This document shows positions 1-64,000 of a stretch of DNA of 64,000 bases, one piece after another. The notes under the pieces are model-generated. The model was not told the DNA's origin. It did not search any database and saw nothing but the letters and a program-made list of their open reading frames with translations. The translations under genes and the position numbers were made by a program. This DNA comes from Branchipolynoe longqiensis. Taxonomy: Eukaryota > Annelida > Polychaeta > Phyllodocida > Polynoidae. The stretch lies in the NCBI GenBank assembly GCA_030323885.1, contig CM059188.1, positions 114,432,776-114,496,775 of the forward strand, written 5' to 3'. Each line of letters starts with the position of its first letter. Positions within the stretch are counted from its first letter, which is position 1.

Positions 1-2546
1 ATCATCCTTGAGTCCTTCGTATATGGCGTCACAGGTGTCGGGCACAATCTGGCCAATGGTGGTCGCCCCCACCCGGAACTGGTAGCTTAGGCTCTTGTAC
101 GACTCCCCTAGAAGCAGTGGGTATGGTTAAGAAATGTGTCCTACTACAGGTGGGTTGTGGGGTTTTTAATTCGTGGCGTGGGTACCGAGTTGTGGCCGTG
201 TATCCTTATCACTGTCTGGCGATAAGACTGGCGATTAGAATTTTAGGTAAGTCTGATTATAATTGGGTTAACAATGTTTTAATCAAATCGGATTAACGAC
301 GTCACACACATGCACACACAAACGATTCTTTTGTTTTTATTTCGGTCACTCGCGCACGCGCTATCAATGTTTTCAACGACTCGTCACCGGCAACAGCTAA
401 TTCAGGAGCAACACAATCATCCGCAGTATGGCGACTGGCAGTTCTTCACACGGAAACTCCAGAATGGACAACTGGGACGACGAGGAAGTGACCGTCCTGA
501 TCAACCTGTGGGGTGACGAACAAGTGCAGACAGCACTGGCGAGGTCTAGAAGAAACATAGAAGTTTACCGGCGGTTGGCCCGGAGGCTGCGCCGTCTGTG
601 TAGCCGATGTCGGCCGGAAAGGAACGCCGTGGCATGCCGCACCAAATTAAAAAGCTTGACTCAAAGATACAAGAAATGCCGGGACTACAGCAAGTAAGTA
701 ATGTTGGTGTGCTATGTGCTTTACGATGATTGTTGTTGCTAAATATTAACACACGTCAGTGACTAACCCAGTGGCAGTTTATCTTCTGTATTAAGGTCCC
801 GATCAATTTTCAGCCGCACAACATATGTGAACTGTAACCCATTTCTGCATTTCATCACTCGCAGTGACTGAGCGCGGGCGACGTTCCGATATTATGATGC
901 GATAGAGGACGTTCTGGGGCCGAGGCGGACAGCTGTACCCGACACCCTCTCTGTGGAATCAGGTAAGGGCCCCCTGGGTGTAGCATGATTCATTTCACAC
1001 AACACAGAACCTTACAGAAAATAGTACAGATGAACCGTTGCACATGAAGCGAACTATTTGCAGTGGATTTATTACAGATGAACCGTTCTATATGAAGCGA
1101 ACTTGTTGAGTCGATTTAAAACAACACACAATATATTTTTGCATTTTGTTTTCCAGATGCCGCCCCTGACGCCGACCCTGACGCCGACCCTGAAGAAATG
1201 GGCATGGAGGAGGAGGAAGAGCTGGAGGTGGCCAGTGAGGCGGCACCAGCCGCACAGACTACAGCAGTGTCTCCAACAGGCACCCCGGCCAGGCAACACA
1301 CACAGCCCAGTAAGCAACGTTGTAGTCATTGAAACCGACGCCGCACTAACATAACATCCCCAACCACTAAAAATGTGTACACATATCACGCAAGAACAAA
1401 AAGTCAGTGTTGACCGAGCTATATTGATCAGTGGTGTAGTGGTATAGGAAATGCACTGTAAAGTCCATTAGATGAAACCAAGTAGTTGAGGCGCTTTAGC
1501 TTATACTTGAAACCCACTATGTTGACATTGCAGGGATGGGAAAGCACGACCACGTGATTGACACAATCATCACGCAGTTCGTCACGGCTCAGAAGGAGTC
1601 CACGGCCCTATACCAGGCGCACGAGGAAAGGCGGCAGCAAAGGGAAATGGAGTTGGAGGAAAGGTGGCAGCAGCGGCAGATGGAACTAGAGGAAAGGCGG
1701 GACGAGCGCGAGATGGTTAACAAGAGGGAGCTCCGTAAACATGAGGAGCGGGTGATCGAGCTCCTCACGTCGATGCAACAACGCGCGCCACAGCCACAGC
1801 CGCAGCCGCAACAATTCCAGAGTGCGACGGCTGATGGGGTGACACGCATCACCCTCCTGACCCCACAAACAGCCCAAGCCGGACCGTCAAACCGCAGTCC
1901 CAGAACGAGTTTGTGTTGAATTTTAATTGTCTTCTACACACTTTAACCCTGACCTTTCCTACGTGTCATTTGAATAAAAATGCACTTGTAGTTCCCTATA
2001 TTATGCTTTCTTCCATCTTTTCTACACACTTCGTTATGTCATGATGTGAAATTGCCACTAGTTCGGTTCATATAATGTGGTTCATATAATTTGGTTCATA
2101 TAATTCGGTTCATATAAGTTGCCTTGTCTAAGTCGGCATACCATTACAGGGTTTAGCAGAGTTGGATCTGATCTAGGTCACAAAGGTCACAAAATATATC
2201 TACCTGTGGCCAGGAAGCGGAGGGTGATGGAAAGCCTCTCCGCAGGCGAAATTGAGGCGCGATACCGGGTATTCTGCCGAGATATGCGATCTTGTACCCG
2301 GCTGAGCAACTCGTCAAATTGCTCCGACGCCATCCTGGTGTAGTTGCTGAAGGCTTGCGGTTCATCTGCACGCAATCCAGTCAACAGGGCGTTGAAGGCT
2401 CCGAGCTGGTCATGTTGCGCAATGTGTGGACGAACCCACAATTGCCTTCCTTGGTTACGCTGTCGACGACGACGACTTATCACAAGCATCACAAGGCCAA
2501 GAGCAAGAGCAATCTTTCTCCTCTGTACAGCTGAATGCGGCGCCAT
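1..2546 (-). CDS. PIF/Harbinger-type transposase, partial (two exons; runs off the left edge)
   Basis: Exons on the minus strand are 2546-2204 (start ATG at 2546) and 107 to beyond position 1. Exon 1 encodes about 114 residues: an Arg-rich stretch (SRRRRQRNQ), WVRPHI, then GAFNALLTGLRADEPQAF, FDELLSRV, and SPAERLSITLRFLATG. This is the usual N-terminal part of HARBI1-like Harbinger transposases. The donor (ACAG|GTAGAT) and the acceptor at 108-110 (TAG) join in phase to give ATGESYKSLSYQFRVGATTI, the next conserved block of the family. The catalytic DDE part would lie left of the window. Harbinger transposases cut and paste DNA together with a Myb-like partner protein, and that partner gene sits inside this intron on the other strand. 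No stop is visible in the two exons. Family assignment is from remembered family sequence; the splice is inferred. Confidence 0.8.
428..1919 (+). pseudogene. Harbinger-associated Myb/SANT-like DNA-binding protein gene with a nonsense codon
   Basis: Four exons fit with correct phases: 428-693, 865-962, 1157-1309, 1534-1919. Exon 1 carries a trihelix/Myb-SANT-like domain (WDDEEVTVLINLWGDE ... CRTKLKSLTQRYKKCRDY), the DNA-binding module of the second Harbinger protein. Exon 2 reads YYDAIEDVLGPRRTAVPDTL. Exon 3 is an acidic linker with repeated Asp-Ala-Asp-Pro and Glu runs. Exon 4 is a coiled coil rich in Glu, Arg and Gln (EERRQQREMELEERW) ending in a Pro-Gln repeat and a TGA stop at 1917-1919. 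In exon 2 the second full codon after the acceptor is TGA (869-871), so this copy is probably inactive unless another acceptor is used. The gene lies entirely inside the intron of the opposite-strand transposase. An upstream ATG at 310 is in another frame and is less likely. Confidence 0.7.
2065..2120. repeat. 14-bp tandem repeat (GGTTCATATAATTT-like), four copies
   Basis: GGTTCATATAA starts at 2065, 2079, 2093 and 2107, a strict 14-bp period. It lies in the transposase intron downstream of the Myb-like gene. Confidence 0.85.
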
Positions 2547-2589
2547 CTTGCTTTGCCGCTCACTAACTGCTAGGAGGCGCTCAAGCTAG

Positions 2590-3420
2590 TAAATGGACGG
2601 TATATGTGCGCCCCCCAGTCGTTATATGTGCGCACCCCCTGTCGCCAGTTTTAGTCGCAAAACGGGTCGGGTCGGGTCATGATGCGCAGTCAGTTTTAGA
2701 TCGTAAATCGTAAACGGGAGGTGTGCGCCAGCCATAAAACACCATTGGCATTACTTGTACACCCACATTAGAGAATTCCCTTAAAAGTAGGTACCGACAG
2801 CCAAATTTAAAAATACAAACAATGTGCAATATTTGTATTGCACCTTGTAGACATTATGATTACAACCACCCCCAAAGGACCATTTTCAAAGCATTACATT
2901 TGCTTGAAAAGGTGTAATAAGACTCAGTAGATGCTAAATACTTGGCATGTTCACAACTATTTTTCCCATTTTGCTGTGGAGAAAAAAAAGAAAATCTGAA
3001 TCTGATGCGAAAAAATGTAATTAAAAAAATATATATATATGATCTGAAAACCAAATATTTCAATTTTGTAATCTTTGAAATCTCATTGCAGCTAAATTTC
3101 GATATTCCTCAAATTGTATACATTTGAACACACCTCTCTGAAACTAAAACATATTGTTCATAGCAATATTGTATATTAAAAACTTGCATTTTAATTACAT
3201 GCAAAGAAAAAGAAGAAAGAATTGTCAGAAAACTAAGCATATCAATTTGTATCTTTCAATGTTCACTGTAGGGTAACCAATGGTTGCATCTTCATATAAA
3301 TTGCCATTGCACATCATCAGGAATGTCAAAATTAGCGATTGGTAGACAGGAAGTGTGAACACTTATTTGTCTCTCATTTTTGCTTGAGTGCAAGTAATTA
3401 GCAACACAAGGAATAAATTA
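2590..3420. other. AT-rich stretch with no recognised feature
   Basis: Past the end of transposase exon 1 there is a short GC-rich part with two near-copies of TATATGTGCGC (about 2600 and 2624), which may include the right end of the Harbinger element. The other end is off the window, so this could not be tested. The rest is AT-rich with no gene or repeat that I recognise. Confidence 0.5.
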
Positions 3421-3424
3421 GTAG

Positions 3425-4353
3425 CATGTGATGAATAAGTGGTCAAATTTCCCTGGATCATCAGCCCATGCTTTTTCTAATCTGTTCTTGAATGAATTTA
3501 TTGAGCCGGCATCAATAACATTTTGTGGGAGACTGTTCCATATATTTATGATCCTGTTTGAGAAACTGTGTTTGAAACGGCTCTGGGTTTTACTAGTTTG
3601 GGAGTATGGCCCCGGCTGCCTTCTCTTTTATTCAAGGTGAAAAATTGGTTCATATCTATTTGATCAAAACCTTTCATAATTTAAAATAGTTCAATTATGT
3701 CACTTCTTTTCCTTCTGTAGGAAAGGGTAGGAAGTTTCAATTTCCTGAGCCTTTGTTCATAGGGTAAGTCCTTTATAACTGCAACTAGTTTCGTTGCACG
3801 TCTCTGAACCCTTTCCATCTCCAGAATATCTTTCCGAAAAATTGGGCTCCAAATTTGTGGACAGTATTCCAAAATTGGCCTAGCAAGAGACTTAAATAGA
3901 ATGAAAAAATTGTTCTTGTTGAGGCGATGGAAGGTTCTTTTAATTATTCCTACTCTCTGGTTAGCATTTGAGATGATAGTCCTCATGTGTTTCTGAAAGG
4001 AGCGTTGGGAGTCGAAGGTTACACCCAAGTCCTTTTCATAGCTATCTTGTTGCAGGACAGTGTTCTGCATAATATAGGCATAATGAGGATTATTTTTCCC
4101 ATAATGAATAATTTTGCACTTCTTTTCATTGAAGGGCAATTGCCATTTCTTGGACCATTGTGCGAGTTTCAGAATATCCTCTTGCAAGAGATTTTTTATC
4201 TCTTACGTCTTTTATTGCTCGAAAGACCTTTGTGTCATCCGCAAATATTTTTAGGTTTGATGAGACACTGCCTGGCAGGTCATTTATAAATATTATAAAT
4301 AATATTGGTCCCAGCACACTTCCCTGAGGTATTCCTGAGGTGACATTCGTCAT
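3425..4353 (-). pseudogene. Non-LTR retrotransposon (LINE) reverse transcriptase fragment
   Basis: The minus strand encodes the second half of a non-LTR reverse transcriptase. First comes GIPQGSVLGPILFIIFINDL, then the catalytic FADD, then WSKKWQLPFNEKKCKIIHYG, YEKDLGVTFD, RPILEYCPQIWSP and RVQRRATKLV. The C-terminal tail reads RFKHSFSNRIINIWNSLP (3430-3640). The FADD block and the following block are in different frames, with a shift near 4150-4190, and another break precedes the C-terminal part. It is therefore a dead, 5'-truncated copy of a CR1/Jockey-like element; the exact clade is not resolved. Confidence 0.9.
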
Positions 4354-4400
4354 TAGATACCCACTTACCCCCTTTTAACTCTCCGTCACGCTACACTATA

Positions 4401-4658
4401 TATGAGACTGTCTCAAAAGGTGCTAAGCAATATGGGACAAAACTTTGTCCATTGTAATAATCAAAATACTATCTGCTTATGCATTTGCTCAGGATAAACT
4501 GATTTACATGGTGTTTTATAATCCCAATAGAATACATATTGATTTGAAGCAAATGTCCTTGTGTTTTCAGTGTAACCGTTTCTGTGCTGTTTTGTGTCAA
4601 TCGTTACAATGGCAACAAAAAAAAGAAGAGTTATCACCTTTTGAGACAGGCTCGTATA
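4401..4658. mobile_element. MITE with GAGACTGTCTCAAAAGGTG terminal inverted repeats
   Basis: The left end (4404) reads GAGACTGTCTCAAAAGGTG and the right end its complement, CACCTTTTGAGACAGGCTC, flanked by TATATA sequence. A second copy in reverse orientation lies at 21247-21497 and matches along its length. No coding capacity. Confidence 0.8.
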
Positions 4659-4808
4659 TATACCCCCCCGCAAATAAAATATTATGTAACGCTCGATTGG
4701 ACCCTACTCCACGTGCTTCAAACCCCAGGCCGTCTCCTGGATTCTTTCAAGGCCAGCATAGAAATGACCGGTCACTGCCCAGTTCCAGGTCACATGTAAC
4801 CTCTCATG

Positions 4809-5360
4809 AGCCGTGTTTACACGGGGAATTGTGAAACGATCTAGACAAAGCGATTTATATGAAGCGTTTTAGATGCGTGTTTACACGGCAGAGTTTGAAA
4901 GTGTGTCGGCGCCGGGAACCAGCAGGCGCCTGTAGCCGGCAAGCACTGCTATTTGTTTAGTTTACACACGTCGATTCGATGCAGATGTAGCTGCTACGTT
5001 AATATCGCTTGGAATTTAAGGTTAAATTAATTAAATTTCATTATTTGAGTCTGTAATTCTGTTAAATATGATCGCATTCACTAGATTTCGGCCTAATCGA
5101 GCCCTAACACTGCCGGGCACCAGCGATTAGGTACTGCTTCCCCTGATGCCGGCACGCACTACTATTTTATACTATCGCCGCCCGGGAACCAGCTGAATCG
5201 CTTCAAATAAACCACCTCGAGAGGTGGTATAGATGAACCGTTTCATATGAAGCGATTCAGCCCTAAAACGCCACAGTGTCGCGTCTACACGGGAAATGTG
5301 AGTCGATCTAGGCAAGTCGTTTCATATGAAACGTTTTAAATCGCCCGTGTAAACAGGGCT
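4809..5360. mobile_element. Harbinger-type MITE (AGCC..TGTTTACACGGG ends, ATG target duplication)
   Basis: Terminal inverted repeats AGCCGTGTTTACACGGGG and CCCGTGTAAACAGGGCT are flanked on both sides by ATG (4806-4808, 5361-5363), a 3-bp target duplication as made by PIF/Harbinger transposases. The interior repeats TTCATATGAARCG-like and GTTTACACGG-like motifs in both orientations. Similar ATGAACCGTTNNATATGAAGCG motifs occur at 1029-1105. Confidence 0.8.
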
Positions 5361-5689
5361 ATGGATTCAGTTTGAAAATTGTGCAACGCCCCCACCCCTT
5401 GTAACACCACATAACACTTGGACCTACACTCCCACCCCCTAACCATTACATAATATTCTGATGGCCCCCTAAAGGTATTGGACACATAAATTATTAATCT
5501 AAGAAGCTAAATATATTCTTCACATACCTCTTCATATTTACCCACTACTTTTAAATAGTAGAATACCGGTACATCAAATCATGGAGATTAATACACTCTA
5601 AAACTAAAATTGAGATATTTCTGTGGCCACCACCATATTTATTTTTACCAATGTGAATGTAGATAAACCCTGTGCACTGGAATCACCAC

Positions 5690-5784
5690 CTCCAGACGCG
5701 ATGGCCGAATGAGTTGAGCGTCTGCCTCCCGTTCTGGTTACTGGTAGGTCATGGGATTAGAATCCCCAGGTTCAAACCCTGGAG
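5690..5784 (+). mobile_element. SINE-A head fragment (tRNA-derived)
   Basis: Contains the A-box region GATGGCCGAATGAGTTGAGCG and the B-box GGTTCAAACCC of the most common SINE in this window (called SINE-A here). The body is missing: the sequence passes straight into the next element. Confidence 0.75.
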
Positions 5785-6229
5785 GCGTAATCGATTAACA
5801 CGACCCGGGCGATTCAGGTCACTCGAGTTGCTAGAATTTCAAATCGAACACCGCAAGTGGAGTTGACAAAAACACATGCCGTGTGCAAAACGACTCGACC
5901 CCAGTAACCCACCTCTTGGCTGCGGTTTGCTAGGAACGATGTCACATTTGTGCAGGATAATAGCTACCAGTCCTACAAGGTTTTTTGTGTGGTAATAACA
6001 CAGAGTAATGAAATGGAAATATAACTAAACTATTTAATCATAAAATACTTTATATCCTATTTTGCTGTAGTTATATCGGTTATTGAAAAAAAGAAAAAGG
6101 TTTTGGATTAAGGCACCATTTTTTCCACCCCGAGCGTGCAGAAACGTATTCGATTATTCGAGCCGAGTCTGTAGGATGTGAGCCAAAAAGAGGCTCGGGT
6201 GACCTGAGTTGATTAATCAATTACACCCT
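5785..6229. mobile_element. TIR element (CGTAATCGATTAA ends)
   Basis: Left end GGCGTAATCGATTAACACGACCC, right end GAGTTGATTAATCAATTACACC. The interior includes a T/A-rich core and GACCCCAGTAACC. It belongs to the same family as the copies at 10022-10335 and 15669-16612. Non-coding, about 445 bp. Confidence 0.75.
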
Positions 6230-6230
6230 G

Positions 6231-6375
6231 GCTAAGTCAAATCAATGACTTTAAAATTGATACTTGTCGCTACGTAGCCGGGTGCTCGGCATTACTAGGA
6301 TAGGGCAAGGCCAAGGAGCAGTGGAATGAGGAAGACCAATTGTCTGCGATTGGAATTTCCTCTGCCTGGCCTTGC
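6231..6375 (+). mobile_element. SINE-A body fragment
   Basis: Matches the SINE-A middle part (CAATGACTTTAAAATTGATACTTGTCGCT ... GGATAGGGCAAGG) and then diverges into sequence like the 3' part of SINE-B (GGAAGACCAATTGTCTG). Confidence 0.6.
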
Positions 6376-6439
6376 TTAATCAACCAATGTACCACAACAA
6401 TTTTTTCTTTTTAATAAAAAATTTTTTGTAGAACATGGC

Positions 6440-6745
6440 GAGCCGCACTAGTTAGGGCATGTCGATAATAACGACACACACACAATCATGCATTAAATAT
6501 GCAGCTGACACTAGCATCTCAACTGACACTGATAGGTGTCTGGCAGGCATCACACATCTCTGTCGTGACAACCGTGTCTTACCTTCTTTGGTGCGGATGC
6601 AGACTGACAGCGCCGTGTAGCCAAGGAAGCGCCCGGCCCTTCGGGGCAGTGACAGCAGTCTAAACAGACACCGTGCTGTCAACACCCGGTGTCGGGGCAT
6701 CGAACCCCCGTTGGCGTTGCTCCACCTCGCCACTCAGATTTCACA
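6440..6745 (-). mobile_element. tRNA-derived SINE-like sequence
   Basis: On the minus strand the head near 6700-6745 reads GAGTGGCGAGGTGGAGC followed by a B-box, GGGGTTCGATGCCCC. Only one copy is seen, so the 3' limit is a guess. Confidence 0.45.
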
Positions 6746-6749
6746 TTCC

Positions 6750-7980
6750 CTGACGTTTACGATTAGCTGGGCATAACTAGAAAAGGCATTCTGCGACCAC
6801 TTCCTTTAATTGCTATCGGCCAGTTAAATCGACCTAGGAACCGTTGAGTCTAGTCTCTAGAGCTGACAGTGACGGTATCTCGCCTGAGCCCAGCTGAGGC
6901 TGAGCAAATCGTCAAGGCGGAGTCACTGTGGTGTGTTGATGTTCCAACACGGTTCAGACTTCAGTAGTTATTTAGGTCAGAGGGTCACAGTTCAGTTAAA
7001 CCCACAGCCCTACTCTACGACACTGTTCTGAATGGATGTCATCTAGCCACAATTATGGCTAGGTCAGTAAACATTTAGTAAATTTGAAAACGAACAGCTG
7101 GTAATAAATTAAAAATCAAATTAAAGGCAAAATCATTGAAAATGAGTGCAACTGGAACTTGCAAGCCAAAGTTGAAAGTACCAAGAGGTTTCCTGTCTAA
7201 TGAGATTTACTTAAAACTAATCATCATACCTCGAGGTTTGTATACATTGTTGACATGAATTGAATGATGACAATCTGGACTCAGACTGCCTATTATTTTG
7301 TTATATATGCTTACTGCTGAGTACGGCATTTTGATTTCTTACTTAGAAGTCTTACTGTCAGGTGCTGTCACCTACTGGTGACATACTATCATAGCCCGTT
7401 GGAACACATAGATATGGGTGCAATTTTTGGGAATAAACAAAACAGTTTCCGCTCTAACTCACAAGTCACTTGTCAAGTGGAGAAGTGTCATCGTGTGGTT
7501 ATTCAACTGAGAGAACGGCACCCATACTTAACGATCATAATTACATAAACCGACGTAGTCGTAGATAAAAGACTCGCCCCGATCTAGAATAAGGGTGAAT
7601 AACTTCAATAACAGAGACAGTGCTGTGGGAGTAACTAAGACCGACTGTTTTTGCTAAACTCTAAAGTACTGTAACTGTAAGTAAACCAATCCAATGGCAA
7701 TGGCAATGATTGGATGTACACTGCCCAGAACACAATAAAACTCTGTTTTACTGCATCTGCATGCATTCACAACATTGCTAAGGAGGGTGCTCGTACTCCA
7801 AGATGGCTGAATGATGACGTCACGTGCACTCCCTCTCATGGCTCTATAGTATAGTACATAACTCATAAAATTGTAATTTAATTTAAACTAATTACTAAAT
7901 TAGTCTAAAAGTAATAATACTAATTATATACCGAAGGTCGACGGTATGATTAATAACGCTCAGTATCATGAGTATGTCAC
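6750..7980. other. No recognised feature
   Basis: I see no gene or clear repeat. A stretch near 7440-7620 resembles fragments at 9660-9780 and 42460-42900 (GGGTGAATAAC-type sequence) and may be an old repeat. Confidence 0.4.
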
Positions 7981-7986
7981 TATCAC

Positions 7987-8308
7987 AGACGGGATGGCTG
8001 AATGAGTTAGAGCATCCGTCTCCCGTGTTGGGGGGTCGTGGGTTCGAACCCTGGTCGAGTCAAACCAATGACTTAAAAATTTATACTTGTCGCTTCCTAG
8101 CCTGGCACTCGGCATCATTAGGATAGGGCAAGGACTGGTTGGCTCAGTGTCAGGATAATGTGACTGAGTGGGATATCAGGACATGGTGCTGGTGGCCTGG
8201 TCTTCCAGTGGGGCAGCACTATAAAGTAACCATGAGTGTGCACTGTCACAAGTCGGTATCCGTCCTTAGATGTTGACAGGACTTAAAACAACAAATAAAC
8301 AAACTATC
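7987..8308 (+). mobile_element. SINE-A, near full length
   Basis: tRNA-like head with A box (GGGATGGCTGAATGAGTTAGAGC) and B box (GGTTCGAACCCTGG), conserved body (TTGTCGCTTCCTAGCCTGGC, GGATAATGTGACTGAGTGGG), and a 3' end of GACAGGACTTAAAAC plus an A/C-rich tail (AACAAATAAACAAAC). Confidence 0.85.
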
Positions 8309-8862
8309 ACATATTCACATATAACGTCAGATAACATATTCACCCTACCCAGAGACTCGGATTGTCGGAGTAGGTAACTAACTTGGACTAGTTTATACCA
8401 CAGTATCAGAAGCAGTTTGTTTTATCTAACGACGCCTCTGGAGCACATACGGCTAATACAACAGTATCATGATATATGAATATGTTTTACACTAACAGTA
8501 ACACTGCAGTAACAATAACTTTTCACTGAGCCTGTGGTTGTGGGGGGAAATGACAATCGCTCTGGCGCACTTTTTAAAATATATTTTTGTTTAGGTGCAA
8601 AACTATTAGTATCAACAACAACCAATTCAATATGCGCATAGTTACTCTCGCAATCGTATACCGTGTGGTACTATAGCAGTGGAAGTTAATCTTCTTTAAA
8701 AAAAAAAAATTAGTCAACAGGTAGTTGTTTGAAACTATTAATTTAAAATCATAAAAATGGGTTGCGAGTTTTCAGGTTGTAACTGTCTTCGTTCGATATT
8801 GTTTATTGCTTCACATCAACCACAACCCCAACTCCGATTGGATTCAGAGCTTGCATTTATAT

Positions 8863-8966
8863 ATGTATATATATATATATATATATATACTCGCCGTGAA
8901 TATCACAATATGGCCTATGCTGTCAACACCGCGTAAAGCAATCACCAATCAATAAACAAAAACTGC

Positions 8967-9036
<70 letters not shown>

Positions 9037-9062
9037 CAAATGAGTTGTATATATATATATAT
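8863..9062. repeat. (TA)n microsatellites
   Basis: Two long AT-alternating runs (about 8861-8890 and 8970-9062), the second broken once by TTTCAAATGAGTTG. Confidence 0.95.
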
Positions 9063-9289
9063 GTTTTCTTAAATCACAGTACGATAGCTTTCTGTTATTG
9101 ACATGTACATGCATGACTGTCTTAATTTACTTAAAGCAATTTGGACCAAATCATCCCAAGGGCTATAGTAATCTAGTAGCCGGACATGAGGATACTTATG
9201 CTTTGTTTTATAAATAAAAATAACATTTTCAATCAATCATATCACTAAGCCATACCTTGTAACCCACCCCCCCAAAAAAAATCTTCCAA

Positions 9290-9650
9290 ATAGACCCCGC
9301 CAGTTAAGATGGAAACTACCCGACTAGAGTACTTCCAGATTCTGCCGACAAATGTCACTCACTTAACTGGAGTGGTGTAATACATGAAGAGAGCAGTGCC
9401 AGAAGAAAAATACAATATAGTTGTCTTTTAAAAAAAGAAGATATATTACAAGGATAAGAGCTTGAATCCTGTTGCAATATGAATATCTGAATATAATAAA
9501 GCATTTTATTATTTTTCCAAGCATTATTTTTTTAATTATAAATTATGGGGGTATAGCATGTGAAATCATAGGCAGTCTGGGGAAACGACCCAACTAGAGT
9601 AGTTTCAAATTCTGCGGATAGATGTCACTATCTTGTGCTTGTCACAATGC
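9290..9650 (+). mobile_element. MITE (GACCCCGCCAGTTAAG ends)
   Basis: A second, inverted copy lies at 24548-24895. Both ends carry a motif around CAGTTAAG and CAGATTCTGCCGA; the core is AT-rich. Non-coding. Confidence 0.7.
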
Positions 9651-9941
9651 CTGGTAGATAACAAATTTACCCCGTACCTACAGTAGGGGCGAATAACAAC
9701 CCATTAGAAAAAGTGGTGAAGGGCTGAGTAAATAAAATGAGCACATATGAGCATATAATATATATGCAGACAGATTAATAATATTTTCTGAACGTCCTGA
9801 CGGTTTAGCTTCAAATTAAAATATGTAAACAGAATTAGAAAGCTTTTCCTCTTTTTTGTTGTTGCATTTGCATACCCCATACCGCGTAGATGGAATCTTA
9901 GCCTTAATGCGCCACTGCCCTAGAACCATCCAGTCCCCTTG

Positions 9942-10420
9942 TGGTGGTTTCAGCGGGTTCCCGTGCTCAGAGGTGTCCCTCGCTTCTGCGCTGCTTCTGC
10001 GCATGCGCGGATTTCGCATCAACTCGGGTCACCTGAGCCACTTATTGGCGCATGCGCACAGCCTACAAACTCGGGTCGAATAATCGAATACGCTTCTCCG
10101 CGCTCGGGTGGACAATCTTTTTTTTTTTTTTTAATAACCGATAAAAATACAGCAAAATAGGATTTAAAGTATTTTATGATGGCCCAGTTTACCTATATTT
10201 CCATTTAATTAATCTAAGTTATTCTTTTTATGCACATGGCACGTGTATTTGTCGACTCCACTCGCCGTGTTCTATTTGAATTTCTGACGACTTGGATGAC
10301 CCGAGTCGCCCGGGTCGTGTTAATCGATTACGGCCCGTTGATGCGAAAACTGCGCATGCGCAGAAGCAGCGCAGAAGCGAGGGACACCTCTGAGCACGGG
10401 AACCCGCTGAAACCACCACA
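9942..10420. mobile_element. Fold-back element with a second TIR element nested in its centre
   Basis: Arms of about 83 bp (9942-10021 and 10336-10420) are nearly perfect reverse complements. They share GTGGTTTCAGCGGGTTCCCG, GAGGTGTCCCTCGCTTC and GCGCATGCGC. Between the arms lies a shortened member of the CGTAATCGATTAA family (10022-10335). The unit sits about 330 bp upstream of the SGSH start codon. Confidence 0.8.
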
Positions 10421-10667
10421 CCCTGATCCAGTAGATGATCCACCAACTCTCCTGCCTCTGTGGTTTTTGTTACCCACCTTTGTAATGACACGTTGACACT
10501 GCAACTGTTGCTGTAATCTAATTCTATGCACCAAGGATGAAGACGAATCTGTGGTTCGCGCGATCCTGATTAAATTCAATAACTGAGGAATAAATTGACG
10601 TACGTAACAGCGTGAACAGGTTAGCACCCGAGTTGGGGTAGAGACGAGGAGAGGAGCGAAGGACGAA

Positions 10668-10675
10668 CCGGAAGT
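10668..10675 (+). promoter_or_regulatory. ETS-type motif CCGGAAGT upstream of SGSH
   Basis: A consensus ETS site 77 bp before the SGSH ATG, a common place for ETS sites in housekeeping promoters. No TATA box is evident. The transcription start cannot be placed. Confidence 0.35.
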
Positions 10676-10751
10676 AAATGACTGACCCGCGAGCAGACGA
10701 CCTGCTCACTTCTGGTTTGTGAGATTCGGACAGGAAAGTCCGGCGTAAACA

Positions 10752-13700
10752 ATGATTCCACTCACCGAACTACTGTGGCTATGTCTAATCGTTTTAAATG
10801 CTGGTGTCGCGTGTGGCCGAGGAGAAACAAAGAATGTTCTTCTTATAGTCGGTAAGATCAACAAATGTGTGTATTGCGTTACTTCGAAACGGTTGTTGTG
10901 TTCGTTTGGACACGCCGGCGTACGCCGAAAGTGTAATCAAGCGCACAAAATGAGCAGTTTGATGAGTTGACAAATGTCTGGTGTGATACTCCCCATAGCT
11001 ATGTAATGTGAAATAATGTTTCCAAATGCTTATAAATCATATATCTCTTTTTAATCTCTTAAAAAACCATAAGCCGCCGTGATTGACATGTCAGTCACCA
11101 TAGCAACTCCCGCCTAAATAGACACCACATACTAGTTATCCTGGAATGTGACACAAAATTGTAAAGTTTTGTTGACATCAATGAAACAGTTTTAACATGA
11201 ATATTAATATGGTACCAAATTCATCTGTTTGTGATCGATATTAAGAAAGTTATGTCATTTCCGAACTGTCAAAAACAACCAATCCTTGCCAGGTTTTATT
11301 TTGGAAGACAGTAATTAGTAAAATAATTCTTGTTTTAATTTGTTGTGTGATATGTGTTTGGTTTTCAAGTTATGTGAGTCATTTTTTACTTTTTTGCTCA
11401 ATTTGTATGAGATCAACATCAAAAAGTGAAATAGCTTTTTTTCAACTATACTAGTTAGTACATTTACTTAGTACATTTTCTGGGATCAATTAAATACATC
11501 TAGTCACAATAACTATTTGAATTGCTTTACAAAAAAAAGAAAGAATTAAGAACGTGCTAATCATTAACATGGAAACCAAATATATGGTACTCGATTTCAG
11601 AAAACGGCCCATTATATACATCTTCAAACTGTCATCAAACACATTAACATTTCTCCAGAGAAACATTAAATATCTACACTAAGTGGAAAAAATAAAGTCC
11701 ACGAATAGTATTACACGTTTATGTGATGTACAAAAATGGAGACCCCCCCCCCCCCGAAAAACTAGAAGTATTTGGAGCATATCGGATTTCAGAAGTCTGG
11801 ATAAAGGATTGTGTGGCTACATGATATAGTAATACCTTTGACAGTTTGGCTAGGATAACTAGGTGATAATGACTAATTTTTCGCTGTCTCGTCGCCTAGT
11901 GCAGCTCTCCCCTGGAGGATGCTTAAAATCCCCCAAGTTCAATTCTTGAGCGACTACTGGTAGTAGAGATAAAGTAAACGGTAGATTAATGATACAAAGT
12001 AGTTTATAAAAATACCCAATGTTCACATTTTCAATTGCTGTTATGTCTGTATATTTTCCATTTGAACAAATAGATTCCAAAGTAAATGTTTGTTTCCTGA
12101 CTGCCAAATTTAAAAATAAGAAGTTTATATCACTATAAAGTTACAGATGCAGTTATTTCTAATTCCATAAAGTGAGAGTACCATTAAAATAACCGGATAT
12201 TGTGAAAGTACGACTGAACACTTTGACTTCTGGATACTGAATCTTTATTCACGTCCAGGGCCATAAACCGCCGGCACCCTTTGAACTCTGACATCATCTC
12301 ATTTACATATTCCTTTGCTCTCCCCACATGCCTGGATGCCTTTTATGCATATATTCCAGATATGATCTAATCTAAAGAACATTGTAAAAGCTTATCTCCT
12401 TGCCATAACTGATTTCTACAGCAGTGCGCAGTTTTATCACATCCTTACATTATGTTCTGTTTGTCAGCCGATGATGCTGGCTTCGAGACAAGCGTGTACA
12501 ATCACCCCGTAGTGAAAACGCCACACATGGACTTGCTTGCGAAGAGAGGCCTTGTCTTCAACAATGCGTTTACCTCCGTGAGCAGCTGTTCTCCCAGCAG
12601 GTATTACTAATCAGTGATATAAATAAGGAAAGATGTTCACTCGTCCACCGGACAAGTCTTATGTGATTTTCACATGTCCGTCTGTATCAATTTTTAAGTC
12701 ATTGGTTTGACTCGGCTAGGGTTCGAACTCAGCATTTCGAATCCCACAACCTACTAGAATGGGAGGCGGACGCTCAACTCATTCGGCCATCGCCTCTGGT
12801 TACGTATTCCGTCTGTCATACACCAGAAAAAAACAAACAAAAATAAAAACTGCCTGCCCGACCCTGATTTGTGTGATCAAAAGGACGATCACCAACTTTC
12901 TTTTATATTTGGCCTAACATTAATTTCAGATAATAAATATCCCTTAACTGTACTTGTGAAATAGAAAATTATTACGAAATTGGCAGTCACGTTTTAATAA
13001 GTGATTGTCTAGATGTGGCTTATTAAACTGCTGGTCATTGTACTCACTTCTCGGCTAAGGAAGTTGTAATGCTATTTGATGACCAGGTCGGCCATTCTAA
13101 CGGGGCTGCCTCAGCATCAGAACGGCATGTACGGACTACACAATGGCGTGCACCATTTCAACTCATTTGAGGGTGTGCGCAGCCTGCCTGGCCTCCTGCG
13201 TGAGAGTGGCATCAGAACAGGTCAGCACTAAATAGACCATTGTCATTGTTGTTCTGTTCTGTACAGACCGGGCATGGTGGCCGAATCCGTAGAGCGGGGG
13301 CCTCGCGTGCGGAAAATCGGGAGTTTGGTTACCGGTCGAGTCAAACCCATGACTTATAAAATTGATACTTGTTGCTTCCTAGCTTGCCGCTTGGCATTAT
13401 TAGGATACGGCAAGGACTGGTTAGCTCAGTGTCAGGATGATGTGACTGAGTGGGATATCAGGTCATGGTGCTGGCGGTCTGATCTCCCAGTTGGACAGCA
13501 CTATAAAGTTGCAATGAGTGCACACTGTCACAAGCCGGTGCCCGTCCTGATATTACCTTAGATGTTGCCAAGATGTAAAACTCCAACAAACAAACAAAAT
13601 CACTACTCATTGGTGTGTGTGTTGAAATGATGTTCTGGATATGTTTGGTTTCCAGGTTGTGTGAGTGATTTTTAACAACCTTTTTGCTCAATTTGTATCA

Positions 13701-14593
13701 TTTTGCCATACAAATCCCTGCATACATGAGTCATAACACTAACCTTTGGCACGGTTCCTTTTGCTGAGGTCTCCCTTAATGATGAGCACGGCCGGAAGTC
13801 CCACTTCATCAACCACTTTTCCATCTTTCGCTGCATTTTCTGACTCCTTTGAGGTGATGGAAATGTCTTGTGGTATAACGGAATCCTTATCAGTGTCGCC
13901 AGTGTGATCTGAAATTATTATTTTTTTAAATAGGAGTACTAGTATAAAATGTTGATACAATTCGTGTGCTGAAATCATTTTCATCATGTTGAAAAATTCT
14001 GTCATGAGGATTGATTGAAGACCGTTGTTCATTCATTCATTCATTCATTCATTCATTCATTTATTCATTCATTCATTCATTCATTCATTTATTCGTTCCT
14101 TCTTTCGTTCCCTCCTCTCTTCTTCCCTCCCTCCCTCCCTCCCCCTCCCTCCCTCCCCCCTCCCTCCCTCCCTCCCTCCCTCCCTCCCTCCTCCTCCCCC
14201 CCTCCCTCCCTCCACCCTTCCCTCCCTCCCTCCACCCTTCCCTCCCTCCCTCCCTCCCTCACCCACTCCCTTCCTTCCTACCTTCATTCATTCATTCATT
14301 CATTCATTCCCTCATGCCATAAATTTACATATGTTTACAGTATTAAATTTAAAGGTAGTGTGAATATACTTTTTACTTTAATTCTTTTTTCTTAAATCGT
14401 AAAAAGAAATAGTATTAGTAATGTATGTGTTATTTTTAACTCGGGAAGCACATCAAAAGTATTGTTCTTATGCTTTCTCCCTTTTCATTTGAAACATTAC
14501 TGAAATATCAACTGGTATACATATACAATGATCATGTGGAAATAAATATTTTTTTAATCATCATTGTTATTATTATTATTATTATTATTATTA

Positions 14594-14663
<70 letters not shown>

Positions 14664-17600
14664 AACTGCTACAATCTCCCCCTCCCCCCTCACCACCTTC
14701 GAATGATTAATAATGGGTAGTGCTGGTACTATGGGCATAATGTGCTTTGTGTTCTAGGTATCATTGGCAAGAAGCACGTGGGGCCTGAGTCGGTGTACCC
14801 GTTTGACTTCGAGCACACTGAGGAGACTGAGTCCATCCTCCAGGTGGGCCGTAACATCACCTACATCCGGGACCTGGTGCGTCAGTTCCTTGCCAACAAC
14901 GATTCGCGGTAGGTAACTCCAGAAGTCATGTGCGCACTCAGTGGCGTATTTCGGGAGGGGCGGGGGGGGGGGGATCCTGGATGCCCCGATCCCCTCCTCT
15001 AAAATCTTTCTTTCTTTAAAGGTAGAAATACAATGAGTGAAATGTGCATATAAATATCACCAAAATGCCCCATTTTGATGCAATAAAAGCAAATGTTTTT
15101 TGGGGGGCGGGGGGGGGGGTAGAGGGGTATTCCGCCAAACCCTCCAGATTTCAGGGTTCGAACAATCTTGAAAAGACCTTGAATCTTGAAGGTGTCTCTT
15201 GAAAAGATGTTGAAAATTGACCACATGCCAACAAAAAACCTAAATTTTCTAATTTGGATGGGAGTAGAGAGGGGAAATTCTATTGACAACAATGTTTTGA
15301 ATGGCTAAGTGTGTGGATTATTGACTGATCTAGGAATATTATTACGTATAATAAAGATATTAATTTCCTAGTTGCTTCTTTTGCTTGATAAAAATAGCAA
15401 ACAGAAACCTGGTTAAATAAGACCTTAAAGAGTTGACATGTATATAATCATTATAATGTCGTATTCTTTTGGACTTAAAAGATTAATTTCTTACCCGAAA
15501 AGGCTCTAAAAAGACCTTTAATTTGGTTGCTGTATAGCTGTATGAACCCTGGATTTGTAAGTGCTGTTGGCGCTCACACAGTCGGCCAACATGATATTAC
15601 TCACAGCTTTATCCGCTCCCCCCCCCCCTCCCATCCACCTAACTCAATCCTGGCCACTTCACTGACACTAGGGGCGTAATCGAATAATCAACTCGGGTCA
15701 CCCGAGCCACTTTTTGGCGCATACACACATCTGAGGCAGTCATCGATTAACACGACCCGGGCGACTCTGGTTATCCGAGTCCTCAGAATTTCAAATCGAA
15801 CACCGCGAGTGGAGTCGACAAATACACGTGCCGTGTGCAAAACAATCCGACCCCAGTAACCGACCTCTTGGCTGGGGTTGGCTACGAGCGATGACGTCAC
15901 ATTTGCGCTTGTACCGTCCTGCAGGATAACAGCTACAAGTACCACTCTTACCTATTTTTTTTAGAGAATAACCTAGATTAATGCAATGGAAATATAGCTA
16001 AACTAGGCCATCATAAAATACTTTGAATCCTATTTTGCTGTAGTTTTATCGGTTATTAAAAAAAAAAAAATGTTTGGGATTAAGCCATCATTTTTTCCAA
16101 CCCGAGTGTGGAGAAGCGTATTCGATTATTCGACCCGAGTTTGTAGGATGTGCGCATGCGCCAAAAAGTGGCTCAGGTGACCCGAGTTGATTAATCGATT
16201 ACGCCCCTACAGACACAGGTCGAATAATCGAATACGCCTCTCCACGCTCGCAGTGGAAAAAATGGTGGCTTAATAAAAACAACTTTCTTTTTTTTTTAGA
16301 TAACCGATATAACTACAGTATAATAGGATTTAAAGTATTTTAGGATGGCATAGTTTAGTTATATTTCCATTTCATTAATCTAAAAAAACATCATGTATGA
16401 CTGGTACTGGTAGCTGTTATCCTGCAGGACGGTACCAGCACAAAAGTGATGTCATCGCTCCTAGCCACCCCAAGACAAGAGGTGGGTTACTGGGGTCGGG
16501 TTGTTTTGCACACAGCATGTGTATTTGTCAACTCCACTCGCGGTGTTCGATTTGAAATTTTGACCACTGGGGTGACCCGAGTCGCCCGGGTCGTGTTAAT
16601 CGATTACGGCCTAGTAGATGGGCCTGTACTACTACTCGGACACCCCAAAGTGCCTGTCACGCACCCCATAGTCTATTGGGAGATGGCCTCTTTGACTCAT
16701 TTACATGATGCCTGTTTCTCACTTTTCAGGACTGAGATCACACTCTGACTTAGTGACTCCTTCCGATTGGTGGTCATGTGATGTTTATTATCCCTACCCT
16801 ATATAATAGAGTAATAATGCTATGTGTCAGGCAAGATAGTCCTGGGCCGCTTTCAAGTGTGTGCCTCGGATAAATTCCGAACGTCTGTCTGAACGGCATT
16901 TAGTTGTCAGACGCCTCAAAAATGCTGGCCTCCATAGCGTGCACTTCCTGCAGCCATTTGCAATTGAAAGAAGAGCTCTGATTGGCTGACACACATGGCC
17001 AATTTGGAGGCGTTTTCGCCTCCTACTCTAAAAGTGTGACATCTCGGGAGTCTACTCCGAGGTGTACGTTGAATGCAAATTGGCAACAAAAAAAAGCAGT
17101 CGCCAAGGTGTCCCAGAGTCGACGAACGCGGCCCAGTATCAATTTAATATTTGGTTTGACTCTGTCGGGGATCGAACCCATGACCTCCCCATTGGAGGGT
17201 GCTGTACCGACTCTGTTATTCCGTCCCCGGTATTATCTCCTGTTAGGTAAATGTTTGCTTCTACAGGATAATTATAAATATAGGAAGCTAAAATAAAGAT
17301 GAGTGATACGACAAATATGTGCTGGCATGGGCAGTGTGTGGAGGGGCAGATGACTCTTACCAGCTGGATCAACCTAACTTGCCAGTAGAAAATGGTGGGG
17401 GACCAAAGCACCTACACATCTATGATTAGTAGGTCAGCCTATGCCTACATCACGTGGCCATCGCGAGATAGTATTGTTTCATAGCTACACGAGTGTTGGA
17501 AAGCTTGCCGAAATTATTTTGGGTTCTTTGACCTCAAATTGCTCCAAAATTGGCTATTTTTCATCAAAAAGACTCTGGAATAATGAATATTAGGTTATAA

Positions 17601-20600
17601 TGGCTAACCTGATACAATTTTTCTTTAAAAAAATAGGGCAACAATTCGAAAGCCATTGGACTATGCAACTGTAATAGCGTAGGTTTAGTAGTATATACAG
17701 ATGGGAACCTGTTACAGGTGTACCTCATGTAGACAAGTTTAAGTAGCTTGAAGCTAGGATTCCTTAAGCTAAGATTCCTTACACGCGGTATGCGGAATGC
17801 GGCATGCGGCATGCGAATGGGAAGATTCCTTCTACGCGGTATGCGGCATGCGGCACACGACTGGCTATATTTAAAAAATAAAAATAAACAAGTATACCCC
17901 ATACTGCACTGTATATGGCCTAATATGGCATCTATATCTATGTAACTCTTAGTACGTCACATGGAGGTTTTTACCTTTATAAGTACCAAATTATAGATAA
18001 GTATTCAAATTTTTGTGGCTCTGGTAGCATTTTTACCAACCAGAACCCCCACCACCACCACTACCATATGTTTCCCCTCAGCACCCTTGTGTGAGACCGT
18101 TCCGTAATGCTCAGTCGCCTCTCCTAGTGTTAAAGAAATGGACCCATCAGACTCAGGTTTCTATTCACACCCTGCGTGCCGCTTACCGCATGCCGGACCG
18201 ATCGCTACAGGGACCGATCGAGTTGCCGCATTCGCATTCGCATTCGCATACCGCGTGTAATACCCCTGTCACACTACGACGTAACGAGCCAACGTAAGCC
18301 TGACGTGATGAGTTTTCGTCATTACGTTGACATACGTTGGATTACGTTGTTATGACGTCAGAATGACGTTAGACTGACGTCGAGCTACGTCACGTTACGT
18401 CGTGTTACGTCGAGTTACGTCGAGGTTTTGGACATGTTCAAAACTTTCGACGTACCTCGAACGTAAAGCTTTACGTTCGCCGGACGTTCTGTACACGTTC
18501 GGCGAACGTCAATGACGTTAAAAAGACGTTACTAAAACGTTGGTCACTACGTTCAACTACGTTGCACTACGTTGACACACATTAAAAGCACTGGGAACGT
18601 GCAGTCCACGTGGTGAAAAAGCCAGGATAACGGACGCCTAACGGACGTCCAACGTAGGTTTACCGTTTTTCCCACCGTTTCCTGACGTAAGTAACGTAAG
18701 GTAACGTAAAGCAACGTAGTTCTGGCGTCGGAATAACGTACATAGCGTTCCCTGAGCGTAATTACGTTGTCCTCTCTCGTTGAATGACGCCATCACTACG
18801 CTTTACCACCGTTTCTCTCTCGTCCACTACGCTGCATCCACGTTCAATTTCTGCCCAAATTTGCATACCACGCCGAGAAGTTCAACGTTCTTCACGTTCT
18901 CCCTACGCTGACGTCGTTACGTCGTAGTGTGACAGCCCCATAAGGGTTGTAGCCCATTGAGTTCAAGGCGTTTCGATTTTTTGCCGCATTCGCATTCGCA
19001 TACCGCATGCCGCATACCGCGTGTAAGGAATCTTAGCTTTACAGTTACACGCGGTATGCGGCATGCGGCATGCGAACGGGTTGATTCCTTTCACCCACAC
19101 CCACACCCACACATAGTGTCAGGTTTCTCACAACTGTTTTCTATGGCAAACACAGCAGCATTCGCATGCCGCACCAATGGCTACATGGACCGATTCAGTT
19201 GCTGCATTCTCATTTGCATTTGCATTCGCATTCGCATTCGCATTCGGGTGCATGGAATCACCCCCATTCACTTAGATGCTTTTCCATTTTTTGTCGCATT
19301 CGCATTCGCATGCCGCATACCGCATACCGCATGTAGGCTTTAGTGGTAACATGACTACAGAGGTTGCAGTAGTTGGCTCTCGGGAGGATAATACATACTT
19401 ATTTTCTAGAATTCTTCCAATATCACCAAATATATGCAGGGTATTATTGATTTATCCGGTCTAATGTCATTAGAGCTGGATTAATCTATCCTGATATGAG
19501 CTCGTTGGTTTATGTAGTATTGGTTGGTTGTTGGCGTTTCATGTCCTCGCAACATCTAAGGTGATATCAGGATGGTTACCAGCTTGTGACGGTGCGTACT
19601 CATGGCAAATTTATAGTGCTGCCCCATCGGGAGACCAGTACCATGACCTGATCTCCCACTCAGTAACATCATCCTGATACTGAGCCAGCCAGTCCTTTCT
19701 CTATCCTAATAATGCCGAGTGCCTGGATAGGAAGCGACAAGTATCAATTTTGTAAGTAATTGGTTTGACTCAACTGGGAATTGAACTCCCGACCTTCCGC
19801 ACGGGAGCCCTGCGCTCTACCGATTCGGCCACCGCGTCGTGCAATACACTATTTAATGAATGGATGTGAATTGAGTGTACAGTGCAGACTTATCATATAT
19901 ATGTATTCATGTTTCTGGTGTCAGTTGTAAAGCGTGGCTGTGGTGTCTTTCCTATCTAATTGAGGTTGGTTGATACTCCCATTAGATGTTGTGACATCCA
20001 ATGCCAACGACCAGACGAGATGGCCGAATGAGTTGAGCGTCCGTCTCCCGTTTTGGTAGATCGTGGGATTCGCACCAACGGGTTCAAACCCTGGTCGAGT
20101 CAAACCAATGACATAAAAATTGACACTTGTTGCTTCCCAGCCAGGCATTATTAGGATATGGCAAGGACTGGTTGGCTTAGTATCAGGATAATGTGACTGA
20201 GTGGGATATCGGGGCATGGTGCTGGTGGCCTGGTCTCCTAGTGGGGCAGCACTATAAAGTTGCCATGAGTGTGCACTGTCACAAGTCAGTACCCATCCTG
20301 ATATGACCTTAGATGTTGCCAGGACGTAAAACTCCAACAACCAACCAATTCAATGCCAACTGTCCGTCCTAGCGGCCACTGAGACCCCCTACAGTCCCGT
20401 TCCGATATCACGTGTCACCCACACACTGCCTGATCCACCATCTTAATTACTCTGTTGAAACGGGTATCCCTGTATACGTCACTTCCGATATACTGAAGTT
20501 GTGCACACACCTGCCATCTAGTCAAGCTCCCGGTCATGTTAATGTGGGGATAAAGCAGACTGCCTCCACTTATAAAATTGGTGCAGTTTAAAAAGAGGGC

Positions 20601-23600
20601 ATCGGACGCAGAGGCCGAATCTGTAGAGCGCAGGGAGTTCCAATGCTAGTAGAGTAAAACCAATGACTTACAAAATTGATACTTGTCACTACCTAGCCTG
20701 CCGCTCAGCATTAATAGGATAGGGAAAGGACTGGTTAACTCAGTATCAGGATAATGTGACTGAGTGGGATATTGGGTCCTGGTGCCAACAGCCTAATCTC
20801 CCAGTGAGGCAGCACTAAAAAGTCACAATGAGTGTGCACTGTCACAAGTCGGAATCCATTCTGATTGGACGTAAAACCCCAACAAACAAATTAAAAGCAG
20901 GTTAGCTATTCTGTACGGGGCCTGGAAAGTCTTCAAAAGTCTTGAACTTCATTTGCCTCATTTCAAGACCTTGAAAAGTTTTGTTTTTAACCTATTTTGG
21001 GTAATTAGTCTTGAAAAGCCTTGAATTCCATTAAATTGTCCTCACTGATCTAAATTAGCCCGAAATTGGCATTTGGACTAAATCCAAATGAAACTAGTCT
21101 TAAATTCCTATAAAAAATGGCATTGAGAAGCCTTGAAATAGCCTTGAATTCCATATGTTCACATGTGTACCGACCCTACTTTATATGCCCCCGCCTTCCT
21201 TTACTCAAGTCATATACCCTGGAAGCATGATGTCAGTGCTTATGCTAATGAGCCGGTCTCAGAAGGTGCTAACTAATTTTGTTGTTGTCTTCGTAACGAT
21301 TGACACAAAACCGCACAGAAATGGTTACACTGAAAACACAAGGACATTTGCTTCAAATCAATATGTATTCCATTGGGATTAGGAAACACCATAAATCAGT
21401 TTATCCTGAGCAAATGCATAAGCAGATAGTATGTTGATCGTTACAATGGACAAAGTTTTGTCCCATATTACTTATAAACTTTTGAGAGAGGCTCTAATAT
21501 ATTTAACCCAAAACCATCGGACTATGCAACTTTAAAGTATAGAGCATATCGTGAAGGATAAGGTCTTGAGAGAAATACAAGCACACCAGGTCACAGCTCC
21601 AGGCATGCCTCACAGACCAGTAAACTAATTAGTGAGAGACGTATTCAGGGTCCGTTCGGGGCCAGGCAAGTCTTGAAAAGTCTTGATTATCATTTGCCCC
21701 ATTTCAAGGCCTTAAAAAGCCTTGAATTTAACCTATTTTGGGTAATAGTCTTGAAAAGCCTTGAATTCCATTAAACTGTCCCCACTGATCTAAATTAGTC
21801 TGAAATCGCCATTCCCCATTATTGTCTTTTCCTTAAATCCAAATGAAAATAGTGTTGAATTCCTATCAAAAACAGCTTTGAAAAGCCTTGTAATTAGCCT
21901 TGAATTCCATATCTTCACATGTGTACTGACCCGGTGTATTACGGCACTTGGTGTGTCTGTCATGTGTTGCCAACACCCCAGTCCACTCTCCAAGCACAAG
22001 AAGGACATACTTCCAAAAAGAAGTAGGAGACTGCTAAGATTTGAGAGTCTAACATCAGCAACATCATCAGTGCAAATAGCAGTATCCAATGGTGAGAAGT
22101 GGACAGAAAGGAGAGTAACACTTAGGAATTTCAATTTTTCTAGAGCGGTACATACAGAAATCTATCTGATATAATGTAAATTAATTGTTAAAACAATTTC
22201 ATTGCATAATTTAATTGCAGTGATAACTCAAAAACACATAGTTTTATAGGGGATAAACATTTGTTTAAAGACGTAAAGTAAAGTACCTAATGTGTTTTGA
22301 ACTCCCAACCTACAGATTACAAAACTAACATCCTAACCTCTAGACTACTGAATCAACATATGGTTTGTTGTCTCACCACATACTTAATTCATGCAATCTG
22401 TGGTAATATGGGACTAATATTTACATTGAATTTGATGTATACATGTATATATATATATATACCATATATGTCCCAATAGACGCCCACTGCGTGAGTGCTG
22501 ACACATGGAGGCGCATCTATTCAAAGTTAAAGAATTTCATGGATTTGTTTTTGTCGTGCCTCTGAAATAAAGTGGGACCGTCTTATTTTATGTGCATTCA
22601 GTCTGAATATGATCGTAAATTTTGATTTGTTGTTGTCATGCCTCTGAAATAAAGTGGGATTGTCTTATTTTATGTGCATTCAGTCTGAATATGATCGTAA
22701 ATTTGTGCGTGCTTTCAATCTTGAAATGGGTTGTGTGCTTCTATTGGGTAGGGTGCTTCTATTGGGACATATACGGTATATATCAATTTCCTCCAGTGTG
22801 TGACACGAGGAGGGTGCCAGCCAGGCAATTTACCAGACATCTGGGAGGGGGGTGCAGTCCACCAATGCGCACAGAGGAAATATACGATGTACATGTTACC
22901 CTCGCATTTATACTCGTATAATGCGTTATACATCAAATATTTTTCTTTTTACACCAAATCTGTGTCTGGAGAATAATAACACTAGGATATGGCCAGAGGG
23001 CGATGAGAAGTGTTTCACCGTACAAGTCCAGGGGCCACTTGGGTTTTGATGTCACATGACCACTCTAGGTCATTCTAGGTCACTCTGCACCACCAAGTAA
23101 CAAAGTTCAATGCTCAGGCACCACCTGTATTGAGACACCAGGTCATATATTGTTTCTGTAGTCTAGTGGTTTGGGGATTCATTTTATAACCTGCAGGTTG
23201 GGAGATCAAATCTCTTCAGTGCTTCGCTTATTACATTACAAAAAAAAAAAACATCCCCCCCCTACACACTTCCTCTCGGATATGTGTTTCTGATTGATTA
23301 CTGCATTTAAATTGTGTAATGGAAGTGTACCAACAAATATTTTTACATTATATCAGATATATTTCCTCTATGTACTACTCTAAATAAAATTGAAATCCTT
23401 TGTACTACCCCTTCTCTCCACTTTCACCCATCCATTTACAACACATCAGGAATAACCTGACTGTAATGTAGGAATGAGACGTGTTCGACAGTACAAGTCT
23501 AAACTGGGTCACTTGGCTAGTGTCCTCCATAGAACTTAAACTGGGTCACCAAGGTCAGCACAAGTTGGCACCATGCACCACCTGTGGGAGAACTGGAAAC

Positions 23601-26600
23601 TGGTGGGACATGCCATGCGCCACCTAGTGTAGAAATCAGCATTAGTTCCCTGGAGAATACCAGACGTCTTTAAGATGGAAGCTCCAGATGTATATCTTAT
23701 TGGGTTTGTATGATGTATAAGTTGACGTACATGAGTGAGTGCTTGCCTTTTGAAACCCAGCTTTGGGGTGTGTAGAATGTTGCATGGTCTATGCACAGAG
23801 TGCGGCAAAGTTCTAGTTTGATTAAGGCAACACAAAATGGGTATGTCCCGAAACAAATATTACGTTGGCTTTACGCTACTGTTGTGGGGGGTGATGAAAA
23901 TGTGAAATATTGCGCCTAGAAGGGGAATATCGAACCCATATCTCTTGCATTTTGGGCCAGTGTGCTAATCATTACACCACCTATGCTCCCTGATGTCACT
24001 CCCTACCCACGCCTACCTGTCTATGCGGCTCCTTGCCTGAGAGGTCAGTGCAAACTACTACACTTCTGCCCCTGGAATTGTAAGTCTTTTAAATGGTTAT
24101 TTAATGCTTACAATTACATACATACAAGCAATGCACTTACATACATACACAGGGTAGGTTCAACAACCGTACAGTGTGTAGCTTGTACAGGATTATGGTC
24201 ATGGAAACCAGTGTCATGGGGATAATGAAAATGGGAAATATTCTGTCTGGTGCAGGAAGTGAACCCACATCTCTTACATTCTGGGCCAGTGTGCTAACTA
24301 TTACACCACCTAGGCTCCCTGATGTCACCGCCTTACCCATGCCTACCTGTCTATGCGGCTCTTTGCTCGAGAGGTCAGTGCAGACTACTACACTAGTTCC
24401 ACCCGTTTAACTCTGTCATAGTAAAAGAATTATTTGTCTCGACAGGACACTATAGATCAACAAATCAACCCAGTTAAATCATGGAAATATGATTTCTTTT
24501 TCTTTTGGTGCATTGATTGATTAAGCAAAGGAAATTTCAATTCCGAGCAATAGACCCTGTCAGTTAAGCTGGTGACATCTGTCGACAGAATCTGGAACCA
24601 CTCTATTCAGGTGCATTACCCGAGTGCCTATGATTTCACATGCTATATATCCATAAAGAATTGATCAAATAAAAAAATGCCTGATTATATTCAGATATGC
24701 ATATCGCAACAGGAATCAAGCTGTTTTCTGTGTAATGTATATTAAAAAAAAGAGAACTATGTTGTATTTTTCTTCTGGAATTTAACTGCCGGTCTCTTCA
24801 TGTATTACACCCCTCCAGTTAAGCTAGTGACATCTATCGGCAGAATCTGGAACCACTCTCTTCGGGTACTTTCCAGCTTAACTGGCTGGATCTCTTGGTC
24901 GTCTCCGTTCCACTGCTTCTTGCCCTATCCTAGTAATGCCAAGCACCAGGCTAGGTAGCGACAAGTATTCATTTTTAAGTCATTGGTTTGACTTGACCAG
25001 GGATCGAACCCGGAGGTTCGAATCCCACGACCTACCAAAGCGGCCATTCCGTGCAATTTCTTTGGCCTATATAAATTATAACACAATCACCGTGATAAGT
25101 GATGCATGTAGAATTGGGGTATTTAGACTAAGTAGATCAACTATGTAGCCATGCCAATTTGCAGTATCTGACTCAGTATTACATTAAAGCCCCAGTCACA
25201 CATACCCGGATCAGGGGCCGGACGAGCCCCGGACCATCATCCGGGGTGGTCTGGGGCGATCCGGGGTGATCCGTGGCTCGTCTGTGCTGACACCCCCTGA
25301 TCCAGCCTGATCCGTGGCTCGTCCGGCGCCATCCCGGATGTTTTAAAATGTTTAAAACATCCGGGGCGGTCTGGGGGATTTTGCGATCCGGGCTCAATCC
25401 GGACTGGTATGGCCTGATCCGGGGGTGGTCTGGGGTGATCCGGCTATTGCGGGGGTGGTCCGGGGTGGACCGGGCCTGTCCGGGTGGTCCGGGGTCATTT
25501 TGAGCCATGGTTTGACCTGGACCATCCCTGGACTGTCCCGGCCTAGCCACGGACCACTCCCGGACAGCCGGGGGTGGTCCGGGATAGTCTGGGGGTGGTC
25601 CGGGGCAGTCCGGGGGTGGTCCGGCCTCGTCCAGGTTAGTCAGGGTCCAGCCCAGTCCGGGCTCGTTCCGGGGGTGGTACGGGGCGGTCCGGGGCAGTCC
25701 GGCCTTTGGTCCGGGGCTCGTCCGGGGCTCGTCCAGGAAAGTGTGACTGCGAGGCAAAAATCGACGAAAACAGTGATTTTATCCATGGCTGTCCGGGACA
25801 GTCCGGGCCGTTGGTCCGTGGGTGGTCCGGCTCAAAATCCGGGGCTCGTCCGGCTATGTGTGACTGGGGCTTAAGTAACCATTCAGCGCGTTTATCAAAA
25901 TAGGGTCGACCAGACGGGCCAAATGAGTTGAGCGTCCGTCTCCTTAGATCGTGGGATTCGAACCCTGGTCGAGTGAAACCAATAACTTAAAAATGAATAC
26001 TTGTCACCTCCTAGCCAGGTGCTCGGCATTATTAGGATATGGCAAGGACTGGTTGGCTTAGTGTCAGGATAATGTGACTGAGTGGGATATCAGGTCATGG
26101 TGCTGGTGGCCTGGTCTCGCAGTGGGGCAGCACTATAGTCACCATGAGTACCCGTCCTGATATGACCTTAGATGTTGCCAGGACATAAAACTCCAACAAC
26201 CAACCAAAGTAGGGTCAGGCATGTATTGTCATATTCACGTAAAACAATAGTGTACAATCAGTGGCCGTGGTGGTCATTACCAGCTAGATATCTACTGCCC
26301 CAGATTGAAGTAGTTGTGTCATTGTACCAGTTGTGTCATATCAGGATGGGTACAGACTTGTGACAGTGCACACTCATGATGACTTTATAGTGCTACCCCA
26401 TTGGGAGACCAGGCTGCTAGTACCATGACCTGATATCCCACTCAGTCACATTATCCTGACACTGATCCAACCGGTCCTTGCCCTATCCTAATAATGCCGA
26501 GTGCCTGGCTAGGAAACGACAAGTATCAAATTTTATGTCATTGGTTTGAATCGACCAGGGTTCGATCTCATGATCTACCAAAACGGGAGACAGACGCTCA

Positions 26601-28267
26601 ACTCATTCGGCCATCCCGTCTGGTCGTTATAAACATGGTAGGCACATAGTTAAGAACATTAACAAGCCCTTGAAAGAAAGAGCCGATACTTTATTTTATA
26701 TTTGGCTGGCGACGTCCAGAAAATACGCACCAAGAGAGCTTTGAATATATCAGGCGGATAAGAAAGTAAAAGGGTGAAACAGAAGTAAATAAGAATGCAG
26801 GAGTTGGTGTAATCACTGAGCATAGGTACATAAAGATGTCAACCAAATTGAAAAAGAATGGCGAAAAGCCGAACAAACTTTAAAGCTGCATGGTTTTGAG
26901 TTTCTCTCATTTTCTGAGATAAATATATTAGGTTGATTGCTATAATCTACCTTACTTTAGTTTGAAGTAACTTTTATTTTAAATGGCTAACTTTTGAGAT
27001 ATTTGAAGTGCAAACATTCCAAATTTATTGGTCGGTGATGTTGCAGAGCATAGGTGGTACTGTTCGAACAGAGAACCTGCTCTGTGGCTGTATTTTGTTG
27101 CGCTGATCGTCGATTTAGGCGACTGTCACGTTCTATTTTGTGTGATAATGCATGAGCACACCGTCTTCAGTCACTCTGCGTTATTTATGTGTGTGTGGCT
27201 GTGTGTGTGTGTGTGTGTGTGTGTGTGGCTGGTGACCCTGGCTTGTGATTGGATAATCACGCTAATTTCCGACCACGTGATCACTCAGGTGAGGTGGTAG
27301 TGGTACTGAGCTCCCAAAATCCCACTTCCGGTAGGTGCATACATTCCTTTTCTGCTTTGTCATCGAGGGGTAGTCGCGTACGTCTGTGTGTGTAGGTCTA
27401 CATATCGGATTACATTTGGGACAACACTACCAAAGCTTAGAAAAAAGAACCTCAGGGAAATCGAGCCATGCACTCACCCAAAACTAAAAGTAGCAAATGT
27501 ACTTTTTTAATATAGGTACCGTGTCGACTAGATCCTATCTCCTCTTATCCATGAGAGCTTCCATGTATATGCTGTATAAGCCATTATACGAGTATAATAA
27601 GCCGGAAGATCCATCTACTCCTCAGCCACTAAGTCATTGGCTGGTTACCTCTATTCATTAGGTCATCTACTAGTTCTACCTCACTTCCCCCTGTGGCGCC
27701 GCCTACTCGCCTATGCCTCAGCGATCGTTATGCTCACTCACTGTACCGCTGATATATACAATATATATATAGTTTTATATATTATATATAGTCATATATC
27801 TTCTTTTTGTGATCAACTCCTTCCCCCTTAAAATAAATGGTTTGTAGTTTGATACATATGTTTTATTCGTCTGGAATATATATATACAATATCCCGACAC
27901 CATGCTAACCAGTTCTTGTCCTATCCTAATAATGCCGAGCGACAGGCTCGGTAGGGACAGGTATCAACTTGATAAATCATTGGTTTGACTAGAGAATACA
28001 TTTTTTCACATTTTACAAAGTATGACGAGTCAGTTGATCATGATAATTGCGATCAACTCTTCTAACCAATTTGACGCTAGTCTTTTTGATCACGATCATA
28101 ACCATTAACGTCAGGTACCCATCAAACTGTATAAACAAACTGTATAAACAAAGTGAACGATAATAAACACCAGACCGGATGGCCGAATGATTTAGAGCGT
28201 CCGTCTCCCGTGTGTGTAGATCATGAGGTCGTTGGTTCGAATCCTGATCGAATTATTATTATTACTA

Positions 28268-28311
<44 letters not shown>

Positions 28312-31300
28312 ACAGATGTATTCAATATTACACCCGCTGCTCACCGAGCATGACGACCTCCTGCTGCTGCTGCTCCGCGTCTTCCTCCTCCTGGTCGCTT
28401 TGGTCCTCCTCCAGGGCAGCCATGTGGATTTGTGAATGTTCTCCAAGTGGGGGCGGGGGCGGGACCTTCCTGCTCTAACCAAAGGGGAGTGTGTGTGTCT
28501 ATGATATTTAAGTCGCCCTATACCCCTGCAAAGCTGAGTCTGCAATAACCAATGCCAGGTCAGGGCGTTCTGTGTCGGCCTGCTACAGGCAAACGCGTCT
28601 CCCAGTTGGAGTTGCCGGTGGCGCCCTCTGTGTCGGCGGACTGACATTGTGCGCCGTAGCGCGGTAGGGCGGTGCTAATCCGTACAAGTCGGGGTGTCAG
28701 CCCAGCTGGCAAGGTTTGGTTGCCGGGGCCGCATTCAGGGTCCGTCTTGTAGGGGCCGTGGAGATGTCTCCGCGATGCTTTTTGGCTTATTTGCGTTCAG
28801 GGTGCGTCTCGGAGACGCCTCCCTTTTCAGATAGGAGACAAAAAGCGCCTCGAAAATGGCCGCCGTATTCAGTGGTTTCAGCCAATCACGGCGCAGCTTT
28901 TCCATTGCAAATGGCCGTCGCCTATGGGGGTGGCCATTTTCGAGACAACAAACTGCTTTTGCCGTTCAGACTAGTGTGATGTCAGGGCCATCTCCGAGGC
29001 GCCTCCGAGATGGACCCTGAACGCGGCCCAGTTCTACTGACCAGTGTGGGTGTAGATACTATGAGTTGGTTTGGTTTGGTTGATTGTTGGAGCTTTACGT
29101 CCTGGCAACATCTACGGTCATATCAGGATGGGTGCTGACTTGTGACATTACGCATTTATGGCGACTTTTTAGTTCTGCCCCACTGGGAGACCAGGACACC
29201 AGGGTCATGACCATGCTCCAATAACCAACTCTTCAATTAGCTAACACAACTGACTAAAAACTAGGAAACTTATCTATCCTTGCTCTATCTCAATCATGGG
29301 TAGCCAATTCTGTATTTCTTTGGTGTGACTTGGCTGGGGATTGATCCCACAACCTCCCGCACGGGAATCAAATATCCTGCCCAGTCAGCCAACGATCCTC
29401 ACTGTGGAAGCCGGGTCTTTCCCATGCTCATCAGATGTATAGCGAATGGTGAACACTTATTTGTCTTTGGTATAGCAAGATTATCTGGGTTAAATGTGGG
29501 CAGTAAATTAGCCGTCAGCTTGGCTACTATCAGATATATGGTAAATCTATTTGGAGTGATTATTGTCACGGTACCATGTCCCTAGCGCAAGATTTTATAG
29601 TCACAGCACCGTGACGACAGTAGATTATTCTACAATCACGGTTCCGCTCAGTGTTATGGTTAGGATTAGGTTTAGATAATTTGGGTAGGCATTGACTGTA
29701 GACTTTGGATCTAAAAGAACGGTATCATGATGCTAGACTGCCGATCTATATCAATGGTACCATGATACTAGACTGCCGTCTTGCTGTCATGGTACAGTGA
29801 TTTTAGAATATCCTCCCTTCGCCACAGTACCGTGACAATAGAGGCGTCTCCATTGGTCTGAATGTGGCAAGCGTCAGATCTAAAAGAACGGTACCATGAT
29901 GCTAGACTGCCGATCTATATCAACGGTACCGTGACGTTAGACTGCCGATCTATATCAACGGTACCGTGATGTTAGACTGCCGATCTATATCAACGGTACC
30001 TTTATGCTAGACTGCCGCACTGCTGTCACGGTACCGCCAAAGCTCGGACACAACAGACTTCAGTGGTAACGGGTTCTATTAAATTGACTTATTACCACCG
30101 TCTGTCTATACAGCAACAAATGCTAAATAAGTGCAAAAGCATCTAGGTTGAATATGTAGAATCAAATCTAGATAATTGTTTTTGTTTTGAAAATTTGATG
30201 TTTTCATCGGACTATGCAGCTTTAACTTATGTTTTGCAATTTGTCTTATTGACAGGGTGCTATGTCATTCATTGTGTGGCCCTGTTTGCACATCGGCAAA
30301 TTAGCCTCAGACACCCATTACTGACCCCGATATGTATGTCAGAAGATGACTGGCTTTCAGCCGTTGATACACTGATCTCTGTTAGGAGACTTGTGTTCAT
30401 GTCAAGGCAGTGACCTCCCTGCAACCTTGTCATAGCGTCTGTTCGGTTAAAGCTGCATAGTCCAATGGTTTTGAGTTTTTGTTATTTTTTCTGAGATAAA
30501 TATATTAGATTGATCATTATAATCTATCTTTCTTTAGTTTGAAGCAACTTTTATTTTTTAAATGGCTAACCTTTGAGATATTTGAAGTGCAAACATGACA
30601 AATTAATTTGGGTAAATACCAAAGGCTTCTGCAGCAACAGGTTCTATTAATTTAATTTGGCATTTCCTTCTATTCAGAAACAAATGTTTAATAAGTGCAT
30701 CAGTGTCTACGTTAGATATGTAAAATTAAATCTAGATACTTTTTTTTCTTTTTATCTTTTTATTGAGGCTGTATTTATACTGTCCATAACCCTGATGTAA
30801 GCCCGGGTACCCAGGCTTGTTTTCAATGCTGGCCAGCTGTAGTTTTGGTGTTGTCTTACCAAGCAGTAGCTGCTGATAAGTTATTTGATTGTCTGCATTT
30901 CAGTAGCAGATAGATAGTCTGTTGGTATGTTTAGTAGTCTATGTTAGTTTTTTTGGGGGCCCTCTTGGCATTGTATTTTTGTTCTATTCTTATTACTATG
31001 TTAGTTGTTTTCTTAAGGTTCTATGTTAGTGTTTTGGGGTTTTCTTGGGAAGAGTTTTCCGCTTTTTTCTACTTAATTCTATACTAGCCTATTTTATTTA
31101 CATGTCCATAGGCCTGTACGTAATAGGTGGTTGAGTTATGTTTGTTTGAAATTGATTTGACTTATATTGTTGTTAGATATGTTATCTGGCTTTTATATTT
31201 CTGGTTGTCCCGCCCTGGGCTGTCCAGTTGGGGGCCGTGACATATCACCTGCCCCCTTGTGGTGCAGTTCAGTTGGGGTTTCCAGTTTTTATTTTGCACA

Positions 31301-34300
31301 GATATTTTTTGTATGTTTTTAGGTCAGGGATTTGTCTTTCTTTCACCGTTTGGGCATTCCATTCCTTGGCGGCCATTTCCAGCATGCTCCTTTCATGGGC
31401 TTTGATTCGGATTCTGGTCTGCCTTAGTAGTGGTGCCTTGCTTGCTCTGGTGTCCCTTAGTGGTTGGGTTAGATGCTTAATGTCTTGGCTATATCCATAT
31501 GCTAATGTTTTTAGGTGGATTATTCTTCTGTTTTCTAGTAGCTTTACTTTAGTTCTTTTGTGTAGGTCATAAGTGGGGTGTAGTTTGTCTACTTTCAGGC
31601 AGATTTTTAGGGCCCTATTTTGTAATATCTGCAATTTTTTTAGTAGCTCTTTTTTAGCACCCATGTAAATTACATCCCCATAGTCAAAGTAGGGGAGTAC
31701 CATGCCTTTGAAGATTTTTATTGACATATCTTGTGTCATATAGTTTCTTAGTTTAGCAAATAGCCATAGTTTGTGGTTTACTTTTTGTATGATTTTTGTT
31801 ACACACAGATTGTAGTTTAGCTGGCTATCTAGTTCTAGGCCTAGGTATTTGTAGTGATTTACACTTTCCAGTGTTTGGTTTCCTAGTGTACATTGTAGGT
31901 TTCTTCCTGTGATTGCTGTATGTGAGAAGAGTACAGTTTTAGATTTATTTGCATTTATGGTTATTTTATTGGATTCACACCAGCCATCCAGCTTTAGCAG
32001 GAGGTTGATACTTGTTTTGGTTTTGAAATTTTGATGCTTCATCGGACTATGCAGCTTTAAATCAACTACAGACATGCCACATCTTTTTGGATGGCAATCT
32101 ATATTTTTCAGCTAAAATCCTGTATGGATCTGTATCACATAATAATTCATATATGTATGTCCCGCATTCTCTGTGGCGGAGTGGTTAGAGTGTCTGACTT
32201 TTTTCTCGGTCAGACTCCTAATCTGAGGGTCGGCGGTTCGATTCCCCGTGACCCTGCTCTGCCAATTTGGATTTCCACCGCTGTGTATAACTTACAGCGT
32301 CACCAAAGGCCGGTTGTTCTCATACCATGTCTATGTGGTGTGGGAGGTTAAAAATCCCTTGGGTCGGTAAAAGTGTAGGCTCGGGCTTTCTATCGACAAG
32401 CAGTGGAGTGGGGAAGACCAGTCGTCTGTGACTGGGATTTCCCCTGCTTGGGACAACTAATGTACCAAAAAAAAAAAAAAGAGAGACAAATAAGTGTTCA
32501 CACTTCCTGTCTACCATTCGCTATTCGCTATATCGCATAGTCAAAGACATAGATACCATAAAATCATGGGAATACAATTACCTCATTTTATTACTTAAAC
32601 ATTATTTACAACAAAATCCATTACATTCACATACAACATTCATCACTGTGGCAGAACATCAGCTGCATATGTCGCTGATTTTGCCAGTCTCAGTATCTCA
32701 GCAAAAAAAAAGAAAAGATTTCCTTAAATTTAAGTAAAAATCTGTATCAAAATAGAGTATGGTCATATCACTAAAGAATAACACCAAAATCCGTATCGGT
32801 ATCGGATATTATGTGGCATGTCCGCAACTATAAAACATGTTTTCTCATCTGGGGCTGGTAGGGAATTTGTTTATTTGTATGTTGTTGTGTTACATCCTAA
32901 CAACATCTAAGGTCATATCAGGACATCCCGACGTGTGACAGTGCACACTCATGGCAACTTTATAGTGCTGCCCCATTGGGAAATCAGGCCACCCGTACCA
33001 TGACCCAATATCCCAATCAGTCACATTATCCTGACAATGAGCTAACCAGTCCTTGCCCTATCCTAGTGCTAGGCTAGGAAGCACCAAGTATCAATTTTTA
33101 AATCATTGGTTTGACTCCACCGGGAAACGAACTCCCGACCTTCCGCACGAGAGGCCCGCGCTCTACCGATTAGGCCACCGCGCCCGGTCCTGATGGGGAG
33201 GGGCATGTGTGTATATGTAGGCACATGTGTGATATGTAGGTGTATTTTATTTGGACGGGTGTAGGCCTACATATAGGCCCTACAGTGAAGCCCCGTTATA
33301 CTTCTAGCGAGTTCCGATTTAACGCGAATTCGGATATAACGCGATGCTTCATTGGACCCAGCATTCTTTAATTCAAGGGTAATTTCGGAACACCAAAGGG
33401 TGCCCCATTCCGATATTGTACATACTGTGTGTGTATTGTGAATATAGTTGGGTCGTTCTCGGAAACTGTGTACCACATATTTAGTTGCCATTATATTTTG
33501 GAGGCGGGGGGGGGGGGGGTTAGTGAGTCAAATAGTTATTGTTGACTCTGTATATTAAGCATGTTAGCAATACTACATGTATTTAATCTATCCCACAAAA
33601 TGTATCCATAATATGCTTCTATAATTTTGTGCTAAAATGAAAATGTGAAAATTTGCATATCAACACCACGCATCTACCCAAACATTTTTTTCAACTTTTT
33701 TTCTTTTCTTTTCAGACAAAATCTTTTTTGTTTAACTGCATTCAATAAAATCTTGTTTGAGTGACCTACCAAGATGGGAGGCGGTGGCTCAACTCATTCA
33801 GCCACCCCACCCCGTCTGGGTGTGTAGGTAAATGTTGATGTGTACTACTTTGGGGTAGGGGGAGGAGAGGCGGTCACAAAGGAAGAGGGCGGGGGGCTCT
33901 GAAAAAGTAGTACTCTTTGTGCTACTATGAAAATGTTGAAAACCTTGGATAACCTTTTGCGTCATGAACCAAATAACTAAGACGCGCTGCCCCTACTGTG
34001 CAGGCCCTTTTTCCTGTACGTCGCCTTCCACGACCCACACCGCTGCGGCCACACCCACCCGCAGTATGGCAACTTCTGTGAGCGGTTCGGCACTGGCTCG
34101 CCGGGGATGGGCATCATTCCGGACTGGCGCCCGGTGTACTACGACCCAGCCCGCGTTGACGTGCCCTACTTCACCCAGGACACGCCTGCTGCTCGCGCAG
34201 ACATTGCCGCCCAGTACACCACAGTCAGTCGCCTTGACCAAGGTAAGCCTTCTCTGCAGCCCGCGCAGACATTGCCACCCAGTACACCACAGTCAGTCGC

Positions 34301-37300
34301 CTTGGCCACGGTAAGCCTTCTCTGCAGCCCACTGAGACATTGCCGCCCAGTGTACTACGGTCAGTCGCCTTGACCAAGGTAAGCCTTCTCTGCAGCCCAC
34401 GCAGACATTGCCCCCAGTATACCACGGTCAGTCGCCTTGACCAAGGTAAGCCTTCTCTGCAGCCCACGCAGACATTGCCCCCAGTACACCACGGTCAGTC
34501 GTCTTGACCAAGGTAAGCCTTTTTTGCAGCCCACCGAGACATTGCCGCCCAGTATACCACGGTCAGTCGCCTTGACCAAGGTAAGCCTTCTCTGCAGCCC
34601 GCACAGACATTGCCGCCCAGTACACCACGGTCAGTCGCCTTGACCAAGGTAAGCCTTCTCTGCAGCCCACGCAGACATTGCCGCCCAGTACACCATGGTC
34701 AGTCGCCTTGGCCAAGGTAAGCTTTCTCTGCAGCCTGCACAGACATTGCCACCCAGTATACCACAGTCAGTCTCCTTGACCAAGGTAAGCCTTCTCTGCA
34801 GCCCATGCATACATTGGCACCCAGTATACCACGGTCAGTCTCCTTGACTAAGGTAGGCCTTCTCTGCAGCCCACACAGACATTGCCGCCCAGTACACCAT
34901 GGTCAGTCGCCTTGACCAAGGTACGCCTTCTCTGCAGCCCACGCAGACATTGCCGCCCAGTACACCACAATCAGTGGCCTTGACCAAGGTAAGCTTTCTC
35001 TGCGGCATGAAATCCTATTTAGCAAAGTTGCATAATCCGATTGTTTTGACTTTCTGTCATTTTCTGAGATAAATATATCAGGTTGGTCATTATAATCTAA
35101 CCTACATTGGCTTGAAATAACTTGGCTTTAAAATGGTTAACTTTTGATATATCTGTAATGGCCCACGGCCCTCCGACTCTCACTCACACGCTCACACACG
35201 GAAGAACACCAAGATTCAATCAGTGTACGCTTCAACCTTGTTTATTGAACCATCTGCTCTCTGCGGCGTCAGTAGTTGTCTGACCCGCCCCCTGACTCGC
35301 CAGATCCCACATCGACTCTATAGGTGTGGGGGGGGGGAGGGGGGGGGGGCAGTAGAGGGGGGGGCAGTAGAGGGCAGAACGGTCGGGGTCTGCCCAGTGG
35401 CTAGCCTTGCCGCCACCTAGCGCAGTGTAGTGGAACTGCGCCGGTGTATGGCGTAGTCTCCGCTGCTACCACGTGGTAGTAGAGCTCATGTACAGACTAC
35501 TACATATCTGAAGTGTAAACATGCCAAATTAATTTTGGCAAGCACACAAAAACTCTGCAGTAGCAGGTTCTATTATTATTACATTGACTCAGTATTCCCT
35601 TCTGTGTGGTTACAAATGTTTATTAATACGGGCACCAGTATCTAAGTTATGTATGTAGAATTAAATTTAGATAATTGCTTTGGTTTTGAAAATTGTATGT
35701 TTTCATCTGACTTTCAGCTTTAAACAGGGGCCCGCCGTAGCTATCAGGGGGGGGGGGGGGAGATGAGAAAGGGGGGGGGGTAGATCACCCCCCCCCCCCA
35801 CCCATTAAAACAAATCCCAGTATGTAACCTCCCTGAAATGACTGGAAATGGCATTTCAGAGCCTTTAGGTTTAAGAAAATTCTTGTGGGGGAGTGGGCGT
35901 ACTCCCAGATCCCGCCCCTAGTGCCTCATACCATCTGCACTTGTTCATTCCAAGAATCAGGGATGAAAAATCTCCGCGGTTTCGCGGATTTCCGCGATTT
36001 TTTATTTTGACCAATTAACGTTAAGCAAAACTCTAAAACAAAATCAGGATGTCTATGACAACAGTTGGTAGTCCGAATCCTGTTCTTATATGAACTTAGA
36101 TGTCGCTAGAACATAAAACGGAATGAGTTAGGTATGTCTGATAATACAATCACAACAAGACTTCCAGCATTTTTCCGCGATTCCCCAACAGTGCTAAGTC
36201 TATTGGAGAAGATCCGCATTTTCACGGAAATTCACCGTCGGTATAATAATCTCGGCTTGATTTCTGCGTTTTTTGCTGGAGATCAGACCACTTTCATCTC
36301 TGAAGAATTTATCTGCCACCCCCCAAAAATCTGCCATCCCCAACTGCAGGGATCGGCCTCGTTCTGAAGGAGCTGCAAGCCGCCGGCTTCTCGAAGAACA
36401 CCCTGGTCGTCTACACCTCAGATAACGGTATACCGTTCCCTTCTGGGCGCACCAACCTCTGGGACCCAGGCATGCGCGAACCCTTCATTGTCTCCTCACC
36501 TTTCCACCCCGTGTCTTGGAAACAGGTCAGCTATGCCTTTGTCTTTAGCGTCTAATAATTATATATATAATACCAAACCACGGTTAAGTTTGAGGGTTGT
36601 TCTGATCACTACTCCTCTGTTAATCGGTGCTGCCAACGCGCATCGTCGTACTCCACTGATGCTTCACTATCTATGGGTTGTTAATGGCATGTTTTTTTGT
36701 TGTTGCTAAGGTACACTTTTCATATTAATTTTGAATTTGACCAAAAAAAAGTGAATTTGATAGTAATTTTGATTGTTTTTTTTTACTAACTTTGGACACT
36801 TTGACCAGACTGTCATTGTTACCGCCTTAACACAATATTGGTCCACGGATTGATGCGGATGTCATTTTTCTGAGATAAATTTATTAAATTGATCATTATA
36901 ATCTAGCTTATTCGAGTTTGAAGTAACTTTTATTTGAAATGGCTAACTTTTGATATTTAAAGTGTAAACATGTCAAATAGTTTTGGTAAGCATGCCAAAC
37001 TTCTTGACAGCATAGTGTTCTGCAGTAACATGTTCTATTTAATTGGCTCAGTATTCCCTTCTATGTGGCAGCAAATGCTTAATAAGTGCACCAGTATCTA
37101 AGTTAGATAAGTAGAATCAAATCTAGATAATTGTTTTGGTTTTGAAAATTTGATGTTTCATCAGACTATGCAGCTATAAAAATATCAGTAATATTCTTTT
37201 AAATTAGCTCAGTATTCCTTTCTATACAGCAATAAATATTTAATAAAGTACATCAGTATCTAAGTTGTGTATGTAGGATCAAATCTAGATAAATGTTTTG

Positions 37301-38448
37301 GTTTTGACAAATTTGATGCTTTCATCGGACTATGCAACTTTAAGTAAGTCTCTTAAACACTGGTGCACTCTGGATGTATTCCCTCCACACCACTTGGAGC
37401 CAAGGTTATCAAAGTTGGACACGGGACACTGGTCTTAACTCTTCTTCTTGGTTATCCATCAGTGGCGACGATGACAGCAACTCATCATTTGTTGTGAACT
37501 CGTTGATGACCGATGAGTCCAATTTGTGCTCGGAATGTGCGGTGGCACATTGGACATGCATGTGTAGCTGCTGTCAGAGAGTCTGGTAGATGAAGGAGAC
37601 AATCTTTTTTTCTGCTGACACTTTTGTTTAGCTTGAGATATACGATCAGTTTCAAACTGTGGTGTGCCTTTATGAATAGAACCACGACTCTTATTGAACT
37701 AGTCACGCTGGGTTTCTTTCAGAGAACCGATTTCGCGGTGAGTCTGCTCGACATCACCCCAACCATCCTGGACTGGTTCAACGTCGCGTACCCGTCCTAT
37801 GGCATCCTGCACCGGCACCAGAAGGCGCGACTCACCGGCCACTCTCTCCTCCCACTCCTCTCGTCTCGTCCCGGCCGCCAGAGGGCCGTCCTAAACGGTA
37901 GCAGCAGCATGGCGCAGAATGACATCATCTGCACAGAGAAGAACACTGGTGAGGTGCGTGTGGTCTTCGCCAGCCACAGCCTGCATGAGGCGACCATGTA
38001 CTATCCGATGCGGGTTGTGCGCACTGCCCGCTACAAGCTCATCCACAACATAGCTGCACCGCTACCATTCATGATCGATCAGGATTTTTTCATCTCTCCA
38101 ACATTCCAGGACCTTCTGGCTCGCACCAGCGACGGCCGGCCCTTGCACTGGTATAAGAAGAGCCTGGAGGAGTACTACTACCGCCCGCAGTGGGAGCTGT
38201 ATGACCTGGTGGCTGACCCCAAGGAGCTAGCGAATCTTGCCCAGGCTGGCGGTTCGCAGGCGGTGCTGACCGCCCTGCAGGGGGCGCTGTATACGTGGCT
38301 GAACGCCACTTATGACCCCTGGCTATGCGCCCCGTGGGGCGTGTACGAGGCGTCCGGGGCCTACAAGCACCGCCCGAAGTGCATGGCCCTCCACAATGGG
38401 CAGCGCATCCCTCGTTACTTTGTTACGGATGAGAATAGCCGTAGCTAG
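10752..38448 (+). CDS. SGSH: N-sulphoglucosamine sulphohydrolase (heparan N-sulfatase), complete
   Basis: Seven exons: 10752-10851, 12468-12600, 13087-13220, 14758-14908, 34004-34242, 36350-36525, 37723-38448. All are GT-AG with matching phases, giving 552 residues and a TAG stop. The lysosomal enzyme removes N-linked sulfate from glucosamine during heparan sulfate breakdown. A hydrophobic signal peptide (about residues 1-21) is followed by NVLLIV-ADD (metal ligands D35, D36). Then come the sulfatase signature CSPSR (C74 becomes formylglycine, R78), GIIGKKHVG (K127, H129), FHDPHRCGH (H185) and [12 protein letters not shown] (D277, N278, R286). These lie four positions after the human residues throughout. 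The human enzyme has about 502 residues; the excess is mostly an insertion around residues 366-391 and a longer C-terminus. Exon 5 is followed by a minisatellite that copies its donor (34175-35005). Intron 4 is 19 kb of repeats. LRRC45 lies downstream, facing it. Confidence 0.97.
11180..11640. mobile_element. Degraded TIR element (GGGTCGTTCTCTGAAAC family)
   Basis: Shares AATTTGTTGTGTG, TTTTTGCTCAATTTG, GAGATCAACATCAAAAAGTGAAATAG and an end near 11600 (CGATTTCAGAAAACGGCCC) with the copies at 33436-33760 and 41692-42245. A short piece recurs at 13620-13705. Lies in SGSH intron 1. Confidence 0.55.
12689..12800 (-). mobile_element. SINE-A head fragment
   Basis: On the minus strand: CCAGAGGCGATGGCCGAATG A box, a B-box-like region, then CAAACCAATGACTTAAAAATTG. 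Truncated after the head. SGSH intron 2. Confidence 0.75.
13267..13598 (+). mobile_element. SINE-A, full-length divergent subtype
   Basis: The head reads GGCATGGTGGCCGAATCCGTAGAGCG, a different tRNA-like head from most copies. The body and the tail (GATGTTGCCAAGATGTAAAAC then CAAACAAACAAA) are SINE-A. SGSH intron 3, about 45 bp after exon 3. Confidence 0.8.
14029..14318. repeat. (ATTC)n and (CCCT)n microsatellite block
   Basis: ATTC repeats at both ends (14029-14095, 14284-14315) flank a pyrimidine-only CCCT/CCCTC tract. Open frames here are low-complexity artefacts. SGSH intron 3. Confidence 0.95.
14562..14661. repeat. (ATT)n microsatellite
   Basis: About 33 ATT units with one interruption, less than 100 bp before SGSH exon 4. 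Confidence 0.95.
15669..16612. mobile_element. Head-to-head pair of CGTAATCGATTAA TIR elements forming a long inverted repeat
   Basis: A fragment (15669-15727) precedes a full copy (about 15742-16206, CGATTAACACGACCC ... GATTAATCGATTACGCCCC). Directly after it comes an inverted, slightly shortened copy (about 16207-16612) ending GGTCGTGTTAATCGATTACGGCC. The arms are about 400 bp with almost no loop. SGSH intron 4. Confidence 0.8.
16847..17136. mobile_element. Fold-back MITE (CTGGGCCGC ends)
   Basis: Starts CTGGGCCGCTTTCAAGTGTG and ends GAACGCGGCCCAG; internal CCTCGGA / CTCCGAGG and GAGGCG/CGCCTC motifs pair. Similar in ends and style to 28726-29033. Confidence 0.6.
17145..17230 (-). mobile_element. 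tRNA-like SINE head
   Basis: The minus strand reads CCGGGGACGGAATAACAGAG then GGGAGGTCATGGGTTCGATCCCCGACAGAGTCAAACCA, an A-box-like region and a strong B box. The body that follows is not SINE-A. Confidence 0.55.
17752..19340. repeat. GCGGTATGCGGCATGCGG repeat clusters flanking a nested MITE
   Basis: Clusters at 17752-17865, 18180-18260, 18960-19085 and 19150-19335 combine GCATTC and GCATGC units with the end motif AAGCTAAGATTCCTT or its complement. They look like ends of a palindromic element family. The same family lies at 51777-51990. A Harbinger-type MITE (18261-18940) is inserted into one cluster. Confidence 0.7.
18261..18940. mobile_element. Harbinger-type MITE saturated with ACGT motifs
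   Basis: The ends TACCCCTGTCACACTACGACG and CGTCGTAGTGTGACAGCCCCA are inverted repeats apart from a few terminal bases. They are flanked by TAA on both sides (18258-18260, 18941-18943), a TWA-type 3-bp target duplication. The 680-bp interior is made largely of ACGTT, ACGTC and ACGTA units in both orientations. No coding sequence. Confidence 0.8.
19523..19838 (-). mobile_element. SINE-A, near full length
   Basis: Minus strand: A box GCGGTGGCCGAATCGGTAGAGCG, B box AGTTCAATTCCC, body, then GATATCACCTTAGATGTTGCGAGGACATGAAACGCCAACAACC. SGSH intron 4. Confidence 0.85.
20013..20350 (+). mobile_element. SINE-A, full length
   Basis: CCAGACGAGATGGCCGAATG start, B box GGTTCAAACCCTGG, full body, GATATGACCTTAGATGTTGCCAGGACG and a CAACAACCAACCAA tail. 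Confidence 0.9.
20604..20895 (+). mobile_element. SINE-A, divergent head
   Basis: The head (GGACGCAGAGGCCGAATCTGTAGAGCG) matches the 13267 subtype with an internal deletion. The body is conserved and the tail ends CCCCAACAAACAAATT. Confidence 0.8.
20915..21178 (-). mobile_element. CAGGGTCCGTAC-family MITE
   Basis: Inverted relative to the copies in LRRC45. Runs from GTACGGGGCCTGGAAAGTC to ACATGTGTACCGACCCT and carries the repeated CCTTGAAAAG / CTTGAATTCC motifs of the family. Confidence 0.75.
21247..21497. mobile_element. MITE, inverted copy of 4401-4658
   Basis: GAGCCGGTCTCAGAAGGTGC at the left end and TTTGAGAGAGGCTC at the right; the interior matches the reverse complement of the first copy. 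Confidence 0.75.
21648..21934 (-). mobile_element. CAGGGTCCGTAC-family MITE
   Basis: CAGGGTCCGTTCGGGGCCAGGCAAG at the left and CACATGTGTACTGACCC at the right, with the family body between. Confidence 0.75.
22461..22776. mobile_element. TIR element (CCATATATGTCCCAATAGA ends) with an internal 82-bp tandem duplication
   Basis: Ends CCATATATGTCCCAATAGAC and CTTCTATTGGGACATATACGG are inverted repeats. Inside, GCCTCTGAAATAAAGTGGG and flanks occur twice, 82 bp apart (22558 and 22640). Confidence 0.7.
23880..24392 (-). mobile_element. Miniature LTR element (TRIM) with a tRNA-like sequence in each LTR, copy 1
   Basis: LTR-like direct repeats at 23880-24062 and 24212-24392, each TG...CA. Flanks are CTAC and CTAG (3 of 4 match). 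On the minus strand each LTR starts TGTAGTAGT and carries a tRNA-like block with an A-box region (GGTGGTGTAATGATTAGCAC) and B box (GGTTCGA). The internal 149 bp has no coding capacity. The PBS-like site (TGGTTTCCATGACC) follows the minus-strand 5' LTR after one base. SGSH intron 4. Confidence 0.75.
24548..24895 (-). mobile_element. MITE, inverted copy of the 9290-9650 element
   Basis: AGACCCTGTCAGTTAAGC at one end, CCAGCTTAACTGGCTGG at the other, and CAGAATCTGGAACCACTCT near both ends. Confidence 0.7.
24898..25058 (-). mobile_element. SINE-A, truncated
   Basis: Minus-strand head and first part of the body (GCACGGAATGGCCGCTTTGG ... GGATAGGGCAA). The 3' half is missing. Confidence 0.75.
25188..25871. 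mobile_element. Harbinger-type MITE saturated with GGTCCGGGG motifs
   Basis: Ends AGCCCCAGTCACACATA and TATGTGTGACTGGGGCT are perfect 17-bp inverted repeats, flanked by TAA on each side (25185-25187, 25872-25874). The 684-bp interior is almost entirely variants of GGTCCGGGG, GATCCGGGG and GGCTCGTCCGG, in both orientations. Open frames of 150-190 codons here are Gly/Trp- or Pro-rich products of the repeat, not genes. Confidence 0.88.
25905..26207 (+). mobile_element. SINE-A, full length
   Basis: CCAGACGGGCCAAATGAGTTGAGCG start, B box ATTCGAACCCTGG, complete body, and CAGGACATAAAACTCCAACAACC tail. Confidence 0.88.
26337..26625 (-). mobile_element. SINE-A, 3'-truncated
   Basis: GACCAGACGGGATGGCCGAATG start on the minus strand, conserved body, ends within the TCCTGATATGA block. 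Confidence 0.85.
26879..27020 (+). mobile_element. TTAAAGCTGCATAGTCCGATG MITE, 5' half
   Basis: TTTAAAGCTGCATGGTTTTGAG, then TTTTCTGAGATAAATATATTAGG and the following 100 bp of the family. The right half is missing. Confidence 0.75.
27189..27228. repeat. (TG)n microsatellite
   Basis: TG dinucleotide run with single GC interruptions. Confidence 0.9.
27896..27992 (-). mobile_element. SINE-A body fragment
   Basis: CCATGCTAACCAGTTCTTGTC through AATCATTGGTTTGACT; both ends missing. Confidence 0.65.
28171..28310 (+). mobile_element. SINE-A head followed by (ATT)n
   Basis: Head only: CCAGACCGGATGGCCGAATG, B box GGTTCGAATCCTGATCGA, then about 60 bp of ATT repeats in place of the body. Confidence 0.75.
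28726..29033. mobile_element. Fold-back MITE (GGGCCGCATTCAGGGTCC ends)
   Basis: Ends GGGCCGCATTCAGGGTCC and GGACCCTGAACGCGGCCC are inverted repeats with two mismatches. The interior repeats GGAGACGCCTCC-like and AAAATGGCCGCC-like motifs in both orientations. Confidence 0.75.
29082..29400 (-). mobile_element. SINE-A-related, divergent
   Basis: The 3' end is clear (CCTGGCAACATCTACGGTCATATCAGGATGG); the head half (B box GGGATTGATCCCAC on +) is a different subtype. Confidence 0.7.
29560..30040. repeat. Palindrome-rich 35-bp satellite (CGGTACCGTGA ... GACTGCCGATCTATATCAA)
   Basis: GACTGCCGATC recurs with a 35-bp period (29905, 29940, 29975) and more loosely upstream. Each unit carries a CACGGTACCGTG-like palindrome centred on GGTACC. 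SGSH intron 4. Confidence 0.8.
30062..30225 (+). mobile_element. TTAAAGCTGCATAGTCCGATG MITE, 3' half
   Basis: Family sequence from GGTTCTATTAAATTGAC to the end TCATCGGACTATGCAGCTTTAA. Confidence 0.8.
30447..32060 (+). mobile_element. TTAAAGCTGCATAGTCCGATG MITE interrupted by a LINE
   Basis: The left end TTAAAGCTGCATAGTCCAATG (30447) and right end CATCGGACTATGCAGCTTTAA (to 32060) belong to one MITE of about 340 bp, split by the LINE at 30742-32006. Ends abut TTAA, as expected of a piggyBac-like target, though the family is not proven. Confidence 0.85.
30742..32006 (-). pseudogene. 5'-truncated LINE, antisense in SGSH intron 4
   Basis: On the minus strand an open frame from 32075 to 31269 holds the C-terminal part of a non-LTR reverse transcriptase. 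It begins near the end of the palm ([15 protein letters not shown]), then [14 protein letters not shown], the thumb ([29 protein letters not shown]) and ends KIKTGNPN. About 490 bp of 3' UTR and an A-rich tail (T run at 30741-30750) follow. A 6-7 bp target duplication, GATACT(T), flanks it (30735-30740, 32007-32013). The first ~20 codons of the open frame belong to the MITE. A near-identical copy on + is at 43247-44375. Confidence 0.92.
32165..32480 (+). mobile_element. SINE-B (tRNA-Ser/Leu-like head, poly-A tail)
   Basis: Head: TGGCGGAGTGGTTAGAGTG A-box region, a long variable arm, B box GGTTCGATTCCCC. Body to GGGATTTCCCCTGCTTGGG, then ACTAATGTACC and a 14-A tail. Unrelated to SINE-A in the head; fragments of the 3' part occur at 6320-6375. 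Confidence 0.8.
32868..33190 (-). mobile_element. SINE-A, near full length
   Basis: Minus strand: CCGGGCGCGGTGGCCTAATCGGTAGAGCG, body, then GATATGACCTTAGATGTTGTTAGGATGTAACAC. Confidence 0.85.
33436..33760. mobile_element. TIR element (GGGTCGTTCTCGGAAAC), left part
   Basis: Matches 41692-42000 from GGGTCGTTCTCGGAAACTG through TTCAATAAAATCTTGTTTGA. The right half is missing and a SINE-A fragment follows. Confidence 0.7.
33766..33818 (-). mobile_element. SINE-A head fragment
   Basis: Only CCAGACGGGG ... GGCTGAATGAGTTGAGCC ... CCATCTTGGTAG remains. Confidence 0.6.
34175..35005 (+). repeat. 68-bp minisatellite built from the SGSH exon 5 / intron 5 boundary
   Basis: The true exon 5 donor is at 34243. 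Near-identical donors follow at 34311, 34379, 34446, 34513, 34581, 34649, 34717, 34785, 34853, 34921 and 34989, a 68-bp period with two 67-bp units. Each unit holds about 51 bp copied from the end of exon 5 (GCAGACATTGCC ... CTTGACCAAG), the donor GTAAGCC, and an acceptor-like TTCTCTGCAG 17 bp downstream. Most donors are GTAAG; those at 34853 and 34921 are GTAGG and GTACG. Confidence 0.97.
35020..35723 (+). mobile_element. TTAAAGCTGCATAGTCCGATG MITE interrupted by a solo LTR
   Basis: Left part AAAGTTGCATAATCCGATTG to GATATATC; right part ATCTGAAGTGTAAACATGCC to TCATCTGACTTTCAGCTTTAA. The insertion is at 35154-35504. Confidence 0.8.
35154..35504 (-). mobile_element. Solo LTR with TATC target duplication
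   Basis: 351 bp. On the minus strand it starts TGTAGTAGTCTGTACATG and ends GGGCCATTACA, and includes a polyadenylation-type AATAAA. TATC lies on both sides (35150-35153 and 35505-35508). A poly-G/poly-C tract lies inside (35328-35372). Its first 12 bases match the start of the TRIM LTRs. Confidence 0.85.
35954..36306. mobile_element. MITE (CAGGGATGAAA ends) with a SINE-A scrap inside
   Basis: Begins AATCAGGGATGAAAAATC and ends CACTTTCATCTCTGAAG, with paired CCGCGATTT / TTCCGCGATT motifs. A SINE-A 3' piece (36065-36120) is embedded. A related piece occurs at 62403-62640. It ends about 45 bp before SGSH exon 6. Confidence 0.6.
36862..37342 (+). mobile_element. TTAAAGCTGCATAGTCCGATG MITE, one copy plus a partial second 3' end
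   Basis: First copy 36862-37178 (ends GACTATGCAGCTATAA), then a second 3' third (37190-37342, ends CATCGGACTATGCAACTTTAA). SGSH intron 6. Confidence 0.8.
37480..37640 (-). pseudogene. C2H2-finger tail of a LINE polyprotein, fragment
   Basis: The minus strand encodes [20 protein letters not shown] then [10 protein letters not shown], a Cys2His2 finger of the type found at the C-terminus of some invertebrate LINE polyproteins. Isolated fragment 80 bp before SGSH exon 7. Confidence 0.55.
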
Positions 38449-38708
38449 GAATTTTCTTTTGGGACAGGCGGATAAATTTTTGGAATGAACGAGTGCCGAA
38501 GGCGCAAGGCACTAAAGGGGTCTGTATGCACATATACCCCACTCCACGTACACCCCCAGCCGCCCCAATGAAATGTTGAAATCTAGAGGCTCTGAAATGC
38601 GATTTAAGGAAGGTCACATACTGTTTTTTTTTGGTTGGGAGGCAACATCACCCTCCCCCCCCCACCTGTTACGACCCTGACGAGGTATGGCTAGAACGCG
38701 CATCCCAT

Positions 38709-38835
38709 CACAGGGTCCGTACACATTTGAACATATGGAATTCAAGGATGTCTTTGATAGGAATTCAAAGACTATTATAGGCATTAGAGGCTGAATAGGG
38801 CTAGATCAGCCAAAACAGGATCTGTAAGTTAATCT
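38709..38835 (+). mobile_element. CAGGGTCCGTAC-family MITE, rearranged
   Basis: Left end CAGGGTCCGTACACATTTGAAC, right end AACAGGATCTGTAAG, with a mostly unrelated middle. Downstream of SGSH; an AATAAA at 38865-38870 could be its polyadenylation signal. Confidence 0.6.
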
Positions 38836-39287
38836 TGGCCGTCGACTGAGCACTGAGTACAGTGAATAAATGCTTTTTTGTAATCTACTAAATTCACCTT
38901 TTGCACATACACAACTCTCAATGCATCGGGTTTTATTCTAATATATTTTAATATGAACTTTGATTACATGTTCCCAGCACAAATATGTAAAATGTTTGTA
39001 AAATTAGAGTACTTCATTGTACATACAAATCATATGAATTCTGTCTAATACAAATGGTGTACTATGTTGTAAAGTCAGTTAATCTATGGATGACACTTTA
39101 TGACACTAGATCAAATTATCTACACTCCACTCTGTGGTCAGGACTATGAACAATATTGTAAGTTATCCATGGGTATAGCTGTCACAGTCTGTATAGTTTG
39201 GTGATGCCAAAAGTATTCTCTATAACAAATTATATAGATGTCTATGCCATATGATATTATAGATGCTTTTAAAATGTTAATTAGTTC

Positions 39288-39785
39288 TGTTGTGGGGGTG
39301 ATGAAGATGGGAAATATTGCGCCTAGAGCGGGACTCGAACCCACATCTCTGTGCATTCCGGGCCAGTGTGCTAACCATTAGACCACCTATGCTCACTGAT
39401 GTCACCACACTACCCACGCCTACCTGTATATGTGGTTACTTGCCTGAGAGGTCAGTGCAGACCACTATACACGTCCCCCTGGAATTGCAAGTCTTTTAAT
39501 GCTTACAATTACATACATACAGGCAGTGCATTTACACATACACAGGGTAGATTCAACAACTATACAGCGTGTAGTTTATACAGGATCATGGTCATGGCAA
39601 CCACTGTCGTGGGGGGGTGGGGTGATGAAAATGGGAAATATTGCGCCTAGAACAGGACTCGAACCCACATCTCTTTGCATTCTGGGCCAGTGTGCTAACC
39701 ATTACACCACCTAGGCTCCCTGATGTCACCACACTACCTACACCTACACGGCTCCTTGCCTGAGAGGTCATTGCAGGCTACGACA
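39288..39785 (-). mobile_element. Miniature LTR element (TRIM) with tRNA-like LTRs, copy 2
   Basis: LTRs 39288-39471 and 39605-39785, TG...CA, flanked by a perfect GTTC duplication (39284-39287, 39786-39789). Minus-strand features: tRNA-like block in each LTR with B box GGTTCGAGTCC, PBS-like TGGTTGCCATGACC after the 5' LTR, and PPT-like AGGGGGACG before the 3' LTR. No coding capacity. Confidence 0.85.
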
Positions 39786-39789
39786 GTTC

Positions 39790-41440
39790 TATAGGTCCTT
39801 CAAGTGTGTAAATGTATATGCAAACTACAAACAGTGTGTGTTCGATATGAGAGAAATAACTTCTATACTACTTGTATGCATGGTTATTTTGGGAGTTTTA
39901 TATGAATGAGATAATATATATTATATTTATCAGAGCTATTACAGATAGTCATAGGTGAAATTAAAAAAAGAAATTTGAGAGGTCAACACAACTGAAATTT
40001 GTGGGTGGACGATGATGAAAAGTAAATAAATTCATGAGTGGTATATGTAACATTTTATCTAAAGAAAATGCAATGAAATAATTATGTATACAAATAAATA
40101 CATCACAGTTCTATCACACTTTTACATAATTGCCATTTACAGTGTATCACACATTCAATATTGCTTGAACTTTTTGATTAAATAATGTGATTGAATAAAT
40201 ACACTATTGATGCATGATTTGTGTAATATTTTAGAATAAATTAACTGTATGAGTAGACTATCTGTTCTGTGATGATTATTTATATCAAGGATTTGATATA
40301 TAATGATGTCAAAGCGAGGTTGTTTGAGGCTCTCCCAGAGTGCTATCCGAAAATACGCCGCCATATTGGAAGTGTGGTCATGAATGATAATAGATGCAAC
40401 AATTTATATAGCTAGCACTATGATGTTTACAGTAAGTCACAAGTTAGAAAAGATAGTTGCAACTCATATCTGGCTGAATTTCTAAGGCATCATAAACCAT
40501 GTCGGTTTAATACAAAATAAAAACACCACAGAACTAGATCTGTAAATGCTGGCATACTACTAGGCTATAGCATATGAATGACGTGGCCAATTATCACACT
40601 TTTATGACATCACTAAACCATCTATCCCTCTATCTGTGATTATACTGAAAATGGTGTTTTCACAGCCATCTTTGACAGTTTTGTTTGTTTCTTTGTTTAC
40701 AAATTGGCTAGTTCAGCAATTTGCCACAATTTCTGTGCAGGAATCACGTGCATGTGGCACCTGGCGTCCACAGGGGGAACTATAACCTGCCTCCCTACTG
40801 GAAACTTGTACACCGGCATCAAACAAAACAACATGGAATGTACAATGATTCTTTTCTTTCATTAGAAAATCTAGCTTTTCAAGCTCAGTTTAACGCACTC
40901 AGTCAATCGGTGAGATAAATGTATAATTAATTGGAAGGTGTCTAAAAAATCGATCTGCATCAGGGCACAAGAACATAATATATATTAATGTATACAAATA
41001 ATATTAAAATTCGGGTAAACCATCCCTATATATCACATTAATGTACTCCATGTAAAGATGGCAAATATATCATTCAATATAATTACACAATGTCCGTCAG
41101 TCATCACCATCAATCCCTTACCCGTGCGGGTCATTTGGGCACCACAGATGACCTTGCAACCAGGTTTATCCCCCCCCCCCCCTCGTTCTCCACTGCCCTC
41201 TGGGACTTTCCGTAAACTGCAGCAGGCCTGTCTATTAGTCCCTGATGTTGTCTTTACACCTCTTCTCTTGTCCACCATCTCTTCCCATGTCTGTCAGTAC
41301 ACTAAACTTATACACAAACCGCACTTCATACATACTATAGGAGAAAGACCATTGATCTGAAATATAAAGCCAGACTAGACATTACTTATACTTACTTACA
41401 CTTATCCTCTTCTCTTTATATATTTAGGCATAAATAGCCT
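39790..41440. other. Intergenic stretch with no recognised feature
   Basis: AT-rich sequence between the SGSH and LRRC45 3' ends. I find no open frame, repeat copy or RNA signature that I can name. Confidence 0.4.
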
Positions 41441-41441
41441 G

Positions 41442-41645
41442 TTAGCAGATTCGGCCAGTATATATATGAATTGTCCTAATTATAGTAGTCATGTGGCGAG
41501 GACTGACTATACCGATACTGAGTCCAACATTTATCAAGTCTTGTTTTTGCAATGCATTTAGTGATGGAGCTTCGATTATTTTGGCTGGAAGCCTATTCCA
41601 TGTTTGCTGCTCTATCAAGGAGAAAGTTTTAAAGTTTTTCCTCAC
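41442..41645 (-). pseudogene. LINE reverse transcriptase C-terminal fragment
   Basis: Encodes FSLIEQQTWNRLPAKIIEAP then SLNALQKQ, the WNSLP-type C-terminal motif of non-LTR elements. A short relic of a family different from the other two LINEs here. Confidence 0.7.
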
Positions 41646-41691
41646 ATTACCAGTGAGTCAATTCTGCCCTTGACACTTCTCTATTCTAGTA

Positions 41692-42245
41692 GTCGGGTCA
41701 TTGTCTGAAACTGGGTACCACATATTTGGTTGCCATGTTACATTGGTGACAATAACATTTTTGGTTAGTTTTTTTGAAGCAAGTCAAATAAGTTATTGTT
41801 GCCTCTGTGTGTTAAATATGTTAGCAATTATATATGTATTTAATCTATCCGACAAAATATATCAAAAGTATGCTTGTATGAATCTATGCTAAAGTGAAAA
41901 TTTATACATCGACATTATGCATTTACCCAAACCTATTTCTTGGAAGACATAAAATCTTTTTTGCTTAACTGCAATCAATAAAATCTTGTTTGAATTTGTT
42001 GTGCGTCCTAGAAGTGTTTTTTTCCATTTACACACAAGTGATTTTTATGTTTTGCTCAATTTGCATGAGATCAAAATCAAAAAGTGAAATAGCTTCTATT
42101 CTTCCCCCCCCCCCCCAACTCTGACATTGGCACAATATGTACACCTTCATATGAACAAGGATTCGGCTATTATTTTTAACAATTTCACTTTTGGCTTCAC
42201 AAGTCACATATTGGTGCTCAGTTTTCAGAGAAACGACCCAGTTAT
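41692..42245. mobile_element. TIR element (GGGTCATTGTCTGAAAC), full copy
   Basis: Ends GGGTCATTGTCTGAAACTG and CAGTTTTCAGAGAAACGACCC are inverted repeats. Core with AATAAAATCTTGTTTGAATTTG. Related copies at 11180 and 33436. Confidence 0.75.
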
Positions 42246-42976
42246 CAATCGCAGAAAGAAGCACTTTGTTGCAATGTTCCTTCCTACATGCTCAGATGGC
42301 CAATATTTGTTCACAAATTATCCTATAATAAAAGGAGGCCTTAGACCCCGGTGAATACTGGTTGATTTACTTCTCATTAAATGAGTTTACTTTGAAAGTA
42401 GCGATATTCACTGACAAACACAGTGAGCTCAACACCTGTTAGATCAAACATTCACCTCATACTTGCAGTAGGGGTTAAAAAAAACAATCCATTAGAAAAA
42501 CTGGCAAGAGGCTGGGTAAATGAAATTTAAAAAGCAAAATATATTCTTCGCATACATCTTCATATCTACTCGTTACTCCTGATTTGAAAAATATAATAAA
42601 ATATATACTTTAATGAACATTCAAAGTGAAATCAACGGCGTTCTATGGTCGCCATATTGCTTGTTTATATCCTCTGTCACTTCACCAACTCTATGCCAAT
42701 GTAGGTAGACACTAGATGCTGGAACCAGGAATTCCACTTCCTGTTCCATACTAAAACAGTTTTCGCTCGTTTTTAGACTACATCGTCATTCACCCCTGCT
42801 CTGGGTCGTGGTGAATCTTTTATCTAAACGCTTGAGACCTAGATGAAAGATTCACCCCGTACTTGGGTAGGGGTGAATCTTTCATCTATCTGTGAGCATG
42901 CCCTTTAATGCCGCAGCCGCAGCCGCTCCACACCAGCCACCATGACTGGGTCACGTGGTGCGGAGATAACCCCGCC

Positions 42977-45900
42977 TCAGGCAGAGAAGGGTGACTTTGC
43001 GACATACGTCTGGATGGCATTGGTGAGGATGCACGCTCGATTAGCATCCTCAGCCTTCATCTGACTGATGAGTGATTCGCGTTGCCGGAGCTGGTCCGCC
43101 ATCTGGGAAATCTTGGCGCTTGTTTCATTAGTCAGCTGACGGTGTTTTTCTGTCATCTCTGAAATCACAGGTTAAGTTATCTACGTATTAGGGGTGCGTC
43201 ACAATCATCAAATGCACACAATCATCAAATGCGTCACAATCATCAAATGCACACTAGGAAACCAAACACTGGAAAGTGTAAATCACTACAAATACCTAGG
43301 CCTAGAACTAGATAGCCAGCTAAACTACAATCTGTGTGTAACAAAAATCATACAAAAAGTAAATCACAAACTATGGCTATTTGCTAAACTAAGAAACTAT
43401 ATGACACAAGATATGTCAATAAAAATCTTCAAAGGCATGGTACTCCCCTACTTTGACTATGGGGATGTAATCTACATGGGTGCTAAAAAAGAGATACTTA
43501 AAAAATTGCAGATACTACAAAATAGGGCCCTGAAAATCTGCCTGAAAGTAGACAAACTACACCCCACTTATGACCTACACAAAAGAACTAAAGTAAAGCT
43601 ACTAGAAAACAGAAGGATAATCCACCTAAAAACATTAGCATATGGATATAGCCAAGACATTAAGCATCTAACCCAACCACTAGGGGACACCAGAGCAAGC
43701 AAGGCACCACTACTAAGGCAGACCAGAAGCCAGATCAAAGCCCATGAAAGGAGCACACTGGAAATGGCCGCCAAGGCATGGAATGCGCAAACGGTGAAAG
43801 AAAGACAAATCCCTGACCTAAAAACGTACAAAAAATATTTGTGCAAAATAAAAACTGGGAACCCCAACTGAACTGCACCACAAGGGGGCAGGTGATAGGT
43901 CACGGCCCACCAACTGGACAGCCCAGGGCGGGATAACCGGAAATATAAAAGCCAGATAACATATCCAACAACAATATAAATCATTTCAAATTCAAACAAA
44001 CATAACTCAACCACCTATTACGAACAGGCCTATGGACATGTAAATAAAATAGGCTAGTATAGAATTAAGTAGAAAAAAGCGGAAAACTCTTCCCAAGAAA
44101 ATCCCAAAACACTAACATAGAACCCTAAGAAAACAACTAACATAGTAATAAGAATAGAACAAAAACTCAATGCCAAGAGGGCCCAAAAAAACTAACATAG
44201 GTTACTAAACGCACCAACAGATCTATCTGCTACTGAAATGCAGACAATGAAATAACTTATCAGCAGCTACTGCTTGGTAAGACAACACCAACACTACAGC
44301 TGGCCAGCATTGAAAACAAGCCTGGATACCCGGGCTTACATGCTATGGACAGTATAAATACAGCCTCAATAAAAAATAAAAAAATTTAAAAATCAACATT
44401 TTCATAAGCGCACAGTCCGTACACATGTGAAGATATGGAATTGAAGGCTATTTCAAGGTGGTTTTTAATAGGAATTCAAGACTATTTTCATTTGGATTTA
44501 GTCCGAAATCACCATGGCGATTTCAGACTAATTTAGATCATTGGGGACAGTTTAATGGATTTCAAGACTTTTCGAGGCTAATTACCCAAAATAGGTTCAG
44601 GGCCAAAATAGGTTCAGGCCCTTGAAATGAGGCAAATGAAATTCAAGATCTTTTCAAGACTTTGCAGGCCCCATATGGACTCTGTAAGCATACAAACCAT
44701 AGCTTTGGTGGGGTGGAGTGGGAGTGGGTTTATGCAGTTTGTACACCTATGTAAATGCTGATAATTGTGAAAGACCCCTCAGATACATATAGGAGGTTAA
44801 TTGTAAAATATCAACATTACCTGTTGCCAGGACGTAAAATTCCAACAACCAAAAAACCTTGCTGACGGGTGCTGCGCTCACCTGAGAGTTGCCTTTCCAG
44901 CGTGTTGATTGTGGTGTAGAGTTCGGAATGAGTCTGACGCTCCCCCTCCAGCTTGGTGATGCGCGCTTTCATCTCGATGCGCACCTTGCCCGTCTCAGTG
45001 AGCAGCTCGTTGTCTTTGCCCGCCAGCTCCTGCAACAGTTCAAATTAGCCTTTACGCTTAATTTAAAATTCTCTAAAATATTTCACAGTCGTAGAAAGCG
45101 TACGACGAGGGTCGTGTGGGAGGTGTCGTCAAGTATTACTTCTCACCTAATAAAATGTTGATATTTAAAACGTTGTATTAGATTAGATTAGATTAGAGTG
45201 TTTGAGCTGTATGCTCAGGCCAAGTCGGAGACTCCACCATCAGGGCCCACCACATGTGGTGACGATGCTCTGTTTAGTTTTGTCATGTGCAATAATGAGT
45301 TTGAATCTGCTGGCGTAAGCTGGGTGTATCCAGGAATTATTTTTACGAAGTCTTTAATGTGAATGTGTATTACTGTTTTTTTGCGGAGGGAGGCGGCAGG
45401 GGGGGGGGGGGGGGTGTCTGGAGAAATAGTACGCTTTCTACGACCATGGAAATGTTGAAAACTTCGGATGATCCCTTACACATCTCATTTATGCTTATTA
45501 CCCGCTAACATTTGTTTCTTTTACAGAGAATCGCAGTTTGACTTATTACATTCTAACATTGGCTTGTTTTACACAGAATCACATCTACGCTTAGTACATT
45601 CTAACAGTAACATGGAGGTCAGTCTTAACATTTTGTTAAAGATTTTTCAAGGTTTATAAAAAAATGTCAAGATATATGTATGTATGTTAAAATACGATAC
45701 TGGTCTGTCTACATGGACCCCATTGTTTAGAAAGTCTATATATATATTACCGTATTCTCGTGGGTTAACACCCATGTGTGGGTTAACGCCCACCCCACAT
45801 TTGACCAATATTTCGTAAACGCCCACCCCATAAACGCCCATGTCTGGGTAAACGCCCACCCCCGCACTTCAGTGATTTGCCAATTTAAAGGCCCAGGGCG

Positions 45901-48900
45901 TTAACCCACGAGAATACGGTAATATATATATAACTCAGAACCCATTGGATTATATCCCTTTAACTGCTACTTGACTACATAGCTGCATAAGGCGTGGTTC
46001 TCACGTGCTGCTGGTCCTCAACCTTGTGCTTGAGCCGCTCGACTTCGAGCGCCAGGTTCGAGTTCTTGGTCTGCAGCTCGGTGACGGTGGCTGAGAGGTG
46101 CGTCGTGTGCTGCTGAAGGTCGTCCTTACTTATTTGCAGCAGCCGAATCTTCTCCTCCATCTGTCGGCGCCGCTGGTCCTACAAGGTACCACAAACATGC
46201 CATACATACAGCATAAACAAGTTTAGAGAAATTATTGATAAAGGAAATCAATCCATATGGATTATGACTACGACTGCACAGCGGAAAAAACAAGTGCATG
46301 TACTTAACCGTTATGAGCAGAATAAACAATCACCAAAAAAAAAAAAAAAAAAAAGCCTCGCGCACACGGCCACACTAAGGAGTTTGTACACATGTGAAGA
46401 TATGCAATTCAAGGCTTTTCAAGGCTGTTTTTGATAGGAATTCAAGACTATTTTCATTTGGATTTGAGGAAAAAACAACAATGGCGAATTCTTTGTCAGA
46501 TAGTTATAAAATAGGGAGTTTCCACACAAAATAGCAAGAAAATAGGAATTTTGTATAAGAGCAAATGTACCAAAATAGTGAATAGAGGCCGTCAACTGAG
46601 CAGACACCTCAAAAAGTAGGAAAACAGGAAACAAAGATTGAAGTTGAAATTTTAATGTATGTTATGATCATATTGTTCAAGTCTCATTTTGTTTGTTTAC
46701 CGCATTACCCAGCTTCATAGGCAATCCCCGCTTAGTAGATACTACCTTTTTTATATTTTAAAATCGACATTTCATGACAAAAATATTGCAAAAATGACAT
46801 TCTCAAAACCTGGTTTGTAATAATCCAGAACAAATAATGTGCAGAGCAGAGACAAATTATGGCGCTTCGAAAAAAAAGTAGAAGATGCAATGGGTCAAAA
46901 GATTTAAAACAAAAAAGGAATTAGAAATCTTTTTAAATAGGGCTAAATATGGCCTCATGGAAAAAATAGGAAAAAGTAGGACACTTGACAGCGTGTCATA
47001 ATGTGTTTCTGCAGCTCACCTCCTCCAGCTTGATGTGCTGCTTGGTCATCATGAGGTGTTCTTCGGAGGCCAGCTTCTCTTCCGCTATCTGGTTGCGGAG
47101 ACGTGCCATCTCCTGCTCCTGCTCCATGCGGTGTTGCTCAACCCGAGTAGCGTGCTCCTTCAGCAGATGCTCCGCCTTGTCTGCCTCCTGCCGCACACGC
47201 GTAATCTGCGAGGCAAACAGGGCGATGAGTGAGTAGAAGCTATGCCAAGCTCAGGCCATGTGACTTCCAAGTTCCAGTAGCTAAGGCGCTTAAAGTTCAG
47301 TGTACGTACACATGTGAAGATATGTAATTCAACGCTATTTCAAGGCTGTTTTTGATAGTAATTCAAGACTATTTTCATTTGGATTTCAGGGAGAAAAGAA
47401 ACGATGGCGAATGGTGATTTCAGACTAATTTAAATCACTGGGGACAGTTTAATGGAATTCAAGGCTTTTTAAGATTAATTACCCGAAACAGGTTCAATTC
47501 AAGGCTTTTCAAGGCCTTTAAAAGGGGCAAATGAAGTTAAAGATTTTCCAAGATTTCCAGGCCCCACACGGACCCTGAAAGTTACATAGTCCGATAAAAG
47601 CATCAAATTTACTAAAGCAATATGCCTCCATTTGAAGCTACATGTCCAACCAGATACTGCCAAACTTATTAAGTATTTGCTGTTGCATGGAAGGGCATAC
47701 TGTCAAATTAATACAGTGCTGCCCCACTGGGACACCAGGCTGACAGCCTATTGACCTGATATCCCACTCAGTCACATTATCCTGACACAGAGCCAACCAG
47801 TCCTTGCCCTATCCTAATAATGCCGAGCGCCAGGCTAGGAAGCGACAAGTATCAATTTTTAAGTCATTAGTTTGACTCGACCAGGATTAGAACCCACAAA
47901 CTCATGGGTTCGGATCTCCCGATCTCCCAAAAAAGGAGACGGACGCTCTACTCATTCAGCCACCCCGTCTGGTCTCAATTTAATAGAACTTGTTACATGT
48001 GGAAGCCTATGTGGTCAGCATTTTGACAATTAATCTAGCATGTTTACACTTCTAATATCTCCTAAGTTAGCCTTATTAATGAAAGGTTACTTCAAACTAA
48101 AATTGTTATCACAGAAAATGACAGAAACTCAAAACCCTCGGAGTATGGAACATTAAACAAAATGACGGTTAGATAGATTTACTCGTTCTGAATATTTGGG
48201 AAATATTACTTATGTGTATCTTCTGTATTCACGGATGAAAGTGGCCTTTAACGACAACAAAAAGAAAAAAAGATTTCCATAACTTTGGGGAGTGTCCGGG
48301 TTTTCTTTCACTGAAAATACTTAAAGCGGCATAGTCCGATGAAAACATCAAATGTTCAAAACCAAAATAAATATCTCGATTTGATTGTACACATCTAACT
48401 TAGATACTGGTGCACTTGTTAAACATTTGTCACCACATAGAAGGGAATGCCGAGTCAATTTAATAGAACCTATTACCGCAGAAACCTGTGGTGTGAGTTT
48501 TGGCATGCTTGACAAAATAAATTTGGCATGTTTGCATGTAAAATATCTCAAAATATAGTTATTTAAATTAAAAATTACTTCAAACTAAAGTAAGGTAATT
48601 TATAACAATCATTTTAACATATTTATCTCAGAGAAATTCAAAACCATCGAACTATGCAAATTTAATGCTTGCAAAATGTTTACCGTATTCTTGCTGGTTA
48701 ACACCCATGTATTGGTTAACGCCTACCCCCCACTTGGCCAATATTTCGTAAACACCCATCCCTTAAGTGCCCATGTATTGGTAAACACCCCCGCCCCCAC
48801 TTCAGTGATTTGCCAATTTAAACGCCCTCATTAATACGGTGATTTAAAAATGCCATGAACTTGCCTCTTTGTTTTTCATGTCGTTTGCTTCACGACAGGC

Positions 48901-51900
48901 TTCTTTCGTTTTATGTTTCTCTGCCTCAATTCGCTCTGTAATTGGAGAAAAAAAAGGAAACATGGTCTTTTTTTAAATTCAATGATAAGCGATTAAATTC
49001 CAATGGCTGCAAATTCTAAAGAAACAAGCAATAAAATAATCATAATAAGGATGGTTGGTTGGTTGTCTTGGGTCACCCAATTAGAAGAGCGCAGGCTTCG
49101 CATGCAGAAGGTCAAGAGTTCGAAATCCGGCTTAGTCAAACCACTTACTTTACAAAATTGATACTTGTCGCTGCTAGTTAGCCTGGCGTTCGGCATTACT
49201 AGGACACAGCAAGGACTGGTTAGCTCAGTATCAGGATAATGTGACTGAGAGGGATATCAGGTCATGGTGCCAGCGGCTTGATCTCCCAGTGGGGCAGCAC
49301 AATAATGTCGCCATGAGTGCACAGTCACAAGTCGGTACCCGTCTTGATATGACAATAGATGTTGGTTTTTCTTTTTTTTGGTAAATGAATTTTTGTATTC
49401 ATATATATCTTTTGGCAGTTCCAGAGCAATGGTCTTCCAACCATAAGTGTTATAGGTATATAGGTATTTACACAATTTAAAAATATTACATAGTTTATAT
49501 AGTAAATTGAAGTGTGGAGTAAATTCTTAAATTAAAGTGTACACTTAAAGTGTACTAGGATGTAAAACCCAAACAAACAAACAAAGCCTGCTTGGGATAG
49601 CGTACCTTCACATTGCGAAGCAATGAGCTTGCTGTCAGCTGTGCTGTGGGTTAGCTGCTCCTTGAGCTGATAGATCTGCTCCTGCTGCGCGCGCACCTTG
49701 GCCTCCAGCATGGTGTTCGCTCCGTGAAGGATGAGATTCTGCTCATTCAGGCTCATGATCTCCTTGTTCAACCGACTTTCTGTTACTGTACGGTCCTTCA
49801 GAAGAAAAGAAACACCCTAGCAGCTTAGTGTAAATCATGCAATATTTACCCAGGGTCCGTACATGTGAAGATATGGAATTCAAAGTTATTTCAAGGCTGT
49901 TTTTGATAGGAATTCAGGACTATTTTTATTTGGATTTAGTCCAAAATCCCCATTCAGAATGGCGATTTTGGACTAATTTAGATCAGTGGAGAGTTCAATG
50001 GAATTAAAGGCTTTTCAAGACTAATTACCCAAAATAGGTTAAATTCAAGGCTTTTCAAGGCATTGAAATGGGGCAAATGAAGTTTAAGACTTTTCAAGAC
50101 TTTCCAGGCCCCATACGTCCCTGTTAACCTATCGATACTAATATATATATCGCCAGTTTATTTTTCTCTTGGGCATCTAGTTTCTTATATTAGTGCAGTT
50201 CACTCACAAAATTGGCCACCAGATTCAAGAACATTCTTTGGACAGTTTGATGGAATTAAAGGCTTTTCAAGACTAATTACCTAAAATAGGTTAAATTCAA
50301 GGCTTTTCAAGGCATTGAAATGGGGCAAATGAAGTTTAAGACTTTTCAAGACTTTCCAGGCCCCATACGGTCCCTGTTAACCTATCGATACTAATATATA
50401 TATCGCCAGTTTATTTTTCTCTTGGGCATCTAGTTTCTTTTATTAGTGCAGTTTACTCAGGATCCATACAAAAAATTGGCCACCAGATTCAAGAACATTC
50501 TTTTCAATGAGACACGCAAATAACCAATATAAACTAAATCTCAAAATAAACAAAATTGCATATACTGATGGTATTTCGATGAAGAGGGAGAGGACAGAAC
50601 GCAGCACAGACTGAATGTCCCATCCTGATGCTACGCAGCCATGCTTAAAGGCACTGTTGACAATGTGGAGGCCACAACTGCCAATGTACACAGGGTCGGT
50701 ACACATGTGAAGAAATGGAATTCAAGGCTATTTCAACGCTTTTCAAGGCTGTTTTGGATAGGATTTCAGGACAACAACAAAAAACAATGGCAAATGGCGA
50801 TTTTTGGACAGTTCAATTAAATTCAAGGCTTTTCAAGACTAAATACTCAAAATAGGTTACATTCAAGGCCTTGAAGTGGGACAAATGAAGTTTACATGAC
50901 TTTACATGACTTTCCAGGTCCCTTACACGGCCCGTGTACAGCATCTGGCAACCAAAATCCGGCTTGATTTTGGTTTGCAGTTGCTCGTGAAATGACATCT
51001 TGTTCGATTTAAGAACACAGTTAAATTCAAGAACATTCGAGGGTACTTGAACCAACAATCTAAATTCAAGAACATTCGAGGGTACTTGAACCAACAATCT
51101 AAATTCAAGAACATTCGAGGGTACTTGAACCAACAATCTAAATTCAAGAACATTTGAGGGTACTTGAACCAACAATCTAAATTCAAGAACATTCGAGGGT
51201 ACTTCAACCAACAATCTAAATTCAAGAACATTCGAGGGTACTTCAACCAACAATCTAAATTCAAGAAAATTTGAGGGTACTTGAACCAACGATCTAAATT
51301 CAAGAACATTCGAGGATACTTCAACCAACAATCTAAATTCAAAAACATTCAAGACTTTCGACGACCACAATAGCCGTGCACAATAAACATATTGATGGCA
51401 CTGGTGGCTGCTTTCTGAGAGTGAGGAAGCAGAGTACCTACTATACATAGAAATTATAATTAATTGCCATTTTAATGTGCATCGTTCTCAGAAATGTCCA
51501 AACATGTTACTCCCAGGGTTCGAACCATGAGTGCGCACTGTCACAAATCGATGCCCATCCTAATATGACCTCAGTTGTTGTCAGGACGTAAAGCTCCAAC
51601 AACCACCAACCCCAACCTACCTCACGCTCGCGCCTCAGCTCCCCCTGGTGGAAGTTGGCCATCTCGAGCTGATCGTCGCGTGCCTTCTGCATAAGCGACT
51701 CCAGCTCACTGATCTTTGTCTCAGCCATGACCAGCTCAGAGTCGGCCAGGGATAACCTGCACATAACAACTCGGTTAAGCTAAGATTCCTTATCCGCGGT
51801 ATGCGAATGCGACAAAAGAAATGGAAAAGCATGTAAACGCACGGTGGTGCTTCCATATATTCGGTTGTGAATGTGAATGTGAATGCGAATGCGCGGATGC

Positions 51901-54900
51901 CAAAGTGGATCGCTCAAATGACCGATCGGTACGAATGCGTTTTTGGTGCATTCACATACCGCATACAGTATTTAAACCAAACTTGAAGGGATCCTAGCAA
52001 TTGGCTTCGACTTTGACTTTGCTTTGGCAAACATGTGGGTGCATTATGAATGTAATATACAATGTATGTGGACACTTGGATTATTGTTTTTTTTATATAT
52101 CATCATCATCATCATCATGCTGTCGGTCGCGATGCGACAAAGACTGCTTTCATTACTTGACTGCCGCTCTCCATTTAGCTCTCTGCTGTGAGAGTTGCGT
52201 CCATGAGTCGGTCTTGTACATTTCATGAAAGCTGCCTGCAAAAGTGTTGAAGTGCTGCTGGCTTTTGCAGGTTACCAGCGGCACTCTCTTGGGGAGCAAA
52301 TAGAGGTTTCACACCGGCAAGAACATGTCAAGACAGGCGCAAAACTATTTGTCCCTGCAGTGGCTGGTCGGAAGATGTTGGGAGTTCCATACATCAACCG
52401 CCCTTAATGCTGCCACAGTGACATGGTTTTCTGTTTAGGGTTTGCTCCCTTAGCCTTCAGTTCTGTCAAGGACCTGTACCACAAGGCAGTGGTATAGAAC
52501 TCTGCAAGGCAGGGGCGTCAAACTCCCTGAGGTATTGCTATACCTGCATACCAGCATACCACAGAACCTGTTTATATATATATATAAACAGTATAACCCC
52601 ATTTAACCAAGCTCGGTTAAACCAAATGATAGGTTAATAAAAACTTTTTTTGGCGGCCTGGCAAAATACTACCATTTATCATATAAAAAAGTTGGTGGGG
52701 TCTCCGATGACCTTATAACTAGATGAAAGTTTGGTTTAACCATACCGGAAGTGGCCTGGGGTCCGACAATTTTGTTTGGATTAACCGATAATTTGGATGA
52801 ACCAACTTTTTTTATATGATAAATGGTAGTATTTTGTCGGGCTGCCGAAAAAAGTTTGGATTAACCAATCGTTTGGTTTAACTGAGCTTGGTTTAACGGG
52901 GTTATACTGTATATGGAATCTTAGATTTAGACCTGTTTGTGGACAAGGCTACACCGGGAGTGCACGTGTCAATGTGAATGAATGATGCTCCAGCAGTATA
53001 TCTATGGACAATGAATCTTAAAGTTGCATAGTCCGATTGTTTGTTGTTTTACATCCTAGCAACATCTAAGGTCATATCAGGACGGGTACGGACTTGTGAC
53101 AGTGCACACTCATGACGACTTTATAGTGCTGCCCCACTGGGAAACCAGGCCGCCAGCACCATGACCTGATATCCCACTCAGTCACATTATCCTGACACTG
53201 AGCCAACCAGTCCTTGCCATAATCCTAATAATGCCGAATGCCAGGCTAGGAAGCAACAAGTAGCAATTTTTAAGTCATTGGTTTGACTCGACCAGGATTC
53301 GAACCCACAAACTCATGGGTTCGGATCTTCCGATCTCCCAAAACAGGAGATGGACGCTCTACTCATTCGGCCACCCCGTCCGGTGCATAGTCCGATGAAA
53401 GCATCAAAATCCAAAGAAATGATCTAGATTTAATTCTACATATATTTACTGATGGCCTTATTATTAAGCATTTGTTGCTTCATAGAAGGGAACACTGAGT
53501 CAATTTAATAGAACCTGTTACTGCTGAAGCCTATGGTGTCAAGAGTTTTTATGAGGTTTTATGTGCTTGCCAAAGTTTTGGCACTGCAAATATCTCAGAA
53601 GGTAGTCATTTAAAATAAAAGTTACTGCAAACTATTATCTCCATCACCCTACTATATTTATCTCAGAAACTGATAGAAACTCAAAACCATCGGACTATGC
53701 AACTTTAAGGAGTTCAGCCCATCTCAATTAACTCATATGCCTAAAGTAGATGTATTTCACATATAACCAGTTACTTGTTAAAAAGGACATTGACATTTTC
53801 ACATCAAAATTGTGGAAAATCTTATATCGGGCAATAACCGTTTAATACCAGCCGCCAGACGGGCCATCTCGAGCTGATCGTCGCGTGCCTTCTGCATAAG
53901 CGACTCCAGCTCACTGATCTTTGTCTCAGCCATGGCCAGCTCAGAGTCGGCCAGTGATAACCTGCACATAACAACTCGGTAAAGCTAAGATTCCTTATCC
54001 GCGGTATGCGAATGCGACAAAAGAAACCCACGGCTAACATGGGTAATTTGCAAACGAGGCTGGTCTATTTCCGTCTTCCTCGATCCAGCTGTGACCAACC
54101 CTTCACTTCGCATCGGCGCTCCTTCCTGCACACACTGTTTTCCCCACCCATTCACCCTCCCTCTTACCTGGGGGGGGGGGGGGGGGAGGGCGCTGATCTC
54201 TCCACTCACCACTACCATGCTCCTCGGTCTCCTACTAGACCACACAGACTGCCGGATTCATTGATCCAGACATTGATTAACCAGTTCCTGGGGCCTATTC
54301 GCCCGCTTGCCTCACTCATGCCGACCTCCTGTGGGTTACTGATTACTTTTCGTAATAAATCTCATTTAAATACCTCCTCTCTGTCTCAATCTGTCCGAGT
54401 GTAGCGAATTGTTATGCACTTATAGTGTTCATACCAATTTTGACATATCAAATTCCACAACTTTCCACAACCTTTCAGTGCAAAATTCCAGGACATCTTT
54501 AAAGACATTTATTAAATTAACGTACTCTGAAACACGCCTGTATTCATAGTCGACTCACTGTATAGGATGTGAAGTGTAAATAAGCATAATAAATAACGAA
54601 AGCATGTATAGTTTTAATATAAAAATCAAGAGGCAGGATAACAAACCCACAAAAATCACATTAAATACAAAATATCACAGATTGAAGTTTAGGCTTTAAA
54701 AAAATATCGTCATGATTTTCTATTTTCCAGGATTTTCAAGGACCGTGAGTCAAATTCCAGGACTTCCTAGGCCTGGAATCGTGAATTATCAAATTCCAGG
54801 ACTTTCCAGGTTTTCAAGAACCTGTATGACTGCTGACTTACTTTGCGGCCATGTCGTTAAACTGCGCCTTGCGATCCTCCAGGGCCGTGTGAAGCTGTGT

Positions 54901-57900
54901 AATCCGGCACTGTTGAGACCTGCCACCACGAGAGAGAGTTTGGGTTTTACATCCTGGCTACATCTAAAGTCATATCAGGATCGGTGCCGACTTGTGACAG
55001 TGTGCTCTCACAGGGTTCCTGCACCTATCAGCCAATCACATTTAAGACCCTTTTAAGACCCATTTTCATACATGTTAAGACCTATTTTCACGGCAAATGT
55101 ACCATACATATTTGTGACCAGTACATTATTGTCCAATAGACTATAGCATCAACTTCGAGACATTTCAGCTCCACCGCAGAAAAGTTATCATATTTAAGAC
55201 TATTCAAGGCCTTGAAATTTGACGAACCAATTTAATACTTTTTGAGGGTCTTCGTGAACTCTGAGTCGTGGTGACATTTATAGGGCTGCCCTACTTCACA
55301 ATAATGCCATCAATAAATAGACTTCGCTATGTGTTTTTTCTAAATCAACAATAAACTTTCATAACTGCTTTCCTAAAACATACCACGGCGCAAAACCACC
55401 ACCAATCAACCATGGAATGCCATGCAGTAGTCTTAAGTCAGTAATATTTGCTTAATACTTACTTTCTTGAATTTGTTAGTGCAACCTCATGGTGATCCAT
55501 CCTGTCTAGCATGCCTGCAATCTTAAACAACAAAAGGCAGTATGCATTACCATGCCAACCGTAACGCAAAGCCAGTGTACATTTAAAATATTACAGCGTC
55601 AGTAGCATGTTTTGGTGACACCTTCCTACCCCTGCACGGAATGGCCAGTTCCACGTCCCAGTGATATTCATTTCGAATAATCATACATATCTCCCAGCAA
55701 TCACCACTTGAAATAATCACACACATCTCCCAGCAATCACCACTTGAAATAATCACACATACCTCCCAGCAATCACCAATTGAAATAATCACATATACCT
55801 CCCAGCAATCACCAATTGAAATAATCACACATATCTCCCAGCAATCACCACTTGAAATAATCACACATCTCCCAGCAATCACGAATTGAAATAATCACAC
55901 ATACCCCCCAGCAATCACCAATTGAAATAATCATGCATACCTCCCAGCAATCAATACTTGAAAAAATCACACATACCTCCCAGCAATCACCAATTGAAAT
56001 AATCACACATACCTCCCAGCAATCACCAATTGAAATAATCACCAATACCTCCCAGCAATCACCAATTGAAATAATCACACATACCTCCCAGAAATGTCCA
56101 ATTAAGATAATCACACATACCTCCCAACAATCACCACTTCAAATAATCACCCACATCTACCAGCACCACCAATTTAAATAATCACCCACCTCCCAGCAAT
56201 CACCACTTGAAATAATCACATATCTCCCAGCAATCACCACTTGAAATAATCACACACATCTCCCAGCAATCACCACTTGAAATAATCACACACACATAAA
56301 AAAAAAGTCCCTAATGTTTGTCGGTGTACTGGTCTGGACACCTCTCGCTTTCCAACACCCCTTATTCTCTGCAGGCCCCCCTGTAACCGGGCGCTCTCTG
56401 CTTAACTCCTCATGGCAACCGACTCCAACGGTCTCTGATCGATTGATTGGTGGTTTCTTTACGCCGTGTCGAACTCATAGGCCATATTCACGGCGAGAAT
56501 TGTTTGGTTTTTATTCAATCATCGCTTTTACAGAATGCAAAAGCACAGAATCAATTTTGTGTCAGTGGATTTAAAGAGCTCACGGTCTCTCGCCACTCAC
56601 TTCAAATATGTGTGTGAACCATAACTGACCCCTTCCCGTCCCTATCTTACAATCTACTATAACAATGGTCGCCTCCCCATAGTTCATGCCAACCAAGATC
56701 AATTTACAAAAGCACAGAACCATCAACAGACCCTATAAACAATAGGACTCATTATGGGATGTATACCTCTTCGGCCTTTTCCTTCCTGAGAACTTGTATT
56801 TCACGGGTGAGCATTTTTTGTCGTACACTGCAATCGTTCATCAAAGCATCCTTCTCAGAGTTGTGATGAACTGATTTTTCTGACAACAGAGCGTGATCAT
56901 TAAATTCCAGCTACTAAGTTTGCTTTTCTTTAAAGCTGCAGTCCGATGAAAATACCAAATTTTCAAAACAAAAACAGCTGAAAAATATTCCGATTTAATG
57001 CATTAGTGGGGGAATGCAAATGTTCTATTATTGATCGGGTATACTTGACCAGGCGCATGTATGTGTATATCTAGGTGCTGGTGGTGCCTGAGTGAGATGT
57101 AAATAGACATAGTGGTGCTGGCAGGACTGTGTGTAAGGGGCACTCAAAGCCCTACCCCTCCCCCCTCTGCTAGTCAGGATCACCACGCTCAGGGCAGGTG
57201 GTGGCCAGGGGAGCCACACAACTTGGTGGTGGTGGGCAGATCACTGGTAACCATGGGGACCAGGAATGCTGGATCCCTATTGGTAGGGCCAATAATGCTT
57301 GTTTCTCACTGAATCCATGTACCATATAAATAATAAACCAGAGGGTTTGACTCTCTCTCTTCTTTCACACTTTATACTCTTCCTTTCTCTTTGCCTGTAT
57401 TGATTTCACTATAGCCTGCCTACACAACCACAGATTCGAGCGGTAGACTACATACTGGTGACCACGACAGGTGGTAAATCTATCAATTGGAGGAAGGATT
57501 CAATTTTACTTTATGGAGACCTAGTCTTTACACAGCAATCGAGATTTGATTCTACATATCTAACTTAGATACTGGTGCTCTTATCAAGCATCTGTCATCA
57601 CATAGAATGGAATATTGAACCAATTTAACAGAACGTGTTACTGGTGTCAGTTAGTAATTTAGTATGTTTGCACATCAAATATCTCAAAAGTTAGCCATTT
57701 AAAATAAGAGTTACTTCAATCTAAAGTAAGGTACATTATAACGATAAACCCAATATATTCATCTCAGAAAATTACGGAAACTCAAACCCATCGGACTATG
57801 TAACGTTAGATACAAATCCAATGAGTTCACTGTTCACTGATTAGAAGTACATGGAATAATATGATTTAATCATATAAAATATAAATATCTACTTTAACAT

Positions 57901-60900
57901 GCTCTTACCTATTGCACATATCACATCGTTTGGGATATTATTTCCAGCTAACTCTAATTTGACGAGAGTTTTGTTCTGCGTCAGTGCACACAACATGGCT
58001 CGACCACCCATCAGCCCAAGGTTATTCCATCGTAAATCTTAAAGAAAGGTGACAAAAGTAAAGCTTGTTTTATTTAATGACGCCTCTAGAGCACATAATT
58101 GGCTATTGGATGTCAAACAGACGGTCACTCTGACATATTTTGTTGGAGGAAACCTGCTGCCGCCACATAGGATGCCTATCCGATAAGCAGCAAGGGTCTT
58201 CTATATGCACTTTCCGACAGACAGGACAGCACATACCACAGCCTTTAATGAACCAGTTGTGGACCACTGGTTGGAACGGAAAATAGCCCAAACTGCAAAT
58301 GGGTCCACTGAGCAGGATCGATCGGATGATCCACACCGTCACAGGTGGACACTTTACTGCCTGAGCTACGTCCCGCTCTCAAAGAAAGGTGACAAGAATA
58401 CAACATCTATAAACCTATACTAACAAAGAGATGGCACTTTATATGGAAATTGTAGTAGGACAATATCCATGTATCTGCTTACCGTGGTTTCAGACTAATT
58501 TAGATCAGTGGGGGTAGTTTAATGGAATTCAAGGGTTTTGAAGACTAATTACGTAAAATAGGTTAAATTCAAGGCTTTTCGAGGCCTTAAAATGAGGCAA
58601 ATGAAGTTCAAGACCCAATACAGACCATGTAATTTAATCACCGCAGACTAACTTGAGGGGTGACAAAATCAAGTAATGTCTCACACCTTTCGCGATACTT
58701 TCCCTCCCCACTTACCCAGGACACGCAGGGTCATGTTGCGCTTGAGGGCTGCGCAGAGTTCCTGAGCGCCAGTGTGTGTGATCTGGTTGTTGCGCAGATC
58801 GAGCAGCTGCAGGTGGGTATTGGTACCCAGCCCCTCACAAAACACACTGAACGAAGTCTCCAGCATCCCCACACAGTTCCACTCCAGGCACAGGCTGCAG
58901 GAGGGGTTAACAGTGAACCACACCGCTTATATAAAATACTTCTTTACTTATACTTATAGTTTGAGTAAATAACACATTAAGAATCAGGTCTTCGCGGGTG
59001 AGTGTAGAAGAACACTGTGGAAGAGTTGCATATTATTTGATAGGATCGAGTGCGTTCATCGTTAACATCGTCTCAGTTCTGATAGATGGACAGTTTATCT
59101 TTTAAAAAAAGTGAATCTATAATGTATGAAGTTTGTGCGTCTAACACACGGCGCCTTTGGCCACAGTAGCCATATTGGTCCCGGGCAAACATTTACCTGA
59201 GCAGATGGTAGGCACTTGAACATTTTTTTCAAACAACCAAGATGCATCAAATTCTTTTTTTTATCACCAAGAGGCTGCAAAATTCTGTACAAAAATACTA
59301 AATTTTGTTGCAATAGCTTCATTAGAACCCAAGATATGATGCTTTAAATGTGCAGAAATCAGACCATCTTGCCTATAGTAAGTACCATTACAAAGTGTGA
59401 TAAAACTGTGACACTTGACAAGAAAACCTACACTGATTCAAAGTAATGCTACACTGTTAATTTCCAAGGTAATGTCTCAAAATCTTTTAGTGACATTCAC
59501 GCATATAATTGCATAAACACACCATCACCAACATTTTTGTTTTAAATTTAAATAGTAAAAAAAAAAAAATTCTCAAACGAAAAACAGCGATATCGGCAAA
59601 CTTATGGAATGGAAAAAACGGCAGTGCGGAAATTCGGATCACTATGAAACTTCACATATTAATAGTTAAGACATTAAATAACTGGTCTACCTAGAAATAA
59701 AAATGGTCTGCTAAATAGCAAGAGTGTCATAATGTAGAGAAAGTTACCTTCAACTTCAGAAAGCTGGGTATCTCTCAATTCCTGTTGGATTTTGATTAGA
59801 CAAAAACTCAAATCTGTCAAAACTAGTGTGCTTCAAAATTGTACATTTGTACCCTATTTTGAGCAGAGCTACTATCCTAAATCCGCATTTTCATGAACGC
59901 CGAAAAACGCAGTGCTGAAATGTGATGACATCACAGCGCTAGTTTAGCGAGACCGGCAAGTGTGGTGGATTTCCAAGTCCCTACAGATGGGCAAACGACA
60001 TTCACTTGGGCAGACATTTACCTGGGCAGATGACATTAACATGGGCAAATGACATTAACGTGGGCAGACAAGATTTACCTGGGAACACCAGATTTACATG
60101 GGCAGACGAGATTACAGTGGGCAGAATACATTTAGGTAGGCAGACGACATTTATGTGGGCAGATGACATTTATGTGGACAGACGACATTTACGTGCACAT
60201 ACGACATTTACGTGGGCAGACGACCTTTACTTGGGCAGAGATTTACGTGGGCAGACGACATTTACCTGATCAGGCGTTTGTTTCGCCGCAGCATTCTGCC
60301 GAGACACTCCACGGCAGCACCACGGATGTTGTTGCCCTAAACACAGGAAAGGAAGTATGGTGTGTTGCAGTGAGGCTATGCTAACTATGTGCGTTCTTTT
60401 GAGACATCACAACGTCTGTAGCGACAAGTGTTTACTGTCGCAGTGTTTACTGGCCTTACTCAGGGTCTGTACACATGTATGTGAAGATATGGAATTCAAG
60501 GCTATTGCAAGGCTTTTACAGGCTGTTTTTGATAGGTATTCAAGACTAATTTTCAATTTGATTTCAGGAAGAAAAAAACACAATGGCAAATGGCGATTTC
60601 ACACTAATTTAGATCTGTGGGGACAATGTAATGGAATTCAAGGCTTTTCAAGACTAATTACCCAAAATAGGTTTAAATTCAGGGGTTTTCATGGCCTTGA
60701 AATGGGACAAATGAAGTTCAAGACTATTCAAGACTTTTCAGGTCCTGTACGGACCCTGGATACAGTCTAAGGGCTTCAAATTCATTATTAGTCAAAGTAA
60801 GCTTTGTGCTAGATTCCTTGGGGTATGTTTATTGTAGTGAACTGATTCTTTACAGCCATTTTGTATAATTAGTGACCCTGAGCACCTTTCAGTTCTATTT

Positions 60901-62366
60901 CACAGATGGTTGTTGGAGTTTTACATCCTGGCAACATCTAAGGTCATATCAGGACGGGTACTGACTTTTGACAGTGCACACTCATGGTAACTTTATAGTG
61001 CTGCCCCACTGGAAGACCAGGCTACCAGCACCATGACCTGATATCCCACTCAGTCACATTATCCTGACACTGAGCCAACCAGTCCATGCCCTATCCTAAT
61101 AATGACTGGATAGGAAGGGACAAGTATCAAATTTAAGTCATTGGTTTGACTTGGTTAGGGTTTGAACCCATGGGTTTTAATCCCACAATCTACCTAAACG
61201 GGAGACGGACGCTCAACTCATTCGGCCATTCCGTCTGGTCTAATTTCACAGAGAAAGCGTATCCAACTGTGTAAGTATCTCATGCCTGAAGTCACTGTGG
61301 CTAAGGTGGGTCATTAGGGTTGAATGACCTTCATAGTCACAGCTTGAATACAGAGGCCCTCAGCCATGGTTGGACCCTAAATAGTTTATTCATTAGAAAC
61401 ATCTATTGTCAGTGCCTGGATATTGGTTTCCCGGTCATTGACATATCAAAGTTATTTGTATAAAATTGCATAATAATCTCCACAAAGAAGTAATAGTGAA
61501 GAAACAAGTGCAGATAAAGCTTACACTGATACATATATACAAATGCATATTTCGTTTTCCTGTTCACAATAAACCAACGCACACAAATATGAATATACTG
61601 ACCTTTAGTTCAAGTTTCCTGCACACCTGGTTTTCTGCCAAGCCTTGTGCAAGGGCACGCACTCCTGCAATAAGGGAAAGGAGGCGGTGAGTGGGGTCTT
61701 CACTGGGTGTGGTGCTATGCCTGCAGTGCTTAATGCAGGGTCAGCACACATGTGAAGTGCTTCAACCCCCCCCCCCCCCAAACCCGCCCAGCCATCCCCG
61801 CACCCCGTCCATTCCCCACCCCACCCCCACCCCTCACCATGCCTGTCGACCTACCACACCTGATCCACTAGGATACACACACCAAGCTTAACACTCACAC
61901 CCACCGTTACTTCCCTGCCTACACCCCCCCCCCCCGCACCCCCCTCTGAAGATATGGAATTCAAGGCTATTTCAAGGCCGTTTTTAATAGGAATTCAAGA
62001 CTATTTTCATTTGGATCTCAGGAAAAAACAACAATAGTGAATGGTGATTTCAGACTAATTTTGATCAGTGGGGACAGTTTAATAGAATTCAAGGCTTTCC
62101 GAGACCAATAATAGGTCAAATTTAAGTCTTTTCATGGCCTTGAAATGGGGCAAATAAAGTTCAAGACTTTCCAAGACCCTGTATGGACCCTGTTATGTCT
62201 GTTAGCCTACGTACCATCCTCGGGCAGCATGCAGTCGTTGGCCCGCACCTCGGTGAAGGCGCGGTCTGTGCTCAGCGCCTTGGCTAGCAGGCAGCATGCA
62301 TTGGCGCTCAAGCAGTGTGTCGATAGGTTCAGCAGGGAGCCGCCTTTCAACGTGCACAGCTGGGCG
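42977..62366 (-). CDS. LRRC45: Leucine-rich repeat-containing protein 45, all but the N-terminus
   Basis: Exons on - in transcript order: 62215-62366, 61603-61664, 60266-60336, 58716-58894, 57909-58037, 56767-56879, 55463-55521, 54842-54919, 51621-51756, 49606-49795, 48865-48935, 47020-47205, 46005-46178, 44882-45029, 42977-43158 (TGA). Every junction keeps phase, giving about 642 codons; human LRRC45 has about 670. The first five exons form leucine-rich repeats (LEWNCVGM, LQLLDLRNNQITHTGAQEL, DLRWNNLGLMGGRAM, LELAGNNIP), close to human LRRC45. The rest is coiled coil, ending AEDANRACILTNAIQTYVAK, also as in human. LRRC45 is a centrosome-linker and centriole-cohesion protein, also tied to cilia. 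The 48865-48935 exon uses a GC donor (GAG|GCAAGT). Introns are full of MITEs, SINEs and minisatellites. The first ~26 residues are not certain (see 63661-63740). Confidence 0.95.
43247..44375 (+). pseudogene. 5'-truncated LINE, antisense in the last LRRC45 intron
   Basis: Open from 43247 to 43871 and almost identical in protein to the copy at 30742-32006 (about six differences in some 208 residues), but lacking its first part. The 3' UTR runs to CAGCCTCAATAAAAAATAAA. The 5' junction is a short AATCATCAAATGC repeat (43200-43247). Confidence 0.9.
44410..44692 (+). mobile_element. CAGGGTCCGTAC-family MITE
   Basis: CACAGTCCGTACACATGTGAAG start, AGGCCCCATATGGACTCTG end, usual CAAGGCTTTTCAAG-type body. 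Last LRRC45 intron. Confidence 0.8.
44820..44860 (+). mobile_element. SINE-A tail fragment
   Basis: CTGTTGCCAGGACGTAAAATTCCAACAACC, ending about 20 bp from the donor of LRRC45 exon 44882-45029. Confidence 0.65.
45060..45745. other. LRRC45 intron with no recognised repeat
   Basis: Contains a GATTA run (45179-45196) and a poly-G run (45399-45414). CTTAxTACATTCTAACA-like motifs recur at 45480-45610. Nothing else I can name. Confidence 0.4.
45750..45922. mobile_element. Short TIR element (ACCGTATTCTCGTGGGTTAA ends)
   Basis: Perfect ends ACCGTATTCTCGTGGGTTAA and TTAACCCACGAGAATACGGT; interior of AACGCCCACCCC repeats. A decayed copy is at 48681-48842. Confidence 0.85.
46377..46625 (+). mobile_element. 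CAGGGTCCGTAC-family MITE, left half fused to another sequence
   Basis: Family sequence to CAATGGCGAA, then unrelated AT-rich sequence with AAATAGGAATTTTG-like motifs. LRRC45 intron. Confidence 0.65.
47296..47577 (+). mobile_element. CAGGGTCCGTAC-family MITE
   Basis: CAGTGTACGTACACATGTGAAG start, CCCCACACGGACCCTG end; complete family body. Confidence 0.8.
47578..48153 (-). mobile_element. TTAAAGCTGCATAGTCCGATG MITE with nested SINE-A
   Basis: Starts AGTTACATAGTCCGATAAAAG and ends CCCTCGGAGTATGGAACATTAA, in the orientation opposite to the SGSH copies. SINE-A (47702-47978, minus) interrupts it with imperfect CAAATTAA / CAATTTAA flanks. Confidence 0.8.
47702..47978 (-). mobile_element. SINE-A, 3'-truncated
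   Basis: GACCAGACGGGGTGGCTGAATG start on -, B-box-like region with an extra copy of the ACCCATGAG stretch, body to CCAGTGGGGCAGCAC. Confidence 0.85.
48321..48665 (-). mobile_element. TTAAAGCTGCATAGTCCGATG MITE, complete
   Basis: TTAAAGCGGCATAGTCCGATG at the left end, CATCGAACTATGCAAATTTAA at the right; uninterrupted, about 345 bp, so it serves as the reference for the nested copies. Confidence 0.85.
48681..48842. mobile_element. Short TIR element, decayed copy of 45750-45922
   Basis: TACCGTATTCTTGCTGGTTAAC at the left; the right end has lost part of its repeat (CATTAATACGGTG). It lies about 20 bp from LRRC45 exon 48865-48935. Confidence 0.7.
49050..49370 (+). mobile_element. SINE-A, divergent head
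   Basis: Head GGTCACCCAATTAGAAGAGCG, B box GAGTTCGAAATCC, conserved body to GATATGACAATAGATGTTG. Confidence 0.75.
49555..49590 (+). mobile_element. SINE-A tail fragment
   Basis: CTAGGATGTAAAACCCAAAC plus a CAAACAAACAAA tail, about 20 bp from the donor of LRRC45 exon 49606-49795. Confidence 0.6.
49852..50122 (+). mobile_element. CAGGGTCCGTAC-family MITE
   Basis: CAGGGTCCGTACATGTGAAG start, CCAGGCCCCATACGTCCCTG end. Confidence 0.8.
49985..50500. repeat. Tandem duplication of about 255 bp
   Basis: The right half of the preceding MITE plus 100 bp of flank (CCTATCGATACTAATATATATATCGCC ... CACCAGATTCAAGAACATTC) is repeated at once, with only scattered differences. LRRC45 intron. Confidence 0.85.
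50695..50937 (+). mobile_element. CAGGGTCCGTAC-family MITE, internally deleted
   Basis: CAGGGTCGGTACACATGTGAAG start, CCTTACACGGCCCGTGTAC end; the middle is shortened. Confidence 0.7.
51020..51362. repeat. 39-bp minisatellite, about nine units
   Basis: TAAATTCAAGAACATTCGAG followed by GGTACTTGAACCAACAATC, starting at 51022, 51061, 51100 and so on with a strict 39-bp period. As 39 is divisible by 3, long repetitive open frames result; they are not genes. LRRC45 intron. Confidence 0.95.
51529..51610 (+). mobile_element. SINE-A tail fragment
   Basis: GTGCGCACTGTCACAAATCG through GTCAGGACGTAAAGCTCCAACAACCACC. It ends about 11 bp from the donor of LRRC45 exon 51621-51756. Confidence 0.75.
51772..51995. 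mobile_element. GCATTCGCATGC-type palindromic element
   Basis: Left end TTAAGCTAAGATTCCTTATC, then GCGGTATGCGAATGCGAC; right part with GCATTCACATACCGCATAC. Related to the clusters at 17752-19340. Starts about 16 bp upstream (transcript sense) of LRRC45 exon 51621-51756. Confidence 0.65.
52090..52560. other. Unclassified sequence with an (ATC)n start
   Basis: A short ATC microsatellite (52099-52117) is followed by about 400 bp of moderate GC content with the look of a retroelement 3' region (the ATC run could be a tail of a minus-strand copy). Only one copy in the window, so it stays unclassified. Confidence 0.35.
52586..52920. mobile_element. Mariner/pogo-like MITE (CAGTATAACCCC ends)
   Basis: Ends CAGTATAACCCCATTTAACC and GGTTTAACGGGGTTATACTG are inverted repeats next to TA. 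Long internal arms (ATACTACCATTTATCATATA and its complement) make it a near-complete hairpin. A related left end may be at 33280-33360. Confidence 0.75.
53018..53708 (-). mobile_element. TTAAAGCTGCATAGTCCGATG MITE interrupted by a SINE-A near its end
   Basis: Left TTAAAGTTGCATAGTCCGAT, right CATCGGACTATGCAACTTTAA. The SINE inserted within the terminal repeat and duplicated GCATAGTCCGAT (53026-53037 and 53385-53396). Confidence 0.9.
53038..53384 (-). mobile_element. SINE-A, full length with a 12-bp target duplication
   Basis: Minus strand: ACCGGACGGGGTGGCCGAATG start, B-box region carrying a duplicated GTTCG stretch, full body, GATATGACCTTAGATGTTGC and the tail AAAACAACAAAC. Confidence 0.92.
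53862..54026 (-). pseudogene. Partial duplicate of LRRC45 exon 51621-51756
   Basis: 165 bp match 51657-51821 with three substitutions. The copy has the acceptor (TTATGTGCAG, exon start 53961), 100 nt of the exon, and the adjoining intron with the GCGGTATGCG element end. It lacks the last 36 nt and the donor of the original. It lies between LRRC45 exons 54842-54919 and 51621-51756 in the same orientation, and its acceptor is in the right phase. Confidence 0.93.
54040..54415. other. Unclassified pyrimidine-rich sequence with a poly-G run
   Basis: Contains a G run (54171-54186) and, near 54350, AATAAATCTCATTTAAATACC. It may be an LTR fragment, but no ends or second copy are visible. Confidence 0.3.
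54943..55012 (-). mobile_element. SINE-A tail fragment
   Basis: GTTTTACATCCTGGCTACATCTAAAGTCATATCAGGATCGG, 25 bp upstream (transcript sense) of LRRC45 exon 54842-54919. Confidence 0.7.
55663..56292. repeat. 36-bp minisatellite (TTGAAATAATCACACATACCTCCCAGCAATCACCAA-like)
   Basis: About seventeen units of TTGAAATAATCACACATACC then TCCCAGCAATCACCAA, some shortened. Read on - (the LRRC45 strand), most units contain GGGAG|GTATGTGT or a GATGTGT variant, a donor-like sequence. The open frames (GDCWEVCVIISI repeats) are artefacts of the 36-bp period. Confidence 0.93.
56930..57808 (-). mobile_element. TTAAAGCTGCATAGTCCGATG MITE interrupted by an LTR retrotransposon fragment
   Basis: Left TTTAAAGCTGCAGTCCGATG, right CATCGGACTATGTAACGTTA. 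The family body resumes at ATCGAGATTTGATTCTACAT (57539). Confidence 0.8.
57021..57535 (+). mobile_element. LTR plus primer-binding site of a Ty3/Gypsy-like retrotransposon
   Basis: LTR 57021-57452 (TGTTCTATTA ... GTAGACTACA) with ATATAAATAATAAA inside. After TAC comes TGGTGACCACGAC, close to the tRNA-Trp primer site used by CsRn1-like Gypsy elements. About 80 bp of leader follow, then the MITE resumes. No coding part remains. Confidence 0.65.
58060..58385 (-). mobile_element. SINE-C, molluscan-type tRNA-derived SINE
   Basis: The minus strand starts GAGAGCGGGACGTAGCTCAG, a tRNA-like head with B-box-like GATCGATCC. The 3' end is TTATGTGCTCTAGAGGCGTC then ATTAAATAAAACAAGC. A related 3' end lies at 8411-8460. 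This 3' sequence is familiar from gastropod and bivalve genomes. Confidence 0.75.
58490..58635 (+). mobile_element. CAGGGTCCGTAC-family MITE, right half
   Basis: TTTCAGACTAATTTAGATCAG through GACCCAATACAGACCATG; the left half is missing. Confidence 0.7.
59988..60265. repeat. ~19-bp minisatellite that copies the LRRC45 splice donor
   Basis: About fifteen units of GTGGGCAGACGACATTTAC (+ strand), 16-20 bp each. On - this is GTAAATGTCGTCTGCCCAC, and the unit next to the exon is the real donor (ATCAG|GTAAATG at 60265). The array thus starts at position +1 of the intron after exon 60266-60336. Confidence 0.93.
60461..60758 (+). mobile_element. CAGGGTCCGTAC-family MITE, complete
   Basis: CAGGGTCTGTACACATG at the left, TCCTGTACGGACCCTG at the right; best-preserved ends of the family. 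No matching flanking duplication seen. Confidence 0.85.
60903..61240 (-). mobile_element. SINE-A, full length
   Basis: Minus strand: GACCAGACGGAATGGCCGAATG start, B-box region, body, GATATGACCTTAGATGTTGCCAGGATG, then TAAAACTCCAACAACC. Confidence 0.9.
61738..62193 (+). mobile_element. CAGGGTCCGTAC-family MITE with a C-rich insertion
   Basis: CAGGGTCAGCACACATGTGAAG start and CCCTGTATGGACCCTG end, split by about 185 bp of C-rich sequence (61762-61945, CCCCACC-type runs). Confidence 0.75.
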
Positions 62367-62402
62367 CTGTAATCAACAGTTAGAGGCGTGTCAGGCTTGG
62401 TG

Positions 62403-62645
62403 AATCAGGGATGAAAGTGGTCCCTGATAAAAATACCTGCAGAAATCAGGCAGAGACCTTGGCACCAGCGGTGAATTTCTATGAAAACACAGATTTTCCC
62501 TGATAGGACTATCGTTGTCAGGGAATCGCGGGAAAAATGCCAGAAGGCAGGTTTCATCTGTCCTTGTTGTGACTATATTATCGCCCACATCTAACACTTT
62601 CTTGTTTGGGTTTGATGTGCTGGCAACATGTAAGGTCATATGAAC
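62403..62645. mobile_element. CAGGGATGAAA MITE fragment plus SINE-A scrap
   Basis: AATCAGGGATGAAAGTGGTCC, with TCAGGGAATCGCGGGAAAAATGCC near 62520, then a SINE-A 3' piece (CTGGCAACATGTAAGGTCATATGA). Confidence 0.55.
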
Positions 62646-62693
62646 AGAATTTGGACAAATCAATTGCTGTCATATATTAAATATATATAATAT

Positions 62694-63201
62694 TGTCGTG
62701 GGGGGGGGGGGTGATGAAAATGGGAAATATTTCGCCTAGAGTGGGACTCAAACCTACATCTCTTTGCATTCCAGGCCAGTGTGCTAACCATTACACCACC
62801 TAGGATCCCTGATATCACCACACTACCAAAGCCTACCTGTCTAGGTGGTTACTTGCCTGAGAGGTCAGTGCAAACTACTACACTCGTCCCCTTGGAATTG
62901 TAAGACTTTTAAATGGTCATTTAATGCTTACAATTATATACATACAGGCAATGCACTAACACATACATAAACAGGGTAGGTTCAACAACCATACAGCACA
63001 TAGCTTGTACAGGATCATGGTCACGGCAGGTGATGAAAATTGGAAATATTTCGCCTAGAGCGGGACTCGAACCCACATCTCTTTGCATGCCGGGCCAGTG
63101 TGCTAACCATTACACCCCCTAGGCTCCTTGATATCACCACACCACCCACGCCTATCTGTCTATGTGGTTACTTGCCTGAGAAGTCAGTGCAGAGTACTAC
63201 A
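62694..63201 (-). mobile_element. Miniature LTR element (TRIM) with tRNA-like LTRs, copy 3
   Basis: LTR 62694-62882 (TGTCGTGGGG ... CTACTACA) and a second LTR from about 63028 to 63201 that has lost its outer TGTCGTGGGG. Flanked by ATAT on both sides (62690-62693, 63202-63205). Minus-strand tRNA-like block with B box GGTTCGAGTCC in the LTR at 63046-63125; PPT-like AAGGGGACGAG next to the minus-strand 3' LTR. Lies upstream of the first certain LRRC45 exon. Confidence 0.85.
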
Positions 63202-63299
63202 ATATAAAAATTGTTTAATGTTAATCAGTAAATATAAAAAAAGCGCGGAAAACGCGGAATCTCGGAGATCTTTCATCCTGGCTGAACAAAAACCATGTG

Positions 63300-63560
63300 A
63301 TCAGGGTTCATACAAAAAGGTGACCACCAGATTCAAGAACATTTTCAAGGAGACACGCAACATTTTGATACCAAAACTTTGCAGATTGAGCAAATTCAGC
63401 AGGTGGGCAGGAGGAGGGGGGGGGGGGGCCTAAGTGGAGCTAGGGGACGGAGGATTTTAAAACAGTTAAATTCAAGAATATTCGAGGGTTCAAACGAAAT
63501 ATCTCAAATCAAGAACATTCAAGACTTTCGGCAATGCATGCAAACCCTGCATGTGATGCC
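63300..63560. mobile_element. Repeat related to the 51020 minisatellite unit
   Basis: CAGGGTTCATACAAAAAGGTG, CCACCAGATTCAAGAACAT, AAATTCAAGAATATTCGAGGG, ending near GCAAACCCTG. CAGGGTT / AACCCTG ends suggest a MITE; its middle resembles the unit that was amplified at 51020 and the flank at 50210 and 50480. Confidence 0.6.
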
Positions 63561-63660
63561 AACCAAGAATATTGCTGGTGTTTATAAGATAATAATTAAT
63601 ACCGACCCACCCACGGGGAGGCTAAGGACTTACACGTGTACATATATGCATAAACAATAC

Positions 63661-63740
63661 CTGTACTGATAGAGGTGGAAGATGAAATCAACAAAATCCA
63701 GCAAACAGAAACGGAAATAGCCAGATATGGGCGCCGCCAT
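63661..63740 (-). CDS. Candidate first coding exon of LRRC45
   Basis: On -, an ATG at 63740 opens a frame of 26 codons plus two bases, ending at CAG|GTATTG (donor at 63660). The phase fits the exon that starts at 62366. The ATG lies in ACAAATGGCGGCGCC, which resembles the YY1-type initiator ATG of housekeeping genes. The length matches the missing human N-terminus, but the sequence (hydrophobic, Phe-rich) does not resemble it. It could be a chance frame, or 5' UTR. Confidence 0.3.
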
Positions 63741-63745
63741 TTGTA
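63735..63745 (-). promoter_or_regulatory. YY1-like AAATGGCGGC motif
   Basis: AAATGGCGGCG on the minus strand, the type of motif found at transcription or translation starts of many animal housekeeping genes. Consistent with an LRRC45 promoter here; not proof. Confidence 0.35.
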
Positions 63746-64000
63746 AACGGAAACAGAAATTGCTCGTCGAGCTTCGCTACGCAGCAAACCGGGTGTGGAA
63801 CAACTACACTGGTCCATCACTACAGATCTTCCTTATATGGTGCGATGACATCACCGGGACCACTGTACGTGTTCCTCCGCGCTACTCTGCAGCGGTGCTG
63901 TCAAGGCATTAAGTCCATAGGCCAAATTGACGGTATTCGGGGTCAGCTATTGGTTAATAATATATCAAAACAAATGCCCGCTGCCATAGAATTTGCCGAT

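Follow-up and report, generated by a model that had tools for sequence, protein, structure and literature searches.

A minisatellite that multiplies the exon 5 donor of the SGSH gene in Branchipolynoe longqiensis

The SGSH gene and the array at its exon 5–intron 5 boundary

The window, a stretch of 64,000 nucleotides of genomic DNA, carries on its + strand a gene with seven exons that join to a single intact frame of 552 aa (coding span 10752..38448), as judged by exon joining, Pfam and an assembly search. Exons 1–4 (10752-10851, 12468-12600, 13087-13220 and 14758-14908) join to one frame, and exon 5 (34004..34242), exon 6 (36350..36525) and exon 7 (37723-38448), all on the + strand, continue it. 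The original prediction that this gene is SGSH was borne out, since the joined product contains the Pfam domains Sulfatase (1.6e-49) and SGSH_C (2.7e-9). The intact 552-aa frame needs the junction 34242 to 36350, that is, the acceptor of exon 6 joined to the end of exon 5. The SGSH product is an enzyme that degrades heparan sulfate. Its closest protein matches come from mixed phyla and so give no lophotrochozoan signal of their own, and a tree left this SGSH without a supported partner. No COX1 turned up in the assembly. When the 1.85 Gb assembly was searched with the last three SGSH exons, there were three matches, all inside the SGSH gene itself; this search found neither a second SGSH copy nor SGSH retrocopies that could be a trace of past splicing.

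Exon 5 ends in a 51-nt stretch (34192-34242) that is the template for a tandem array on the + strand. Tandem Repeats Finder placed this array at 34196-35003 with a period of 68, 11.9 copies, 90% matches and a score of 1287, so that it is not a product of chance. This confirms the predicted minisatellite that multiplies an exon end together with its donor. The array straddles the exon–intron boundary: each 68-bp unit consists of 51 nt from the exon end and 17 nt from the start of intron 5, and there are 12 copies including the authentic one. The twelve GT donors are at 34243, 34311, 34379, 34446, 34513, 34581, 34649, 34717, 34785, 34853, 34921 and 34989, with spacings of 68, 68, 67, 67 and then seven times 68 bp, also as predicted. 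Searching the assembly at the DNA level gave 10 matches, every one of them in the array or the exon 5 end. The ten full-length units have a mean pairwise identity of 0.89 (range 0.81-0.96), and copies that lie further apart are no less alike (r -0.10, permutation p 0.26).

The exon-like part is 51 nt in nine of the 11 extra copies and 50 nt in the other two. Copy 1 (34260..34310) starts just 17 nt past the exon 5 donor; it is 51 nt long and open. Copy 2 (34328..34378) is also 51 nt but carries an in-frame TGA. Copies 3 (34396..34445) and 4 (34463..34512) are the two 50-nt copies, and have the same 1-nt deletion; both cause a frameshift, in agreement with the predicted effect of the 67-bp units. 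Copies 5–8 (34530..34784) are each 51 nt and open with 17-nt spacers. Copy 9 (34802..34852), again 51 nt, ends in an in-frame TAA and its donor is weakened to GTAGGC. Copies 10 and 11 (34870..34988) are 51 nt and open, and the donor of copy 10 is GTACGC. All lie on the + strand.

Splice signals and coding potential of the copies

The sequence that follows the donors is TTCTCTGCAG in 10 of 12 cases, TTTTTTGCAG after copy 4 and TTCTCTGCGG after the last copy. Because TTCTCTGCGG stands there and the 17 nt end in GCGG, copy 11 has no acceptor AG downstream. GT is present in 12/12 positions and AG in 11/12, and the claim that an acceptor-like site follows every donor holds for all but the last copy.

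Donors were scored with a self-written matrix, and acceptors with an ad hoc score with weights that we set ourselves. On the donor matrix, the authentic exon 5 donor AAG/GTAAGC (34243..34248, + strand), the first of the twelve, scores 6.97, the other SGSH donors score 2.9-3.3 and the exon 2 donor scores less than 2. Eight of the 11 copied donors score exactly the same as the authentic one with this matrix; therefore, something else must favour the first donor. With the ad hoc acceptor score, nine of the 11 acceptor-like sites reach -0.5, which is below all six real SGSH acceptors (2.5-4.9), and the sites that follow copies 9 and 10 stand at 2.5 and 3.3, which is inside the range of the real ones. 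In 10 of 12 cases a branch-point-like TTGAC is found 22 nt upstream of the AG (or GG), and AGs separate the branch-point-like A from the CAG. Three of 17 columns are variable in the intron part versus 20 of 51 in the exon part. This difference gave no significant indication of selection on the splice signals of the array (Fisher p 0.14; 0.42 without CpG columns).

The prediction that a 51-nt unit keeps the frame is correct for the length of nine copies and fails for copies 2 and 9 owing to their in-frame TGA and TAA, which are the only in-frame stops among the 11 copies; open at 51 nt are seven of 11. Inclusion of copy 2, 3, 4 or 9 (4/11) would truncate the protein. Variable sites are distributed over the codon positions as 7/17, 7/17 and 6/17, with no position bias. 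From the computed frames, the choice of any downstream donor truncates the protein in 11 of 11 cases, which fits the suggestion that the copied donors could be decoys. There are 143 non-adjacent combinations of units 2-11 with workable introns; since 23 of these consist of open units only, in-frame inclusion of units would be possible, and nothing in the sequence shows that it is kept.

Further exon-boundary arrays

At least three further exon-boundary arrays occur in the 264 kb examined, 9.5% of which is minisatellite. The array in HGS has 25 extra copies; in each, a TAG acceptor is followed by a 39-nt exon piece that stays open. A GTAA donor-like end is found in 24 of these 25 copies, and spacer length has drifted between 33 and 37 nt. 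HGS would thereby present a row of 26 similar acceptors, and the frame appears to require the last one. HGS exon 11 is absent from the tblastn mapping.

The data do not support targeting of arrays to exon boundaries: two of the 34 internal SGSH and HGS boundaries are in arrays versus 3.2 expected from circular shifts, a count for which the HGS limits were set by eye and for which both positive cases had led to the choice of these genes. With these numbers, boundary targeting is not needed. A scan of minisatellites for donor motifs flagged five of 65; shuffled matrices flagged 1.2 on average and reached five in 9 of 300 shuffles. We regard this as a weak excess. Only the SGSH array and a 54-bp array were flagged for the boundary donor itself; a 26-bp array (L015:1078-1842) is without an exon, and the signal in the HGS and GTPase-like arrays came from other sites. 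Arrays at an LRR exon and at a Sulfate_transp acceptor were unflagged by the donor scan and were spotted by eye. Four pieces were without a Pfam family, namely the LRR-gene exon (24 aa), the HGS exon (160 aa), the GTPase-like end (31 aa) and the exon next to the 54-bp array (62 aa), and their assignments are based on position, strand and neighbours.

Origin of the array and comparison with known systems

The SGSH array has the structure of a mirage minisatellite, and very probably it has no function of its own, offers decoy donors and leaves splicing unchanged. It most likely arose through neutral stuttering during DNA replication, and splicing has to disregard the result. The sequence CTGCTGC in exon 5 (34186..34192, + strand) and CTGCGGC in the intron (35000..35006, + strand) are alike in six of seven bases and are the proposed left and right breakpoint microhomologies; CTGCGGC is 814 bp from CTGCTGC and is therefore in register with the array. 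The 68-bp segment would have been tandemly duplicated between these two sites, and slippage or unequal exchange may then have amplified it to twelve copies. Splicing would continue to pair donor 34243, the first of the row, with acceptor 36350 of exon 6, presumably because a good acceptor and a full exon body are found only at the authentic exon. The eleven copied donors would then be intronic decoys, and their occasional use would yield truncated and probably degraded mRNA. Stops in two of 11 copies, frameshifts in two more and the flat codon-position variation suggest that the copies are not maintained as coding sequence. Features that count against this neutral decoy reading are the eight equal copied donors, the recurrent TTGAC and the GT in every unit, along with the less variable intron part (not significant) and the two acceptor-like sites within the range of real ones.

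It is very unlikely that copy number acts as an output switch, tuning the enzyme level through the fraction of SGSH mRNA that is mis-spliced and degraded. Truncation by every downstream donor would allow this, amphioxus mirages are reported to be unstable in length (PMC3087553) and in human ABCA7 a VNTR within an intron reportedly influences splicing (PMC5954066), but no sequence feature points to regulation. We are equally doubtful that the exon-boundary arrays that seem to recur in this genome include copies working as a bank of mini-exons (25 open in HGS, seven of 11 in SGSH). If they did, copies spliced in from time to time would add repeated stretches of peptide, and this would vary with array length between individuals.

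The predicted alternative SGSH isoforms, in which one or more open units of 51 nt serve as mini-exons, with at least one unit skipped to leave a workable intron and each adding 17 residues, found little support and are highly improbable. The phase of the units fits, 10 units can be reached across an upstream intron of at least 85 nt and six of them are open (5, 6, 7, 8, 10 and 11), the donors are strong on the self-written matrix and most copies have the branch-point-like TTGAC. However, four of 11 units truncate the protein, codon-position constraint is absent, most acceptor-like sites are weak on the ad hoc score, AGs separate the branch-point-like A from the CAG, and, from alignment to the solved enzyme 4mhx, a conserved segment would be doubled. 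Least probable of all is faulty assembly of the copies or their number: the array is known from a single assembly, but the copies differ from each other, they sit inside a 124-Mb contig and similar arrays occur at other boundaries nearby.

The SGSH array brings mirage minisatellites into a probable lophotrochozoan, and its novelty lies in this host, which is not amphioxus. It also suggests that mirages arise wherever minisatellites are dense. SGSH provides a natural test of splice-site choice, with twelve consecutive donors, of which nine score equally, and a protein that requires the first; HGS may add a parallel case with its row of acceptors. The system bears on how well splicing ignores decoys and on whether mirages seed new exons or introns.

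In a study that, going by its title, concerns a minisatellite providing several splice donors, the donors of the repeat are reportedly used, whereas use of the copied donors in SGSH is predicted to be minor. Mirage minisatellites were named in amphioxus, in Adh3 and the globins BflGb6 and BflGb9, and are also reported for TnC and PGBD5; where they carry splice signals, RT-PCR suggests that splicing is undisturbed (PMC3087553, PMC3902484). Like these, the SGSH array is a tandem repeat across an exon–intron boundary that has many copies with AG/GT signals. It differs in its 68-bp unit, compared with 150-160 bp in BflGb6, 157 bp in BflGb9 and 10-72 bp in Adh3 (PMC3087553), and in being known from sequence, whereas amphioxus splicing was checked by RT-PCR. 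The host also differs: its SGSH is 57% identical to the Branchiostoma belcheri protein over the last three exons, its assembly is 1.85 Gb and HGS matches indicate a lophotrochozoan.

In human segmentally duplicated genes, internal tandem repeats at boundaries are reported to create alternative splicing or new introns (PMC2812944). Those belong to primate paralogues of recent origin, and transcripts support many of them, whereas SGSH is a conserved gene for which our search gave no second copy. In the Rogers model, as discussed in PMC3087553, an intron is gained when a segment that contains AG/GT is duplicated in tandem. In SGSH, a segment with splice signals is likewise tandemly duplicated, but it gained no new intron within formerly continuous coding sequence, and none is needed because the seven exons join in frame without array sequence.

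An array at the end of SGSH exon 5

A complete SGSH gene lies on the plus strand of the window. We located its exons by translated searches with eight SGSH relatives; seven coding exons (10752-38448) join into one 552-aa frame that matches Pfam Sulfatase and SGSH_C and whose nearest solved structure is N-sulphoglucosamine sulphohydrolase, 4mhx. The best 120 of 2,970 matches show 53-60% identity over most of the query and come from mixed phyla (B. belcheri 57%), and a tree of 62 rows gave no supported partner for the query. When the assembly was searched with the last three exons, the three matches obtained were each inside this same gene; that query thus revealed neither a second copy nor a retrocopy. 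Two reverse-transcriptase fragments from a non-LTR element, closely similar to each other, were also observed in the window (31269-32111, minus strand; 43176-43871, plus strand), with a best database match of 84%.

Intron 5 starts with a repeat of period 68 (34196..35003, plus strand), in which eleven copies follow the authentic end of exon 5 (34004..34242). The unit consists of the last 51 nt of exon 5 and then GTAAGCCTTCTCTGCAG. The original prediction placed twelve donors in this array, and their positions were confirmed in the sequence. Seven of the eleven copies are 51 nt long and open, copies 2 and 9 are 51 nt long with an in-frame stop, and copies 3 and 4 are 50 nt long. We counted variable columns of the exon part in the ten full-length units, a set that contains exon 5 but neither of the 50-nt copies, and found 7/17, 7/17, and 6/17 at codon positions 1, 2, and 3. 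From this even spread, the copies appear to show no sign of coding constraint. Most deviations from the consensus of the ten units (29 of 44) are in columns that belong to a CpG in some copy. A DNA search of the assembly that skipped very common words gave no match to the repeat elsewhere.

Splice signals, splicing, and origin of the array

With a hand-built donor matrix, a score of 6.97 was obtained for the donor of exon 5 and equally for 8 of the 11 copies; the other three scored 4.76, 4.41, and 3.82. By this measure, most decoy donors are predicted to be as strong as the real site. On the plus strand of the window, 14 of 3,729 GTs score at least 6; the exon 5 donor and those eight copies account for nine of them. 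For acceptors we used an ad hoc score that penalizes AGs close by; nine of the eleven acceptor-like ends in the array scored -0.5 and the other two 2.5 and 3.3, with the six real SGSH acceptors at 2.5 to 4.9. A branch-point-like TTGAC occurs 22 nt upstream of the AG (once GG) in 10 of 12 units.

According to the computed frames, use of a downstream donor would lead to a truncated protein in all eleven cases. Inclusion of a single unit would keep the frame for seven of the eleven copies, one of which, copy 1, would require a 17-nt intron. Because SGSH is a conserved lysosomal enzyme and no second copy was found, we infer that 34242 to 36350, the start of exon 6 (36350..36525), is the main junction.

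The sequence CTGCTGC is found at 34186 in exon 5 and CTGCGGC at 35000 in the intron after the last copy, both in register with the array. In a one-copy ancestor these would be 68 bp apart, so a single slippage or unequal exchange between them would be enough to make the 68-bp unit. The junction between units is CTGCAGC and the last copy, which is still attached to the original intron, has GCGG; the acceptor-like AG of the units appears to be a by-product of the CTGCAGC junction.

In amphioxus, boundary repeats termed mirage minisatellites carry AG/GT signals with splicing apparently undisturbed, and the SGSH array fits this picture (PMC3087553; PMC3902484). Their authors note that such repeats could serve as cryptic sites (PMC3087553), and human boundary repeats that create new introns are on record (PMC2812944). 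Intronic minisatellites have been reported in earthworm metallothionein genes, with none at a splice junction in the text examined (PMC12783039). The word minisatellite occurs once in a Conus gene-structure paper (PMC3862624). A literature search by title and abstract opening, with most subscription papers outside its coverage, found no boundary minisatellite in a lophotrochozoan, and this is no claim of priority.

Boundary arrays in HGS and the surrounding DNA

More boundary arrays occur in a 264-kb stretch made up of the window with 200 kb of upstream sequence. HGS is upstream of the window at a distance of some 120 to 161 kb, and among the 120 matches listed of 866, the first 24 with a named organism are from molluscs, annelids, or nemerteans, followed by a centipede. 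Together with an assembly size of 1.85 Gb, this points to a lophotrochozoan as the probable host. On the minus strand of a flanking piece (L013:515-2435, local coordinates), 25 extra copies of the acceptor and the first 39 nt of an HGS exon precede that exon. All 25 have a stop-free exon part of 39 nt, 24 of the 25 have a GTAA donor-like end, and the spacers measure 33-37 nt. Variable columns at codon positions 1, 2, and 3, with the authentic exon included, are 7/13, 4/13, and 5/13. This array is more provocative than that of SGSH. Its constant length without amino-acid constraint would be explained as well by slippage in the pyrimidine-rich spacer as by function.

The window has another boundary array of the donor type, with a 19-bp period (59988-60265, minus strand, 14.9 copies); its start coincides exactly with the donor (CAG|GTAAAT) of an exon in an LRR gene, and the frame next to this exon (58681-58926) matches Pfam LRR_6. 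A 36-bp array (55676-56292, minus strand, 17 copies) has a donor-like GGGAG|GTATGT in many copies, and no exon was seen beside it. In the flanking pieces, a 54-bp array (L025:2675-3191, minus strand, 9.6 copies) opens with degenerate copies at the donor of an exon that has no Pfam match of its own and lies between two Sulfate_transp exons. A 43-bp array (L026:8537-10000 and L027:1-114, minus strand, 36.8 copies) terminates at the acceptor of a Sulfate_transp exon. In the copies examined the pyrimidine tract is present, with CAC where the real acceptor has CAG. A 232-bp tandem triplication (L019:4468-5150) takes in the final part of the last exon in a plus-strand gene, labeled GTPase-like by eye; this part has no Pfam match.

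Arrays make up 9.5% of the 264-kb stretch, and 2 of 34 internal SGSH and HGS exon boundaries lie inside arrays versus 3.2 expected. Thus, chance placement plus tolerance suffices to explain the boundary arrays.

The gene order around the window (HGS, GTPase-like, Sulfate_transp, SGSH) resembles human 17q25.3, where the order is HGS, ARL16, SLC26A11, SGSH.
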